From the NCBI GenBank assembly GCA_029855935.1, contig JAGSHN010000023.1:1-64000 (forward strand): DNA of 64,000 nt. The letters are read 5' to 3'. Shown here piece after piece: positions 1-64,000 of this stretch (position 1 is the first letter of the stretch; each line of letters begins with the position of its first letter). The DNA is from Candidatus Thorarchaeota archaeon (GTDB lineage Archaea; Asgardarchaeota; Thorarchaeia; Thorarchaeales; Thorarchaeaceae). Under the pieces are notes generated by a model. The model searched no databases, was not told the origin of the DNA, and saw only the letters and a program-made list of their open reading frames with translations. The position numbers and the translations under genes are program-made.

Positions 1-72
1 AGGTCCCCCGAGGACTGCTTGCAGATTCTGTCGCGTGGGTGACACCATCCCGTGGTCTGTGATTGTGACGAG

Positions 73-2436
73 CTAGGCGCCGCGGCGCTTTCTTAGTACG
101 AACACCACCACAAGAGCGACTGCCACTGCTGCAGCCCCAGCTGCTACAAGCAACAGGGCGCCTCCGCCGGCAGGCGAGATGGTTGTAGTACCGGTCTCAG
201 TGGTCGTCGTGGTGGTCGGAGGCGTGGTAGCGGTTGACGTTGTCGTGTTGGTGGTCGTCGTCGGGGTTGTGGCTGCCACGACCTGATACTGGAAGTAGTC
301 AGTGCCGTTGAGGAGTGTTGTGACCTTCCCGTAGCTGTCCTGCGCCGAGACGTAGAACTCGACGAGCGAGTCCAGCGGCTGGGCTGGTATGGAGGCAGTA
401 TATTCTGACTCAATCTCTACCATGGTGACGTTTGTCCACGCGCCACCATCGACCCTGTAGTGCAGCATCACGGTCTCCAGATTGGGATCGTACGCGGAGA
501 CGTTGACCCACACGGTGTTGTCGGGAGTGGGCCTCGAGGGATCGAATGTGAGGTTCTCAAGGGTCGGGGCGGGGTCCTCGTAGATGTACAGGTCATCCAG
601 CAGGAGCGTCACGTTTCCGTCAGAGTCGGAGTAGGCGGTCAGGTATATGCCGCTTATCGTTGTGTTAGGATCGGTACCAAAGACTGTCTTGTAGTCCTTG
701 TAGATGTCACGTTGGGCATTGTGCCATCCGTCAGTCATTCCGGCCGAGTCGACCATCAGGTAGCCATCGCAGCCGCCGGTACGCGCTGCATCGGAGCCAT
801 TGCCCATCACGTAGCCGAGAATGAACTCATCTGTGTAGACCGAGAGTATCACCACATCATCGGTGAGGTTGGTGAACTCCCACAGCCACCAGTTCCAGTC
901 TATGAACAGCTCGGTACGGTTGTTGAGCTCCAACTCACCGAAGGACTGCATCTCCGAGAACGAGTCGCCGCCTGTGACCGTGAGGTTGAGGGCCTTCTCA
1001 CCGCTCACAGACACATTCGTCACTGTGAGATGGGGATTCTGGAGAATGCTGCCCCCGCTCCAGGCGGTGGCCATCTCTCCGACGGGCGGCTGGTCCTCAA
1101 AGTCGGGGTCGTTGGTGGTGGGTGCCACGAGGGCTAGGTTGTCGATGAGCAGTACAATCCTCGCATTGTGCTGAATGGCGTAGGTCCTGAACTCTATCCT
1201 GCGGATGTACAGTTCCTCGGTGATGTTGAATCTTCTCAAGTCGTGGAAGAGATCAATCTGCACATAGTGCCACGCGCCGGTATGGTTGGCATTGTCGACG
1301 AACTGGCTGACAGCGCCCCCGCCGGGACCAGCCAGCGAATCACCATAGGCAAAGTAGTAGAACATCGTGAAGTCCTCGCCAGTGCGATTCTCGTACGTGA
1401 TCATCATATAGGCGCCGACCATTTTGGACACAGGCTGGTAGTCTTCCAGCCTCCAGTTGAGGGAGAGATACCCTGGATTCGTGTTGGTCAACAGTTTACC
1501 AGGATAGACGTTCCAATACGCCAGGCTGCTGTTTCCGTTGGACAGAGTCGTCAGATTCATACTCCAAGAGCCGCCTGCGCTCAGGCTGCTCTGCGAGATT
1601 GTGCTCGGATCCGAGTTGGACCAGTACCACGCAGAGCCGGTACCGCCCGGCTCAAAATCACCGAAGTTCTGTGAACCACCAATCTTCACAAGCGTGCCGT
1701 TCGCAAGGTACACGTCATCGATGAAACTTCTCACGTACGTGGCCGTCACGCCGACCAAGTAGATGTGGAACAAGCGGAACTCCGTCGACGGCTCACCAAA
1801 GACATCAATGTAGTCCTGAGTCACGTTCCTTGACATTGTAAGCCACTGACCAACAGGACTGTTGAGAACAATGTAGCCGTGGTACGTGTCGTTGGAGCTG
1901 CTTGTCGTTCCAGCAAGGTAATAGTACATAGTCCGATGCGGTGACCCCATCTCCACCTGCACGTATAGGGCGTCGCCGTCACCGGGTGCAGGAATCTGGT
2001 CGATATAGTAGTTCATCCTAAGAGTGACATTGGTCGCTCCTGACCAATATGCCCACGACTGTTGGGTGACTCTGAACTCCGCATGGCGCAGGGGATCCAG
2101 CGTACGCACCTGCATCCCCAGCGACTGGGTGCCGTTCTTCACTGGCCACGGAGACTTGGCATACCACCCAAACTTCTCCGTTGAGCGGTAGGCCAACCCA
2201 TCTGATGGGGTGTGAGCATTATCCCAGGACTCCATATCACCATACGGAATCTGGTTTGTCTGCCACGTGACCCTGTCAAGGTCGATCACAGCCGGCCTTG
2301 GGGTCGCCTCGGGATTGCCGTTCATTGGATGGGTCGCAGTCTGAGGCTGCACTGTGCCAAGAGGTTGTACGGCAAGAACGAGTGTCAGAAGAAACGCGAT
2401 AGCTATACGACGAACCACGGACGACATCTGTCTCAT
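73..2436 (-). CDS. Large secreted, membrane-anchored surface protein
   Basis: The protein has an N-terminal signal segment (IAIAFLLTLVLAV), a long polar beta-rich body with many N-x-S/T sites, a fibronectin/Ig-like stretch near residue 630, a Thr-rich stalk (TTTTNTTTSTATTPP) and a C-terminal membrane helix followed by RKRRGA. This layout fits a cell-surface protein with its bulk outside. The body contains repeated lectin-like jelly-roll-looking segments of about 190 residues (for example IDDVYLANGT, IDNLALVAPT, LDDLYIYEDP), but I do not recognise a family. I place the start at ATG 2436. An in-frame ATG at 2493 lies on a TATA-like element, so it is probably untranslated. ATG 2427 is also possible. 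Function is unknown. Confidence 0.85.
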   Translation of the reverse strand: MRQMSSVVRRIAIAFLLTLVLAVQPLGTVQPQTATHPMNGNPEATPRPAVIDLDRVTWQTNQIPYGDMESWDNAHTPSDGLAYRSTEKFGWYAKSPWPVKNGTQSLGMQVRTLDPLRHAEFRVTQQSWAYWSGATNVTLRMNYYIDQIPAPGDGDALYVQVEMGSPHRTMYYYLAGTTSSSNDTYHGYIVLNSPVGQWLTMSRNVTQDYIDVFGEPSTEFRLFHIYLVGVTATYVRSFIDDVYLANGTLVKIGGSQNFGDFEPGGTGSAWYWSNSDPSTISQSSLSAGGSWSMNLTTLSNGNSSLAYWNVYPGKLLTNTNPGYLSLNWRLEDYQPVSKMVGAYMMITYENRTGEDFTMFYYFAYGDSLAGPGGGAVSQFVDNANHTGAWHYVQIDLFHDLRRFNITEELYIRRIEFRTYAIQHNARIVLLIDNLALVAPTTNDPDFEDQPPVGEMATAWSGGSILQNPHLTVTNVSVSGEKALNLTVTGGDSFSEMQSFGELELNNRTELFIDWNWWLWEFTNLTDDVVILSVYTDEFILGYVMGNGSDAARTGGCDGYLMVDSAGMTDGWHNAQRDIYKDYKTVFGTDPNTTISGIYLTAYSDSDGNVTLLLDDLYIYEDPAPTLENLTFDPSRPTPDNTVWVNVSAYDPNLETVMLHYRVDGGAWTNVTMVEIESEYTASIPAQPLDSLVEFYVSAQDSYGKVTTLLNGTDYFQYQVVAATTPTTTTNTTTSTATTPPTTTTTTETGTTTISPAGGGALLLVAAGAAAVAVALVVVFVLRKRRGA

Positions 2437-2490
2437 CTCTCTGCTGTTCTCTCTTTGTTCGGGAAAGGCAAAGTGCGGATGTCTGGAGAA

Positions 2491-2499
2491 CATAATAAG
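2491..2499 (-). promoter_or_regulatory. TATA-like box for the 73-2436 gene
   Basis: The minus strand reads CTTATTATG about 55 nt upstream of ATG 2436. The same CTTATTA core occurs 56 nt upstream of the other large surface-protein gene (15590-15597). A TATA box here would put the transcript start near 2468, with a leader of about 30 nt. Confidence 0.4.
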
Positions 2500-2721
2500 C
2501 TTGAGGTGTCACCTGAGAATCGTTGCATTTCGAGAGGCCGCACGACGTGAATGAACAGCTCAATCCGCGCAAGACCCAGAACTATTGTCGGCCAACACAA
2601 CTACCCGAGCTCCGCAGAATTCTTTATCAGAACTGCTCTCCCAATGTGGGTGTCCCAGTAGTTCCCTTGGCAGTGATGAGGATGGAGAAATGACGACTCT
2701 ACCCACGTGGAGGAGGAAAGC

Positions 2722-3714
2722 TTGAGCCCGATAGAACAATGCGCGGAAGCTCTGCGCGCGTACCTGCGTGGGGAGCGAGTATGGACCTACGACGAGATCG
2801 ACCCAAGTCCCAGAGTGCTCTGCCTTGCACTGACGGCCCTCCTTCCCGTCAGCATTCTTGCTCTCCTCGTCTTCTCTATGACAGACATCGGACGCCCAGC
2901 GCCCCTCGTGCCCCTCGCAGTGTTCACAACTCCGTGGGTTGTGGCCATCACTGCTGTTGCGAGAAATGCGTATCGGAGCAGACAGATGGCGCTGTCGATG
3001 GGCGTGAGAGGCATTGACAGGCTCGGCCTGTCGGCAGTTCTGCAGTTCCTGGATATGCTGACCAACTGTGTTCCTCAAGTGGGAAGAATTGAGGGCCACC
3101 AGCCCCCCGAGACCCGGACGGGTACTGGTTTTGACACCATTGCCTTGTACGTCAGGCGGCTGCTCCCGGAACTGGGAGAGCAGTGGTACTCGGCAATCAT
3201 ATCAAGCATGTCCGGGATAGAGGGTAGGAGATCTGTGGTTGCCGGCGCGGCCCTCCTGGTGATTGCGGCGGTGGCAGGCGCCGTAGCGAGGCTGTTTCCT
3301 CTCATCATCACCACCTATCCCCTGCCCAGCGAGGTCTACATGTGGGTCGTCGTGGGCCTCTTTCTCGTGATGGTCATTGGGACATTGCTGCTGGTCTATG
3401 GCCTACGAAGACAGAAAGCACTCGAGACCCTGCAAGACGTTGAGACACGCCTCGCCTCACCGACTCTCGAGGAGATGAATCGATCCACAATACAGGCGGT
3501 CATCAACCTAGTTCGTGACGAGGCGCTATGCCCAGTCCGAGCGTTCCTGTTGGCTGAGTACCCGGGGACAGTCCGGACTCAGAAGACTCTTGTGACATCG
3601 AGGGGCTACATGCTGCACGAGACTCTGGTCATTCCGCGGAGCATGGAGGATGTTGCGGAGGTCGCCTTTGGCGCCCTAGGCGAACAGCTGGACCCGTTCA
3701 GGCAGCCGACCTAG
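2722..3714 (+). CDS. Polytopic membrane protein, unknown function
   Basis: About four hydrophobic segments are visible: VLCLALTALLPVSILALLV, an adjacent one near PLAVFTTPWVVAITAV, and a pair near the middle (AALLVIAAVAGAV; WVVVGLFLVMVIGTLLLVYG). A charged tail of about 100 residues follows. I chose TTG 2722 because GGAGGAGG (2709-2716) lies at normal spacing. GTG 2707 is in frame but overlaps that ribosome site. It converges with the next gene, which also encodes a polytopic membrane protein. No family recognised. Confidence 0.8.
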   Translation: MSPIEQCAEALRAYLRGERVWTYDEIDPSPRVLCLALTALLPVSILALLVFSMTDIGRPAPLVPLAVFTTPWVVAITAVARNAYRSRQMALSMGVRGIDRLGLSAVLQFLDMLTNCVPQVGRIEGHQPPETRTGTGFDTIALYVRRLLPELGEQWYSAIISSMSGIEGRRSVVAGAALLVIAAVAGAVARLFPLIITTYPLPSEVYMWVVVGLFLVMVIGTLLLVYGLRRQKALETLQDVETRLASPTLEEMNRSTIQAVINLVRDEALCPVRAFLLAEYPGTVRTQKTLVTSRGYMLHETLVIPRSMEDVAEVAFGALGEQLDPFRQPT

Positions 3715-3746
3715 ACACGCAAGGCGGCGTCGGGTCGCGTCAATGC

Positions 3747-5123
3747 CTACGCATAGATGCCTGAGGTGGCGATGATCAACCAAGACAGTAACAGCAACAT
3801 CAGGTGATATCCCACGATTGACTTGATGTCCCCTGCGCGGGTACTGGGGAACAGAGCCTGACTGTAGAACTCTACCTGATAGTCGTTGAAGAACCCTGAG
3901 TCCCTGAGCGCTGTCGGGAGGGTACGACGCATCTGTTCTTGTTGCACGAATCCCTTGTACCAGAGGACCGAGAATCCTGCGCTTGCGACCAAGGCAGCAG
4001 CCACGACAACGATGGCATTGTGGGCCGCGTAGGAGGTCATCACGGCAATGAGAGCGGCCAGACCGTAGATCCACGCCAAGAATGAGATTGTCCTCCACGC
4101 AAAGCTCAGGTCCCTGTAGAATGGCATCGAACGAGCAACGACCGTGGCAACGCCCAGACGGAACGCAGCAGGCTCGCTGATGTCGCACGATCGAATCTTC
4201 AGCGTCCGGTCTGTCACGTAATCGTAGAAGAGGCGATACTGTGGAAACTTCGTGCGACGGAACTTGACCTCAATGTCATCGAACTCGCCGTTCTCCTCGC
4301 TGAGTACCTCTCTGAACGGTGATGAGAAGAAGACCCTCCTGAACGCCTCCGTCAGAGCCTCAGATACCGCAGCGTATTTTCCACCGTGCAGTCCCCTAGT
4401 GCATTCGTTCTCACCCACCGGATAATGGGCTTTGCAGTAGAAGAACAGGCCTACTATAGCGACCACAAGAAACAACGTGACGGGAATCGTGTTGTCCGAC
4501 GGGGAGAGAAGCGCCACCAATGCTACTATGCCGATGCAGGTTGAGAAGATGATTATGAGCGACTGAACCCCCAGTCCGAGAGGAGATAATGCGTACTCAC
4601 TGGGATCGTACTCTGTCACGCAGTCGATGTCTGCCATCTCGCGGGCCAGGCGAAGGACCAGTCGAGGTCGCCGTGTGATGACAAGGTACCCAAGCACGAA
4701 CCCGAACAAGACGTCTAGGCCCTCGAAAAGAGAAGATAACTGCAGTGCCAGATCCCTGTTGACCAACCCGACGGGGAGAAGAACCAGAGGAAAGAACACA
4801 ACCAGCAACACTGCCATACTCACGTAGAGCCTCGGTCTTGTTGCTAGCAGCCAGTCTATGGATCTCCACGAGGGGCTGAGAAGATAGCGGCCCACGACTC
4901 TTCTCAGCTCTGCCTCGTTCCTGGCCAAGACCGTGAGATGATTCTCTGTCCCAGTGAGGTGTGCTGGCGTGTCAGCATCCGGGTCAAGTATGACCTCGAT
5001 GCGCTCCGGCGGAGGTACCCCTCTCTTATTGAAGGCCTTCTCGACAATCTCCGTTGCCTGCTCTGCGGTGATGGGCTCTGCAAGGACCCCCACAGTGTCA
5101 TCAGTGTCCAATTCAAGACTCAC
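3747..5123 (-). CDS. Polytopic membrane protein, unknown function
   Basis: About 458 residues. A soluble N-terminal part of about 115 residues (AEPITAEQATEIVEKAF...) precedes roughly seven hydrophobic helices, with a cytosolic-looking loop near residues 250-320. No HExxH or other catalytic motif is visible. The start could be GTG 5123, or TTG 5111, which has GGAGTGAG at better spacing. It converges with the 335-residue membrane protein to its left. Membrane location is clear, the role is not. Confidence 0.82.
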   Translation of the reverse strand: MSLELDTDDTVGVLAEPITAEQATEIVEKAFNKRGVPPPERIEVILDPDADTPAHLTGTENHLTVLARNEAELRRVVGRYLLSPSWRSIDWLLATRPRLYVSMAVLLVVFFPLVLLPVGLVNRDLALQLSSLFEGLDVLFGFVLGYLVITRRPRLVLRLAREMADIDCVTEYDPSEYALSPLGLGVQSLIIIFSTCIGIVALVALLSPSDNTIPVTLFLVVAIVGLFFYCKAHYPVGENECTRGLHGGKYAAVSEALTEAFRRVFFSSPFREVLSEENGEFDDIEVKFRRTKFPQYRLFYDYVTDRTLKIRSCDISEPAAFRLGVATVVARSMPFYRDLSFAWRTISFLAWIYGLAALIAVMTSYAAHNAIVVVAAALVASAGFSVLWYKGFVQQEQMRRTLPTALRDSGFFNDYQVEFYSQALFPSTRAGDIKSIVGYHLMLLLLSWLIIATSGIYA

Positions 5124-5426
5124 TCCGAAGGCTCATGGATATGAGAACAGGGGGTGGACTCCAGATCACACTAGGCTGTGCCTTGGCAAGATATCTCTCC
5201 CCACGAGAACCCGTGTCATTCAGTAGAACACCGCTCCTTGAGACCATCCTCGTATCTTGGCTGATATATCTTGTCCTCATCACCGCCTTACGATAAGGAA
5301 CACCGCTGCCCAGCCGAAAGGAGAAACAGATTGACATGAGACTATCTCGCCACGGATCATCTCTTGTGCTTGCCACACCGAAACCAGATGCTCTGCAACA
5401 CGGCCTCTAGGGCCCACTTGGGAGGT
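5124..5426. other. Intergenic region
   Basis: No coding frame stands out. It lies between the start of the membrane-protein gene on the left and the end of the next minus-strand gene, so it should hold the promoter for 3747-5123. No clear TATA box was seen. Confidence 0.5.
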
Positions 5427-6023
5427 TCAGTCACGGGGAATGGCATCAGCCAGTGACGGAGAGTCTGTGTCCTCGGCGGGGGCAGACGAACGGGCAGTTG
5501 TTGGAACTGACGGCCAGCTCTCGCACGCGCAGACTTTTCGCACTTCGAATTCCCATCCGTTCCTATCTGCAATCTCCCTCATCGCAGCCTTGTGGGCTGC
5601 GCCCATTACTAGGACGAAGGTGCCGTACTGAATGAATTTCAGGAGACGCTCCACTCTGCGCTCCCGCAGCCTGCTCCGCGTCTCATCGGTGAGTCCGACC
5701 CTGTTGAAGACCTCGTACTCTGCATCGGTGAGGTCCCATCCGAACATGTTCAGCACACACCTCTTCCCTCCCTCCTCCTGGAGCAGGTCCTCCATCAACC
5801 AGTTATAGGACTTGGCGAGGAAGACATCGTGCGGGTCTGGCTCCCTGCCAGCTCTATAGCTGTCCCTGAGGGGTCTAAGTCGTTCGTCGCTTATCTCCAG
5901 CAGTATCTTATGAGGACAAGTGACCAGCCAGTGAGCGACCATCGCATTGCAGTACTTCCCGTCTACGGGCTCGACGTTGTAATGGTCGTGCAGGGGGACG
6001 TAGATTATCCGGAGGTCAGGCAT
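5427..6023 (-). CDS. Conserved-looking soluble protein, unknown function
   Basis: 198 residues beginning MPDLRIIYVPLHDHYNVEP. The body is mixed alpha/beta and charged, with a hydrophobic strand (TFVLVMGAAHKAAMREIA) that resembles a Rossmann-like edge. The last 35 residues are Pro/Ser/Asp-rich and probably disordered. The start ATG 6023 has a close AGGA. It ends about 300 nt from the membrane-protein gene and lies 42 nt downstream of the Fe-S gene, so the two may be co-transcribed. No family recognised. Confidence 0.75.
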   Translation of the reverse strand: MPDLRIIYVPLHDHYNVEPVDGKYCNAMVAHWLVTCPHKILLEISDERLRPLRDSYRAGREPDPHDVFLAKSYNWLMEDLLQEEGGKRCVLNMFGWDLTDAEYEVFNRVGLTDETRSRLRERRVERLLKFIQYGTFVLVMGAAHKAAMREIADRNGWEFEVRKVCACESWPSVPTTARSSAPAEDTDSPSLADAIPRD

Positions 6024-6065
6024 CGTCCTGCGTGAACTCTGAGGGACAACGCACTTTTGTCTTTC

Positions 6066-7136
6066 TCACACTATTGAGGCTGCTATCGACAGCGACCATT
6101 CTGATGACAGCCAGTCAACCCACAAGACTGGACTTGATCTCAGAGTACGGCCGGCGGCTGAAGGGCACACCTTGACACAGATCGTGCAGCCGTAGTTCTC
6201 AAGAAAGTAGGGAAAGCATCTGTTTCTGTCGATGTGTGTGACTCGGTCCCCGCTGACCACAGGCTCCTCAAGGATTGCCTCAACAGGACAGTCACGGATG
6301 CATCTCCCACAACGCTCGCAGTATTCTTGAATCCACCTGTGTCGACCATCGTCAGCGAATCGCAGGTCTTCCGCACTCGTGAACACTGTAGCCAGACGTA
6401 CGCGCGGTCCGAGCTCTGGGGTGATCAACAGTCCGTGGCGACCGACCCAACCCAGGCCAGCGAGCTGAGCAAAGGGCGGATACAGGACCAGACCGCCAAG
6501 GGGATGGCTCGCCTGGCCAGCGAGACCGTTGGAGCGAAGGAACTCAGCGAGCCTGTTTGCTGCAATACCGAGCCTGTCGTAGGTCTCAAGGATCATTCTT
6601 GCGGTCTCGGCACTCGGTGCCATCTCGATTCTCCCACGGTCCATCTCCATAGCCAGCACAATTGCGTTTGTGCACAGAACGCCCATTCCACGAAAGATGG
6701 GACGCCTCGGTAGCCTTGTGTGCCCCACAATCGTCACGCCGAACGACCGTAGGAGTCCCAACGTCCTCTGCTTGAGTTCCTCCGACATCTCGGTGACAGG
6801 ACTCTCGGGATTCGTGGCAATCGACTCGACCGCTATGCGCTTGTTCCTCAGCAGGGACATGAGTCGATGAAGTCCGAACGCTATACTGATTGTCAGGTCC
6901 GTTCGTGAAGAGGCCATCTCCGCCATACCGAGCGGAATGTCGAATCGTGATGGAGAGCTCTCAAGGGATGTGATGGCACCGGGAAGACGTGACGTGCTCA
7001 GGTCGAGCTCGACGGCACGTCTCATTCGCGGCATACCAACCCGGGCCAGCATTACCCGAAACAGCCTGTCCCGCAGCCTCACATTCGCCATCCGGCTGGG
7101 GAAGTTGCGCAGCCGGGTAAGGGCCGCATCACGCAA
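6066..7136 (-). CDS. QueG-like / 4Fe-4S double-cluster oxidoreductase
   Basis: The C-terminal third carries two ferredoxin-type cluster motifs, CERCGRCIRDCP and C-x-x-YFLENYGCTICVKVCP. Before them lies GLGWVGRHGLLITPELGPR, which matches the epoxyqueuosine reductase / reductive-dehalogenase-like family block around G-W-x-G-x-x-x-L-L-I. QueG reduces epoxyqueuosine in tRNA using cobalamin and two [4Fe-4S] clusters. Here the N-terminal half is divergent and no other queuosine gene is nearby, so the substrate is open. The TTG start at 7136 is weak; an internal ATG at 7088 is possible. The window shows no partner redox gene. Confidence 0.75.
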   Translation of the reverse strand: MRDAALTRLRNFPSRMANVRLRDRLFRVMLARVGMPRMRRAVELDLSTSRLPGAITSLESSPSRFDIPLGMAEMASSRTDLTISIAFGLHRLMSLLRNKRIAVESIATNPESPVTEMSEELKQRTLGLLRSFGVTIVGHTRLPRRPIFRGMGVLCTNAIVLAMEMDRGRIEMAPSAETARMILETYDRLGIAANRLAEFLRSNGLAGQASHPLGGLVLYPPFAQLAGLGWVGRHGLLITPELGPRVRLATVFTSAEDLRFADDGRHRWIQEYCERCGRCIRDCPVEAILEEPVVSGDRVTHIDRNRCFPYFLENYGCTICVKVCPSAAGRTLRSSPVLWVDWLSSEWSLSIAASIV

Positions 7137-7294
7137 TATCAGTCTTCAACAGACGGTTGCTGCGACACACCGAGCTGATTGACCCCGTGCCAGGCCTGAT
7201 GACCCAACTCGTTGGTGAGGCGGGGCGTGCAGTGCCTTGGCTGAGACAAGAACGGAGGCAGAGCATCTCAAGACGTGACTCAACCCGTTCAGGA

Positions 7295-8473
7295 CTAGTC
7301 CTTCCAAATCACAACCAGTTGCATCTCATTCAGGTCATACCATTCTTGAGTCTGTGAGATGACTATGACCGCAGGGCGTAGTTGCTCACCAGCCCGTATA
7401 CGCATCAATGCGGGAGAATGAGGGTCTTTGAGACCAGAGTAGAGCAGCTCACACGTTAGCTCACCTGTCTGATCATTGACCAGTACGAAGATCGAACCTC
7501 CCAGTGACGACAGTACTATGTCCTCATCCCCGTCTTCATCGAAGTCTCCTGAGGTCACTCCGGTCACGGCGAGGCCACCGTACTCAACTGACGTGACAGG
7601 CTCATCTGTTCCCGACACAACAGAGAAGAACACAAGTGCTCCTCTGTGATAGGCCTGATTTGATGCTACTCCAACGTCCTTGATGCCATCGCCATCAATG
7701 TCTGCCACCGTCAACCACGGGAATTCATTCGGTCCGACGTACTGAGAGACATTAGTCCAGAACCATAGTCCGCGAGTGGGCGATACCACGGTCAGATTGT
7801 CATCGTATTGCACAACTATTATCTCACTCCAACCGTCTCCGTCCAAGTCCTCTGTAATGGCACTGTGTGGAATCTCTGACAATGAATAGTGAACTGTAGG
7901 GACAAAGGCCCCGGTCTCATTCTGAGAGAGCACATCAATACTGTAGTCAGACGCGAGTCCAACACTGGTCACGGATGCGTTGCCGGAGTGGAATGGAAAT
8001 ATCCCGCGAGATCCCGGGAGGGACCACTCAGAGAAATTGTGGTATTCCCTATGAGCGAACCCACCGGCCCCATCGTTGAATGCGACAAACACTGGATTCA
8101 CACTCGCAGCACGTGCCGAGAACACGTCCACGAATCCGTCAGCATTGAAGTCCCCCAACACGAAACCCCTCCCGAAGTTGTCTTCTATGAAACCAGTGGC
8201 GATGACCTTTGGATTCTCAAACCCGCCTGTTCTGTTCTGGAATACAACCTCCAGTGTAGAGAACCCTGCAACGATGACATCGTCAAGGCCGTCCCCATTC
8301 AGGTCTGCAACATCAAGATCAGTATACACGAGTCCCCTCCCCAGAGGGACTGTATGACTCGGACGACGAGAGGCCGCAAAGTATGTGAGATATACCCAAC
8401 TAACCAGCGAAACGATGAGCACGGTACAGACTAACAGCGCCGCAACAGTTCGGGTTCTTCCGGTCACAAACAC
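7295..8473 (-). CDS. Secreted VCBS/FG-GAP repeat protein
   Basis: A signal-anchor helix (residues about 9-31, VAALLVCTVLIVSLVSWVYL) precedes at least five calcium-binding propeller repeats of the D-x-N/D-G-D-G type: DLNGDGLDDVIVAG, DFNADGFVDVF, DLDGDGWSEIIVV, DIDGDGIKDVGVAS and DFDEDGDEDIVLSS. Such repeats build an extracellular beta propeller used in adhesion or polysaccharide binding. There is no C-terminal anchor, so the N-terminal helix probably tethers it. It is transcribed divergently from the HepT/MntA pair. Confidence 0.85.
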   Translation of the reverse strand: MFVTGRTRTVAALLVCTVLIVSLVSWVYLTYFAASRRPSHTVPLGRGLVYTDLDVADLNGDGLDDVIVAGFSTLEVVFQNRTGGFENPKVIATGFIEDNFGRGFVLGDFNADGFVDVFSARAASVNPVFVAFNDGAGGFAHREYHNFSEWSLPGSRGIFPFHSGNASVTSVGLASDYSIDVLSQNETGAFVPTVHYSLSEIPHSAITEDLDGDGWSEIIVVQYDDNLTVVSPTRGLWFWTNVSQYVGPNEFPWLTVADIDGDGIKDVGVASNQAYHRGALVFFSVVSGTDEPVTSVEYGGLAVTGVTSGDFDEDGDEDIVLSSLGGSIFVLVNDQTGELTCELLYSGLKDPHSPALMRIRAGEQLRPAVIVISQTQEWYDLNEMQLVVIWKD

Positions 8474-8733
8474 TCATACACCATCCTGTGCACATTGGTC
8501 CTCAGACATAAATTGGTGTCGTACATTCTTGCAGACAGTCGGCACCCACATTGTCAACAATTGCATCGTGAGTAGTAGAGTGTTCGCACACATTGGACAG
8601 GGTACCACTCACTTCGTGGCCAGCTGTTCGTCTCTCCGATAGCGGCAAGGTTAATAGCCACCTGATACACGATAGTCTCGAAAGGGAGGACAGGACGTGG
8701 TAGACAATAGATTCGAACAGAAGAGCAAGATAC

Positions 8734-9135
8734 ATGGTGAAACTTGCACACGCCCGTGACCGACTGAATCTTGCCCGTACCTGGCTTGAGGAACCAGACC
8801 TACTCGATGACCAAAGAACAATCCTGGCAATCGAGAAGGCGGCTCAAGAGGCGATAGAGTCTACAACCGACATTCTGTCAATGCTACTGAGAGACAGCTC
8901 ACAACCACCACTGGATGATCACACCAATATTGATAGAGCAGTAGAGTTGGGTGTCTTTGATTCCCAGGCAGGAAGAGCAATGCACGAGGCAAACGGGCTG
9001 AGAAACAGACTTGTCCATTCATACAACGGGATTGACGTGCCACTGATGCTTGAGAGTATCGGAAGACTGATTCCGGAGATTGAGAAGTGTCTGGAGATGA
9101 TAGAGAAGTGGTTGCGCCAGAGATCGATGATCTGA
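8734..9135 (+). CDS. hepT: HepT-like HEPN ribonuclease toxin
   Basis: 133 residues, all-alpha, the usual HEPN length. The catalytic RX4HXY motif is intact in RNRLVHSY (about residue 90). In this family the HEPN protein dimerises and cleaves RNA, and is silenced when its partner nucleotidyltransferase adds AMP to the motif tyrosine. The partner gene overlaps the 3' end by 28 nt, which fits a toxin-first HepT-MntA operon. Start is ATG 8734. Confidence 0.88.
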   Translation: MVKLAHARDRLNLARTWLEEPDLLDDQRTILAIEKAAQEAIESTTDILSMLLRDSSQPPLDDHTNIDRAVELGVFDSQAGRAMHEANGLRNRLVHSYNGIDVPLMLESIGRLIPEIEKCLEMIEKWLRQRSMI

Positions 9136-9488
9136 GAGCCGAACTGGGATGGATAATAGAGATTCCCGGTGTTGAAGCAGTTCTCCTCTTTGGCTCAAGA
9201 ACCAACGGCGCGAATAGCCCAGAGAGCGATATCGATGTGTGTGTAGTTGCCCCAAGAGTCACCGAACCAAAGGAGAAATCCACACTTCTGGGAAGACTTT
9301 GGCAACGACTCAATCCGGACATCTATGATGTGTGGCTGTTTGAAGAACTACCACTCTACATGAAGATGAGCGTGATAACAAGGCACGTCATTATTGCCTG
9401 TAGAGATGTTCCTGCTCTCTTTGAGTACTTCTACAGATTTCGCAAGATCTGGGCCGACCAAGCACACAGGCAGATTGTCACGTTCTAG
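9108..9488 (+). CDS. mntA: MntA-like minimal nucleotidyltransferase antitoxin
   Basis: The nucleotidyltransferase signature GSX10DXD is perfect: GSRTNGANSPESDID. In known pairs this protein AMPylates and inhibits HepT. I set the start at GTG 9108, preceded by GGAGATGA (9093-9100) at normal spacing. A longer frame from GTG 9087 has no ribosome site. The overlap with hepT implies translational coupling. The length of about 126 residues is normal for the family. Confidence 0.85.
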   Translation: MVAPEIDDLRAELGWIIEIPGVEAVLLFGSRTNGANSPESDIDVCVVAPRVTEPKEKSTLLGRLWQRLNPDIYDVWLFEELPLYMKMSVITRHVIIACRDVPALFEYFYRFRKIWADQAHRQIVTF

Positions 9489-9858
9489 CTCACCGGGTCA
9501 CAGGCTCAGAACAGAGGTATCTGTACGGGATGCTCCTAGAGGGGACTCCATTACGTATCCCTTGAATACCAGTGACAGAGTCGGGGACCATGAGATCTCC
9601 ATAGCGCTGCGCTATGGTCGGATGTGCCCCCTCACGAAGAGTGATTCTATTCTTGTCTGGACCCCACAGCACAGAGACAACACATTGATTCTTCGGGATC
9701 CAATTTGCTCCTCCCCTGTGGTTCTGCCTGGTCGTTGGCAGTTCTAGAGGAGTTGGATGTTTCTGGACGAATCACCGTGGGCGGCTATGTGCTCCATCTC
9801 AGAACGATACTGAGGCAGCAAGAGGGAGAGTGGTGCTCATCCACATCTTCTCAAGACG
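9489..9858. other. Gene-poor stretch after mntA
   Basis: No convincing gene. Short open frames on both strands have low-complexity Arg/Ser/Thr translations typical of non-coding frames. Confidence 0.5.
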
Positions 9859-10071
9859 ATGGATGAAAAAGACCCAGGCGAGGTATTGTTTGGAGCCCTG
9901 CTGATAGCTCTTGTCGCCGGAATGCTACTGCTCAGTCCTCCCGAGCCTCGGCTCCATACTGACTAGGCAACCCTCGCGATGACCTTTGCCATAACAATCG
10001 GCGTCATACCCATTGCAAACGGGAAGAACAAGCGGAGACAGGCGAGAGATAGAGCCGAATACTCTGCGTGA
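9859..10071 (+). pseudogene. Small two-helix membrane protein frame split by TAG
   Basis: One frame reads a 35-codon piece starting MDEKDPGEVLFGALLIALV with a clear membrane helix, a TAG at 9964-9966, then a second piece with another hydrophobic segment (MTFAITIGVIPIA) and a basic tail ending at TGA 10069-10071. Without the stop it would be a plausible 70-residue hairpin membrane protein with a charged tail. TAG ends several intact genes nearby, so read-through is not expected. It may be a broken gene, two tiny genes, or chance. Confidence 0.35.
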
Positions 10072-10275
10072 ACAGGCCAACGATGTGGCACGCAGTGTCT
10101 CTCCGCGTGGTGCGAATCGTAAGAATGGTTAGAGAGTTAACCCTTGGCGCACTGACGGTACGTCTGAGAGAATACGATTGCAGTACGCTAGCTGACTCAT
10201 CAAGTGGAATATGAGGAAAAAGAGAGGGAGGAGGACGCCCGATACCTCGGACGCCCTCGCCCATGGGCCGCAGAC

Positions 10276-13200
10276 TCACTCCGAGGCGCTGCTACCGCTA
10301 CGGCGCTTCTTGACTAGGATGACTATCACAACCACCAGAATGCCTGCGGCTGCCACGACTCCTACAATTACAACAGGATCGAGTCCTCCGGACGGAGGAG
10401 CCGTACTGGTCGTCGTGGTGCCTGTACTGGTGGTCCCCGTGGTTGTTCCCGTGGTGGTCCCCGTCGTCGTCGAGGTGGTCGTGGTGGTCGTAGTGGTGGT
10501 ACTCTCCTCTACGACATGAACGATTGTCGTGGCGGATGATGAATGTCCTGCCTGGTCGGTGACCACGATTGTGAAGTTGTAGACTCCGGCCGCGAGGCCC
10601 GACAGTGGCACCTGTACCGTCGTTGGCGAGAGGTAGGGCCCTTGACCAACAATTGTACCGTTCCGGTAGAGCGAGTAGGCGTCAGGGAAGACATCAGAGA
10701 GATCCCACGAGACATACTCGCTCGCACCCACAGTGACCGTCATCTCATCAACACCGGACACGGTCGGCGGGTGGTCATCCACACGAAACACATACCGGCT
10801 CATCGCCTCGTTGCCTGCGTCATCACTTGCGTAGACGAACAGGCTTCTCTCGCCATCGCCTGCCGGAACCGGGATGTCGTATGGCGGTGATATCGTGGTA
10901 TTGCTGCCATCAGTGTCCCATCTGAACTGCACAAGTGCCAGATGGTCATCCGTCACGGACAACGAAACAACGTCGGAGCTTGTGACAAACGTGTAGTTTG
11001 CCGGTGACACAAGAGCAATGGCTGGCGCGTCCGAGTCGATGTAGAACACAAAGGTCGAAGAGGCAGTGTTCCCGGCTGTGTCGTTGGCCGTGACAGACAG
11101 TGTGTGCTGCCCCGCGGATGACGGGATGACGGTGTCATACGGTGCCGACCAGACCTGAGATGCCGCTCCATCCCACGAGTAGAGAACGGTATCGACATCA
11201 CCGCCGCCGATACTCACGTCGACGGTCACGGGCTCGCTGTGAACAGAGGAGTTCGCGGGCGAGCTGAGCGTGATCGTCGGCGGAGTGGAGTCGGTGGTGA
11301 ACTGGTACGAGGCGGTCGCCCAGTTACCAGCACTGTCCTCAGCAAAGACGTCCAGCGTGTGCAGGCCCTCAGCCGTCGGGAATGTCAGGTCATACGGACT
11401 GCTCAGCGTCGCGTTGGAGCCACTGTCCCAAGCGTACAGCACCTCATAGACGCCAGTCTCGATGTCGCTCACTCCCAGGTCTATCACAGTCCCGGGTGTC
11501 CTCGTGCTGCCATCAGGTGGCGAGTTGAGGCTGATGCTCGGAGGCGTCCTATCCAGACCCACCTCGGCGATGAAGGCATCGTTGGAGCCACCGAGAGTGT
11601 CATCATATGGCCGACTCATCGGGAAGTCGCTCGACGCGGTCTCACCTGTGACTAGGGCCGTACCATTCGGATACGCGACTATGCCACGACCATATTCATT
11701 CTGTGAGCCGCCAAGGTAAGTTGCCATCATCATCCCGCCTGTGCTGTTGAAGTGCAGCACAGTGGTCTCCGAGTTCACGGCGACAGTGTCGAAGGCGTTG
11801 AACAGCGGCGCGCTGACGTCAGACAAGGTGCCGCTGACCAGCACGTCATCGTTGTCGGCACCAAAGCAGGCGTCGCCGCCGTATGCGCCAAAGGTCCCGC
11901 CGAAGTACGTGCTCCACAGAAGCGACGTATAGGAGCCTGTGTAGCGCGTGATGAACAGATCATAGTTCCCACCATTTGTGCTCTGGTAGGCATCGACGAC
12001 GGGGAAGTCACTAGAGGCGGTCCTGCCCGTTGCCACCACCGCACCAGCAATGTTCGCGGCCACGCCCGTGCCATACTCCACGCCGGATCCTCCAAGGTAT
12101 GTGGAGAACCGGATTGCTCCGGCACCAGTGAAACTTGCCACGAACGCATCCGACGAACCGCCAAGCGTGGTGTCGTTGGCGCTCTGGGTTGGGAAGTTCG
12201 AGGACCAGGTCGTTCCGACGACGTAGATGTTGCCGCTACCGTCCAACTCGACATCATTGGCCTCGTCCGAGTGCGCAAGGTCGGAAGACAGACCATTGCC
12301 GCCCAGATACGTCGAGAAGATCAGACCGTTGCCCGTGGAGTTGAATTTCGTCACAAAGGCGTCACTGTAGCCGCCTGACGTGCTCTGGTAGGCGTTTACA
12401 ACGGGAATCGTGTTCGTGACACCCACAATGACCGCCTGCCCTGAGGTGTCCACTGCGATAGCGTGGCCCTCAGTAGTGTCGTTGCCAAAGTACGTGGAGT
12501 AGATCAGACCGTTGCCGTTGGAGTTCAGCTTCAGCACGAAGGCATCGGGCGTGCCGCTTCCAGAGCCGGAGTAGGTCGAGTCATAGGCGTTCACGGTCGG
12601 AAAGTCACTTGAGTAGGTCAGTCCGGTGGCATAGACGTTGCCATCGCTGTCTACAAAGATGCCACGTCCGATATCGTCCCCGCTACCACCCACATAGGTG
12701 CTCCACACCACTGATGATGTGCGCGGGTCCAACTTGGTCACGAATACATCGAGTCCGCCATTGTGTGTAGTGTCGTACGCGTCCACAGGAAAGCCATTGC
12801 CCTGGGTGGAGCCGACGACGTAGGCATAACCGTACAGATCTACTGCAATGTCATAGCCTGAGTCACTGCTACCACCCCCCAGATAGGTGCTGAAGAGGAG
12901 GCCAAAGTCGACACGCACTCCGAACGCAAACACAGAGGCGGTCTCATGACCTGCTGCGTCGCTGGCATAGACGTAGAGATAGGCCCATCCCTCTGCGAAT
13001 GGTATTCGCGTCTCATAGGGCGACGTCCAAGAACTGTTCGAACTCTGTGTGGACCACCGATAGTAGGCGCTCGTCAGATGTGCGTCAGAGACTGAGACTT
13101 GGACGAGAGTCCCGGAATACTGAACCGTTCCATTCGTGGGCGATGTCAGACTGACAGCGGGCGGCGTGTCATCGCAGGTGAATGTGTAGCTTGTTGACGC

Positions 13201-15534
13201 CCAGTTGCCGGCAGTGTCATTGGCATAGACATAGAGCGTGTGTGGGCCATCGCCCGACATCATAAAGACGTTGTAGGGAGCGTATAGTGTGGAGTTTCCG
13301 TTGGAGTCCCAGTGATAGAGCGCCGTGTCAACGGCGACATTGTCCGTGATTGTGAGGTTGATCACAGTCCCGGATTTCAGAATGCTGCCGTCGGGTGGGG
13401 AGATCAGCTGAATGGTCGGCGCCTGTGTGTCGTTATAGAGATGCAGAACGTAGCCTTCCCAGCTACCGCCAGGTGTCGATTGGAAGCCGTCGACAATGGG
13501 CAGGTCGTCGGATGTTGTCTGGAACGTCGCAGTGATGTTGCCCGAACTGTCAACATCCAGCCCGACGACGTAGTCGTCGTAACTCCCACCGTAGTATGTG
13601 CTGAACAGCAGTGACTGGCCGTCGGAGGAGAAGCGGGTGATGACACCATCAGGACTGCCCTGTAGACTCATCAGCTCCTCACTGAGGGGATAGTCAGACG
13701 ATGAAGAGTATCCCACGACCACAGGCTCCGTGCCAAAGGCCAGATCAATGTCATACATAATCTCGTCGCCCGAGCCGCCGATATATGATGAGTAGGAGAG
13801 GGAGCCTCCACCAGAGGCGACCTTTGCTACAAATCCGTCCCGCGAACCCCCGAGCGAGGAGTCGTATGCATTGACAACGGGGAAGTCCGATGACTCAGTA
13901 TATCCGGTGACGTAGGCTGCACCCGCGGAGTCTACCACGATGGCTTTGACGTGGTCATCGTAGCCTCCTCCGACATACGATGAGTAGACGTATCCGGAGA
14001 AGTCAGACTTGATCTCAGTGACGAATCCCTCATCCCATGACGAACTCGTAGACGAGTCAAAGGCATTGAGGAGTGGAAAGTCGGTCGACAGAGTACGGCC
14101 TCCAACGTAGATGTTTCCACTGCTGTCAACATCCAGACAGTAGCCATTGTCCTCATTTGATCCGCCAAGATAGGTGGAGAAGACAAGGCCATTGCCTGTG
14201 CTGTTGAATACCGTCACAAAGGCATCACGTGATCCGTTCAAGGTGCTATCAATAGCGTTCTTCAGGTCAAAGTCAGAAGAGGCCGTTTCGCCAGTGACGA
14301 ACATTCGGCCAGTACTCCCAAGACGAATTCCCGTTGCCCAGTCGTCGCCGCTGCCGCCGAGATAGGTCGAGAACAGGATTGATGAGCCGTTGCTACTGAG
14401 CTTCACAACGACAACATCACTGCCGCCATCAAGACCTGCCTGATAGGGACTAGCTGTCGGAAAATCAGTGCTTGTTGACGAGCCGACCACGTAGACATTG
14501 CCACTGGAGTCGACAGTGATTGGTGAACCGACAGTAGCCACGTACTCGTTGCTGGAGCCTCCGATGGCCGTGCTGAACACGAGCTGGCCGTCGTATGTGA
14601 GCATTGTGACGACTATGTCCGACTGACTCACAGTCGAGTCATACGCGTTCTTGAAAGGAAAGTCGGTGGAGTACGTGTAGCCCACCGCGTATATCCCGTC
14701 ACTGGTGACGACTACGTCATTGATGTAGTCATTGGCGCTACCGCCGAGGTACGTGCTCATAGTCACAACCAGCGGATCAATCACAAGAGGCTTGTGAGGG
14801 TCGTAGTCACCCACGGCAAATCCGTACGAGTCGGCCGCAAGCTGGACAAAGTGGCTCTCGATGACGGTGGAGCCCTGCTGAACGAGCAGGCCTGACTCGC
14901 CATATGTGGGGACACCATCGCTCTCAAAGAGTATCTCATCGCCCCTGATGAGCGGATGCCCCTGACTTACCACGACCTCAATCTGAGTTGGGTCAGCACC
15001 AGGCCGGACATAGAACTCGCTCTTCAATCCGCGGTCCGTCATATAGTAGTAGAGATCGATACCATCGTAGATATTCCGATACACTATCTGGTCGAACGTG
15101 GGGATATCGGTGTACTGACGACTGCCAATGAAATAGTTGACACGATGCATCTTCTGACTCAGGCCCTCCGGCAGGGCTAGGTTGGCACCACGGAACGACA
15201 ACATCGTTGAGAACCTTCGTCCACTGTCGTCCATCCATACCAGCCGCACTGCCGACGGCAAGAATGCCACGCTGGCAGCCCGTCCCTCCAGATAATAGTA
15301 GATGTTGTCATCCGAGACCTGACCGATGTTCCTCACGAATCCACCGAATGGCAGATTGCCACCCTTGACCGACCGGACCACATCGGTCCTGACGGTGGGG
15401 CGCATCGGCATTGAGTCGACCGAGGCCGACAGGTCAGGACTAGATTCCGCAGCCGCAACACTCGCGGCTGGTGCTATTGCCATACTCGCACATAGCACGA
15501 TGACCATGAAGAGCAGAAAGAATCTGCGCAACAT
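10276..15534 (-). CDS. Giant SBBP/Ig-like repeat surface protein (1752 aa)
   Basis: The order is: signal peptide (residues 1-30); an N-terminal domain with FVRNIGQV and VNYFIGS typical of SBBP proteins (about 50-250); seven repeats of the FSTYLGGS...GxxYVVGxTxSxDFP type (about 260-700); two Ig-like domains starting P-P-x-x-x-L-x-S-P (about 700-880); seven more SBBP repeats (about 880-1330); four Ig-like domains (about 1330-1680); a Thr-rich stalk; and a membrane helix near 1716-1738 ending KKRRSGSSASE. Two sets of seven units fit two closed seven-bladed propellers. It is probably an extracellular adhesin or scaffold. Many N-x-S/T sites suggest glycosylation. Start is ATG 15534. No enzyme domain was seen. 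Confidence 0.92.
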   Translation of the reverse strand: MLRRFFLLFMVIVLCASMAIAPAASVAAAESSPDLSASVDSMPMRPTVRTDVVRSVKGGNLPFGGFVRNIGQVSDDNIYYYLEGRAASVAFLPSAVRLVWMDDSGRRFSTMLSFRGANLALPEGLSQKMHRVNYFIGSRQYTDIPTFDQIVYRNIYDGIDLYYYMTDRGLKSEFYVRPGADPTQIEVVVSQGHPLIRGDEILFESDGVPTYGESGLLVQQGSTVIESHFVQLAADSYGFAVGDYDPHKPLVIDPLVVTMSTYLGGSANDYINDVVVTSDGIYAVGYTYSTDFPFKNAYDSTVSQSDIVVTMLTYDGQLVFSTAIGGSSNEYVATVGSPITVDSSGNVYVVGSSTSTDFPTASPYQAGLDGGSDVVVVKLSSNGSSILFSTYLGGSGDDWATGIRLGSTGRMFVTGETASSDFDLKNAIDSTLNGSRDAFVTVFNSTGNGLVFSTYLGGSNEDNGYCLDVDSSGNIYVGGRTLSTDFPLLNAFDSSTSSSWDEGFVTEIKSDFSGYVYSSYVGGGYDDHVKAIVVDSAGAAYVTGYTESSDFPVVNAYDSSLGGSRDGFVAKVASGGGSLSYSSYIGGSGDEIMYDIDLAFGTEPVVVGYSSSSDYPLSEELMSLQGSPDGVITRFSSDGQSLLFSTYYGGSYDDYVVGLDVDSSGNITATFQTTSDDLPIVDGFQSTPGGSWEGYVLHLYNDTQAPTIQLISPPDGSILKSGTVINLTITDNVAVDTALYHWDSNGNSTLYAPYNVFMMSGDGPHTLYVYANDTAGNWASTSYTFTCDDTPPAVSLTSPTNGTVQYSGTLVQVSVSDAHLTSAYYRWSTQSSNSSWTSPYETRIPFAEGWAYLYVYASDAAGHETASVFAFGVRVDFGLLFSTYLGGGSSDSGYDIAVDLYGYAYVVGSTQGNGFPVDAYDTTHNGGLDVFVTKLDPRTSSVVWSTYVGGSGDDIGRGIFVDSDGNVYATGLTYSSDFPTVNAYDSTYSGSGSGTPDAFVLKLNSNGNGLIYSTYFGNDTTEGHAIAVDTSGQAVIVGVTNTIPVVNAYQSTSGGYSDAFVTKFNSTGNGLIFSTYLGGNGLSSDLAHSDEANDVELDGSGNIYVVGTTWSSNFPTQSANDTTLGGSSDAFVASFTGAGAIRFSTYLGGSGVEYGTGVAANIAGAVVATGRTASSDFPVVDAYQSTNGGNYDLFITRYTGSYTSLLWSTYFGGTFGAYGGDACFGADNDDVLVSGTLSDVSAPLFNAFDTVAVNSETTVLHFNSTGGMMMATYLGGSQNEYGRGIVAYPNGTALVTGETASSDFPMSRPYDDTLGGSNDAFIAEVGLDRTPPSISLNSPPDGSTRTPGTVIDLGVSDIETGVYEVLYAWDSGSNATLSSPYDLTFPTAEGLHTLDVFAEDSAGNWATASYQFTTDSTPPTITLSSPANSSVHSEPVTVDVSIGGGDVDTVLYSWDGAASQVWSAPYDTVIPSSAGQHTLSVTANDTAGNTASSTFVFYIDSDAPAIALVSPANYTFVTSSDVVSLSVTDDHLALVQFRWDTDGSNTTISPPYDIPVPAGDGERSLFVYASDDAGNEAMSRYVFRVDDHPPTVSGVDEMTVTVGASEYVSWDLSDVFPDAYSLYRNGTIVGQGPYLSPTTVQVPLSGLAAGVYNFTIVVTDQAGHSSSATTIVHVVEESTTTTTTTTTSTTTGTTTGTTTGTTSTGTTTTSTAPPSGGLDPVVIVGVVAAAGILVVVIVILVKKRRSGSSASE

Positions 15535-15589
15535 TTTCCAGCACTCTTCCTAGGTGGTGAAAAACTAGGAACGTGAGTGGTTTCGGCAT

Positions 15590-15597
15590 CTAATAAG
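15590..15597 (-). promoter_or_regulatory. TATA-like box for the giant surface-protein gene
   Basis: The minus strand reads CTTATTAG 56 nt upstream of ATG 15534, matching the core and distance of the element upstream of the 73-2436 surface gene. Confidence 0.4.
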
Positions 15598-15719
15598 AGT
15601 TAGTTGTAGCAGCACTGGGACCGTTTGCGCGGTGCACTGGTCAAAGACAATCATCGCAATGCGTAGACATCGGAGAACGACTTATTGCGAAGAGGGTCGA
15701 TTGCCGGGCTAGGGGTCTG

Positions 15720-16604
15720 TTGGTGTCTGAGGAGAAAAGGCTCGACTACTTCTGCGGCGAGTGGGGTCCGTGCTGGGGGTTGATTGCGGCCCTGCTCTTT
15801 CTGTACCTGGTGACACCGGGAGTGATGACCCTCATACTGGGACTCTCGGTGCTCCTCTCGATCGTCTACCAATTCTATGGGGCGCTCGGCCTGATGGATC
15901 TCACCTTGAGAATGACGGGCCTAGAGAGAGTGACAGCGCGCACAGTGCTTCTGATCTGGTCAGTAGTCTGCCTCCTACCCCTCCTCGCACCATTGCTCAC
16001 GACTCCTGAAGGAACGACGGGGCAGTCGATACTTGCGGACCCAGTCATCGGACTGATCATAGACGCGATGCGGCTGGTGCTTGCAGCTGTACGGGCGGCG
16101 GCATTCCTCTACGGCGTTGGCTGCGTTGTAGCAATCAGCGCGGGCCTCGCAATACACAGGCTGGTGGTAGGCGTTCTGGGCGAAGACCTTGCTCAGGGAA
16201 CCAAGGCGTTCCTGTTGACATGCGCCGGCTACTTCATCCTGATGGAATTCTTGGCGCTGCGGACCACCGCACTCCTTGTCGCAGGAGTACTCACACCCAC
16301 CGTCGATGACATCATCGGCTCGGTCTGCGGCATCAGCCTGCTTCGAATCGTATGGGTCTGCTCCGCCGGACTCGCCCTAGGGCTCAGGGTGCGGATGGAG
16401 AACAGGCCGCTACCGGGCGAGGAGAGCATCAAGGCTATTCCATGGATTGTGCGTGCAGTGCTGGCAGCGGTTCTTGGTCTTCTGGTTGTTGTCAGCCTGA
16501 ATATGGTGATGACGCTCCAACTCACAGCAGTCCTCATTCTCTTGTGGCTCCTAGTGATATTCTACATCTACTTCCTGAATCCGGAGGATGACGAACAGGA
16601 CTGA
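15720..16604 (+). CDS. Polytopic membrane protein, unknown function
   Basis: 294 residues with about eight hydrophobic helices spread over the whole length and short loops. The acidic C-terminus ends NPEDDEQD. TTG 15720 and GTG 15723 are adjacent candidate starts, both just after AGGGG. It converges with the V4R-sensor operon, with only 18 nt between stops. No family motif recognised. It is an integral membrane protein with no soluble domain. Confidence 0.82.
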   Translation: MVSEEKRLDYFCGEWGPCWGLIAALLFLYLVTPGVMTLILGLSVLLSIVYQFYGALGLMDLTLRMTGLERVTARTVLLIWSVVCLLPLLAPLLTTPEGTTGQSILADPVIGLIIDAMRLVLAAVRAAAFLYGVGCVVAISAGLAIHRLVVGVLGEDLAQGTKAFLLTCAGYFILMEFLALRTTALLVAGVLTPTVDDIIGSVCGISLLRIVWVCSAGLALGLRVRMENRPLPGEESIKAIPWIVRAVLAAVLGLLVVVSLNMVMTLQLTAVLILLWLLVIFYIYFLNPEDDEQD

Positions 16605-16622
16605 CCGACAGTGTGCGGGCAC

Positions 16623-17534
16623 TCAGACTCTTCGCTCGGTGCGGGTCAGCTGGAATCGGCAGGTCTTGTCCCCGCGCGCTCTGCATGCAGTCTCCTTGAC
16701 CTCTACGCTGGGGTTCCCGATGGCACCCTCGATGAACCCGAGGAAGAAGTAACATAGCGGCTCGTCTGCGGTGATGCCCCGACACTCAGGACATATCGGG
16801 ATGTCGAAGAATTCCCTGTCCCTGTCATACCTGCACACAGAGATCTCGTTCAGCAGTCTCAGCGTGTCCTCGGGGGTCACCACGAAATCACCAAGGCGGT
16901 CGACCGCCACGTGAGATCCAAGGTATCTACCAAGCGTCTGCGCCACAAGATGCTGGACATCTGTCGCCTCTCCAAAGTAGAGAGGCAGTCTTCTGATGGC
17001 CGCGATGGTCCCCTCCGGGAAGCTCTTCGTCATATCTGTGCCGAGATTGGTTATCATATAGATGTAGTGCAGTGGGACGAACTCGGGCAGAAAGTCCAGT
17101 ACTCGCGGGAACTGCCTCTCGATCTGCTCCATCTGCTCGTACAGGTTTATGACGGTGAGGCGGAACGGACGGAAGAGGTCAGGGCGAACAAAGATGTCCT
17201 CATCGCGTATCACATCACCGAACTCCTGAAAGAACTCGTATTCCACCTGCCTGACAAGATAGTTGGCAAAGCGTTCGCTGTCGGTGTCGTTTGTGTAGGC
17301 GACAAAGATCACGGGGTCACGAAACGAGTACACAAGCAGTCCGTCCTCGACCGAGATGGACCTGAGCTCTCTGTGGCCCAGTTGCTGAATCAGAGTGTTC
17401 ACTGCGCTGATGAACCCGCCAAAGAGCTCATCAAATGACGGGATGCTCGACATGGAGCTGCCAGACAGCCCCACCGTCAGCAGCGGAATGCCGTCCCTGT
17501 GAATTATGTAGACCACTCCAATGTTCCGTTCCAT
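16623..17534 (-). CDS. Longin-like plus V4R-domain sensor protein
   Basis: The C-terminal part shows a V4R (4-vinyl reductase-type) ligand/metal-binding domain with its characteristic ending, ETACRARGDKTCRFQ. An extra cysteine pair in PICPEC lies earlier (about residue 245). The first 130 residues (GVVYIIHRDGIPLLTV...) read like a longin/roadblock-type domain found in archaeal small-GTPase and signalling proteins; this part is inference. The start ATG 17534 directly abuts the stop of the upstream membrane-protein gene and has GGAGAAG, so it is translationally coupled. It may sense a small hydrophobic ligand or metal for the two membrane proteins in the operon. Confidence 0.75.
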   Translation of the reverse strand: MERNIGVVYIIHRDGIPLLTVGLSGSSMSSIPSFDELFGGFISAVNTLIQQLGHRELRSISVEDGLLVYSFRDPVIFVAYTNDTDSERFANYLVRQVEYEFFQEFGDVIRDEDIFVRPDLFRPFRLTVINLYEQMEQIERQFPRVLDFLPEFVPLHYIYMITNLGTDMTKSFPEGTIAAIRRLPLYFGEATDVQHLVAQTLGRYLGSHVAVDRLGDFVVTPEDTLRLLNEISVCRYDRDREFFDIPICPECRGITADEPLCYFFLGFIEGAIGNPSVEVKETACRARGDKTCRFQLTRTERRV

Positions 17535-17909
17535 CTAATCTTCTCCAAAGAGCCGTTCTGAGAACCTGTAGAACCGCTCGAATGCGAACACCAAGATGAA
17601 TATGGCGATGAGGAACAGCCCGAGTCTGAGAGGTTTCCACACCTCATTGTAGAAGCTGCTCGGTGTGAACCAGAACCACTCGTCATAGGCGTCCATTGCC
17701 GTGCTGATCATTCCGAGTATCGCAAAGAGTATCAGCGGATAGAATGTGCTTCTCCGCTCCAGCACTGGATAGCGCCGCGCCGCGTGAATGATCACAAGCA
17801 GGAGGATCACGAACATCACGGCCGTTCCCACATCGAGAAATGCCTTCAGAATCTGAAGAGGATCAGTCGGCGGTCGAAACTCCACGGTCACTCCCTGCAT
17901 CATCGCCAT
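17535..17909 (-). CDS. Small four-helix-type membrane protein (operon gene 2)
   Basis: About 124 residues with three to four hydrophobic segments (AVMFVILLLVIIHAA; FYPLILFAILGMIS; LGLFLIAIFILVFAF). I place the start at ATG 17909, which overlaps the upstream stop in TGATG and has GGGGGGTG. ATG 17921 is also in frame. It resembles its upstream neighbour in size and helix spacing, so the two may be diverged paralogues. It is directly followed by the V4R sensor gene. Confidence 0.78.
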   Translation of the reverse strand: MAMMQGVTVEFRPPTDPLQILKAFLDVGTAVMFVILLLVIIHAARRYPVLERRSTFYPLILFAILGMISTAMDAYDEWFWFTPSSFYNEVWKPLRLGLFLIAIFILVFAFERFYRFSERLFGED

Positions 17910-18241
17910 CACACCCCCCACTCCCCGGCACCCATCTCCGCTATCTGATAGATGCCTACCGCAAAGAGAAGCAGGCCCAACACGAAGGTCGTACCGTCGG
18001 CAAGATTCAGAAGATTCACCGTGAAGTCGTCAAGCTGCAACGTGTCAAGGACATCGAAGACACCGTGGGCAACCAAGAAGACAAGTCCCAGCACTATCAG
18101 CTGCCATCCTCCGTCCGCCAGACGCGCGTGCCTGCGGCCCACGAACACCGCAACAATGGTGGCAAGGACCAGGCCCGCGACTATGACTATCTCTGACGAT
18201 ATCAAGGGGATGTCGTTGGGGTCGAGTAGCACAGTCTGCAT
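17909..18241 (-). CDS. Small membrane protein (operon gene 1)
   Basis: About 110 residues with three hydrophobic segments (SSEIVIVAGLVLATIVAVFVG; WQLIVLGLVFLVAHGVF; GTTFVLGLLLFAVGIY) separated by short charged loops. I prefer ATG 18241 because a TATA-like TTTATTGTG (18273-18281) would start transcription about 10 nt before it. ATG 18274 would lie inside that box. It is the first gene of a tightly overlapped three-gene operon with 17535-17909 and the V4R sensor. Family unknown. Confidence 0.75.
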   Translation of the reverse strand: MQTVLLDPNDIPLISSEIVIVAGLVLATIVAVFVGRRHARLADGGWQLIVLGLVFLVAHGVFDVLDTLQLDDFTVNLLNLADGTTFVLGLLLFAVGIYQIAEMGAGEWGV

Positions 18242-18272
18242 TTCAACACCATCACACGGGTGCGCATTCCAC

Positions 18273-18281
18273 ACAATAAAC
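18273..18281 (-). promoter_or_regulatory. TATA-like box of the V4R operon
   Basis: Minus-strand TTTATTGTG lies about 35 nt upstream of ATG 18241 and is the only A/T-rich element there. Confidence 0.3.
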
Positions 18282-18835
18282 TACTCGGTAGTGAACAAAG
18301 GCCTCAGAGTGTAGGAATAAACGAACGGAGAAACACGCTCGAACCACATTGCACCTTGAGATCCACCCTGTCTGTAGGATCGTCCAGCCCTCCGGTCCAT
18401 CAGCCGAATGGTATTCCAACGGGGTGCGCCGCCGTGACGAGCAGAGACAGGAGGAAGTTGTGCGATGTCGTCTAGCGTGTCCGGAACGTAGGTCCGGCAG
18501 GTGTATTCGACCCTGTCGTTCGTGATCGACAAGAGGTTTCCGTTCCGCACCTATGTCCAAACACCCGCGATGCGCCGCACATCGGCCACTGTCAATACGA
18601 TGACCGCACCACGCGCCCTCGTTCCATGCGTCGTACCCAGCAGCACGTTCTCCACAGTCTTGATGAGGGCAGGCTGCAGCGACTGGATCTTCTCACGGCC
18701 GACTGATTGGTCCCCGGAGGTAGAACGTACAACTATGCACCACGCAGCAGGGTGGCACTCTGTTCTTGGCGTAAAGTCCCGCACTCTCGTGCCAACAATC
18801 GATCTCGTGGAGTAACAGATAAATTGAGGCCACAA
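18282..18835 (-). pseudogene. Possible decayed gene interrupted by TAG
   Basis: One minus-strand frame stays open on both sides of a single TAG at 18551-18553. Upstream it reads IQSLQPALIKTVENVLLG and GAVIVLTVADVRRIAGV. Downstream it reads LLSITNDRVEYTCRTYVPD and TLDDIAQLPPVSARHGG. Both halves look more protein-like than the shadow frames, with alternating hydrophobics and few Arg/Ser runs. If real, it is a broken gene of about 180 codons between the V4R operon and the next plus-strand gene. No family recognised; chance remains possible. Confidence 0.3.
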
Positions 18836-21343
18836 ATGACCGCCTCAAGCAACATCAAGGAGACTAGTCCAATGACCCACCACCACAGACTACATGTACG
18901 GAGACTCGTCATCTTGACGCTGCTTGTGACTATACTCTCCTCGTTCCTTGTGACAACAAGACTCAGTACAGACCCGTCGCCATTGACGGTTGACCCGACC
19001 AATACCCCAACCCGGCGGGACGCCCGTGCGACTCAGGCGATTCCAGCCATCTCGTCGGCCTATGCCACACAAGACAGCATTCTTGAACCTCGTGAGGAAT
19101 GGTCGATTGACAGTGCGAGGCAATGGTACTGGCCCGTTGTTCACGACCTGAATGGAGATGGCAACGTGGAGCTCGTCGTAGAGACTAGTGACGGCATTCT
19201 ATGTGCCAATGCCAAGAGCGGGTCAACAATCTGGACATTTGACTTTGCGAGTAGCGGTGAGATCTTGAGCAGCGACATTGCAATGGCAGATGCCAACGGA
19301 GACGGCACCAGTGACGTGATTGTTGCAATCACGGATCAGCCGCAGGACAAGGACAGACTGGTATGTATTAATGGCGGAACAGGTGAACTGCTCTGGCAGA
19401 AGCAGAACGGCGATCAAATCACATTGGTCGCGGCCTACGACATCATGGGCGATGCAGACTACGAACTCCTGGTAGGATCCGGGAACCTCTCGTGTCTTGA
19501 CGTGTCAGACGGCTCAGTGCTATGGACGGCACTCAGCGGTGTGTGGTTGTACGGTAATCCCGTGATCAGCGATTTCAACGGCGACGGTTGGACCGAGATA
19601 TATGTCCCAACCGAGAACAATCTCTACTGTCTCGGATATGACGGCTCGGTGAAGTGGAGTGCTTCCGGTGGGGGCCATGTTCCGCAGGGTGTCTTTCTTG
19701 CCGACGGTGATGAGGATGGTGAACCTGAACTCTATATGTTGTCCGATGAGATTGAGGTCCGTAGACCCAGTAGCGGCGCACTGGTCTGGAGTATCGACTG
19801 TGAGGCCTCAGCAATTGTTCCCGGAGACGTGGATGGAGACGGCCATCTGGAGGTCATCGCCTCGTCGAGCAAGACTGTCTATTGCTACAACCTCGACGAC
19901 AGAGGTTCTCTTCTCTGGTCAAGAAGGCTAACGAACAAGGCCTCAGTACCCACAATCGTGGATGTGGATGGCGATGGCGATCTGGATGTCGTGGTGGCCG
20001 AGTCTGATGGAAGCCACGTTCGTGCCCTTGATGGCAGGTCGGGTGAGGTGCTGTGGGACCTGAATGACTACTTTGGAATTCCACGCTCCGTTGTAGTTGC
20101 CCCCCGCGGTCCCAGTGAGAACGAGGACTACTTCTACCTTCTGGCCCCAACGTCGTCAGACGGACTCGTCTGTCTGAATCCTGCAACATATGGCAGGCGT
20201 GTCTTCTGGCAGAATCCGGGTGGTGTGTTTGATTGTCTTCCACTCAGAGACACGAGCGCTATTGATGCAGATGGCGACATGATGTCGGCACGTAGCGAGG
20301 TGACATATGGCACTGACCTTCTCGATGCCGACACAGACGATGACGGGCTGCCAGATGGTTGGGAGGTCTCGAACCAACTTGACCCCCTGAATGCAAGCGA
20401 TGCTGGGGACGACCCGGACGGGGACGGACTCGCCAACATCTTTGAGTACGGCAACTGCACGGACCCCACTGACCCCGACACAGACAACGACGGAATGCCG
20501 GATGGCTGGGAACTCAGCAACCGCCTTGATCCACTTAACGCAGAAGACGCGAACGATGACAACGATGAGGACGAACTCACGAACCTTGAGGAGTACCAGC
20601 TAGGTACCAACCCCCACTCCTGGGACACAGACGGAGACCTCATGTCAGACAGCTGGGAGGTTGCAAACAATCTCAATCCTCTGGTCGACGACAGTACGGA
20701 CGATCCCGACAATGATGGCGCGACCAACGGGGATGAGTACATTGCAGGTACGGACCCGCACGATAGCGACACGGATGACGATGGTCTCCTTGATGGCTGG
20801 GAGATGCAGTACGTCGGTCTGGACCCGCTTCAGCCCGGACAGGGTGATGAGGACTCGGACTCTGACGGCCTGACGAACCTACAGGAGCAAGACGCGGGAA
20901 CGAATCCGAACAGACCAGACACCGACAACGACCACTGTCCGGATGGCTGGGAGATTGCCCACGACCTTGATCCACTCGACCCTGACGACGGCGCTGAGGA
21001 CACGGACTCAGACGGCCTGATCAATTCGCTCGAATACGACTATGGCACTGACCCGAGGGACGCCGACACCGACGGCGACACAATGCCTGATGGTTGGGAG
21101 GTCCAGTTTGGCCTAGACCCCACTGACCCCACAGTCGGCGATGCGGATGGTGATATGCTTGACGACAGTCAGGAGTTCGCTCTCGGCTCCTTGCCCAACT
21201 GTTCAGACACTGACGGCGATTTCGCTCCTGACGGTCTCGAGGCTATGATCTCTCTATCGCCCACCAACCCCAATGACTTCAGAATCGTCATGGGCATACT
21301 CGTTGTCGTAATGATTGGAGTTGTGTGGAAGAGAAGGCGGTGA
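18836..21343 (+). CDS. Secreted VCBS-propeller and calcium-repeat protein
   Basis: The start ATG 18836 has TGAGG at 18825-18829; a longer in-frame extension upstream has no support. A signal-anchor helix (LVILTLLVTILSSFLVTT) is followed by an FG-GAP/VCBS propeller with D-x-N/D-G-D-G loops (DLNGDGNVELVV, DANGDGTSDVIV, DVDGDGHLEVIA, DVDGDGDLDVVV). Then come seven thrombospondin-3-like calcium repeats of the DxDxDGxPDGWE type. A C-terminal membrane helix (IVMGILVVVMIGVVW) ends KRRR. It should be a calcium-stiffened, surface-anchored protein. About 835 residues. Its ligand is unknown. Confidence 0.9.
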   Translation: MTASSNIKETSPMTHHHRLHVRRLVILTLLVTILSSFLVTTRLSTDPSPLTVDPTNTPTRRDARATQAIPAISSAYATQDSILEPREEWSIDSARQWYWPVVHDLNGDGNVELVVETSDGILCANAKSGSTIWTFDFASSGEILSSDIAMADANGDGTSDVIVAITDQPQDKDRLVCINGGTGELLWQKQNGDQITLVAAYDIMGDADYELLVGSGNLSCLDVSDGSVLWTALSGVWLYGNPVISDFNGDGWTEIYVPTENNLYCLGYDGSVKWSASGGGHVPQGVFLADGDEDGEPELYMLSDEIEVRRPSSGALVWSIDCEASAIVPGDVDGDGHLEVIASSSKTVYCYNLDDRGSLLWSRRLTNKASVPTIVDVDGDGDLDVVVAESDGSHVRALDGRSGEVLWDLNDYFGIPRSVVVAPRGPSENEDYFYLLAPTSSDGLVCLNPATYGRRVFWQNPGGVFDCLPLRDTSAIDADGDMMSARSEVTYGTDLLDADTDDDGLPDGWEVSNQLDPLNASDAGDDPDGDGLANIFEYGNCTDPTDPDTDNDGMPDGWELSNRLDPLNAEDANDDNDEDELTNLEEYQLGTNPHSWDTDGDLMSDSWEVANNLNPLVDDSTDDPDNDGATNGDEYIAGTDPHDSDTDDDGLLDGWEMQYVGLDPLQPGQGDEDSDSDGLTNLQEQDAGTNPNRPDTDNDHCPDGWEIAHDLDPLDPDDGAEDTDSDGLINSLEYDYGTDPRDADTDGDTMPDGWEVQFGLDPTDPTVGDADGDMLDDSQEFALGSLPNCSDTDGDFAPDGLEAMISLSPTNPNDFRIVMGILVVVMIGVVWKRRR

Positions 21344-21807
21344 CAGTACTCGGCACTCGTGCAGTTCACTAGCCCCACGACGGGTAGACCGGCAACAAGG
21401 TCAGGTCGGAACACAACATACAGACCTCAGACCGGATCTCGGGTCGAAGTACGGACTGCCGACAAGCATATGTCGCTCCAGATGGGTCGCTCGTGCCTCC
21501 GTTGGCTGAAGCAAGTGGGCCAGTGGCGCAGATGATGCAGCCACCGTAGGGAGGAGAGGTCTCCCCCGCCCAACCTAGTTCCGTTATGCCCCGTTCTCAG
21601 CGGACGACGCCAGCAGATGACACCTGCTCCAACGCGCCACTCGGGACACAGGAACATGCTCCTGGGAGGCGTTATGAACGGCAGGCCGGGAGAGGGGCTA
21701 TCCACCGGCGTCATCCGGCCGAACTACTCACGCAGCGTCGTCCCGGCTCTGTATATAAGGGGAACATGGGACGACGCCGAGGGTTCCAGAGTTTACTTCC
21801 CGCGGAC
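21344..21807. other. Intergenic region between convergent genes
   Basis: Two genes converge here. I see no coding frame better than background and no obvious stem-loop terminator. Confidence 0.5.
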
Positions 21808-23280
21808 TCAGGCACCAAGACTGAGGATATCATTGGTGAGGAAGCTGTCGCGCAGGGAGAGGAGTCTGTCAACGATGAGCCCATTCTCGGTGTTGACCCG
21901 GAAAGACAGCGCGGATGAGGTCCTACGACTCTGCAGATAGAGTATCAGTCTCAGATTTCGGAGTGTCTCCAGAGTGGGTCCGGGGACGGGGTAGAGATCC
22001 GACCTCCTTACCCGCTCATATCGGCGCCGTGTACTCGCCACAAGATTCGAGGCCCCTCTCTCAATCTGGTTGGCCGTCCTAGCTCCCAGCAGCTCGTCGG
22101 CAATCCGATATCTCTGTGGGTCCATCTCCACAAGATAGTCATCACGAAGAAAGGCAAGCGCGAGGTAGTCGAGAACTGTGAGCATGGGGCCACCTATCTC
22201 AAGTTTGGCGGTATCAGAATGCCCCTGCCTGAAGTATGACGTTATCGCTCCCCGGAGATCTGGCGCCACATCAGCAAGGACAAGCACTTCTCTGACAGAC
22301 AGCGACTGAACAAAATCACGCACCTCTCTCTTGAGCTTCTTGAATCTCTCCAGCAGGCGTAGCCGATTGGCCACCTCAGAGTAGACGTGTCTCTGGTACG
22401 ATGAGGCAAGCGCATTCTCGTAGAAGTCTACCCGCACAGAATACTTGAGAGGATTGAGCGAATAATAGAGGGACTGAAGGAGATCACGGACCTTCACCAT
22501 AGACGAGTCCCCACTGGTGCGGAGAAGATTCCAGATGGCAGGAATGGAGTTCCTGTGAGCAAAGGCTAGTAAGGCCGCGTCAGTGACCCGTCTCTCAAAC
22601 TCTCGGGATATATGGGGTCGTATGACTATGCTCATAGTGTGCAGCCCCGGGAAGGACACCTCAATCTTTGAGAACGGCTCAGCCCCGGCCGCCACCTTGG
22701 TTCGATGGGCAAACACTTCGACTCTCTCGGTGGGAGAGAACCTCCGGCCTACTCTCAGACGCCCGACGAACAACAGTTTCTCAATGGATCGCTTGACCAG
22801 TCGAAGACGGGAGTTGAACTCACTATGCAGAGTTCCCAGCCAAGACTCATCCACCAGATACGGACCATTCGGAGAGATCTGGAGTCGGTACTCTGCGAAG
22901 AGGGAAGGATAGAGACGAACAGACCACACCAGATCAAAGTGCTCTGCGCCGACGGTGTCGTGTTGGATCTTCTTGGCCACGAGCGGCATCGGCATTCTAT
23001 ATGAGACATAGTAGTCATCACATATGACTCGGTAGTGAAGAGATCTGCACAGGTTTCGCCCTCGGAGAGGCCACCTCAGCCTCCCGACGCCGTGTACGAA
23101 TAGTCGCTCGTCGAGTCTGGCCGTGCCTCGAAGCACCCCTTCAAACTTCCTCCACAGTCGTTCCCGCCATCCGAGAAACGACAGCTCAGGCCGGAGACGT
23201 TCTCGCTCAAGGACCATCTCAGGCAATGCGATTGAGGCTGAGAGTACTACCCTCTGTCGATCCCTAGGGTCCAAAGTCAT
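21808..23280 (-). CDS. Unknown protein, second gene of two-gene operon
   Basis: 490 residues, soluble and rich in Arg/Leu, with no membrane segment. A helical region around residues 290-340 (RLRLLERFKKLKREVRDFV) is followed by a helical stretch with LTVLDYLALAFLRDDYLVE that could be a winged-helix-like module. The start overlaps the end of the upstream double winged-helix gene by 17 nt, so the two are coupled and probably act together. No family recognised. Confidence 0.78.
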   Translation of the reverse strand: MTLDPRDRQRVVLSASIALPEMVLERERLRPELSFLGWRERLWRKFEGVLRGTARLDERLFVHGVGRLRWPLRGRNLCRSLHYRVICDDYYVSYRMPMPLVAKKIQHDTVGAEHFDLVWSVRLYPSLFAEYRLQISPNGPYLVDESWLGTLHSEFNSRLRLVKRSIEKLLFVGRLRVGRRFSPTERVEVFAHRTKVAAGAEPFSKIEVSFPGLHTMSIVIRPHISREFERRVTDAALLAFAHRNSIPAIWNLLRTSGDSSMVKVRDLLQSLYYSLNPLKYSVRVDFYENALASSYQRHVYSEVANRLRLLERFKKLKREVRDFVQSLSVREVLVLADVAPDLRGAITSYFRQGHSDTAKLEIGGPMLTVLDYLALAFLRDDYLVEMDPQRYRIADELLGARTANQIERGASNLVASTRRRYERVRRSDLYPVPGPTLETLRNLRLILYLQSRRTSSALSFRVNTENGLIVDRLLSLRDSFLTNDILSLGA

Positions 23281-24796
23281 CTGTCATCACACGCCACTTT
23301 CCCTCGTCTGCATCCCAACGGGAAACGGGCAGCTTCCATCCGAAGAGATGATAGCTTCCGTGATAGCTGAGCAGGCAGTCTTCTTCCTGAAACTTCATTC
23401 GCACGTCCTCAAATATCCATCTGGCATATTGGGCCGGGACCTTGGCGATGACCGTGCTGAGGCCGTTCGTTGCTCTCTGACAGTAGAGCTCAGGCAGGAA
23501 GGAGAGAGCCCGACAGATGCGCCGATAGAGTGAGACGTCGCTGTTGTGAATGACGAGGAAGAGCGAACCGGGAGCGTAGACGGTGGTAGCAACCACCCTC
23601 TCCCACAGGATACCCCTTGAGCGTAGGTCGGCCACGATTCCCAACACGGTATTATACTTCCGGCCGACCTTCCGCCTTATGTCCCTCACCGAGGTCAGAC
23701 CTTTGTTCAGGATGGCATCGATGACGGCCAGATAGCTCTCGTCCAGCACGAAGCCCTCAAGGTCGAGCTGGCGTCCAGTCAACTGCACAGGCGGCGGGTT
23801 CTCGAACGCGTCCTGTAGTCTCCTATGGAATGTCTCAAAGACCGCCCACTGCGAACCGTCAAACAGGTCATAGTCGATATTCGCCCAGCATAGGCTCTCG
23901 TCCCGCTCCCCCGCGGTGACTCTCACGACCCCCGGTGCGTCGGCAAGGCTCTCAAGCCACATCCTGCCCTCTCTGAACGGTGACCACCAGCGCGGTACAA
24001 CTATGTTCACAAGGGCAAAGCTCTCCCCGGTTGATGTCCGAAGGACGTTGTAGAGCCAGGGATTCTGTTTCCCTAGATATGGAGGCAGGCGCGTCGAGTG
24101 ATCCTCAAGCTCAAGAGCCATTATGACCGTCTTCAGCCCGATGCCCGCATACGAGACAGTCGGTATCGTCCACAGGACTCCCCGCCGTCGGAGGTTGTTC
24201 AGTACTCTTGAGACATAGCCCTTGGAGGTCCCGAGCCGAGCCGCAAGCCTCTGCGGCGAGACTGTCTGGTACGCGAGTGCGGTGCGAAATACCAGAAGGG
24301 TGCTCTGGGATAGTGTCGGAACGCGCTCAGACCGGAACTCAAACAGGTCTTGAATGAACAGTTCCCTGAAGGCAGGCCCAGCCTCCTCAATTCGCCTCTG
24401 ATACATCTCGCGCATCCTGTCGAACGCATCTCGAAATCCAAGGAGAGAACGATATACGAATGGTGGGCGATAGACGCGGCCATCGCCGTAGTCGCGTTCG
24501 CGAGAGGTCGCGGCCCACAGCTCCTCCCACCGACCAAGATCGCACTCGGGAAGTGCAAGCAACTCGGACAGCATCTGCTCAGTCCGGAAGCACACAAGAT
24601 CCCACGCAATGGTTCCCGGATACGCGCCCATCTCACGGGCGAGCTCACCTGCGGCCTCGGCGACCGCCTGAATCTCTAGCCGCTTCTCGGGCCAGATGTC
24701 GACAAGCGAGCTCACCATATCCTCAATGGCCATACGTTTGAACGGGGCCCCCGCACGAATCGGAATTCCCGTCCTTGGTTCGTCGCCAGCGGGCAT
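23264..24796 (-). CDS. Double winged-helix DNA-binding protein
   Basis: 510 residues. A MarR/ArsR-like helix-turn-helix is clear near residues 195-220 (RLAARLGTSKGYVSRVLNNL), followed by RRRGVLW as the wing. A second one is likely near 355-385 (GLTSVRDIRRKVGRKYNTVL then LRSRGILW). It is probably an archaeal transcription regulator with an N-terminal helical domain. It is first in an overlapping operon with the 490-residue protein. The start ATG 24796 has AGGA very close by; ATG 24733 is an alternative. Confidence 0.78.
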   Translation of the reverse strand: MPAGDEPRTGIPIRAGAPFKRMAIEDMVSSLVDIWPEKRLEIQAVAEAAGELAREMGAYPGTIAWDLVCFRTEQMLSELLALPECDLGRWEELWAATSRERDYGDGRVYRPPFVYRSLLGFRDAFDRMREMYQRRIEEAGPAFRELFIQDLFEFRSERVPTLSQSTLLVFRTALAYQTVSPQRLAARLGTSKGYVSRVLNNLRRRGVLWTIPTVSYAGIGLKTVIMALELEDHSTRLPPYLGKQNPWLYNVLRTSTGESFALVNIVVPRWWSPFREGRMWLESLADAPGVVRVTAGERDESLCWANIDYDLFDGSQWAVFETFHRRLQDAFENPPPVQLTGRQLDLEGFVLDESYLAVIDAILNKGLTSVRDIRRKVGRKYNTVLGIVADLRSRGILWERVVATTVYAPGSLFLVIHNSDVSLYRRICRALSFLPELYCQRATNGLSTVIAKVPAQYARWIFEDVRMKFQEEDCLLSYHGSYHLFGWKLPVSRWDADEGKWRVMTDDFGP

Positions 24797-24881
24797 TTTC
24801 CTGTTCGTATTGTGGAAGGAGGGGCCTATTACATCTTCTGATTCTCGACGGACTAGCTAATCGAATTCCCGGGCCAGTGGT

Positions 24882-24938
24882 TGTCGGGCGACATTGGTCG
24901 TCCACAACAGAACGGAGGTGAATGGAGTGAATCCAGGA
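24882..24938 (+). repeat. Imperfect direct repeat, copy 1
   Basis: TGTCGGGCGACATTGGTCGT here matches 27287-27306 with one change, and the following 35 bases are also similar (GGTGAATGGAGTGAATCCAG against GGCGAGCGGAGAGAATTCAG). The two copies bracket a 2.4-kb block of small membrane proteins and broken genes. Confidence 0.6.
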
Positions 24939-25033
24939 GATCCTTGGCCAATTCCTCCGTGGCGCCCGGCGTAAGAACCGGCGTTGGCGGAGCGTCGAGG
25001 GACAGCACCCCGGCTGGCCCCGACATCTCTCTC

Positions 25034-25045
25034 TTTTTTTTTTTT
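25034..25045 (+). terminator. 12-T tract, possible archaeal terminator
   Basis: A run of 12 T follows CTCTCTC on the plus strand. Archaeal transcription stops at such tracts without a hairpin. However, no plus-strand gene ends just upstream, so it may only be a homopolymer. Confidence 0.25.
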
Positions 25046-25302
25046 CTGAGTCTCGGCGCAGGCGGAGACCAAGGTGGTGCCGAGGAGGCCCAGTTGAACC
25101 AGGCCTCTGCCCCCAGACATCCGGCTGCCCGGCCGCGGGGTTGATGCCCGCAGGGTCGCCAGACATGACAGGGGCAACACCATCTACCTAGTCTCCGCGC
25201 GCGTATTTCAGTATTGCGAGAACACCGATCCGAGGCCCTCCCTGCACCTCTTGCAAGTATGAATTGAGAATCGCCCTCAGTACGGCGGACGGAGAGTCCT
25301 AG

Positions 25303-25782
25303 GTGACCGGACCACTATGTCCGATCAAGTATCATCATCCCATTCGTGACCGTTACCAGATCAACACGTGGGATAGTTGGACTATTGCGACCGATGTAAG
25401 CAAGACCTTCGACAATCAAATTGGTACTGATGAAGCGACTCACATAGTCTCTGCAGGATGGGCAGCAGTTTTCGCAGCAATCGGAGCATCTATTGGAAAC
25501 CTGATCGAGCCAGGCGGAGGAGCGGTATTTGGTGCCTTTTCTGGACGGCGTACTTTGTGGTCTACTTGGCTGTGCAACTCAAGCCCAGCTCTATGATGAG
25601 GAGGGATGCATTTGGTGGTGTTGGGGCAAGGCATTTAGTGATTGGTTTTCTGCAACGCATGGTGGTTGGTACTTTGGCCACAGTATGGATTGCCAATTGC
25701 TGCTGCAGCATTTCTCGCGACGGACTACTTACAAATTGGTGACTGCACATCTATTGACGCACCAAGGTCGGGAAATCCATAG
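25303..25782 (+). pseudogene. Frameshifted bacteriocin-like small protein gene
   Basis: Reading starts in one frame (possible GTG 25303) with WDSWTIATDVSKTFDNQIG and a Gly/Ala-rich hydrophobic stretch GWAAVFAAIGASIGNLIEPG. It then makes best sense after a +1 shift at CCTTTTC (about 25540), as DGVLCGLLGCATQAQLYDEE and GCIWWCWGKAFSDWF. It returns to the first frame near 25678 for YGLPIAAAAFLATDYLQIGD to TAG 25782. The glycine-zipper, Cys/Trp-rich, about 150-residue product resembles class II bacteriocin precursors. A third frame (LFWTAYFVVYLAVQL) competes in the middle. It is either decayed or carries two indel errors. Confidence 0.4.
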
Positions 25783-25815
25783 TAAGATCAGAAGAAGAAC
25801 TGGAGTCGGGATCAA

Positions 25816-26235
25816 ATGGGTGTCAAAGAAAAGACAAAGATCATCTACATTCTGATGGGCAGGGTCTTCATGTTGATCGCTCTGGCATTGGAGATTGTCG
25901 TCTTTCTACTGCAGAGCACTCCGGACCATTCTACGGGATTCTGGGTGCCATATGTCATTTCTGTGCTAATTGACACGGGATGCATCACTTTGGCAAGTGA
26001 ATGCATATCTCGACATGGTCCTATCGACTCAAGAACTATTCTAGTTGTTCTAGCTGCATCCCTAACATTCGCGATTTTTGTGTTTCACTTTTCTAATGAG
26101 CTTCATGCGGTATTTTATCCCAGAACAATTCTTCCCGGTCTCCTGATGATTAATAGTGGAGGAGTCTTTCTGTTTGGAATAGGTTTGCTTATTTCTGGTA
26201 GAAGCTACGGAGAACGTATCTCAACAACCGCATAG
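25816..26235 (+). CDS. Small four-helix membrane protein
   Basis: 139 residues with four hydrophobic segments (GRVFMLIALALEIVVFLL; WVPYVISVLIDTGCITLA; ILVVLAASLTFAIFVF; LLMINSGGVFLFGIGLLIS) and a short charged tail. It starts 34 nt after the bacteriocin-like frame ends and has GGAGTCGGGATC upstream of ATG 25816. Size and position would fit an immunity protein for that peptide, but this is inference from context only. The A/T content is higher than in neighbouring genes. Confidence 0.6.
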   Translation: MGVKEKTKIIYILMGRVFMLIALALEIVVFLLQSTPDHSTGFWVPYVISVLIDTGCITLASECISRHGPIDSRTILVVLAASLTFAIFVFHFSNELHAVFYPRTILPGLLMINSGGVFLFGIGLLISGRSYGERISTTA

Positions 26236-26318
26236 AACCTAAAGCCGATGTTGCACAAGGGGGAAGATCAGCCCAGATGGTAGTTGATGCTGTGGCCACA
26301 GCTTGGAATGGTGATTGA
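26235..26318 (+). pseudogene. Short protein-like fragment
   Basis: Directly after the 139-residue gene, a 27-codon frame reads EPKADVAQGGRSAQMVVDAV then ATAWNGD and stop. It has no start codon and looks like the tail or head of a lost gene in this decayed block. Nothing else is seen between 26319 and 26521. Confidence 0.25.
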
Positions 26319-26521
26319 TGTCTGCGGAACTACTAGCTATAGGTAGCCTGCGAATCGGCAACAACAGATTTGATGCCCTCGTGCTATGAATCCCTAAGCG
26401 AAATCGGAGCGCTAGATTGATGGTTATTGGAGCACGATTCTATCGATAGGATACTTTACAGCTGGTGCTCGTACTTCCTGCAGAGTTGGGACAGAGAACT
26501 CGTAGAGCAATGGTGGATGTG

Positions 26522-26950
26522 ATGAACAAGAGAAGTATCAGTTTCTCCAGCAATGGTCGAAGGATTCTCTTGTGGACGGGACTGGTTTCTCTAGCACTTG
26601 TGGCAGCTGTGCATTGGTACATATCTACACTTCGGACCTCTGGTATTGGGTTTGGGACCATCTGCATTGTCTTGATACTTTCACTAGGTTGGTCCGTCTT
26701 TCTTCCATTGGCACACGTCTCGAATAGGGAAGATGTTACCAGATTGGCACTGGCCCTTATCCTGATCGGAACAATCTTCATGGTGGGGGGACTCTGGTCT
26801 CATAGCGCTCTGGAGATCTATCTGGCGCCCTACGACCTGCTGGCGACTTTTCTTGTCCTTGACAGTATGTTTGTGGTCCTCTCTGGTGTTCTCTTGCTTG
26901 AATTCAGGCACGGGAGAGATCATCTACTAGATAAGGAACAATGCTGCTGA
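26522..26950 (+). CDS. Small four-helix membrane protein
   Basis: About 142 residues with four hydrophobic segments (ILLWTGLVSLALVAAVHWY; IGFGTICIVLILSLGWSVFL; LALALILIGTIFMVGGLW; LLATFLVLDSMFVVLSGVLL). ATG 26522 follows GGTGGATGTG at usable spacing. ATG 26510 is also in frame. It matches the size and helix number of 25816-26235, so these may be paired or paralogous. It ends CC and slightly overlaps the start of a broken frame at 26941. Confidence 0.6.
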   Translation: MNKRSISFSSNGRRILLWTGLVSLALVAAVHWYISTLRTSGIGFGTICIVLILSLGWSVFLPLAHVSNREDVTRLALALILIGTIFMVGGLWSHSALEIYLAPYDLLATFLVLDSMFVVLSGVLLLEFRHGRDHLLDKEQCC

Positions 26951-27279
26951 GACAAAGGTTCCGAGGGATAGAGCCCATCGACCACTCCGAAGCGGCTGTC
27001 AGTGAGAGAGTCTACCCCGACTATGACGGCTACTTTGGCAAGATGGAGCAGTAGCATTTTGCAGTGGAGATTCAGTCAAGCGGCACCGAGGAGGGAGACG
27101 TCCTGACAATCACCGTCTTCTTCGAGGACCACCGAGTGCTGAGCAGATCCTCTACGGACGTGATGCTAACAATCTGAGAGCACACTTGGATCTTCGAGAA
27201 ACAGGCCTGCCGTGTCACAATCTACCCCAAGAGTTCAGTTAGTGTAGACTCCTCATTGATTGGCGATGCAGGGCTATAG
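26941..27279 (+). pseudogene. Broken gene with in-frame TAG and TGA
   Basis: A frame from ATG 26941 (MLLRQRFRGIEPIDHSEAAV) runs into TAG at 27052, continues as HFAVEIQSSGTEEGDVLTIT and VFFEDHRVLSRSS, meets TGA at 27175, then reads EHTWIFEKQACRVTIYPKSS to a final TAG. The stops could come from single transitions (CAG to TAG, CGA to TGA). The remnant looks like a small beta-rich protein. No family recognised. Confidence 0.4.
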
Positions 27280-27286
27280 GTGTCAG

Positions 27287-27345
27287 TGTCGGGCGACATC
27301 GGTCGTTCATTATTGGCCACAGGCGAGCGGAGAGAATTCAGGCAG
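27287..27345 (+). repeat. Imperfect direct repeat, copy 2
   Basis: Partner of 24882-24938. The first 20 bases differ at one position and similarity continues with gaps for about 55 bases. It lies just after the broken gene and before the vapB-like gene. Confidence 0.6.
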
Positions 27346-27496
27346 TTCTTAGCCTAGGCCTCTGGCGTCTGGTGTCGAATCTAGCATTGGCGAAACAAAG
27401 GACGGCGTGCCGGCCTCTGTGATGGCTGATGACCTTTGTTCAATCACAGGGACCTCGGGGCATAGTCTAGCTTGGGTTCTTCCCATCAGAATTGTT

Positions 27497-27703
27497 GTGG
27501 CGACCACGACTACAATCAAGAAGGACGCAAATGAAGTGCTCCGGACTCTGGAAGGTGACAAGGACTGGGATAGATTCCTCAAAGAACTTGCGGAGAGCTA
27601 TTTGACAACAAGAAGAGAGAGAACGAGGGAGAAGTTGAAGGGGCCTTTGGCTGGGGAATTTGAAGACGTAAGGGTGAAGAGGTGGACGAAGGAGTATTGG
27701 TAG
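27497..27703 (+). CDS. VapB-like antitoxin
   Basis: About 68 residues from GTG 27497: a short strand TTTTIKK followed by a helix-loop-helix with DKDWDRFLKELAESYLTTRR and an acidic/aromatic tail VKRWTKEYW. This fits archaeal VapB antitoxins, which bind DNA through the N-terminus and the PIN-domain toxin through the tail. The next frame begins like VapC but is cut off. A longer frame from 27407 exists but has no support. No strong ribosome site is seen. Confidence 0.55.
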   Translation: MATTTTIKKDANEVLRTLEGDKDWDRFLKELAESYLTTRRERTREKLKGPLAGEFEDVRVKRWTKEYW

Positions 27704-27771
27704 ATACTGATGTCTTGACAGACAACACGGCCGCGAGACTCACCCTTCATTCATGTCTGCAAGATCAATGA
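27697..27771 (+). pseudogene. Truncated VapC (PIN toxin) N-terminus
   Basis: Starting at TTG 27697 and overlapping the vapB stop, the frame reads LVDTDVLTDN, the classic first strand of a PIN ribonuclease with its first catalytic Asp. It then leaves the family pattern and ends at TGA 27771, already antisense to the next gene. A full VapC has about 130 residues, so the toxin is lost and the antitoxin is orphaned. Confidence 0.45.
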
Positions 27772-28594
27772 CTGCATTCACGAATCTCGATATGTCATCG
27801 AGTTCCTCATCGATGAGCTTGAACACAAGGGCATTGTCAATCCTCGAATACAGGTGCACAAGCCTGTGACGAAAGCGAACCATCGACATCATTCTTCGTG
27901 CCAAGTCCTCGTCAATCAGTCCTCTGTCGCGAAGAATCTGAAAGATATCAACATAGCTTGTTGGTCTGCCCAGCTTCCTTGCTGACACCAAGTGGCCCGC
28001 CATATCGATGCACGACTCTATTGCGAGATGAAGAGCTCGCTCTGCCATCAACCGGGTCTCCAGTGAGGCGAAGTACGCATTCAAACCCCCCTCCCTGACG
28101 CGCGTGAGTACGTCCAGTGCCTGCTCTGTGATGGAGATTCCTGAAACCAGCATATCTGGATCAATCATCCTTCGCAGCCGCCCAGCAAAGCGTCGGACCA
28201 TATGCCTATCGTACATCATCCAGATGCGCTGCATCTCATCATACTCGTCCCACGTACGACGCTCGAATTCTGCTCTCAACATAGGATCCCGGTCAAGAAA
28301 GAGGATGCCACGTCTCACGACGTTGTTTCTGAGCGCCACGTCGGCGTGGTTCAGACACACGACGTCAATCCGCGAAGAGCCGAGGGCCTCTGATATGCGG
28401 ATTGTGAGTTCCCTTGTCATCTGCAGGCAGACATCTGGAGAAGAGTCGTTCAGGAGAATGGCGACGTCTATGTCACTCATCGGTGTTGCTTCGCCGGACG
28501 CAACCGACCCGAACAGATAGGCCGCCGTCACTCTCTCCTCGCGCCCAAGCACCCTCTTGATAACAGCGAGTATCCATTCTACCTCCGATAGCAT
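27740..28594 (-). CDS. Fused MNT nucleotidyltransferase-HEPN protein
   Basis: The N-terminal 100 residues carry the full nucleotidyltransferase signature GSVASGEATPMSDID. After a linker rich in Arg/Met (about 110-150), the C-terminal 130 residues form an all-alpha HEPN domain with an RX4HXY motif, RHRLVHLY. The two halves correspond to MntA and HepT joined in one chain, antitoxin first; the window also holds the separate pair at 8734-9488. Likely self-regulating by AMPylation, or a diverged nucleotidyltransferase. I prefer ATG 28594; TTG 28603 is in frame. It lies tail-to-tail with the vapB remnant. Confidence 0.82.
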   Translation of the reverse strand: MLSEVEWILAVIKRVLGREERVTAAYLFGSVASGEATPMSDIDVAILLNDSSPDVCLQMTRELTIRISEALGSSRIDVVCLNHADVALRNNVVRRGILFLDRDPMLRAEFERRTWDEYDEMQRIWMMYDRHMVRRFAGRLRRMIDPDMLVSGISITEQALDVLTRVREGGLNAYFASLETRLMAERALHLAIESCIDMAGHLVSARKLGRPTSYVDIFQILRDRGLIDEDLARRMMSMVRFRHRLVHLYSRIDNALVFKLIDEELDDISRFVNAVIDLADMNEG

Positions 28595-28753
28595 CACTAG
28601 CAAGCGATATCACGGGCGCATCCCCTTTTCGCCTTTGCGATGGACAGAGAACGGACAGCTCCGGAAACAAGCGCCACAGGGCTCTAGTCTATCGTTCTAG
28701 TGTCGCACTACTTCCAAGAAACTAGGTCATAGTCTGACGCGTATCTCAGGGGG

Positions 28754-29162
28754 ATGCAACCGTTGGATGGAAGCGGAGATCCTGCCCCCGAGGAGCCCCC
28801 GCGGAAAAGCACTTCACGCTGGATGGGAAACACGCCCGGCCCTAGAGAGTTCTCTGAAGAAGCGTACGAGAAAGGATACAAGCTTTCTGTTTACCCAGCT
28901 GACTCTACATGGGAGTACAAGAGGTACGTCCACCGTGTCGGAACCGACTATGTGGCGTTGCCCGACAGACCCGATGGAACAAAGTCGTCATTTCTTTTGG
29001 GATGACTTCGCATGTCAAGATATGCAGTGCTTTTCGCACGGGTACTTGCAGCAACCCGGCCCATATCCTAGAAGTCCCGAGTGTGTAGACTGCATTGCAC
29101 GCTGTGCAATGCTTAACTTCCACGACCCCCGTCCGAAGATGATGTCGTGCGCAGCTGTCGTG
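28754..29162 (+). pseudogene. Frameshifted Cys-rich gene remnant
   Basis: From ATG 28754 the frame reads REFSEEAYEKGYKLSVYP, EYKRYVHRVGTDYVALPD and stops after KSSFLLG. One extra base in TTTCTTTT (about 28990) would let it continue as FFWDDFACQDMQCFSHGY, then ECVDCIARC and MMSC, a possible metal-binding Cys cluster. Both halves look coding while the alternative frames are Arg/Ser/Thr noise. The end is uncertain. Function unknown. Confidence 0.35.
29092..29112. repeat. Perfect inverted repeat (9-bp arms, 3-nt loop)
   Basis: GCATTGCAC-GCT-GTGCAATGC forms a perfect hairpin inside the frameshifted Cys-rich frame. No T-run follows, so it is not an obvious terminator. It could be an operator or chance. 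Confidence 0.45.
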
Positions 29163-29225
29163 GAGGTACGAACTACTGGTATCCCCCTCACATCTCTCGG
29201 GCCCGTCGAGGTGAACAAAGGGGAG

Positions 29226-30377
29226 TCACTCACTACGGTGTCGCAGCAGGGCGTTCATCTGCTTCTGCGTCAGCTTCCCAAAGTATGTCAATCGGGTTCC
29301 TGTGAGGTGCCTGTACTCCTTCGGGGTGACAGGGTGCGAGAAGTGCCTCAGGTCCTCGATAAAGACTAGGGCCACCTCTACTGGTGTGCCCTCAGTAACC
29401 CGTTTCTTCCGACGGCCCTTCTTGCCCCCGAGCCCACGCACCCAGTCCGAAACAAGTTTGTACACCTCGTCCTGAGTCATCCCCTCAATCTGGAACAGAG
29501 TCTTTGCATGCTGCTTCCAGAGGCCCTCAAAGTCGCCGTTCTTGATACCGTCCACTTGGGCATAGGCAGCCACTCCCTCTCGGTGAGTCCAGAAGAACAT
29601 GTGCCAGTCAGCGTAGGACGACGGAGTTTCGATAGGGCCCGGTGCAAACACTCCCTTGAGTCCTTGTTCATGGTATTCCAGTTGCCTGTTCGATACTTGG
29701 AGCACCAGTGCCCGGATCGTCTTCTGCAGCCTCTTATAGCGCTCCTCAAATAGACGCCCCATTCGGTCACGAATTCTTCCGTCCGGGCGTTGGTTCTGAC
29801 ATTCAGCTAGCACGTCTCTAACGAAGGGCACCAAGGCCCCCGCGGCGTGCATTTCTCTGACCTTTTGCTCCGTGATGGGGTCAACGTTCTCTTCCTCTGC
29901 GGCCATGTCAGCCTCTTCCATAGCAGACTCTTCGACCTCCCATACTACTTCTGCTATGGCGACGGTGTCGATGGCCTGTTTCAATTGACGGGGCAGGTAT
30001 AGCCGAAAGGGCTCTGTCCTTGCCACTGTAACACGTTTCGTCACCGACACGAGCGTGTCATGGCCGACGTCTCTGTTTCTGACCTCATCCTCGCTGACAT
30101 AGTGTATCAGGCGCTTCGTGGAGTGCATTGGCCTCCCATCGCCTATCTTCGCACGAACCGTGGGGGTATCGTCGAGGACATCAGGGTCGAAGACCTCTTC
30201 CAATTGGTGCCCAATACCCTCTATCAATGGATCCCAAGTTTCTCTTGCGAACCTACGCATCCTCCACCGATGAACCGGATAGGATAAGACACGATGAGCA
30301 TCGAACTCGAAACATCCCGCAACTATCGTGAGAATGACCAATACCGCTGCTATGAGAAGTCCTATCTCTCCCCCCAT
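29226..30377 (-). CDS. Membrane-anchored helical protein, unknown
   Basis: 383 residues. A single N-terminal helix (IGLLIAAVLVILTIVAG) is followed by a basic segment (HRWRMRRFARETW) and a cytosolic body. The middle is acidic (EESAMEEADMAAEEENVD, about residue 165). The C-terminal half is helical and basic, with KKGRRKKR near residue 325. It follows the 125-residue zinc-ribbon-like gene after 30 nt, so they probably form an operon. No family recognised. Confidence 0.75.
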   Translation of the reverse strand: MGGEIGLLIAAVLVILTIVAGCFEFDAHRVLSYPVHRWRMRRFARETWDPLIEGIGHQLEEVFDPDVLDDTPTVRAKIGDGRPMHSTKRLIHYVSEDEVRNRDVGHDTLVSVTKRVTVARTEPFRLYLPRQLKQAIDTVAIAEVVWEVEESAMEEADMAAEEENVDPITEQKVREMHAAGALVPFVRDVLAECQNQRPDGRIRDRMGRLFEERYKRLQKTIRALVLQVSNRQLEYHEQGLKGVFAPGPIETPSSYADWHMFFWTHREGVAAYAQVDGIKNGDFEGLWKQHAKTLFQIEGMTQDEVYKLVSDWVRGLGGKKGRRKKRVTEGTPVEVALVFIEDLRHFSHPVTPKEYRHLTGTRLTYFGKLTQKQMNALLRHRSE

Positions 30378-30407
30378 CTGGTAGTCCTCCCGACGCGGCG
30401 ACTACGA

Positions 30408-30785
30408 CTAGATGGGGTCTGCAGTCCTGTCTAGGGCCCGTTCCTCGACTTCGGCAATATATCGGCTCAGGCACACGGGCTTCCGACAGATCAAATCGAT
30501 GTCACCCGTTGACTCGTCCTCCGCAATCGTCCCTAGGTTCGCGAATGTCACTGGACTGCGGCATATCACGCACTGAAGGCCTCCTGACCTAAAGAGCTCC
30601 CAGAGACCTCTCCTCTTGAGGAGGCCCTCCACATCATAGGAGTCTGCAGGGTGTATCCCGTATCTCTCTCGGAGGTACATGGCCCCACGTACCGCGCCCG
30701 TTGCTGTCACAATTGAGCCAACGATAATCAGGAGTGCGCTCCACAATGTCCGACAACCCCGTTCTTCTCTCTTTCTCTGGCGCAT
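30408..30785 (-). CDS. Small membrane protein with Cys pairs
   Basis: 125 residues. A basic N-terminus (MRQRKREERG) is followed by a membrane helix (LWSALLIIVGSIVTATGAV) and a soluble C-terminal region with CVIC (about residue 72) and LICRKPVC (about residue 99). The four cysteines could bind one zinc. It is first of a two-gene minus-strand operon with the 383-residue protein. Start ATG 30785. Family unknown. Confidence 0.65.
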   Translation of the reverse strand: MRQRKREERGCRTLWSALLIIVGSIVTATGAVRGAMYLRERYGIHPADSYDVEGLLKRRGLWELFRSGGLQCVICRSPVTFANLGTIAEDESTGDIDLICRKPVCLSRYIAEVEERALDRTADPI

Positions 30786-31545
30786 GACTGGATCTTGTGC
30801 GGCTGATTACTTCGACTATCCGGCATTCTGGGATTTAAGTCGTTCTGGTGCGGCATCATCTTCAATGCAGACGCCTCTTGCACCAGTGCTGGGTACCTCC
30901 GCAATGCCACACTTGAGAATCGTGATGCATAGCCAGTAGTCTTGGAGCCCGCTGACTATATGACATATCAATCACGACTCTCCCGGGGGCGTTGTTGTCG
31001 GACGTCTACCCAGTGCGTAAGGTAGCGGCCTCGGCCCGGCAGACGACACAGGTCTCGCCCTGTTCTTTCAACTTGTGGCGAGCTGCCCATCTTCTTTGCG
31101 GCCATTCGTCTTGACGAGTGAGGACCACTTCTTGAACACTATGATTGGAGCCCTCCTGACTCAGCTAGTCGGTGCGCTATGGCTCAGTCTACTTGGAGAC
31201 TCATTGTCCCGCGATGCGACTATTTTCACAGTGGCTAGTGGGCCTGTTCTGCCTGCCAGATTGGCCTACATAGCAAACTGTGCCTCAAAGATGAGTGAAC
31301 GGTACGAACTATCGGCATACATCTAAGCCAGGGATAGCAGAAACTAATGTGATGTAGGCACTCCCTCTTCACCTTTGCGCTGAACTGAGAACCCTGCCAG
31401 AAACAGACGGTTCAGTGTTCGATTCGAACATTGCGGTGTCGTGCTGCTACGAGTTTCGCGAGAGATTGCAAAAACGGTAGTGTGACTATTGCCCTTGAGC
31501 TCTCTTAGAACATCTTCTTATCCGAATTCTGTTTCCTGCAGAGCT
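30786..31545. other. Intergenic region between divergent genes
   Basis: No convincing gene. A plus-strand frame at 31075-31326 has mixed hydrophobic content but no ribosome site or family resemblance. TTCGATTCGAA (31419-31429) is a perfect palindrome of unknown meaning. Confidence 0.45.
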
Positions 31546-32817
31546 ATGGGGAAACGGGATATCAAGAGAGCGACCACAGAATGGCGCAACAAGAGGTTCG
31601 AGGGCATCAGACGCGACATTCCCTATCATCTCATAGAGGAGATCACGACCTTGGTCGGACCGCGGCGGGCCGGGAAGACGTACTTCATGCTCCAGATCTC
31701 AAATGACCTCTTGCGTAAGTTCGGAAAGGAAGATATGGTGTATGTGGACTTTGAGGACCCTCTGTGTCGAGTGAGCTATCCTGAGTTTCTTGACGTACTC
31801 GATGATCTCATTCCCCATCGTGGTGTCCTGTTCCTTGATGAGATACAGTCAATCGATGACTGGCCCTCCTGGTTGCGGGGACTACACAATATGCGTCGCT
31901 TTCACATCTTCGTGTCCGGTTCGAGTTCAAGACTATTGAGCCGTGAGATCGCTACCAGTCTGCGGGGACGTAGCATCACAAGGGTGGTCTTCCCGTTCAG
32001 CCCCGGTGAGATACTCCATCACGAGGGGGCGACCGGACGACGTGCACTCGCAGCCCTTCACCGGTACCTTGAGTGGGGAGGCTTCCCACGTGTCTATCTC
32101 TCCTCGGACTCTCCGAACAGGAAAGATCTGCTGGAGTCGTATGTGGATGCCATCTTCTTCCGGGATGTGGTTGAGCGCCACCGAGTTCGTGACATCGAAG
32201 GGGCGCGCATATTCCGAAACCTGGTAATGAAGAATCTTGCCCAGATATTCTCGGTCACAAAGGCAGCAAGATTTCTCAAGAGCATAGGTATCAGCAAGAG
32301 CAAGAAGACACTCATGGAACTGCTTGAGCTGTTCCAAGAGGCCTTCCTCATCTTCGCCCTGCCGCGCTACTCAAGATCCGCTAGGGGGATTCTCCAGATG
32401 CCCAAGAAGGTCTATCCCGTCGATGTTGGTCTGTTTCAGCCCTTCACCAGTTTTGGGGAATCCATGACTCGAAGACTGGAGTCCGTCGTTGCGATACATC
32501 TCTACAAGCAACACCTCCGCACCGGACGCCGAATATACTACTGGCAAGACCACCGGCAGAACGAGGTGGACTTCGTTGTTGAGAGCCGCAAGGGCATCGA
32601 GGAACTCATCCAGGTCTCCTATGACGTGAGTGATGAGAGGACCAGAGAGCGAGAAGAACGCTCGCTGATCAAGGCCTCAAGGGAACTCGGCTGCAAGAAC
32701 CTCACGGTTGTCACTTGGGACCACACGGACACATCCGAGAGGGACGGTAGAACAATACAGTTCATCAGGCTTCTCGACTGGATAGTTGCGACGAAAGGCC
32801 CCAATCCGGATGCCTGA
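31546..32817 (+). CDS. AAA ATPase of the DUF4143 family
   Basis: A Walker A motif GPRRAGKT (about residues 38-45) and Walker B VLFLDEIQ (about 94-101) are followed by sensor-like SGSSSRLL. The C-terminal half is the DUF4143-type winged-helix and nuclease-like region, with EYLEWGGFP-type LEWGGFPRVYL, YVDAIFFRDVVERH and NEVDFVVE. Members are archaeal/bacterial AAA proteins of poorly known role, often mobile. I use ATG 31546; the longer frame from 31489 adds a non-conserved leader. About 423 residues, full length. Confidence 0.88.
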   Translation: MGKRDIKRATTEWRNKRFEGIRRDIPYHLIEEITTLVGPRRAGKTYFMLQISNDLLRKFGKEDMVYVDFEDPLCRVSYPEFLDVLDDLIPHRGVLFLDEIQSIDDWPSWLRGLHNMRRFHIFVSGSSSRLLSREIATSLRGRSITRVVFPFSPGEILHHEGATGRRALAALHRYLEWGGFPRVYLSSDSPNRKDLLESYVDAIFFRDVVERHRVRDIEGARIFRNLVMKNLAQIFSVTKAARFLKSIGISKSKKTLMELLELFQEAFLIFALPRYSRSARGILQMPKKVYPVDVGLFQPFTSFGESMTRRLESVVAIHLYKQHLRTGRRIYYWQDHRQNEVDFVVESRKGIEELIQVSYDVSDERTREREERSLIKASRELGCKNLTVVTWDHTDTSERDGRTIQFIRLLDWIVATKGPNPDA

Positions 32818-33822
32818 GGAGTCCGTCATATTTGCCAGATCGCACTCACCCAGGCGTTCGCCTTCTCAACCCGTCCGCCCTGTAGCAAAAGCGATCCGGA
32901 CAGCACTATCACAGGCGCCACACCTTGCCTACCGACCTACCACCACCGAGTTGACGATTTTTCGAAAAGCCGATGTCCCGAGGGTCTTTGATTTTCAATC
33001 ATTCTATTTTTTCTTCATTTCATTTCCTAAAGTGAATCTACTACAAATCTTCCGCTGCTCGGTCCTCTGCCTACCATTCCACGGCCCTCTCTTATTGTCC
33101 CTCTTTTCACAAACGTCTATTCCAGTTATGGCTCCCTAAGTGCCCCTTGGTGAGATGCACCATGCGATCAGCTGACCTCTGTCACCAGCGAGAGAGTCAA
33201 ATCTGCGGCATACCCACATACCGTGTTATAGGGTCTGCGAGATCAGAAAGTGGTGAAATAAGGGGGATTGACCTCGCCCGAAGCTAGCAGTACACACATC
33301 GCGAGTATGGAAGAGCGCGTGTCCCCCAGACTCGCCCCCCATCCATATTCAAGAACCGAATACAGACAAATGGATTCCATCTACTCAGAACAGGAAAAAT
33401 CTAATGCGACCGTAATATGATAGATTCGGGCCACGCTATGTGACGTATGACGCAAATACAAGTTCCTCGAATGCCGCAACTGTATGGGGACCATGAGGCA
33501 AGTCTATCAATCTACGGTTTCATAAAATACTGTATTAAGGAAGGTGTGCGGGAAAACTGTTGTCGAAAAATCGAAAGGATGTGAGTGATAGAATGATCAT
33601 CAAGTAGCAAGGAATGGACCATAGACAAGTGAATAGCAACCGTAACGTGTGAGAGTACACTTTCTCACTAGTGATAATCGAACGCCTGAAATACGCATTG
33701 AGAAGATGCGTATAGCCACGGGCTCGGTGAAATTTCCGAGGCCTAGGGAGGAACGGGAAATAGACTATGACTAGACGTGGCACACGACTTAGCATCGGCG
33801 ATCAGAAACCAAAGAAATCCAT
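32818..33822. other. A/T-rich gene-poor region
   Basis: No coding frame above background. A T-rich stretch at 32990-33025 (ATTTTTTCTTC) may terminate transcription of the DUF4143 gene. From here to about 34.6 kb the base composition is visibly richer in A/T than in flanking genes. Confidence 0.5.
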
Positions 33823-34574
33823 ATGGAAGTCTATTGTGACGAAATCATAGGAAGTAAGGACAAAGGAACTTGGGGCGAATGGATATATCCAGGAGCGCTA
33901 CTTGTACCGGTTGACATAAGAAAAACGCTGTTACAAGAATTGCTGAATCGGCGATGTATGTGATTCAAATCGTGGAATCGTACCGAGGAATCATGTCCTC
34001 ACAAATGTGGATATTCTCCCTGACCATTCATCAGTTGTCATAGATACAATCTATCACGACAGGGGTAGTCAACAATCACACAAACACTTTCCATGGCATA
34101 CTCCACAAAAGTTGGATAATTTCGAAATTGGAATATTGGTTACAACAAAGAAGATATAGTACTTGTTGACTCGGATCATTGAAAATACAACGTCGGTGAC
34201 ATAGAAGATTTGCATGAACAATCTCAATTCATCCAATTTGTTGATTTAGTCCTTGGTTCCGGTGATACCTGTTTGCTTGCCTTATCTACTCGACGAGAAA
34301 AACCGAACTCGCTCAGATAATTTTGCCGTTGCTACAGGAAATGATGAGAGCCCCTAGAGATAAACACAGCAGATTTCACTATTATGGCCGACAACAAATA
34401 CAATTCATCCCAAAAGGACAATATCAAGCAACTGAAAATGAGTGGGTTCAGACAACAATTGATGGGAACATTAGTGAAAAACAACCTTCCCAAAGTCAAT
34501 TCTACTCAAATCGGCCAATTCTACTGAAAGCAGACGTGAAACAACATCCTCCCGACTTCTTGAGTAAAGAATAG
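33823..34574 (+). pseudogene. Decayed gene, possibly DUF3800-like
   Basis: ATG 33823 starts MEVYCDEIIGSKDKGTWGEW, with the early Asp-Glu pair seen at the start of DUF3800 proteins, then reads IYPGALLVPVDIRKTLLQEL before a stop. Later frames still look coding: VGDIEDLHEQSQFIQFVDLV and, at the end, SRFHYYGRQQIQFIPKGQYQ running to TAG 34574. Several frame changes and stops separate the pieces. DUF3800 assignment is tentative. Clearly not functional if the sequence is correct. Confidence 0.4.
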
Positions 34575-34582
34575 TCACATAC

Positions 34583-35266
34583 TCATCGTGGTGTAATTAC
34601 GCAGAATATACTCGACCTGTCAACTTCTACAATGCTGACATCGGCGTCAAGATCACGAGTCAGCGAGCGAAACATTGCAGGCGTCACGGTTGTAGCAACA
34701 AAACCATCTCTACACACAATCGTACCATTAGAGGTCCGCGTGTGGTCGATCTCCCCCAGCAGTCCCTCTTCTGACTGTCGCTCAAACCATTCGAGTCGAT
34801 GTTCCCAGAACTCGTCGGAATAGCTTGAGAACAAGACGGTCCCGCCGGATCGCGTGACTCGCACAGCCTCCTTGATGAGTCGTTGCCGACAGACTCCAAA
34901 GGCAGAGATCCCGTTCTGGATACAGGCAGTAATGTCAAAACATCCGTCTGGAAACGCAAGAGAGAGCGCGTCCATTGCGGCAACATCACAAGCGGGGGTG
35001 TGAATCGTTGGAACGTACCGTCTTGCAAGTTCGAGGCTCGGCAGAGAAATGTCGATACCTACGACTCTTGCATGGGATTGAACAAGTTCTGCAAGCACAC
35101 GACCATAGCCGCAGCCAAGTTCGAGGATCGTGTCACCAGAACGTACGTACGACTTGACGTGGTTAATCTCACTCTGAAGGTATCGTTGCACCCGTGGAGA
35201 GGCGATCTCATAGCAACGCCTGAGTCTTGCTCCCGACAGATTATCGACATAGTATTCTCCGCTCAA
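34583..35266 (-). CDS. Class I SAM-dependent methyltransferase
   Basis: The Rossmann motif I is clear in ILELGCGYGRVLAEL (about residue 47), with the acidic motif II in VVGIDISLPSLELA and motif III/IV in DALSLAFPDGCFDITAC. 227 residues, normal for a methyltransferase_11-type enzyme. The substrate cannot be read from sequence. The start is TTG 35266 by the longest frame. It stands alone, ends 8 nt from the decayed gene, and is flanked by gene-poor DNA. Confidence 0.85.
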   Translation of the reverse strand: MSGEYYVDNLSGARLRRCYEIASPRVQRYLQSEINHVKSYVRSGDTILELGCGYGRVLAELVQSHARVVGIDISLPSLELARRYVPTIHTPACDVAAMDALSLAFPDGCFDITACIQNGISAFGVCRQRLIKEAVRVTRSGGTVLFSSYSDEFWEHRLEWFERQSEEGLLGEIDHTRTSNGTIVCRDGFVATTVTPAMFRSLTRDLDADVSIVEVDRSSIFCVITPR

Positions 35267-35894
35267 TAGGCCTGCACCTCATTGATCATAATCTTATGTC
35301 ATCAACTAAAAACTATGTGAAGCCATATTTGCGTCGCCAAGACACATCAGGAGCGAATCGAGTTGTCCTGCAGGGCTTGAATGAAAGTCCATATCAGATC
35401 AATACCGGAAGCAGTCTGTGCTCTTTCAGCGTCACTCGCCATCACGTGTGTGTTAGAAACGATCCTGCAGATTGGTGGATGTATTTGGTAGAAAAGGCAG
35501 GAGTTCGTGTCTGTAAGTCGCAGGATAGAGCACCAGGTACCTCAAATGTCGCGTACTCGTTTCAACACTCTTCGAGTCAGTAGGTAGAGCAAGCCCAATG
35601 AGCACATACACTCGGAAATCTGCATAGAGGTCAATCTTCGCAACTCTGCCAACTTGAAGAAAGCCGTTGAAACGACAGTCTCAAACACCCACATAACAAT
35701 GTCAATCAAAACAGAATGGGGGATGTCTATGGTAGACACTGGATAACATAGGATGATGTAGCTAACTTAATCCCTTCGGCCCTCCTTTGAAAGACGTGCA
35801 ATACTACAGCCGTGGTGCTCCTGACCTGGTCACTTCGACGTATGTATGGCTTTAGACCAATGGGCCTAAGGGAATTCCTACCTGCCAAGTAACA
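35267..35894. other. Gene-poor region
   Basis: One 95-codon plus-strand frame from ATG 35296 exists but has no recognisable pattern or ribosome site. I leave it unannotated. Confidence 0.4.
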
Positions 35895-37010
35895 CTATCC
35901 TCCAACACCTACGCGTCTGCGCCCGAGATATTCATCGCAGTTTCCTTGTTCGCATTCAGAGTGTTGTTGACAACTGAGCAATTGATTCTGCTGCTCTTGC
36001 GACCTGTACTCAATTTGCCAACGATCCTGCTCGAACTTGAGAAATGTCAGCACATCTATGACTTCTGGTCTGTCGGAAGGTTCTTCAAACAAGCCCACAA
36101 CAACATAGCCTATAACCTTCCTGAGCACGCATTCTACTCTGTGTATGCTAACTCCTTCTAGTTTGACCGCCTTGATTATGCGTATTGCGAATTCAGCAAG
36201 CAACCGAACCAACCTTCTTGAGGAGCCTTCTTGGCGACCACGGTCAAACGACATTCTGCCGTCAGAAATACACTCTACTGCCATTCTGTGTGAACGGTTG
36301 TCCGAACCGATCTCTGTGGAATGGTGCAACATTCTTTCATCGACTGAAGAACATAGGTCGTGCTGCCAGCCACATTCAACAATCGAGGATTTGCTGGGCA
36401 CGGTCAGCTGTCTGATATCACTTTCGGAAGAGTGTCTAGACTTGTTCCCAATGGAAACGCCTACCATCGCAGCGCTTCTACAGTCATCAGCTGGAGGAGG
36501 AATCTCGCCAGCATCGTCTATCCACTGGGCAAGAAAGACCAGCAACAAGACAAGAGCTACTGCAACCCTCAGAGCCGTTTCGCCGCCTTCTTGTTGCATT
36601 CGCCATAGAAACTCATTGGTCAAGGCGACTATCTCGTCCTTCGACGGAATATGCCCGATCTGACATGCCTCCACCGCGTCCGCAGCCAATCGAGCTAGCG
36701 AGCTTTGATTCATTGAACGAAGAAATTCCACTACGTCTTGGGGGGTGCGGAGGGTCGGCACCGTGTCAACGGTGTCCGGGGAGAAAAAGAAATGTTGAAT
36801 AAGACCACTGTCAGGTTGGCAACCTTCATCCAGCAGATGCAATATGTGTGTAGCAATGCGACGCACTTGTTCCGGACGCATACCCTTGAGCGGGATGGGA
36901 AAGTTCTGTGGATGCACCTCTCTCAGGAGTTGCTCGGCTATTTCAAAGACAGCCATCGCCTCAGAAGAAATCTCTGGTAGAGAGCTTGTTTCGTCCTTGA
37001 ATATACTCAC
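35895..37010 (-). CDS. Unknown protein with one membrane segment
   Basis: 371 residues. The first 140 are helical and soluble (EIAEQLLREVHPQNFPIP; RIATHILHLLDEG). One strong hydrophobic stretch near residues 146-165 (LRVAVALVLLLVFLAQW) follows. The C-terminal half is Ser/Arg/Cys-rich and less regular, so it may have drifted out of the original frame. GTG 37010 has GAGGAG at 9-nt spacing and a strong TATA box upstream. No family recognised. Confidence 0.6.
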   Translation of the reverse strand: MSIFKDETSSLPEISSEAMAVFEIAEQLLREVHPQNFPIPLKGMRPEQVRRIATHILHLLDEGCQPDSGLIQHFFFSPDTVDTVPTLRTPQDVVEFLRSMNQSSLARLAADAVEACQIGHIPSKDEIVALTNEFLWRMQQEGGETALRVAVALVLLLVFLAQWIDDAGEIPPPADDCRSAAMVGVSIGNKSRHSSESDIRQLTVPSKSSIVECGWQHDLCSSVDERMLHHSTEIGSDNRSHRMAVECISDGRMSFDRGRQEGSSRRLVRLLAEFAIRIIKAVKLEGVSIHRVECVLRKVIGYVVVGLFEEPSDRPEVIDVLTFLKFEQDRWQIEYRSQEQQNQLLSCQQHSECEQGNCDEYLGRRRVGVGG

Positions 37011-37057
37011 TAGGAACTACTCCTCTGTCTTTTACTACTATCCTCATAATGGCTGAA

Positions 37058-37068
37058 CTATATATACC
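37058..37068 (-). promoter_or_regulatory. Strong archaeal TATA box
   Basis: GGGTATATATAG on the minus strand, 48 nt upstream of GTG 37010. It is the best TATA match in the window. Transcription should start near 37033, leaving a short leader that contains GAGGAG. Confidence 0.6.
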
Positions 37069-37817
37069 CCGTCAGGAGCAGAGCAGAAGATCTATGCTCA
37101 TTCATCTGGGGCCTCGGGGGGAGATTGCTACTGTATTTGGCTGTTCATCTCTTCATATCACGCTCGGGGCAATGACTTGATTTGTGCGCGTATTCATTAT
37201 CGGCTCTGGCAATTGAGAGTTCGTACTGTCTGCGCATACGCCTCTGCAATGCCCTACGATGAGAACATAGCGACAATTTTCATCTCAAGTCGACGGATGA
37301 ATCTCTTATAGAAAGGAGGCTAATTCCCCCAGATTGGGGCAACTCGAGCCTTGACTCCTTGATAGCTAGCTACTAGATAGCCCAACAAGAGTCCGGAGGC
37401 GTGGGACTATATCCCTCATCCTATGTTCATCTCCGCTGACCGAATGTATGACACCGTGGACCTCAAATCGCCATCCGCGCTCGCCCAGCGGGATGGCCCA
37501 GCACAGCTCTTCAGAATATGAGATCGACAAGCCAGAGACGAATGACTATCTCAAGTTGAGCCTCCAAGGGCTATGCTCTTCTGATGCTGACCGAACAGAA
37601 TCGTGACCATATCCACAAGAGGACAAGAGCTAATGAGCCTTGCAGTCCAATCTCTCAGCCTTGATAGTCACAATGGTAGTAGTGGCTCTTGAAGGCGCGT
37701 GAATGTTACCAGTTCGTCGAGAGGAGTAGGCCAAATATCTTGTTCGGACGTGTCTTCGAACGAGTACCCGTGAGGAAAGAAGAGAGAATACGCAAAGAGG
37801 AACAATCCATTGCGGCC
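37069..37817. other. Gene-poor region
   Basis: No coding frame or repeat recognised between the TATA box on the left and the end of the SocA-like gene on the right. Confidence 0.5.
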
Positions 37818-38342
37818 CTAGGAGTTGCGGGAAGATCTCAACAGACTCACTGACTCAAGCACCTTTCTAATCCATTGCTTCGAGTACTTTTGTTTGAGTG
37901 CTGCTACTATGTCAACAATCGTGTCAAAGTCGCGTTCGTTGAACACTCTCTTCACAAACAGCGCTGTGGCAATCACTGACAGCTGTGTTGCGGTATATGA
38001 TCCAAACTCCTCGACTAGCGTATCAATCACCTTCATTTCATTTTCGGCTAGGAAACTAGCGAGCTCGGCTTCTCTCTTAGGAGAAATGAAATACCCCTTG
38101 TCAGAGTCCCACAAGATCCTAAGCCATCCCATTGCCTGAGCCAAGTTGGTAAAACTTGTCACCTTCGGAGAGTATGGTCCGTAGTGATACAGCGAATACC
38201 CAAGGTCCGTGCCGCCCTTCGCATCAAACAAGTACATTAGTTTCTGGATTTTTGTTCTCCCTATTTGCTTGTCAGGATGTCTTGCATATAATTTCCTTAC
38301 GAGATAGTAGACCAGAGCAGGACCCTTTAGCAGACTCTTCAT
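37818..38342 (-). CDS. SocA/Panacea-like small protein
   Basis: About 174 residues. KIQKLMYLF and the later YHYGPYSPKV match the pattern of the SocA/DUF4065 (Panacea) fold, where K-L-Q-K-L-x-Y and Y-G-P are landmarks. Panacea proteins are antitoxins or proteolysis adaptors in known cases; here the match is by eye and moderate. ATG 38342 has GGAGGT at 10-nt spacing; a longer frame from 38414 would overlap the HD gene. It lies 4 nt after that gene, so they are one operon, and the HD enzyme is the natural candidate partner. Confidence 0.65.
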   Translation of the reverse strand: MKSLLKGPALVYYLVRKLYARHPDKQIGRTKIQKLMYLFDAKGGTDLGYSLYHYGPYSPKVTSFTNLAQAMGWLRILWDSDKGYFISPKREAELASFLAENEMKVIDTLVEEFGSYTATQLSVIATALFVKRVFNERDFDTIVDIVAALKQKYSKQWIRKVLESVSLLRSSRNS

Positions 38343-38346
38343 CTCT

Positions 38347-39603
38347 TCACAGACCTCCAGTATCCCTTGCTCGTTCCAGATCAGACGCATTGACATAGAT
38401 TCTCGTCTTTGCATATTTGCCTTGTAGTGCTTCCACTATGGGGGAATACGTTGAGAGAGGATAAATACGCCCCTCTTCTTTCTGAATGACCTGAATCTCT
38501 TCATTCTCAAGCCCATACCAAGTATTCATCTCTCTAAGACTATCCTCCCAGTACCATATTCCGTTTGCGGAGAGCTTTGACTTCAGCCTGCTCAGCCTAT
38601 CCTGTTCTTCTGATTGTATGCAAAGACCCCTTGTTTCATATAGAACTCGGGGGTGGTCTCTATTAATGATTCTTGTTAGTTCATCTTGCGCCTCTTGTCT
38701 CATGAGCTCCCACGCTGAGTAGTCATCAATCATCAGGAAGTCTTGGATGTCCTTTGGCGATGGAAGTTGGACTATTGCTTGTTTCAGTGCCTGTTGAAGA
38801 AGGTAGTCATATGCTCGTCGAGTTTTGTGACAATACACTTGGGTGAACATATGGTACCTAGAAATAAGCAATGACTCCGCAATGTGCCATCCACCCTTCC
38901 TTACGCCAAGAACAACATCGCCGGTCTCAGGATCGACACCAAGTCCAAGAGTAACAACTAGTCGCTCCAAGTCATAGATGCCATACTTGACTCCTGCGTG
39001 CAGAGAGTCTCTCAGGAGGTAGTCACATCGGTCGGCATCAAGCTGACTTGATATCAGAACCTTCCAAAATAGTCTTCCCTTGAGCCTCTTGGGGTTCCCG
39101 ATTATCAAGTCTGCTATTTCTTCAGATTGGATTCCGTAGTTCTGGTTCAAGGGATGGTCTTCGATGACTTGCTTCAGTGGTCCATTGATGATTGAGACAG
39201 TATAGTCTTCGTGCTTATACTGCCTTCCAGTGGTCGGATTCGTTTGCATCAGTTCCTCGGACGCGTGAGAGAATGGCGGATGCCCCAGATCGTGAAGAAG
39301 CCCAGCAAGACGAACAATCTGGCGGTCCCTCTTGAAGCCAGCCTCCTCGTAGTCTAGATTGTCCCGAAGTATTCTCCTATTTTCTTCGTTTCCTATAATC
39401 GAGTCATACATTCGCGTTATCAGACGCATGACCCCGAGTGAATGTTCAAACCTAGTATGAGTTGCACCAGGATACACCATGTCCGTCAGACCAAGCTGGC
39501 GTATTCTCCTAAGTCGCTGAATAGATGGGTGTGCTATGATCTCCTTTTCCCACTCATTGAACTTCACGAAGCCGTATACTGGGTCTCGAACCTCGAACTT
39601 CAT
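38347..39603 (-). CDS. HD-domain phosphohydrolase (SAMHD1/dGTPase-like)
   Basis: About 418 residues. The HD metal site is clear: HTRFEHSLGV, then LLHDLGHPPFSHASE (about residue 95). The N-terminus RDPVYGFVKFNEWE and LRRIRQLG are typical of the YdhJ/SAMHD1-type family, whose members hydrolyse dNTPs or related nucleotides. ATG 39603 is preferred; the frame to 39663 has no conserved sequence. It leads a two-gene operon with the SocA-like protein. dNTP depletion is a known antiviral strategy, so a defence role is plausible. Confidence 0.88.
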   Translation of the reverse strand: MKFEVRDPVYGFVKFNEWEKEIIAHPSIQRLRRIRQLGLTDMVYPGATHTRFEHSLGVMRLITRMYDSIIGNEENRRILRDNLDYEEAGFKRDRQIVRLAGLLHDLGHPPFSHASEELMQTNPTTGRQYKHEDYTVSIINGPLKQVIEDHPLNQNYGIQSEEIADLIIGNPKRLKGRLFWKVLISSQLDADRCDYLLRDSLHAGVKYGIYDLERLVVTLGLGVDPETGDVVLGVRKGGWHIAESLLISRYHMFTQVYCHKTRRAYDYLLQQALKQAIVQLPSPKDIQDFLMIDDYSAWELMRQEAQDELTRIINRDHPRVLYETRGLCIQSEEQDRLSRLKSKLSANGIWYWEDSLREMNTWYGLENEEIQVIQKEEGRIYPLSTYSPIVEALQGKYAKTRIYVNASDLERARDTGGL

Positions 39604-40825
39604 CACGATATCCACACCCCAGCGCCACACTTCTTCACGTTGCGATATGTGCCCCGATTGCAATACGGAATAAATGAGGATGAAATTCCAGACAAACAGA
39701 GAACAAGATCAGAATCACTTCTTGAGCCCTGACGTTCGCAAGATGGTCGTATTCCAATCCAATTCCAAAACGTGAAACTCACAGGTGATGTATGGCCCTC
39801 TCTTTTGGCAGCCCGTTCGGCTACGCCAGTTCGTACGAGCACCGTATTCTTCGTGATTGACGTCATGGTCACTGTTCGCATACTCCCCAAGATTCGTTGT
39901 CAGCCCACTTTCCCGCTCGAATGAGCAGAATACAGGGTACGAACACCATATGAATACTTGTGCGATCCTGGCAGCCAGTTGAGGGAATCCGCAACTCTTC
40001 TATTTCAATCCACTGTCAAGAAAACGGCTGGGGCTACAATGACACGGTCCCGACCACGAACCGCAGTCAAGCCCTCCATTGCCTGAGGGCCTAATAGTGA
40101 CTCCGAAATTGATGCTGCGCACAACAAGATGACTGACCAAACAATCTCCCAGAGGGGGTATCGTTGCCTGTGGTCCGAGGAGCAAAGTTGCTATCACAAC
40201 GAAAGCTCAGTGTGGCTGTAGCTGAGCTACTCAACCCGATCTACCTTACGAATCGTATGCACACGGGCATTGCCATATCCTTCCTAGACCGAGCGTTCCG
40301 CCTAGCAGATTTCGGTAGCGGGTCGAAGTACCTCTCGGCTACTCCAAGCGTATCGGGGAGCAAACGTGCATAACCACCGGACTTCGTTCATTCCTGTTCA
40401 AGCGCAGCAATGGTGTCATCGTCAAACTCTTTGACATCATCGGAGAACCCAAGAAGGCTGCAAGCCTAGCGCTCCCAGCTTCCACAACGTGTTTCTTCCT
40501 GCTTGAGCCAACCGTTCACGTAGGCAGTTCAATTATTGACGAGAGTAAGCAACAGCACCGCCTGCCCACAGGTCAACAGAGTTGAAAAGTAGCTGGATAG
40601 CAAAGACATCCGAGCGCTTTGATAGGCTCAGCCCACATAGGGGCTTGAGAAGAATGCCCGTATTGCCAGAAATCACCAAGCCCCTGGGAATTGGATAGAC
40701 ACAGACGCTCGACTGCTAGCCAAGTCACATCAACTGCAAGACAGCCAAGGAATGGGTGAAGGCGCAGGTAGAACTATGGGAGTTTTGTCACCATAGGCGA
40801 GACATCAGAAACAAACGTTGATTGT
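39604..40825. other. Gene-poor region with one coding-like remnant
   Basis: A plus-strand frame open from 40321 to TGA 40587 reads CITTGLRSFLFKRSNGVIVK and LFDIIGEPKKAASLALPAS, which looks coding but lacks a start codon. It may be a gene remnant. The remaining sequence shows nothing I recognise. Confidence 0.35.
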
Positions 40826-41305
40826 CTAGCCAATCAACGTGAATCCGTCAAAGATACTGCAGCCGCAAGGTACTATCCGCAAAGGGAAACTAGGCGTTCC
40901 CAGAATCCTCTTTACCAGAGACAAGTTATTCGCAACAAAATCGCATATGTTCTGTGGGAGAACCAATATGTGACGGTAGTTGGGATTTCTCACGCCCATG
41001 CAGTCCAGCAACCCACCAAGAAATCCTTCAGTTTCCTTGAACTTGCTATCAAGACTGCGGATGGCTTCAGAAAAGGTTGATTCCTCAGCAATGTTCTTGA
41101 GTTCCACCAGGAATGCGGTGCATTTGTCATCCTCGAACATAACGTAGACTACATCGCAATGGGCCAAGTGCATTCTCCCAAGTTCCGCGTACTTCTCGAA
41201 GTTGAGAACCAGAAAGGGCAGACCGCCCTTGAGGATGATTTTGCAGTCATTCTCTTCATACTCGGCTTCCATTCTCGGCCCATTCGTCGTCCCCGGCACG
41301 TTCAT
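40826..41305 (-). CDS. PD-(D/E)XK-like nuclease partner of ATPase
   Basis: 159 residues. HCDVVYVMFEDDKCTAFLVE followed by LKN gives D-x14-E-L-K, the order expected for a PD-(D/E)XK active site. The start ATG 41305 has AGGAG and lies within the 3' end of the ATPase gene (50-nt overlap); ATG 41272 is an alternative. The overlap means the two proteins are made together, as in ATPase-nuclease defence pairs. Nuclease activity is inferred, not shown. Confidence 0.65.
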   Translation of the reverse strand: MNVPGTTNGPRMEAEYEENDCKIILKGGLPFLVLNFEKYAELGRMHLAHCDVVYVMFEDDKCTAFLVELKNIAEESTFSEAIRSLDSKFKETEGFLGGLLDCMGVRNPNYRHILVLPQNICDFVANNLSLVKRILGTPSFPLRIVPCGCSIFDGFTLIG

Positions 41306-42989
41306 CGTCTCCTAAGCCTAGCGCCCACTCCAGCAGAATATCTATGACATCCGTCAGACTGGGAATGTGCTTTGTTAGCTCATCTGCGGGAACTTCTGAT
41401 ACTTCAACTCCTTCCTTCTCAGGCTTGTAGTAGTAGAACCGGATGTCAAGATCCCCTGCTCGCGCAGCGTATTCTGACAGAAGCTCAAGAGGACCGCCCT
41501 CAACAGGCACCCTCTGCATCTCCAGGAGCCTCTCTATCAGCTCACGGATCTTCTCGCTGCTGGGTCGGTGTATCTTTATGTATGCTAGGATAAGAACGAT
41601 GAGGTCACTGTGGGTACTGAAAACCACTTGGTGCTCGTACTTGCTTGCAAGCGCCGCCAGAGTCAACCCCATCAGCAATTGAGCGGCATAGTGTAGTTGA
41701 GCCTCGGGCTCCTCTATGATGATCCTTGATCTTGGACGCGTCGAGAGAACTGGCAACAGAATTCCCGCAACTTCTCCGGCCAGGGCCGAGGCCGAGTTCA
41801 TTGGCACGGCGCACGCACCCGTGGAATAGAATAGACCCTTCGCCCTTTCGTAGGTAAGTCTGCCTTGAAGAACCGGAAGAAATAGCTCAATTGCTTCCTT
41901 GTCGTAGGAACCGTCGGCAATCTTGGATCTGCCCAGGCTCAGCCACGATATGTAGGAATGCAGAACGACATCTGACTCATACAGTGTGCTGTAGCCACGT
42001 CTGTCTCTTCGAATCGGTTCTTGCGAGAGGAGTTCTAGCTGGTTGATGACGAGGCTTCGTCCGAATGGAATGAAACGTACTTCCTCTAGACCGTATGACT
42101 CAGCATACGCAGCCCTGAGCGGTTGACATATTGACTCGTCTACGAATTCCAGAAGCACGTCATCCAGCCACAATTGGATACGGTGGGGAAGGAAGGAACC
42201 TAGGACATAGCCAGGCCTGCTGGCCCTCTGGAGAATCTGACTGACTGTGGCCTCCGGACTCTTTGCCGACGAAGCAATCTTCTTCAGTTCGTCCAGCACG
42301 TTCTTCGAGAAGACCCTCTCAACCGCCCTACTGCTGGCCCTCATCGAGAATCTGAGCTCCAAAGCAATTGCAACTACTCCTTCGGGTTTCAGGTCAAATG
42401 AAACGTTCGCTTGACAGATCGTATTCCTCCTCAGGTCACCAAATTTCTCAGCATAACTACGTGGCTCCGTAGAACTCTCAGCAATCAAGTCAAGGAACTC
42501 CGGCATTGATACCGAACTATCCAGTTTCGAGTCATCTCTCACCAAGACGATATCCCGATAGAAGTCTAGATTGGGCCGCAGCAAACTATCGACAGGAATG
42601 ACGCCAGAGGCCTCTATGGTAAAGTTGAGAGTGCCATCTTCGGAGCGCCAGCGAACGTTTTCCGCACCAGTCTGTTCTCTGAAAACCTCAGCGAGATTCG
42701 GTACTTGACTCTCTAAGCCTTCAAGGCCCAACGCGTACAACGCTACCAGCGCGTACAAAGCCCTCAGCGAGTTTCGCAGATTCAGAGGCGGATAGTCCAC
42801 ATCATACGTACTTAGTAGGTTACGGAACTCAAACTCGCGTGCGTGCTCATCGAGCATTAGAGTCGAAGCATACAAGGCTCTGAGGGTATACGACTTCCCC
42901 GTATTAGGCGGCCCGAACACGACAGTTATGTCGCCAATCTCTATATCCGCCGATCGTATCGGGCCCAAGTTCTCTATGTGGAATCCCAC
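41256..42989 (-). CDS. ABC/SMC-type AAA ATPase, defence-like
   Basis: 577 residues. The N-terminus GFHIENLGPIRSADIEIGD leads to Walker A GPPNTGKS (about residue 30). Near the C-terminus RIIIEEPEAQLHY is Walker B with the catalytic Glu, and VVFSTHSDLIV is the H-loop. This layout is that of AAA_13/15/21 proteins related to RecF and OLD ATPases. No TOPRIM is seen, so the effector is probably the overlapping 159-residue nuclease-like protein. GTG 42989 has AGGGAG. Signature-motif region not firmly placed. Confidence 0.87.
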   Translation of the reverse strand: MGFHIENLGPIRSADIEIGDITVVFGPPNTGKSYTLRALYASTLMLDEHAREFEFRNLLSTYDVDYPPLNLRNSLRALYALVALYALGLEGLESQVPNLAEVFREQTGAENVRWRSEDGTLNFTIEASGVIPVDSLLRPNLDFYRDIVLVRDDSKLDSSVSMPEFLDLIAESSTEPRSYAEKFGDLRRNTICQANVSFDLKPEGVVAIALELRFSMRASSRAVERVFSKNVLDELKKIASSAKSPEATVSQILQRASRPGYVLGSFLPHRIQLWLDDVLLEFVDESICQPLRAAYAESYGLEEVRFIPFGRSLVINQLELLSQEPIRRDRRGYSTLYESDVVLHSYISWLSLGRSKIADGSYDKEAIELFLPVLQGRLTYERAKGLFYSTGACAVPMNSASALAGEVAGILLPVLSTRPRSRIIIEEPEAQLHYAAQLLMGLTLAALASKYEHQVVFSTHSDLIVLILAYIKIHRPSSEKIRELIERLLEMQRVPVEGGPLELLSEYAARAGDLDIRFYYYKPEKEGVEVSEVPADELTKHIPSLTDVIDILLEWALGLGDDERAGDDEWAENGSRV

Positions 42990-43802
42990 GGGGAGCTCCC
43001 TCGGTGGGGACGTGCTCGTTCTCCGAACAATAAGGCTTTCGATAGAGGGCTGCAGGAGACTATGTCACGAGCGGACTGGGCGGCACGTAAGAAACCGGTT
43101 TTCTCATTAGAACGGCATTCCCGAAGACCAAGGCATCGCACGCCCCTGAGCCGCCCCTTTGCTTAGCTACATTGTCACGAAAATGCAAACTCTGTGCACA
43201 GATGTGCAACGAGAGAGCAAGCGTCGACACATCAGGTACAGCAGTATGAGGGCCAGACAGTTGACCAACGCCAGTGCGGGCCACGTCCTCAAGAGAAAAG
43301 ATACTCAAACTCATTGAACGGACACACTTGACGGTCTACATCTAGAACGTGAAAGTGCCCGCGGCTGCCACCGGGTACACGCGGTAGAAGTGGAAGAGTA
43401 GTCAAACTCCGGGACCAATTCCAAATGTGACAGTTCAACAGCAAGCGCGCCTGCAAACACAAGGTGAAAGACATAGTCATCGCTCGGAGAAGATCTCTCC
43501 CCGTACGATGTGCAGCTCCAGAATCTGCCCTATTCTACGACTCTTCAGGCATTCGTTCCGTCTTCTCGTGGCGGGGATAGACGCAGGACCTGATTGTACC
43601 AACAAGCACGGGCGGAGACCCCGACTCGACCCGGTCACGAGTACAGCGTTAGAAACAGCCTTGGTCGAAGAATCGACTATGGCATTGGAACTCCATCATC
43701 AAATCAGCCCGCTAAATTCAGGTTTCCGCTGTCCCTGGAGTGCTCTTCTCCAAAGAAACGACTCGCTGTTGGCCAGCCATCGGGTTTCGCAGACGCCTGT
43801 CA
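42990..43802. other. Gene-poor region
   Basis: No convincing gene or repeat. It separates two minus-strand genes of the nuclease/ATPase block. Confidence 0.5.
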
Positions 43803-44468
43803 CTAACCCAGAGATCTCCGAAGAAGGACCCTATTCAGACCTCTTTTTCCTCTCTTTTTCCTGATTGAGGAGCGCTTGACTACCTTCCACTTGCCTAGGT
43901 CGAAAAACAACACGTCTATCCGGTGTCCATCCTTTTGTCGGTCGTCTAGTTGTTGCACGTCATCTATCGCTTTCTCCAAGGGATTCTGATCTCGTCCCCC
44001 TCTAGAAGTTGGGACCAAAAGAATGACCTCTATCAGGTGACGGTAGCTCAACTTGTTCTTGAATTCCACCAGCTTCTCAAAGTCCTCTCCATAGCCTCTC
44101 GGGTTTGTTGTTAACTTGAACTCCACCACTGCAAGATTCAGTTGATCTTTTCCCTTGACGTGGATGATGAAGTCCGGTATTCGTCCAGTATCGAAAATGT
44201 GTTGGTAACCTTTGTTCACTTCTCCCTGCACAATAGCACCGCCAAAATCCACAACTCGCTGTTCAATCAGACACCGGAGCTGATGGTAGAACTCGTATGC
44301 GATAGGGCGTTCAAGGAATTTCAACTCTGCAGCACTATTCTGCCCTTTAGTAGACGATATCTGCTGATAGTCATAGTGAGATAGTTGACAATACTCTTGG
44401 TCCATTCTTTCAAGCGCACAGCAAACAGCATCAAGAACACCCGAACACTTGGCTTCAACTTTGTCCAT
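43803..44468 (-). CDS. PD-(D/E)XK nuclease family protein
   Basis: 221 residues. The core GRIPDFIIHVKGKDQLNLAV then VEFK gives the textbook PD-x14-E-x-K site, with an upstream helix LERPIAYEFYHQLRCLIE carrying a Glu that often completes the metal site. The C-terminus is strongly basic (IRKKRGKRGLNRVLLRR), fitting DNA binding. ATG 44468 has GGTGG at good spacing. It stands alone; the nearest ATPase genes are on either side. Probably a DNA endonuclease of restriction or repair type; target unknown. Confidence 0.75.
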   Translation of the reverse strand: MDKVEAKCSGVLDAVCCALERMDQEYCQLSHYDYQQISSTKGQNSAAELKFLERPIAYEFYHQLRCLIEQRVVDFGGAIVQGEVNKGYQHIFDTGRIPDFIIHVKGKDQLNLAVVEFKLTTNPRGYGEDFEKLVEFKNKLSYRHLIEVILLVPTSRGGRDQNPLEKAIDDVQQLDDRQKDGHRIDVLFFDLGKWKVVKRSSIRKKRGKRGLNRVLLRRSLG

Positions 44469-45014
44469 TCATGTCCACCTACCTGTCCCGTTTCAAACCC
44501 GTAGCAATCAGATTGCTAATTGCGGGGTTTGCTCGCTCAAATATGAAACCTAGCTAGTCTGATATTATGACCAGAAAGACGGCCGCCGCCCGTATTTCAA
44601 TCTGTCGGCTACACAGCAGTTGCCGAGGTGGTTCTCAGGGGAACATCGTGCAAGTTCAAACAAGCTCGCAGAATGCTTCCCAAGATGCGGTTTCAGAAAG
44701 AGCATCACAAGACGGACGGACGACAAGATACCAGCTGAAACATTGTGTCATTTCGGACTTGCTGGCCAACCGACATAGGCCGAAGCAAAAGGGGCCCGAA
44801 AGAACGACTCATCGTTCCGATGGAAGGCGACGAAGTGAATTCGGAGCAACCGTTGGGAAACTATGTTCAATGCGCGACAAGCTGTGCCCCTTGAAGCAGT
44901 TTGAAACCTATTGACCGCCTACAGGCACCACTCCGGAAGAGCCTACCATCGAAGGACAAATAATATCAGGCAGAGCAACGTCACAATGCTTGCTCAGTAG
45001 GAGGGCTGCATGCA
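44469..45014. other. Intergenic region between divergent genes
   Basis: No gene seen. It should carry promoters for the flanking divergent genes. GGAGGG at 45000-45005 is the ribosome site of the OLD gene. Confidence 0.5.
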
Positions 45015-46934
45015 GTGAAACTCAAATCAGTCCACGTGAAGCACTTTCGATGCATCCGGGACCAGACCCTGAATTGCGAGGACCTCACAATACTCGTTGG
45101 TCCGAACGGCTCTGGAAAGTCTTCCTTTCTCAGGGCCCTCGACCTGTTCTATTCCACTTCGCCAAGTTATGCACAGGATGACTTCTACGGCCGAGACACG
45201 GACACACCCATAACGATCACGGTCACATTCTCGGAGCTGGACGATGACGAGCTAGAGCTATACAAGAGATACGTGCACAACAACGAGCTATCCATAACTC
45301 GAAAACTGGAATGGCCTCCCAGGAGAGGCTCGGCGAAATACCACGGGCTTCACAAATGCAATCCCGACTTTGATGGATTTCGTAGGGCAAGTGGGTCGGA
45401 TCTGCGCCGCGAGTACAATGCGCTACGTCAGGGCAAATATAGAGAACTCCCTCCGTACTCCAACAAGGATGCTGCTGAAGGAGCGCTCAAGGATTGGGAG
45501 GATAGGAATCCGGACAGATGTGAGATTAGGGAGGACGATGGCCAGTTCTTCGGATATACCGCAGTAGGCAAGTGGGTCCTGGAGAAAGGAACACGATTCT
45601 TTCTTGTGCCGGCCGTGAGGGACGCAGCCCTTGACGCTAGAGAAGGCAAAGGAAGTCCGTTCTCGGAGATAATGGACATAGTCGTGAGAAGTACTCTGAA
45701 AGATGCCCCCAGCTGGCAAGATCTTCAGAATCTCGTAAGAGAAGAGTATCGCAAGGTAATTGGTCCCATCCGGGAGGAGAAGCTGGAACAGATAAAATCC
45801 GAACTGATGGAGATTCTGCAGACATACGTGCCAAGCGGGAGCGTAGAGATAGACTGGGACGTTGAAACAGATCCGGAGATTCCAGCACCAAGAGCTACCG
45901 TAAGGCTTGCAGAAGACGAGTTCTATTCTCCTGCGGAGCTTTGCGGTCACGGCCTACAGAGGGCACTGACCCTGGCGATGCTCCAGCTCCTTGCCAGAAT
46001 TCGTACTCGGCTCGGATCAGACGAAACGCCGAACGAACCAACCTTCATCATCGCAATTGAAGAGCCTGAGGCATATCAGCATCCCAACAGGCAGCGCCAT
46101 CTGGCAAGAGTCCTCGTCGATCTTGCAGAAAATGGGCTTCCTGGTGCTGCTGAGAGAATCCAGATTATCTGTACAACACACTCGCCTCTATTCGTAGATA
46201 TGGCAAACTGCCACAGAGTTCGCAAGCTGAGAAAGATCAAGACACAGACCAACGCACCTCCCGAAACAGTGGTTGTTTCGACCAATCTTGACACTCTGGC
46301 CCGTGAGTTAGAGCAGATTGACGGCAAGGCTCAGGGAACGTATAGTGAGAAATCAGTATTGTCGCGGCTGAGAGCAGTGATGACCCCTCAATTGAACGAG
46401 GGATTCTTTGCTGATGTAGTGGTCCTCGTGGAGGGAGAAACTGATCGGGCGGCTATCCTTGCAGTGGCAAGGATGCTGGGTCACGATCTTGAGGCATTGG
46501 GCATATCTGTGCTCCCGTGCTCAGGGAAAGGGAGCCTAGTCGGTCCTGCCGTTGTCTTCAGGAGTCTCGACATACCAATATACCTTGTCTGGGATGCCGA
46601 CACGCAGTCCGGGGGCTCCGGACAGGACGATCCTCACAACAGAAAGCTCTTCCGCCTGATGACTGGCACAGCCAATGGCTCCCCGGGCACAATTGCTTCG
46701 ACGTATGCCTGTCTGCAAACCAACCTTGAGGAAACCATTAGGACGGAGATTGGTGGTGACGTATTCGATCCCATAGTGGAGCGGTGGCGCAAGGAGCACG
46801 GAATGAAGAGAAACGCCGCAGTCAAGCGAGCTGCTGCAATTGAGGAGATTCTCAATCAGGCCGCACAACAGGGAAGAAGATGCCAGACAATCGAGGAGAT
46901 TGTCACACAGATAGTCAAGCTTGTTGAACAATAG
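45015..46934 (+). CDS. OLD-family ATPase-TOPRIM nuclease (GajA-like)
   Basis: 639 residues. Walker A GPNGSGKS (about 29-36) and Walker B IAIEEPEAYQHPN (about 350), followed by CTTHSPLFVDM, form the ATPase. The C-terminal TOPRIM begins VVLVEGETDRAAIL (about 472) with the DxD in LVWDADTQ (about 525). OLD proteins nick or cut DNA when released from ATP control; Gabija GajA belongs here. GTG 45015 has a strong GGAGGG. No intact UvrD-type GajB partner is next to it, although a helicase remnant lies at 53.9 kb. It may act alone, as phage P2 OLD does. Confidence 0.9.
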   Translation: MKLKSVHVKHFRCIRDQTLNCEDLTILVGPNGSGKSSFLRALDLFYSTSPSYAQDDFYGRDTDTPITITVTFSELDDDELELYKRYVHNNELSITRKLEWPPRRGSAKYHGLHKCNPDFDGFRRASGSDLRREYNALRQGKYRELPPYSNKDAAEGALKDWEDRNPDRCEIREDDGQFFGYTAVGKWVLEKGTRFFLVPAVRDAALDAREGKGSPFSEIMDIVVRSTLKDAPSWQDLQNLVREEYRKVIGPIREEKLEQIKSELMEILQTYVPSGSVEIDWDVETDPEIPAPRATVRLAEDEFYSPAELCGHGLQRALTLAMLQLLARIRTRLGSDETPNEPTFIIAIEEPEAYQHPNRQRHLARVLVDLAENGLPGAAERIQIICTTHSPLFVDMANCHRVRKLRKIKTQTNAPPETVVVSTNLDTLARELEQIDGKAQGTYSEKSVLSRLRAVMTPQLNEGFFADVVVLVEGETDRAAILAVARMLGHDLEALGISVLPCSGKGSLVGPAVVFRSLDIPIYLVWDADTQSGGSGQDDPHNRKLFRLMTGTANGSPGTIASTYACLQTNLEETIRTEIGGDVFDPIVERWRKEHGMKRNAAVKRAAAIEEILNQAAQQGRRCQTIEEIVTQIVKLVEQ

Positions 46935-47132
46935 GTTCGTCTAGTCACGCCAAGATGCGAAGTCCTTTCGACTACGACTCTCAGAAACCTCAGAGTATGT
47001 CCGGATAGACAGTACCTCTCTCGTATGCCGAGAGGTTCCCAGCGGTGACAATCCGCCGACGATGGACGCGACACGGGCAATAGCCCCGAGATTCCCATAG
47101 ACGTAGGACAGGCTATGTGCCAAAACCTCTAA

Positions 47133-48221
47133 ATGCCCCTTGGGCACACAATCGTTGAGGGGTCATCTCTGAGGGTACTCCACACGTCGGATCTCCATCT
47201 CAGTGCGGGCAACCCGCGCACACTCGAAGCCCTCGAACACATTCTAGATGTGGCAAGGCAAGAGAACGCAGATATCGTCACCATTGCTGGTGATATGTTT
47301 GACTCTGCCAGAGATGCAAACGAACTGCGGCCACAGCTAAGAGATCTGCTATCCGAAAACGGCTTTGAGATCCTTGTCCTCCCCGGGAACCACGACGCCA
47401 CGGCCTTTACCCAGAATACATTCTACGGCAATGATGTGTTCCCGCTGATCGATAAGCCTGTTACTGTCAGAGAATATGAAGACCTCCTCATCGCGGGCGT
47501 GCCATTCCGCGAGAGGCTGGACGATGATGTAGCACTCCGAATTCGAGAAGTTTCGGACTTCACAGGCACGAAGATCCTCTTGCTGCACTGCACCCTCGAT
47601 ATCGGCCTCGGGAGCGGTGGCTTCGGCGAAGAAGAGGCGATTCGCTACATGCCTGTGTCTTCAGCCAAGCTGGCCGGGCTCGGTTTCGACTACATCCTGG
47701 CTGGCCATTTTCACTCTTCGCTGCACGAACAGAAGCTTGCAAGCGGAGGACTGTTCGTCTACCCGGGGTCACCAGTCTCTCTGACAAGGAAGGAGCGAGG
47801 GCGGCGATCCGCCTATCTCATTGACACTGAGAGCAAGAAGACGCAGGCCATAGAGCTCTCTACGTTCTACTGTGATGAGCTCGAGGTCACAATCTCGCCG
47901 GGTACAGAGAAGGCGTGGGTCGAACAAATCGAACAATGGGCCAAGCATCACAAAGGAAAGAACTGTGACGTCAGGGTCATCGCGAAGGGGTTCACCGAGA
48001 TGCCAGAGGCTGAGCTGAAACAACAGATTGAGGCTGCAGCCGGGGGAATTCACGTTGACTTTCGCGTCCGTGGCATTGAGAACATCCTCCGATACCCCAT
48101 ATATCAGAGATTCAAGCAGCGACTTCTTAATGATGATGGGATCGACGACAAGGAGAGGGTAGATATGATGATGCTCACGGTCGTGTCTCGACTGGCGGAA
48201 GAGGGGGAGCTTGACCTATGA
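47133..48221 (+). CDS. YhaO/SbcD/Mre11-like metallophosphoesterase
   Basis: 362 residues with all phosphoesterase motifs: TSDLHLS (D-x-H), AGDMFDS (G-D), LPGNHDA (G-N-H-D), LLHCTL and GHFHSS (G-H-x-H). Such enzymes are Mn-dependent DNA exo/endonucleases that work with a Rad50-like ATPase. Its stop overlaps the start of that ATPase by 4 nt (ATGA), so the pair is coupled. ATG 47133 has no ribosome site; GAGGGG just upstream of SSLRVLHTS hints at a shorter start. Probably DNA end processing or defence. Confidence 0.88.
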   Translation: MPLGHTIVEGSSLRVLHTSDLHLSAGNPRTLEALEHILDVARQENADIVTIAGDMFDSARDANELRPQLRDLLSENGFEILVLPGNHDATAFTQNTFYGNDVFPLIDKPVTVREYEDLLIAGVPFRERLDDDVALRIREVSDFTGTKILLLHCTLDIGLGSGGFGEEEAIRYMPVSSAKLAGLGFDYILAGHFHSSLHEQKLASGGLFVYPGSPVSLTRKERGRRSAYLIDTESKKTQAIELSTFYCDELEVTISPGTEKAWVEQIEQWAKHHKGKNCDVRVIAKGFTEMPEAELKQQIEAAAGGIHVDFRVRGIENILRYPIYQRFKQRLLNDDGIDDKERVDMMMLTVVSRLAEEGELDL

Positions 48222-50221
48222 GGTTGAAAGAGCTCAACATCATCCGATATGGACCCGTGAGGGACCGCAGGCTCACGTTTGAGGAGAGCGTCAATCTCAT
48301 CTACGGCCCGAACGAGTCCGGCAAGACACTCTCAATAGATGCCCTGATCAAGCTCCTCCTTGGACGGGAGAGAATCCAGAGATGGGACATCGACCGTGTC
48401 GAGTCAAAGCCCAACGGGTACGCAATCATAGAGATTGGGGGCGAAGAAATAGAGCTCACCGGCTCCAAGTCATTGATTGACGTAATCGAGATGGATGACA
48501 CCGAACTTGCAGTAGACGACCTGAGAAACGTGTTCATCATTCGAGACTCGGACCTTCGAACTCACGATTCCCCCAGGTATTTCGAAACGCTTGTGGATCG
48601 GGTATCGGGAGCACGACTTGCGGAGATCGAGAAGATAATAGAAGAACTCGAGAGAGAGGGACGCATAACACCGAAAGGTCAACTCACGGATCGTCAAGAC
48701 ACGGGAAAGCTCGCAACTCGTGTCCGAGATGCCCGCAAACTGTTGAACGCGATTGAGGAGTTTTTCCAAAGACCGGAAACGCATGAATATGAGGAATTGG
48801 AATGGGAGTTTGTCAGGAAAAAGACCCGACTAGAAATCTTGAAACAACACTGGGAGCGACTTGAGCAAGCCAAAGAGCTGTACGAAGCTGTTGAGATTCG
48901 AAACAGTATCAGTGTCATTGAGGGACTCTTGAAGGAACGACAGCGATACGACAGGAGCCAAATCAGCAATCTAAGGACAAAGGCAGAACAGGCTAGGGCT
49001 GAGTGTGAGTTCATTGAGGCGAGCAAAGAAAAGATTGAATTCTTGTCCAGAACGGTACTCGTCTTTGCATTTCTGTCGATGATTGCCCTGGTTCTGGCAG
49101 TGCTTGTGAATCCGTTGGCTCTAGCAGGTCTAGTTGTGTTCGCAGTCCTGACAACGCTTCACGTGGGAAGAATTCTGTCAATCAAGGACGACGAAGCCAA
49201 GTTTAGGTCCAAGGCTCACACTCTTCTGATGGAGGCTAGGGCTGTTGGTATCAAATGCGATGACGTGGATGCACTATGCGAGAAACTCCGAAGCGTCTTG
49301 GACCGCGCGGACGAGGTCCATAACAAACTGATAGGACATTGGTCGGTCTTGGCAGACAAGTTCAACTTGCCAATGGATGCAAACCCCGAGGACCATCTCC
49401 CTTCGATAAGAAACGATATCGAAATGAGACTCATGGCACACAAAGGTATTGATGCTGACAACTTCGATTCAGAAGAGTACGAGAGAGTTAGGCAAGAAAT
49501 GCGCGAACTCGGCGAAGAGATTGAGGGATATGAGAAGAAACTTGAGTACTACCGGGATAAGCTTCAGGAATTTGAGCGCACAACGAACCATGTACTAAGA
49601 GCTGATTTTTCCGGCAGTGATGGGGGCTTGGAAATAGGCTCTCTTGAAGCACTGAGGGCAGCTCGGTCGAAACTAGAAGAGTTCATAGATCGGGTCGAGA
49701 CCCGTGCCGATACCGCTAGAGAGGCAATCAAGATACTCAAGGAGGTGCGCAATGAAGAGAGAAGCTCAATAGGCAATCTCTTCAAACCCGATGGACCTGC
49801 AACCCGCACCTTCGCAAGAATCACGAAGGGGGCGTATTCGGAGGTGCTGGTGAACAGGGACGGGTCAGCAATCCACGTCCGTCGGGCCGGAGGAGAGCTC
49901 ATTCCCCTTGAGAAGCTGAGCAGGGGAGCAACCGACCAGCTCTATCTGTCAGTACGGATTACGCTTGCGAAAGAGATTCTGGGAGAAGAGCCGGGGTTCT
50001 TCGTCATGGATGATCCCTTCTTGGCCTCAGATATGGGTAGGCTACGTGAGCAGGTAAGCATATTGAAGGAGCTGGCCCAAGAGGGATGGCAGATCATCTA
50101 CTTCACCTCCAAGGAGGAAGTGGTGACCGCGTTCAGGGAGATGGTGGGCGTTAAAGCGAAGTCATTGAATACGCTTCAGGGCCTGATACCGCCAGAGGAA
50201 GTTTCCCAAGCGGAGCCGTGA
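48218..50221 (+). CDS. YhaN/Rad50-like ATPase with membrane hairpin
   Basis: 667 residues. Walker A GPNESGKT (about 29-36), a long coiled coil broken by two adjacent hydrophobic helices (TVLVFAFLSMIALVLAVLV and LALAGLVVFAVLTTL, about 277-315), then a second coiled coil, the signature LSRGATDQLYLSVR (about 567) and Walker B FFVMDDPF (about 594). Rad50/SbcC has a zinc hook at the coil tip; here the tip is replaced by a membrane hairpin, as in Bacillus YhaN. The DNA-processing head would be held at the membrane. It partners the overlapping phosphoesterase. Confidence 0.9.
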   Translation: MRLKELNIIRYGPVRDRRLTFEESVNLIYGPNESGKTLSIDALIKLLLGRERIQRWDIDRVESKPNGYAIIEIGGEEIELTGSKSLIDVIEMDDTELAVDDLRNVFIIRDSDLRTHDSPRYFETLVDRVSGARLAEIEKIIEELEREGRITPKGQLTDRQDTGKLATRVRDARKLLNAIEEFFQRPETHEYEELEWEFVRKKTRLEILKQHWERLEQAKELYEAVEIRNSISVIEGLLKERQRYDRSQISNLRTKAEQARAECEFIEASKEKIEFLSRTVLVFAFLSMIALVLAVLVNPLALAGLVVFAVLTTLHVGRILSIKDDEAKFRSKAHTLLMEARAVGIKCDDVDALCEKLRSVLDRADEVHNKLIGHWSVLADKFNLPMDANPEDHLPSIRNDIEMRLMAHKGIDADNFDSEEYERVRQEMRELGEEIEGYEKKLEYYRDKLQEFERTTNHVLRADFSGSDGGLEIGSLEALRAARSKLEEFIDRVETRADTAREAIKILKEVRNEERSSIGNLFKPDGPATRTFARITKGAYSEVLVNRDGSAIHVRRAGGELIPLEKLSRGATDQLYLSVRITLAKEILGEEPGFFVMDDPFLASDMGRLREQVSILKELAQEGWQIIYFTSKEEVVTAFREMVGVKAKSLNTLQGLIPPEEVSQAEP

Positions 50222-50405
50222 CATCTCGGCAATGCGATGCGAAGCGAAGGGGCTGTGCCGAACAAGGCTGCAGAGCGTTCAGCCAGTAGGCGAATGAAAG
50301 CAGTCCAATACCTGGGCCTGCCCGAATGCGTGTCCGGTAAGGCGGAACAGGGGCTAGCACAAGTTCCAGTCAGCGCTGACGCGTCGCCTGAACCAAACGC
50401 TCCCA

Positions 50406-51164
50406 CTACTCGTATATCTCCGAGATACTCGCAATCTCTCTCATCAGAAGCGTGATCTCGTCTAATAGCTCTTCACCCTCGTCGGGGTCCTGGGTCCGTA
50501 TGAGCTTGTCCTCATACATCCGGATAAGTCGCACCAGCTTCCTGTATCGCGGTAGAGGGAACTGTTCGGGGATCTCACCGAAGATGTAGCCCCGTTGTGG
50601 GGACAGATGTTCCTCGGCCGCTATATTTGCAATTTGAGTGATGGGAACCCAGATCTCCGCCAGAGTCCCGTCGTCATCTTCACTCGCCTTAAAGTAGGCC
50701 CCAATCTCGACGTCGTACTCGCCAAGGGTGCCTCGCAGTATGCTATCTGCGCGGACGTATCTCCATCCTCTTGCCCGTTTCTTCTTTCGGAGGGCAACAA
50801 CTATCTCAACCTCACCGTCCTCACGGTTTTCGCGAATGTACTCGCGGTCATCCTCACTGAGGCGGCAGGTCGGCGGTATTCCCCCAAAGTCGGTGTGAGA
50901 ATGAAACTCGCCGACTATGAAGTCCCAAGACAGAAACGCCAAGACCTCCTCAATACGGGCATATCTGCGGAAATTCGGCTCCACTGATGTGTATCGTCGC
51001 TCGGAGGACTGGAGAGCCACAACTGAGTTGACCACAACTTTGCCCGCCGAACCGAAGATGTCGCCCATCAATACACCTGTACATTCGCGCTTGTAGACCT
51101 CAATCGCATACCCGAGCATCTGTGCAAAGGCAGGTGCCCGGACGAAGACTGTTTCAATCTCCAA
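50406..51164 (-). CDS. JAMM/MPN metalloprotease-like protein
   Basis: 252 residues. ECTGVLMG is the JAMM glutamate motif and EFHSHTDFGGIPPTCRLSED continues to D, giving H-x-H...S-x-x-D. The spacer between the second His and Ser is about 12 residues instead of the usual 7, so the insertion near the active site is larger. Family members remove ubiquitin-like proteins or act in CBASS as Cap3. The C-terminal 110 residues are a helical extension. TTG 51164 is the likely start. It converges with the Rad50-like gene. No ubiquitin-like, E1 or E2 gene is visible nearby. Confidence 0.78.
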   Translation of the reverse strand: MEIETVFVRAPAFAQMLGYAIEVYKRECTGVLMGDIFGSAGKVVVNSVVALQSSERRYTSVEPNFRRYARIEEVLAFLSWDFIVGEFHSHTDFGGIPPTCRLSEDDREYIRENREDGEVEIVVALRKKKRARGWRYVRADSILRGTLGEYDVEIGAYFKASEDDDGTLAEIWVPITQIANIAAEEHLSPQRGYIFGEIPEQFPLPRYRKLVRLIRMYEDKLIRTQDPDEGEELLDEITLLMREIASISEIYE

Positions 51165-51687
51165 TAGGTACTTTCACCCTGTTCCCTTTCCACGGAGTTC
51201 TTGTTTCCCCGCACTAAAGACTTGCGCTGGGTATTTGACAAGCTGCTCCAAGGTCCCTAAGCAATGTGGCCCAATCTCAAACGCCAAACCAGACTCTCGG
51301 AGGGTGCTCGGTCATTTGTTTCAGTGATCGACCCCAAGAGTGTGAACAGGCCGGCACTGAGGATGACTGGAGAACTGCGTGATGTATACTCAGTGAGGCA
51401 GGTTAGGCGCCAAGCCTCTCTCGATAGGCCAAGAGTGGCGACAAGCTTGGCGGGTCAGATGTGATTTCGGGCAGGCTGAATCTGCCAGTACACTAGCCTG
51501 GGCAGGAAGAAACTGAGCATCGGGGCAATGAAGGCGCTGGTACACCCGGAGCTTACACAGTCCCTTGGCGGCGTCCCCTCTGAACAGGCATTCATCGGGC
51601 TTTCAGCGGCATATGAGCACAGCATCCGCGTGACGACTCGTCGAACTGCGCTGAGAGAGAACTGGCATCGCCCCTTGAGGAGAATCA
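51165..51687. other. Gene-poor region with diverged repeat copy
   Basis: No gene seen. It holds one copy of a diverged repeat (51294-51426) also found at 60119-60269. Confidence 0.45.
51294..51426 (+). repeat. Diverged repeat, copy A
   Basis: AGAACTGCGTGATGTATACT and the following GCCAAGCCTCTCTCGATA resemble AGAACTGTGTGATATGCACT and GCCAGACCTCTCTGGACA at 60119-60269. The upstream 70 bases also align with gaps. It is probably a remnant of a shared gene or element. Confidence 0.45.
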
Positions 51688-52215
51688 TCACAAGAATTTT
51701 CTCACGAAGTACCTGAAAGATTCACTTCTACGTTGTGCAAGCGAGGGGTCGAATCTCTCGATGATTCTATTCATAAATACCGAACGCGGTATCGACTGCG
51801 GTATTATGATATTGAACCACTGTTTTGTGACACGTGGCGGAATCGCGAGCCTCCTGACACCAGCAATCTGCCGAAGAATTTCTCTCTCAATTCCCGCGAC
51901 ATACCACGCCTCTATCTCGGGTATGACAACTACTATGCGCTGCTCGTCCCCAATCCCATATCGTCCGGCTATTTGGTTTCTCAGTGCCGTCACACAGGGA
52001 TAGCGATCCAGATCCCGAACAAGGACATACTCAGTACTCTTCCGTTCCAAGGTATGAATGAATTTCCGAATTTTCCTTTTCTCCATCTGAGCGTACTTGA
52101 CGATTTGAACACGATCATAGTGTTTCTCAAGACGTGAACAAAGGATTCTCCTGAAGAAGCGTTCGTCGTCATCCCCTTCGACGAAGACATAGAAAGACGA
52201 CATTTCTTTCGACAC
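51688..52215 (-). CDS. TOPRIM/DUF4276-like effector
   Basis: 175 residues. VEGDDDERFFRRIL gives the TOPRIM glutamate and YVLVRDLDRYP the D-x-D pair, followed by VVVIPEIEAWYVAG, typical of DUF4276/DUF4435-like proteins. These small TOPRIM proteins act as nuclease effectors next to ABC-type ATPases. It begins only 2 nt after the ATPase gene. The GTG 52215 or ATG 52203 start is unclear. The pair has the same layout as PARIS (AriA-AriB), though the TOPRIM family may differ. Confidence 0.75.
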   Translation of the reverse strand: MSKEMSSFYVFVEGDDDERFFRRILCSRLEKHYDRVQIVKYAQMEKRKIRKFIHTLERKSTEYVLVRDLDRYPCVTALRNQIAGRYGIGDEQRIVVVIPEIEAWYVAGIEREILRQIAGVRRLAIPPRVTKQWFNIIIPQSIPRSVFMNRIIERFDPSLAQRRSESFRYFVRKFL

Positions 52216-52217
52216 CG

Positions 52218-53498
52218 CTACTGCAGAATGCCCTGCACGAATAGGTCATCCACACCGAGATCGTTCTCCAGAAACGCCATTACCTCCTCGTCATTTCTTG
52301 GACGCGTGACCTGCGAATATCCATCCTCGTCCCGCGTAACAAGGAGAAGGTTATCAATACCAGCGTGCTTGACCACTTCGGGGTTGTGCGTTGTAATTAT
52401 CACCTGTTTGTTCATTCGGCTCGAGACCTCTTTCATCATATTCACAATCTTCGAGATGAGTAGAGGGTGAATGTTTCGCTCGGGCTCCTCTATGATAACG
52501 AGAGGGTTCTTTTCGAAATACAATGCGATTACCAACGTTGTGACATTCACCGTACCATCTGAGATCAGAAAGGCTGGCAGGAACCGTTTCTGTGAATAGA
52601 TCTCTCTGATGCTGGCGAGAAGCGATTTGTCCGGAAGTCTCTCTACCGTGAAGTCCTCTACGAGTGGCAGGACATCCTTCACTAATGACGAGATCAGGTC
52701 CCGGTCTCGCTTATTATCCAAGATGCGCTTCAGAATCAGGGGCAGATTGCTACCGTCTGGCTCAAGCTCGGTCTTGCCAGTGACGGGAGTTGCACGTTTC
52801 ATAAGTCGCGGATCAAAATCGTAGATAGAGATGTTACGCAGATAGTGTGCCAAGCTCGAATAGAACGGTGAAAGAAGGACTGGATCTTCAATGGAGAGTC
52901 TTCGTGGGCGCGGACGGGCAGCATATCTCATATCTCGCGCTAGAGACAGGTAGAAGAAGCGTTCTATGCGTGTGTCCGAGAGGGAATCAGACATTTCCAT
53001 CGTCACTCTGCGACCATCATTGATAGTAGTGATAGTGCCTTTGCGAACTTCTCCACGGAGCGCATCACCACCGTTCGGCCGGCGAGTCCCGTATTCACAC
53101 ACTGCCGTGAGTTTGTCCGACACTCCCGAGTAGTCCAGTTTGCGTTTGTAGAACCTGATTGAGAGTTCGTAATCGTACCGACTGACGGAGAGATAGGCAT
53201 CTCGAGATATCCGCAAGATGTCTCTTGCTTCGAGTGAGAGTTGGATGGACAGGTCACGCAAAGAACCTATGGCAAGATTGCGTAAGTAGGCCACTCCACC
53301 TTGCATCGAAATAGCGTTCTCCAACCCCATCGTGGTGATATCCTTGAGGAACCGGAACAGGGCGATAAGATTGGATTTTCCTGAGGCGTTCGGTCCGACT
53401 ATCACGTTGAAGTCGCCCAACTCAATCTCCGTTTCATTGAAGGTCCTGAAATTGCTCACCCTTATTCTTCGGATCCTCGTTGTGTCCTTCGGTCGCAT
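52218..53498 (-). CDS. AAA_21-type ATPase, PARIS AriA-like layout
   Basis: About 426 residues. IRVSNFRTFNETEIELGDFN leads to Walker A GPNASGKS (about residue 33). Near the C-terminus LVIIEEPERNIHP is Walker B and VIITTHNPEVV the H-loop. ATG 53498 follows GGGAGG at normal spacing; the frame up to 53516 lies in that site. It is directly followed by the TOPRIM gene. In known systems such an ATPase holds the TOPRIM effector inactive until phage is sensed. Confidence 0.87.
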   Translation of the reverse strand: MRPKDTTRIRRIRVSNFRTFNETEIELGDFNVIVGPNASGKSNLIALFRFLKDITTMGLENAISMQGGVAYLRNLAIGSLRDLSIQLSLEARDILRISRDAYLSVSRYDYELSIRFYKRKLDYSGVSDKLTAVCEYGTRRPNGGDALRGEVRKGTITTINDGRRVTMEMSDSLSDTRIERFFYLSLARDMRYAARPRPRRLSIEDPVLLSPFYSSLAHYLRNISIYDFDPRLMKRATPVTGKTELEPDGSNLPLILKRILDNKRDRDLISSLVKDVLPLVEDFTVERLPDKSLLASIREIYSQKRFLPAFLISDGTVNVTTLVIALYFEKNPLVIIEEPERNIHPLLISKIVNMMKEVSSRMNKQVIITTHNPEVVKHAGIDNLLLVTRDEDGYSQVTRPRNDEEVMAFLENDLGVDDLFVQGILQ

Positions 53499-53937
53499 AG
53501 GTTGGGAACCTCCCAACTTGTTTCGGAGAATTTGGCGCGTGTTGAGGTACTATCTCGGGAACGTATAAGGATTTGGAATGAACTGCTGGCTGAACTGCGG
53601 AGCTGGTTCGCCAGTCCTATGGATGCTTCGAACTGGCCTGTGCTTGCGCCAGCGAATCGGGGAAACGCCCTCCAAGACAACGCCCACCCTGTAGCGTGCT
53701 GTCGTTTCTCAGTTTCTGAGAGTTGGCTCCTTCGAATTCTTGTCCTCTACTACCTCCAGCAATGTGATGTGCTACTGTCTATGGTGTCGACTCCGCTGGC
53801 ATGCGCCAACACTCGCGGGAGAGGGCTTGTCCGGCGGAAACAGAGGATGCCCCAGGGGATTGTCCTGTTGGAACAGCAGCTGCGCTGGGCTCAGCTCTCA
53901 AATGATTCTAGAGTCGGCAGCCGATAGGCATATGCTG
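53499..53937. other. Region upstream of truncated helicase-nuclease
   Basis: A UvrD-type helicase should lie here if 53968-54981 is its C-terminus, but I see no helicase motifs I-V in any frame. Plus-strand frames are weak. Confidence 0.4.
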
Positions 53938-54981
53938 CCCGTTGGTGGAAGATAGCACTCGAGGAGCTTGAAGTATACAGCCGAAGACGAGGAGAGGAAT
54001 CGCACCTACTATGTCGCGTTGAACAAATCGCGCAATGATCTATTCCACCCGTACAACAACAAGGGCGGAGGCACACTGGAGTGGGACAACGATTTCAGGG
54101 ACAGGGTTCGCGAGGCCAAGGCCTTGCGGAGGACCAATGGATTGATTGAAGAGTTGGATTCGCCACCCAAGGCCCGGAAGTCGCTACCCACAAGGTCATT
54201 GAGGGTGATATACCGTCGGGACCCTGTCTTGGAGTCGATCGCGAGCAGATTCCTGCCCCGAGTCATCGATGCCACTCATATCTACGGTCTTCTGTTGTGT
54301 CCGCGCCGACACCAGTACGGTACACTGATGGGCGCAGCCGGGATGAAGTGCGACGAGGTTGAACGCAGCGAGTTCTCGCCGGCCTTCGGCTCTGTCCTAC
54401 ACAGTATGATCGCAGAGTTTGACTATGCCACGGGCTCCACTGAGAGCGCTCTCACCGTGCTCCATCAGGCTGAGTTCCTCACCGGCCCCGACAAGAAGAG
54501 GCTCCAGAATGCGATCACCTCGTACTCGGAGTTCACAGAAGAGATAGGTCTGAGGTCATCAGAGGGAGATCGAGTGTTGTCAGAGAGGGAGATCTACGGA
54601 ACCATAGATGTGGACGGGCAAGTCATCGAGCTCCGCGGGGTCATCGACATAGCAGTTGTCCGATCCGACGGTAAGATCGACGTCTACGACGTCAAGACCA
54701 ACTATCTGCCCCCTAGTGGCACTTCTGAAGAGAGGCTCAAGCGTGAGTTCCTGCGGAAACACCACGAACGTCAGCTCCTGACATACAAGTCAATGCTCGA
54801 ACAACAGGGACACACTGTTGAAGGTGTCTACGTTGTGGCTGTATCAAAGAAGAGTGCAACCCAAGTCAAGTGGAACCTAGTTCAAGTTGACGATGCAGAC
54901 TGGTCATTGCAAGAACTTTGTGAGATGCTGCCGATAACGGTCGAAGAAGAGGGACTCAGAAAGACTGAGAACAAGTACTGA
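53938..54981 (+). pseudogene. Truncated UvrD helicase-RecB nuclease C-terminus
   Basis: The open frame from TTG 53968 starts TAEDEERNRTYYVALNKSR, which is motif VI of UvrD/AddA helicases. Just upstream, in another frame, RWWKIALEELEVY fits the sequence expected before it, implying a one-base shift near 53980. The rest is a RecB-type nuclease: LLCPRRHQYG, FGSVLHSMIAEF, GVIDIAVV, DVYDVKT and QLLTYKSML cover its GxxxH, D, D-x-K and QxxxY motifs. The helicase body of several hundred residues is missing. The nuclease domain (337 codons) may still be expressed as a Cas4/RecB-like protein. Confidence 0.65.
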
Positions 54982-55474
54982 AGGATCTGTGAGTTCAGAG
55001 GAATGTGCAACTAGGCGGAACAACGTCACCAAGACTGACGCTCTCGCTGACTCTCTCGACGACCATAGTATCTGCAACATTTCGCCAGCCTGGCCTCTCT
55101 ACGAGCAGGCCGCCTTTCCCAGTGGGGTGCGGTTTTGAAGAGTCGAAACGGCGTGTTCCTCCCCAGAATAGGAGGAGGTTCCACGGAGAGACCAATGGGA
55201 CGCGCAGTAGATATGTGGCCATAGTCACGCGGCCTCGTTTGATGCTCCAACGGAGGCAGAAGGCTGCACAGCCCCCTCGCAGGCTTGCATCTGGCTGCAC
55301 CAGTATCGCGTTATGTCGACATCGGGTACAGATTGGCTTGCTATGCCACATCGCCCGGTAGAGTTACGGTAACGGTTCTCCCTGACAGCTAGCTCGAATC
55401 GGCCGAGCGAGGCCCTAAAATAGCATGATGTTTCAGTATCGTCATGTCGGCAAAGTACAGAGGGGTTTGAGATT
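54982..55474. other. Intergenic region
   Basis: No gene seen. A TATA-like element at 55415-55423 serves the next gene. Confidence 0.5.
55415..55423 (+). promoter_or_regulatory. TATA-like box for 55475-55918
   Basis: CTAAAATAG lies 52 nt upstream of ATG 55475, the same distance as the other TATA candidates in the window. Confidence 0.35.
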
Positions 55475-55918
55475 ATGGAACACTACACGGTACTGTGGAG
55501 AGGGCCCTTCACGTATGATGAGGTCATTGAGGAGGAGGGCTACGACGACGATGAGGACCTCTATGCCATCGCACACATACCACCAAGACGTGGTCCAAGA
55601 ACGCTCTACGTGGGACATTCGTTCCGCCAGTATGTTGCGGACAGGTTGAAACAGCAGCCAGCGATCGATGCCATCTACGAGAAATATGGTGAGAGATCGG
55701 TTCGGTACTATCTTGGAAGAATCAAACTGAAACCTGGACAGCGCAGATCTGAGAAGCGTGTTGCAGATATCGAGGCTGCAATAATCTGCAACCACGGCGA
55801 CGAATTGGAGTTCAACTATGTGAATACTGTAACGTACTCGGGTCGGGACCTCTCAGTATCTCACAGGGGGTCGGTACCACCGCGCCTTAGGGACTTCAAG
55901 ACCAGCGACTGGGACTGA
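55475..55918 (+). CDS. GIY-YIG-like small nuclease
   Basis: 147 residues. LYAIAHIPP and RTLYVGHSFRQYVADRL match the paired GIY and YIG strands in relaxed form. Later RYYLGRIKL and the helix VADIEAAII supply a basic residue and the usual metal-binding Glu. GIY-YIG enzymes cut DNA in repair, homing or restriction. ATG 55475 has GAGGGG about 10 nt upstream. It stands alone inside the nuclease-rich block. The motif is degenerate (Gly of GIY replaced), so activity is uncertain. Confidence 0.6.
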   Translation: MEHYTVLWRGPFTYDEVIEEEGYDDDEDLYAIAHIPPRRGPRTLYVGHSFRQYVADRLKQQPAIDAIYEKYGERSVRYYLGRIKLKPGQRRSEKRVADIEAAIICNHGDELEFNYVNTVTYSGRDLSVSHRGSVPPRLRDFKTSDWD

Positions 55919-56009
55919 GGTGTGCAGTGGTGGCAATGCCGACGCCATCTCCATCCACGCCAAGGCCAGAACAAGAGATTAATACGGAGTGAAAGAACCT
56001 GCGAAACGA

Positions 56010-57389
56010 ATGAGATCTTCTATGCGCAGGGCTGCCTGTATCTCATTGGTCCTGGTTGTAGTCGTGGCATGGTACGGCGTCGTGATTCTTGGGGAGTACG
56101 ATTCCAACATCACAGAGACGACTTCTGACCTCAAGTTGCCCGCCCCAGTGATTACAATGTTCAAGAACGACAAGAGGTACGCACTGTTAGTGTCGTGGGA
56201 TGATGGTGTGAATGATATGGACTTCTCGTTCCTCGAAGACGAACTGGGCATCAAACACACCTCTTTCGTCGTGACTAGCAGAATAGCCGACAAGAAGTTC
56301 TGGGGCCTGGACATAATGTTCAGGGGCCACGATATCCAGTCTCACACAAGAGAGCACAAGGCAACCGGTCTCGCCAACCTCTCCTACTGTGAATATCTGA
56401 TCTCCCGGAGCATAGTCGACATCGAACGCACTTATGGATTCACGCCGATAGTCCTAGCATATCCGTACGGTTCAACAAATGCCATTACCAGTGAGATCGC
56501 ACTGAGATATGTCGACGTGGCGCGTGGTACGATACCGGAGGGGATTCTCAGACTGGGAACGTGGCCCATAAAGCACAGGGGCAACGCAAGACATTCCACC
56601 TTCGACCTCAACGGCCTCAGTTCGGAGAATATGGACAGACTAGCGGAGAGGTTCTACGAGATGACCAAGCTTGAGGGCAATCGCGCATTCAAGATCTACG
56701 GCCATACCGACCTAGCCACATTCAACCTGACCGAACGCGCTATGCTGTTTGATGAGCTGAAGAAGATCGCATTCCGAAACGACACGTGGTACGCCTCGTG
56801 GGGCGAGGCAATCGCATACGACATCCTGAGGACGAACACCACGATAGAGGATTTCTCATACGATGATAGCGAAGTGATGTTCAGAACGGTGACGAGCGCG
56901 AACGTCACCAGATACCCAGTTCAACTGACATACAGGGTGGAGATTCCAAAAGAGTGGGATTCGATAGTAGTCTACGATGACGGCAGAATCAGCAGCGACT
57001 TCACCCTGACCAATGGAACCCTGCTAATCAATTCAAAGCCAAGAAACCAGACAATAAGAATAGTGAGAACTCAAGACACTATGATTGACACCGAAGGGCC
57101 TGTGATAGGGGGAGTGACCATAGCAACGGGCACTGAGGGCCTGTTGATCACATTCGAGGTCACCGACGTCCTGGGCTTCGTCACCGACGTGAACATGACT
57201 GTCTCGGTTGGAAACAATACTTTCTTCTTCAATAGGATCGTGAACCCGATCTTCTGGGACAATAGCACGTACGGCCGGGCAATCTTCGCAGACGATATTC
57301 AGTCATCCGACGGGATTGACATAACGATCTGCGCCCAGGACAGCAGTGGAAATCTGTCTTCTCTCTCCTATCAATACCAAGGATGCTAA
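56010..57389 (+). CDS. Secreted polysaccharide deacetylase (NodB fold)
   Basis: An N-terminal signal-anchor (ISLVLVVVVAWYGVVIL) precedes a NodB domain with motif 1 VSWDDGVND (catalytic Asp pair) and motif 2 SHTREH (H-x-x-x-H zinc ligands); YPYGSTN may be motif 3. The C-terminal 170 residues are beta-rich and N-x-S/T-rich, like an accessory binding domain. It should remove acetyl or similar groups from extracellular glycans. ATG 56010 would be leaderless relative to GATTAATA at 55977-55984; GTG 55989 is in frame. It interrupts the nuclease block but is not obviously part of it. Confidence 0.82.
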   Translation: MRSSMRRAACISLVLVVVVAWYGVVILGEYDSNITETTSDLKLPAPVITMFKNDKRYALLVSWDDGVNDMDFSFLEDELGIKHTSFVVTSRIADKKFWGLDIMFRGHDIQSHTREHKATGLANLSYCEYLISRSIVDIERTYGFTPIVLAYPYGSTNAITSEIALRYVDVARGTIPEGILRLGTWPIKHRGNARHSTFDLNGLSSENMDRLAERFYEMTKLEGNRAFKIYGHTDLATFNLTERAMLFDELKKIAFRNDTWYASWGEAIAYDILRTNTTIEDFSYDDSEVMFRTVTSANVTRYPVQLTYRVEIPKEWDSIVVYDDGRISSDFTLTNGTLLINSKPRNQTIRIVRTQDTMIDTEGPVIGGVTIATGTEGLLITFEVTDVLGFVTDVNMTVSVGNNTFFFNRIVNPIFWDNSTYGRAIFADDIQSSDGIDITICAQDSSGNLSSLSYQYQGC

Positions 57390-58067
57390 TTGACCAAAGA
57401 AACCGCCTAAGAGGTCACGTCCGTCATCCCAGACGTAACGGACTCTCCACGACCATAATGGACAAACGTGACCTAGGTCACCGTGTGGATGTGACAGGAA
57501 GGCCGACGGGCTGCCGACAAGAAGCGCAACGCAGATACCGTGTTGGTTCTTTCTATAGACAGGCTGGCCTCAATGTGGAGTCATCCCTGGGAAAATCCAC
57601 TACTGTGAGCTATCGAAAGGATTCCGTCGGAGAAAGATCCCATTCTCACAATCAGTTTCTATGTCTCCCCTATGGCTTGAACACACCGCATAGATTTAGG
57701 GAACAGGCAAGACCAAAGTGGATCCCGCGTTTGACCTCAAAGGAAAACGTATCGTCCCAGGTTGAACTTCATCCCAATTCACCAGATTGCAGAGACCAAG
57801 AGTTCTCTCTGATCGCACGTCGTTCTTCCCAGTTTTCCTGGCTCGACCACCTGCCCACGTCAGATCCTCACAACCCACCTTCAGGAGCAGCCCTATTTCT
57901 GTTCCAATTGGACAGGCTACGTTGACGTTGCGGGGTACCCGAGCATATTTCACCATTCCACCGAGGTTTATTTTTATGCACGAGTCAACGTGTTGCAGGC
58001 GGGAATCGGCTAGTCTGCTTGGTCTGTAGCAATCCCAAAGAACAACTCGCGTATTGAGGCGATCACC
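57390..58067. other. Intergenic region with possible promoter
   Basis: A 180-codon plus-strand frame here (57383-57925) has Arg/Ser-rich noise composition and no ribosome site. No gene accepted. A TATA candidate lies at 57967-57976. Confidence 0.5.
57967..57976 (+). promoter_or_regulatory. TATA-like box upstream of DUF262 gene
   Basis: TTTATTTTTA, 92 nt upstream of ATG 58068. It would give a leader of about 65 nt. Confidence 0.3.
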
Positions 58068-59846
58068 ATGAGCGAGTCACTAAACTCACGTTTCCTGCGC
58101 ATCCAGCACATCCTAGAACGGGTTCACGAAGGCGACTACGTCCTTCCGGAGTTCCAGAGGAGCTTCGTATGGTCGAACTCCGACATCAAGGATCTTCTCG
58201 TTTCATGTCTGAACGGGTATTTCATTGGGACGTTCCTCCTTCTTAGGGGTGATGCGGCAAAGAGCTTTAAGACACGGTATTTCGAGGGAGTTCCCGAGGC
58301 CAATCCGCAAATCCCACGAGAGCCAGATGACAGGACTGTCGATCGAATTGTCTTGGACGGGCAACAAAGGATAACTGCGGCATACTATGCCCTCTATGCG
58401 CCACCTGGTATCACACCCAAAGGGGCGTCATATCCCAGACGCTATCTCCTGAGGATTGAGAACTGTCACGTCGGCGACATCGACTGGGAGGATCTCATAG
58501 AAGACTGGTCCGAGAACGAGAGCAGTCGAAAAGTCCCTCACTCGTCAGGTGCAGCTAGACTTAGAGAACTCATTCAGAAACATGATTTTGTCAACCTTCT
58601 GAACGATTCAGAGTTCCGCAAATACCTCTTCGAGAATCATCTTCTGCCGTTCGCGGTTCTGAAATCAGACTCAGATTTCTCAAGGTGGTTGGACGATTAC
58701 GCGGACTACCTTGAGGAGAAGGGCATAGAAAAGGCTCAGGTGAGAGAACGGAAACAAGCCCTCCGAGAAAGACTGAAAAACGTGCTGAATTTCCAAGTTG
58801 CGGTTCTAGAGTTGGAGGAGAGGGACCTCGTCAAAGTCGTCGACCTCTTTGAGCGAATCAACCGAACAGGTGTTGCTCTCTCTGTGTTTGCACTAGCTAC
58901 CGCAGTCTACATGAAGGGAGGAGTAAACCTCCGCAGACTGTGGAGGGAGTTCTATGCAGCATCTCCTACAATTCAGCAGTTCTGTCAAGAGGATGATGAA
59001 ACATATCCCAAATACGTTCTCCAAGTGATGGCTCTTCTCCAAGGCAAGGAGGTCAAGAAGAAAGTCCTGATTGACTCCAGACAGTTGAGTGTTACATCTG
59101 ACCGATGGTCACAAGCCACGGAACTGCTCGAAAAGGCGCTCGACCGTGCAACAAGCACGAGAAACGGTTATGGAGCAATCAAGTCAAATCTCCTACCTTA
59201 TCGGTCGGCAATTGTCACTCTCGCTGCTCTTCTGGCCAAGTGCGGAACTGCTAGTGACTTTGACAAGCTGGACGCTTGGTACTGGAGTTCCGTCTTCACA
59301 GCAAGGTATGCTGGGGCCAGCGAAACAGCGATCAAGCAAGACTATGACCAAGTATGTCGATGGCTGAAGGATGGTACCCAAGAACCAAGTGTTGTCACTG
59401 AAGCGGCGAATCGTGTTTCGAGTCACAAGCTCGAGAACATCAGAACTGGCGGTACCTACAAAGCCATACTTTGCCTCATCTCATTGGCTGGTGCAAAGGA
59501 CTTCCTAACCGGACAGAGTCCCGAGCTAGGCTTGCTCAATGACCATCATATCTTTCCGAAATCATTGTATCGAGATAGACGCTCAGTTGATTCAATACTC
59601 AACCGGACACTCATTACCGACACGACAAATAGAGATATCTCGAATAAACGCCCGTCCGAGTATGTTCGGGAGATCATAAAGGCTCTTGGCGGGGAGGAGG
59701 ACGATGCGAGAGATATGCTGAAGAGTCATCTGATAGACGATGAATGTTTCGAGGCAATGAAACAAGATGACTATTCGCGCTTTATGGCCCGCCGGGCTGA
59801 GCTGATTCGTAGTGAGATGATTCGTCGAATCCGGTACGGGTCTTGA
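58068..59846 (+). CDS. GmrSD-like DUF262/HNH restriction protein
   Basis: 592 residues. The N-terminal DUF262 domain shows YVLPEFQRSFVWSNSDIKDL and the conserved VLDGQQRITA with its NTP-binding Gln/Arg. The C-terminal DUF1524-type HNH shows DHHIFPKSLY, then NRTLITDTTN and NKRPSEYV. This is the GmrSD/BrxU architecture of modification-dependent restriction enzymes that use NTP to cut modified phage DNA. ATG 58068 has TGAGG at 8-nt spacing. No methyltransferase lies next to it, fitting a type IV enzyme. Confidence 0.9.
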   Translation: MSESLNSRFLRIQHILERVHEGDYVLPEFQRSFVWSNSDIKDLLVSCLNGYFIGTFLLLRGDAAKSFKTRYFEGVPEANPQIPREPDDRTVDRIVLDGQQRITAAYYALYAPPGITPKGASYPRRYLLRIENCHVGDIDWEDLIEDWSENESSRKVPHSSGAARLRELIQKHDFVNLLNDSEFRKYLFENHLLPFAVLKSDSDFSRWLDDYADYLEEKGIEKAQVRERKQALRERLKNVLNFQVAVLELEERDLVKVVDLFERINRTGVALSVFALATAVYMKGGVNLRRLWREFYAASPTIQQFCQEDDETYPKYVLQVMALLQGKEVKKKVLIDSRQLSVTSDRWSQATELLEKALDRATSTRNGYGAIKSNLLPYRSAIVTLAALLAKCGTASDFDKLDAWYWSSVFTARYAGASETAIKQDYDQVCRWLKDGTQEPSVVTEAANRVSSHKLENIRTGGTYKAILCLISLAGAKDFLTGQSPELGLLNDHHIFPKSLYRDRRSVDSILNRTLITDTTNRDISNKRPSEYVREIIKALGGEEDDARDMLKSHLIDDECFEAMKQDDYSRFMARRAELIRSEMIRRIRYGS

Positions 59847-60378
59847 CATTGCGGTTCTCGTGGTTGGTCGGTGGCACGATGGTCGTTCTAGGCAGTTCGC
59901 TGCCCAATCCACTTCGCTGACAGATAGCTCGGGCCGTGGTCTTCGTGTGCAAGTCGAGGTTGCAGACTGCCTTCGTCGGCGCCGATGACTTCGACCGTAC
60001 AGTAGAGATGCTGTCGCAGATTGTAATCTCAGACGGTGGGGGGAGATCCAAGGTCCCCTACGATGAAACGCCGCCTAGGCGGTCTCTTCATCTCCGGCTG
60101 GTGGGCTATCACACGTGATTCTCGGCGAAGGATGCTCACAGGGTTTGGTCGGTCGAGGTCTCAATGGCCGATCACGAGAGTATGACCAGGCTGGCGTTGA
60201 TGAAGCGGGTCGAGAGAACTGTGTGATATGCACTCAGTGGGGCAAGTTGAGAGCCAGACCTCTCTGGACAACTCACCGTTTCGCCGGGCGTCACCCTGAA
60301 CGTCGTCACGGCCGGTTCCCTGAGAACGGTGTCGACAGATGCAGTGACCTCGATGGCATTGCTCTCTTCCGGGCCGAT
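59847..60378. other. Gene-poor region with diverged repeat copy
   Basis: Contains copy B of the diverged repeat. After it one frame reads LTVSPGVTLNVVTAGSLRTV and VSTDAVTSMALLSSG, which looks like the tail of a lost secreted protein. Confidence 0.4.
60119..60269 (+). repeat. Diverged repeat, copy B
   Basis: Aligns with gaps to 51294-51426 over about 130 bases; the best block is AGAACTGTGTGATATGCACT followed by CAGTGGGGCAAGTTGAGAGC. Same orientation as copy A. Confidence 0.45.
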
Positions 60379-61653
60379 TCATAGAGACGGGTTGGGCCGT
60401 CTATAACGATTCGTGATCTCTGGAACAAGGACTTGCCATCCGACTAGATGACCTGAACTCTCAGACTCCAGCAGATCATCAAGTGCAAGATGCAGCGCAC
60501 TGGTCGACGGAAGATTCGCCTCGTTCTCCGGATGGAGCCTCGAGCGGATGAAGTACTTCACTGCGGAGTCTGAGAAGGTTGTTGGGTACGTCTCGTTGCT
60601 GAACTCTATCCGGAGATGAGGACGAGAGTCCGAGGTATAGACCTCATATATCCCGTAGATTGTCTGTGGGAAGTTGGGATCGAATCTCGTGAAGCGGAGC
60701 CGGATCCTGTGAGGGGTGACAGAGGTGTCTATGTCATACTCAGCCTCCCACGTCTCGGATCCACCACTAGCCGTTCGCTGGTAGTAGACGGCGTGTTGAA
60801 CTCTCCCAAAGTATTGTGTGTCTGCGTGGATGAAGGTGAGAATCTCAGGAGGACCGCCGGCGTCCCACAGGCCGCTGTAGACCCACACTCCTGCAATGTC
60901 GTCCTCACCCTCCCGCACAGGAAAGACCGGGTTGACAAGTCGGTGTTCCGCCTTGCTCATACGGGGGACATCTATTCCGTCCAGGAAAGGTTGTAGCATA
61001 CTGTCGTTGAAGATCTGTTCGACCTGCAACCTCTCTGACTCGCTGAGATAGGAGAAGGGCGGAACGAAGCTACCCTCGGTCTCAGGGTCTGTTGAGAACC
61101 AGGGGAACATAGGCCCAGTCTTGTTGTTGAAGTCGACAAGCCCCCAGTCGACCATCGAATACGATGCGTACGACCTCGAATACCCGATGACCTGCCCCTT
61201 TGTCACATAGTCGTCCTTCGCGACGAGCAACTGGCCAAGGTGGTCAAACCAGCTTGCCATTGTGTAGTTGTGGAATATCACGATCCTGATATCGTCGCTC
61301 CCCACGTATTCGACGCTCTCAACCACACCGTCATCGGGAGCATAGACGGGACTCGTGTCATGAAACTTGAACGCAGTGTGGTCGAATCCCTCTGGGTGAC
61401 CGCCACCATGATAGCCCCACGTACCAATTGGACCCAATTCAGGAGAGTCCGTGGCCAGACTGTCGAGATCCACGGGGAGCGATATGCTGGCAGTCCTATT
61501 GAGTCGGGGGTCGCTGAGGAGTCCGTGTTCAGACCCATCCTCGTCCTCCGAGGGGGACTCGTTCTCAAGATGGCCAATCATGAACGCGACCGATCCCAGG
61601 GCAATCGCGAGAACTACGATCAAAGCCAGAATCTTGGCCCTTGTGGAGTGCAT
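60379..61653 (-). CDS. Secreted M23/LytM-like protein, degenerate site
   Basis: About 424 residues with a signal-anchor (ILALIVVLAIALGSVAFMIG). The M23 fold is visible in GGGHPEGFDHTAFKF (first His/Asp ligands), VYAPDDGVVESVEYVGSD, WFDHLGQLLVAKDDYV and TKGQVIGYS. The usual final H-x-H strand appears replaced by VDWGLVDF, so the zinc site is probably incomplete. The C-terminal half is beta-rich and unknown. ATG 61653 follows GAGGTG at good spacing. It could bind rather than cleave, since archaea lack murein. Confidence 0.75.
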   Translation of the reverse strand: MHSTRAKILALIVVLAIALGSVAFMIGHLENESPSEDEDGSEHGLLSDPRLNRTASISLPVDLDSLATDSPELGPIGTWGYHGGGHPEGFDHTAFKFHDTSPVYAPDDGVVESVEYVGSDDIRIVIFHNYTMASWFDHLGQLLVAKDDYVTKGQVIGYSRSYASYSMVDWGLVDFNNKTGPMFPWFSTDPETEGSFVPPFSYLSESERLQVEQIFNDSMLQPFLDGIDVPRMSKAEHRLVNPVFPVREGEDDIAGVWVYSGLWDAGGPPEILTFIHADTQYFGRVQHAVYYQRTASGGSETWEAEYDIDTSVTPHRIRLRFTRFDPNFPQTIYGIYEVYTSDSRPHLRIEFSNETYPTTFSDSAVKYFIRSRLHPENEANLPSTSALHLALDDLLESESSGHLVGWQVLVPEITNRYRRPNPSL

Positions 61654-62147
61654 AGGGAACACCTCGACGAATGGACTTGTCAGGTCAGTCCTCCAATTCC
61701 GGAGCGATTCTCGAGCTTCAATCGTGAGGCGAAACGCCTGCGCGGCGAGTACTAGTCCAGCCAGGGAATTTATGCATTACTTGATTCAATTCATCCCTCG
61801 GGTCAAGTCTCTGGAATCTCGAGTCTCCAGTCGACGGGACACTGAATGGTGTGAGATCTGGCCGGCTTGAGAGGGACGATGAGGAACTTGAGAGAGCACA
61901 GGGGCTCTGTTCAAGACTTGGCCACTGGGTCAAGAAGCTCGAGCAGGACCACTCACAAGACATCGCCCCTTCTCCCGTTTCGAGACACCTCAGTACCTTG
62001 CCACAGCGAGCCTTCAACAAGAAACAAAAGAACAGGAGACAAATCAACAACTCGGATAGGTACGGGCTCAATACGAGAGTGCGTGAGTACCAGCGTCATC
62101 ATTGAAGGGTGTAGCGGCTATTGCGGGAAAGTGAAACGGGGGTCCTG
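61654..62147. other. Intergenic region between divergent genes
   Basis: No gene seen. A minus-strand GCATAAATT (about 61769-61779) is a weak TATA candidate for the M23-like gene. Confidence 0.4.
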
Positions 62148-64000
62148 ATGGACAAGCATGGCCCTCGGGCCGATGCCAGCGGATCAGAAGGACACGATGC
62201 TAGGCGACAGCTCCTCCGTTCCTCCGGACACAGCCAGGTGCCACGACGACGCTCCCCAACCGTGAAGAGCGCCGTGGGATGGGAGCCAGAGGAATACTCC
62301 GATTCTTCCGCACCTGGGGCGCGTCAAATTGCCACCCGGTCCCCTATACTCGTGACAGCCGTCTCGAGGTCCTCGGTGACGCCTCTGTTCGTGCTTCTGC
62401 TCCTGCTTGGAGGCACGCTCAGACTTCCCGTCTCGTCGGTTCCCCTATCCCTGTCTCATCCATCATCCGTCCCGTCCCCGCCCTTTCCTGTCCCGTCGTC
62501 AGATGTGAGCGGCCACTATCTTGATGGACCTGTGCAGGCGGTACGTGACAGGACGCGCCTTGCAGTTCCTGTCACCACGTCTCTGAGGTTGTACCCCTCA
62601 TCACAGACTCAACTCGACATTGCAGAGCCGCTCGTCTGGTCCACACTCTTGGGCACTCCCGAACACGAGTGGTGCGGTGACATTGCACTATTCTCCAACG
62701 GGTCAATAGTGGTATCGGGATCGACTATGGGCGTTGACTTTCCGGACCCTGAGGCACCAGACATATATCGGGACCCAATTGGCTTCGTTGTGTCGTTCTC
62801 GCGCCCGTGCGAGCCACCGATGCGCTCGTGGCTCATCGGCAACGAAGATTCGTACAGCTATAATGACTGCATGGCCGTCGACGAGCACGGACGGATCTTC
62901 GTCGCTGGGTACGTCTGGGGTCAGAATTTTCCGCGGGTGAATGCCAACGAGACATGGCTGCCGGGCACAAATGACAACGTATACGTCGTGGTCTACTCGC
63001 CCGATGGACAGATGTTATTCTCGACGCTCATTGGTGGTTCGGGCTACGACTACCCCTACTCAATCGTGCTGGGTCCTGATGGCATTCTGTACGTGGTGGG
63101 TAGCACCAGCTCAGTGGACTTCCCCGTGACGAGTACTCACTGGGGCTATCGCGCTGGCCCCTCTGACGTCTTTGTCATGGCCATCGACTGTCTGAACGAC
63201 CGACTGGTCTTCTCACGATGTCTTGGTGGTGAGGGGCGCGACTCCGGCAAGGCGGTGACGATGGACGCAGATGGGGCAATATGGGTGACAGGCTGGACCG
63301 ATTCCGAGTTCTTCGAGAGCACGCTCGACGGATGGGGGTCGTGCGGCGGCACAGACGTCTTCGTTGCCCGGCTGGACAGATCAGGAGTGCTTGATGGCCT
63401 TCTCGTGCTGGGCGGTGGCGGAGAGGAGAACGCCCTCGGCATCGCAGTCACCGATGACAATAGTGTGATCATTGCCGGATGGAGCAACTCGACAGACCTG
63501 CCTGCCCCGGTTGATGATGCCGAAGAGGAGCCGCCCATCAATCAGGGCGGCCACGATGTACTCTTACTCAGGATGGGCATGTCAGAAGAGGATGCTGAAA
63601 CCACCCTCGACAGGGCTGTGGAGGTAAGGCAGGTGGTCCTGATTGGTGGTTCTGATGACGACTATGCGTCAGCCATTGCTCTTGGCCAGGACGGGAGTGT
63701 GTACATTGCTGGCTGGTCCGACTCTGAGGACTTTCCAGTGGCCGGGACCTTCACCCTTCCTCATACACATTCGAGTCACAGCGACTGTCTGGTGATGAAG
63801 ATGTCTCCGGACCTGAGTCGGGTGCTCTACGCGTCCTGTCTTGGAGGTCCCTACCCCGATGAGGCGTACTCGCTGGTGGTGAACGGCACCGGGACGGTCT
63901 TTGTTGCAGGCACTGGACTTGATGGGATGCCGTTACGCGGTGCCTTTGACAACACGACTGGTTTCCGGGATGATGTCGTAGTGTTTGCACTTCTTGATCA
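62148..64000 (+). CDS. SBBP-repeat surface protein, cut by window end
   Basis: The frame is open from ATG 62148, just after GGGGG, to the end of the window (about 617 codons, no stop). The first 70 residues are hydrophilic; a membrane helix follows (PLFVLLLLLGGTL), then a Pro/Ser linker, then SBBP-type propeller repeats: WSTLLGTPEHEWCGDIALF, FSTLIGGSGYDYPYSIVL, FSRCLGGEGRDSGKAVTM, LIGGSDDDYASAIALG and CLGGPYPDEAYSLVV, each with a GxxxVxGxTxSxDFP-like tail. It is related in fold to the 1752-residue protein. The unusually long pre-helix segment may mean the true start is further in. Confidence 0.85.
   Translation, partial: MDKHGPRADASGSEGHDARRQLLRSSGHSQVPRRRSPTVKSAVGWEPEEYSDSSAPGARQIATRSPILVTAVSRSSVTPLFVLLLLLGGTLRLPVSSVPLSLSHPSSVPSPPFPVPSSDVSGHYLDGPVQAVRDRTRLAVPVTTSLRLYPSSQTQLDIAEPLVWSTLLGTPEHEWCGDIALFSNGSIVVSGSTMGVDFPDPEAPDIYRDPIGFVVSFSRPCEPPMRSWLIGNEDSYSYNDCMAVDEHGRIFVAGYVWGQNFPRVNANETWLPGTNDNVYVVVYSPDGQMLFSTLIGGSGYDYPYSIVLGPDGILYVVGSTSSVDFPVTSTHWGYRAGPSDVFVMAIDCLNDRLVFSRCLGGEGRDSGKAVTMDADGAIWVTGWTDSEFFESTLDGWGSCGGTDVFVARLDRSGVLDGLLVLGGGGEENALGIAVTDDNSVIIAGWSNSTDLPAPVDDAEEEPPINQGGHDVLLLRMGMSEEDAETTLDRAVEVRQVVLIGGSDDDYASAIALGQDGSVYIAGWSDSEDFPVAGTFTLPHTHSSHSDCLVMKMSPDLSRVLYASCLGGPYPDEAYSLVVNGTGTVFVAGTGLDGMPLRGAFDNTTGFRDDVVVFALLD

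Follow-up and report, generated by a model that had tools for sequence, protein, structure and literature searches.

Gene organization of the locus

The window analyzed here is a stretch of 64,000 nt from Candidatus Thorarchaeota archaeon (Asgard), contig JAGSHN010000023.1; the draft genome of the host is 2.97 Mb in size. A gene pair was identified at 47133-50221 (+). The first ORF (47133-48221, +, 362 aa) encodes a Mre11/SbcD-type calcineurin-like phosphoesterase, as indicated by Pfam, SbcD/Mre11 models, structures and alignment. The second (48218-50221, +, 667 aa) encodes a Rad50/YhaN-like coiled-coil ABC ATPase, as indicated by Pfam, models, Rad50 structures and the phylogenetic tree. The stop of the nuclease ORF and the start of the ATPase ORF overlap by 4 nt (ATGA), an arrangement through which the ATPase ORF is predicted to be translationally coupled to the nuclease ORF. 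Both ORFs are exactly as described in a sequence-only reading of this DNA, namely a complete Mre11/SbcD-type phosphoesterase overlapping a Rad50-like ATPase by 4 nt. The G+C content was mostly 0.55-0.59 in the first 24 kb of the window and fell to 0.46-0.55 at 26-60 kb, with 0.58 reached again over the final 2 kb; the lower G+C at 26-60 kb fits an acquired region.

The best Pfam match of the nuclease was Metallophos (3.6e-16). The SbcD/Mre11 models matched at 1.2e-13, and the matching solved structures were those of SbcD and Mre11. The metal ligands D20, H22, D54, N86, H87, H152, H192 and H194 were invariant (8/8 positions) in alignment A2, which takes in the host's two other Mre11-like proteins as well. 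As judged from these residues, the metal site of a Mre11-type nuclease is complete. The AlphaFold2 model of the nuclease was poor (pLDDT 52), the alignments being just 3-4 sequences deep.

In the ATPase, the Walker A motif GPNESGKT (48305-48328, +; aa 30-37) lies at one end of the protein, and the ABC signature LSRGATDQLYL (49916-49948, +; aa 567-577) and Walker B GFFVMDDP (49994-50017, +; aa 593-600) lie at the other, with a long coiled coil between them. Walker B displays D-D where Rad50/SbcC have D-E. The ATPase matched the Pfam families AAA_27 and AAA_23, with AAA_27 as the best (45.4 bits, cut-off 22), but this match covers model positions 1-52 of 206 only. The matching solved structures were Rad50 and, weakly, SMC1A. 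These motifs and matches bear out the Rad50-like head and coiled coil that had been proposed for the ATPase. Foldseek placed the ATPase model in the Rad50/SMC/Lamassu fold class with TM-scores of about 0.2, at which the class alone is informative; the head was modelled poorly by AlphaFold2 (four sequences), and we make no claim from it beyond the fold class.

A predicted membrane hairpin in place of the zinc hook

Two adjacent helices in the middle of the ATPase were predicted to be transmembrane. The first (49040-49108, +; aa 275-297) had a predicted insertion energy of -2.68 kcal/mol and the second (49112-49177, +; aa 299-320) of -0.56 kcal/mol, on a re-implemented biological scale that was checked on Ala/Leu helices, where an Ala helix of 19 residues with 3-4 Leu scored about 0. 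A run of 39 residues without D, E, K or R (aa 279-317) was equalled in none of 1000 shuffled sequences. The Kyte-Doolittle peaks of the paired segment were 2.94 and 1.95, and values of at least 1.9 in both occurred in 3 of 5000 shuffles. No CxxC zinc-hook motif was found anywhere in the ATPase. Hydropathy, the charge-free run, the insertion energies and the missing CxxC agree with the earlier proposal that two adjacent hydrophobic helices sit in the coil where Rad50 has a zinc hook. Chance hydrophobicity is ruled out by the shuffles together with the conservation described below.

The AlphaFold2 model (four sequences) consisted here of a helix (246-297), a turn and a second helix (300-342). 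According to this model, the coiled coil has its apex at the turn (N298/P299) and the hydrophobic part is the coil tip, so that the segment forms a helical hairpin and is not part of a folded soluble domain. In full-length members of the group the hairpin is located at 0.44-0.51 of the protein length. The zinc hook occupies a comparable mid-protein place, both in the host Rad50 (CPTC, 344/695) and in E. coli SbcC (CPLC, 506/1048).

A search for the pair in archaea, with its neighbors, detected relatives in Asgard archaea and in one WOR-3 bacterium. These are L027 (G015, a Lokiarchaeota MAG), G008, G217, G218, G091, G095, G087, G114, G161 and L028 (WOR-3 bacterium). The ATPase identity to the window protein was 59-68% for L027 and 27-28% for G008 and the WOR-3 bacterium. 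The phosphoesterase gene is located upstream of the ATPase gene in the relatives except G161 and G095, in which the upstream sequence is short or contains none. Both helices had negative insertion energy in 10/10 tested members, comprising the window protein and nine diverged relatives from Asgard archaea and the WOR-3 bacterium; L027 was kept out of this test because a run of N interrupts its ATPase exactly at the hairpin. Charge-free runs of 39-52 residues were present in about half of the group members. No segment of negative energy was found in the host zinc-hook Rad50, the host's second pair, E. coli SbcC or two alphaproteobacterial YhaN proteins.

The charges around the hairpin were counted in 11 proteins. 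The flanks contained 75 K/R against 39 D/E and the apex 2 K/R and 3 D/E, and this flank bias suggests that both coil arms are favored on the cytoplasmic side. Regarding the proposed location of the nuclease at the cell membrane, a hairpin with predicted membrane-inserting helices is thus supported by sequence and model, and its insertion in the cell appears likely.

Phylogenetic analysis

In the tree of ATPase heads, the window group formed its own clade (support 98/96) beside YhaN and was not nested within YhaN. The window group and the YhaN proteins together were split from Rad50/SbcC at 100/100. In the nuclease tree the group stood on one side of a branch (92/90), where its nearest kin were not resolved. 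The tree position beside YhaN is in agreement with the suggestion that Bacillus YhaO/YhaN is the nearest known layout. Ordinary Rad50, the identity that would have contradicted the proposed membrane-tethered pair, is ruled out by the tree, the absent hook and the D-D Walker B.

The YhaN side of the tree was represented by two alphaproteobacterial plasmid proteins, a Listeria-derived protein and L059, from an unverified gut contig named 'Bacteriophage sp.'. The two alphaproteobacterial proteins are annotated as YhaN family or AAA ATPase, are encoded beside a 'DNA repair exonuclease' and have no membrane helices. The Listeria-derived protein appears to be YhaN, judging from AAA_27, an adjoining phosphoesterase and its place in the tree; its contig was deposited as a Listeria phage and is probably host DNA. 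It also carries the hairpin (insertion energies -0.44/-1.66), which again brings the YhaO/YhaN layout close to that of the window. In the L059 protein one helix is strong and the other marginal. The annotation of Bacillus YhaN gives two membrane helices. With the tree position and the hairpin of the Listeria-derived YhaN, the membrane-hairpin layout falls into a kind that is known, though little studied (YhaO/YhaN, SbcE), and is less novel than at first sight. No paper treating YhaN alongside SbcC, SMC and transmembrane segments turned up in the literature search.

Viral origin of the pair was rejected, as neither sequence nor profile searches of viral contigs detected a relative. The matches in phage records are to unverified contigs, at least some of which are probably host DNA.

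A second group of Asgard Rad50-like ATPases (770-1090 aa, D-E Walker B) was located on the Rad50/SbcC side of the tree. Its loci are L065, L070 and L072 (G040, G028 and G217) and also L066-L069 and L071. These proteins contain a strongly hydrophobic mid-protein segment, with a charge-free run of 35-46 residues in six of eight, and a second inserting helix is clear in some members only. Their genes adjoin a Mre11-like gene, and in three loci a HerA-like fragment is located further upstream. A canonical Rad50 match is found separately in some of these genomes, namely G217 and G040. The presence of hairpins on both sides of the tree indicates that they arose more than once, or are old and were lost. 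A wider reading can be put forward tentatively, although we lean against it: a two-helix membrane hairpin replacing the zinc hook may define an unrecognized broad class on both the YhaN and Rad50 sides, including the second Asgard group by HerA-like and Mre11 genes, of which at least the accessory, island-borne branch would be antiviral and catch DNA ends at the membrane.

Distribution and probable horizontal transfer

The window-type ATPase was detected in 5 of the 47 genomes of the host family. It was absent from three genomes of the same genus, one of which gave just a 35-codon match at a contig end. The host also encodes a zinc-hook HerA-Mre11-Rad50 operon, the Rad50 of which is universal among the family genomes sampled (16/16). 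The nuclease of the window shares 86% identity with its counterpart in another genus, while the housekeeping Rad50 proteins of the same two genomes are 46-58% identical, indicating that horizontal transfer is probable. From these comparisons, the pair is probably a sporadic, accessory element that moved horizontally. The host has a further, third Mre11/Rad50-like pair (L024, G000:C10, 3286-5668, -), whose ATPase (433 aa) has scarcely any coil and no hook.

Genomic neighborhood

The 41-60 kb part of the window encodes an OLD-type ATPase/TOPRIM protein, a HEC-01-like ATPase with its partner, a GmrSD-type protein, a PD-(D/E)XK protein and others. The HEC-01-like ATPase (52218-53516, -) matched PADLOC HEC-01A at 4e-50 and is also MAD3-like; it is directly followed by a small HEC-01B-like partner (51688-52215, -). 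A Cas4/PDDEXK-like nuclease is located at 53968-54981 (+) and the GmrSD-type protein at 58068-59846 (+). Directly downstream of the pair is a lone JAB/MPN-domain protein (50406-51164, -) with a Prok-JAB match barely above the cut-off, and no E1, E2 or ubiquitin-like gene was seen beside it. PADLOC contains no defense system composed of the window pair.

At the related locus L027 (G015), a prokaryotic Argonaute (1259-3352, -; PADLOC pAgo 1e-188) and two RAMP-superfamily genes (10833-12059, + and 14098-15117, +) flank the pair. The G087 locus contains a ThsB-like gene, and no clear defense neighbors were found at the G008 and G091 loci. Defense islands gather unrelated genes.

At 40826-42989 (-) in the window and at 8211-10476 (-) in L027, the gene of an AAA_15 ATPase (577 aa) overlaps that of a small partner protein (159 aa). 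The two proteins are common to the host and G015 at 75% and 59% identity, and the genes are near the Mre11/Rad50-like pair in both, in rearranged order. The 159-aa partner had no Pfam match and contains a D...ELK motif recalling PD-(D/E)XK nucleases. These two genes are possibly a separate defense module travelling with the pair.

Possible function of the gene pair

Rad50 complexes are usually seen as soluble DNA-end machines that pair via the zinc hook. In Mre11/Rad50 (SbcCD), the heads cover the nuclease when they have bound ATP, and cutting is set off by DNA ends. For the pair of the window we consider it rather likely that the product is an ATP-gated, Mre11/Rad50-like DNA-end nuclease that is tethered to the membrane and belongs with YhaO/YhaN (SbcE), and that incoming DNA is its probable substrate. 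The phosphoesterase would be a Mn2+-dependent DNA nuclease of Mre11/SbcD type, seated on the ATPase heads of a dimer, and, as in SbcCD, ATP-driven closing and opening of the heads would admit a DNA end or hairpin to the active sites. The coils, with about 110 residues and a length of roughly 16 nm, would each end in the two-helix membrane hairpin, with both coil arms cytoplasmic, and would keep the head-nuclease unit at a distance from the membrane. The nuclease would thus probably work on the inner side of the cell membrane. The hairpins would tether the nuclease and may also join two coils inside the membrane. Such a complex would probably serve to cut DNA ends arriving at the membrane, chiefly the end that enters first when viral or plasmid DNA is injected. 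The tether would hold the nuclease away from the chromosome, so that entering DNA would be met first.

A role in defense is suggested by the defense-gene setting, the patchy distribution and the precedent of SNIPE, a nuclease bound to the membrane, which cleaves the DNA of phages as they inject it (PMC13190303). Anchoring of SNIPE spares host DNA and removal of the anchor is toxic (PMC13190303), indicating that membrane placement of an anti-entry nuclease works.

The main rival, and a live one because yhaONM is SOS-induced, is a membrane complex for DNA repair or DNA uptake, acting on chromosomal breaks or transforming DNA as proposed for Bacillus YhaON (SbcE), with the defense neighbors being incidental. 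The window ATPase groups with YhaN, and yhaONM, the best-studied relative, belongs to the LexA/SOS regulon, being a cluster with a putative role in double-strand-break repair (PMC3896406). An involvement of SbcE in such repair is described, and competence is added in the title of the SbcE paper cited there (PMC4205851). Induction by DNA damage and these roles are known from Bacillus alone. However, the host already has the zinc-hook HerA-Mre11-Rad50 operon and the further Mre11/Rad50-like pair, and the window pair is patchy (5/47), probably transferred and located amid defense-type genes. We therefore regard repair or uptake as unlikely, though to be taken seriously.

Quite improbable is an abortive-infection effector, in which the complex would sense DNA and the nuclease or hairpin would kill the cell or harm the membrane, as Lamassu LmuB activates LmuA. 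The Foldseek matches to LmuB, at TM-scores near 0.2 and hence informative of class alone, and the altered Walker B of this small Rad50-like protein (PMC10586767), comparable to the D-D of the window, are compatible with it. However, the D-D Walker B is common to the Listeria-derived YhaN, the directly overlapping partner gene encodes a complete Mre11-type nuclease and not a separate effector such as LmuA, and an LmuC-like third gene was not seen at the pair.

A hairpin outside the membrane, forming a soluble hydrophobic dimerization tip, would stand at the same place as the zinc hook, itself a dimerization device, but it is very improbable given the charge-free 39-52 residues in about half of the members, the negative insertion energy of both helices in all tested members, the charge bias of the flanks, and the insolubility of two exposed 20-residue hydrophobic helices unless buried, for which no other domain is available.

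A membrane hairpin conserved at the zinc-hook position in archaea and bacteria would bring cell position into the way in which such a nuclease distinguishes foreign DNA ends from the chromosome of its own cell. YhaO/YhaN, known mainly as an SOS-induced cluster, would gain a directly testable mechanism.

Comparison with known systems

SNIPE (DUF4041/GIY-YIG) is a works-like precedent as a nuclease held at the inner membrane (PMC13190303). The protein is unrelated to the window pair and has a single N-terminal membrane helix, a GIY-YIG nuclease and no ATPase.

Like the window protein, Lamassu LmuB is a Rad50-like ATPase of compact size (about 650 aa), and its Walker B is likewise changed (PMC10586767). 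However, LmuB partners with the LmuA effector and LmuC, while the window ATPase partners with a phosphoesterase, and many LmuB have a zinc hook. Weak LmuB matches were all that was detected of the Lamassu gene set at the pair.

The window pair shares the nuclease family, ABC ATPase head, coiled coil and nuclease-then-ATPase gene order with Mre11-Rad50/SbcCD. It differs in the predicted membrane hairpin replacing the zinc hook, in Walker B (FFVMDDPF, D-D and not D-E) and in its position apart in the tree, and the canonical pair is encoded elsewhere in the same genome.

The alphaproteobacterial plasmid-borne YhaN-family ATPases, such as that of Pseudochrobactrum, are similar in the adjoining DNA repair exonuclease, AAA_27 and side of the tree. 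They are larger (about 1170 aa) and lack the membrane segment.

YhaO/YhaN (SbcE) of Firmicutes displays the same phosphoesterase followed by an overlapping ATPase, the D-D Walker B, the lack of a zinc hook and the same side of the tree, with a mid-protein double hydrophobic segment in the Listeria-derived YhaN. In contrast, the window ATPase has 667 aa compared to about 906 aa, and its AAA_27 alignment spans positions 1-52 of 206 compared to 2-204 in the Listeria protein. The window group is also separate (98/96), archaeal, accessory and located amid defense-type genes. As far as sequence and tree indicate, the window pair is a variant of YhaO/YhaN (SbcE) that is compact and deep-branching.
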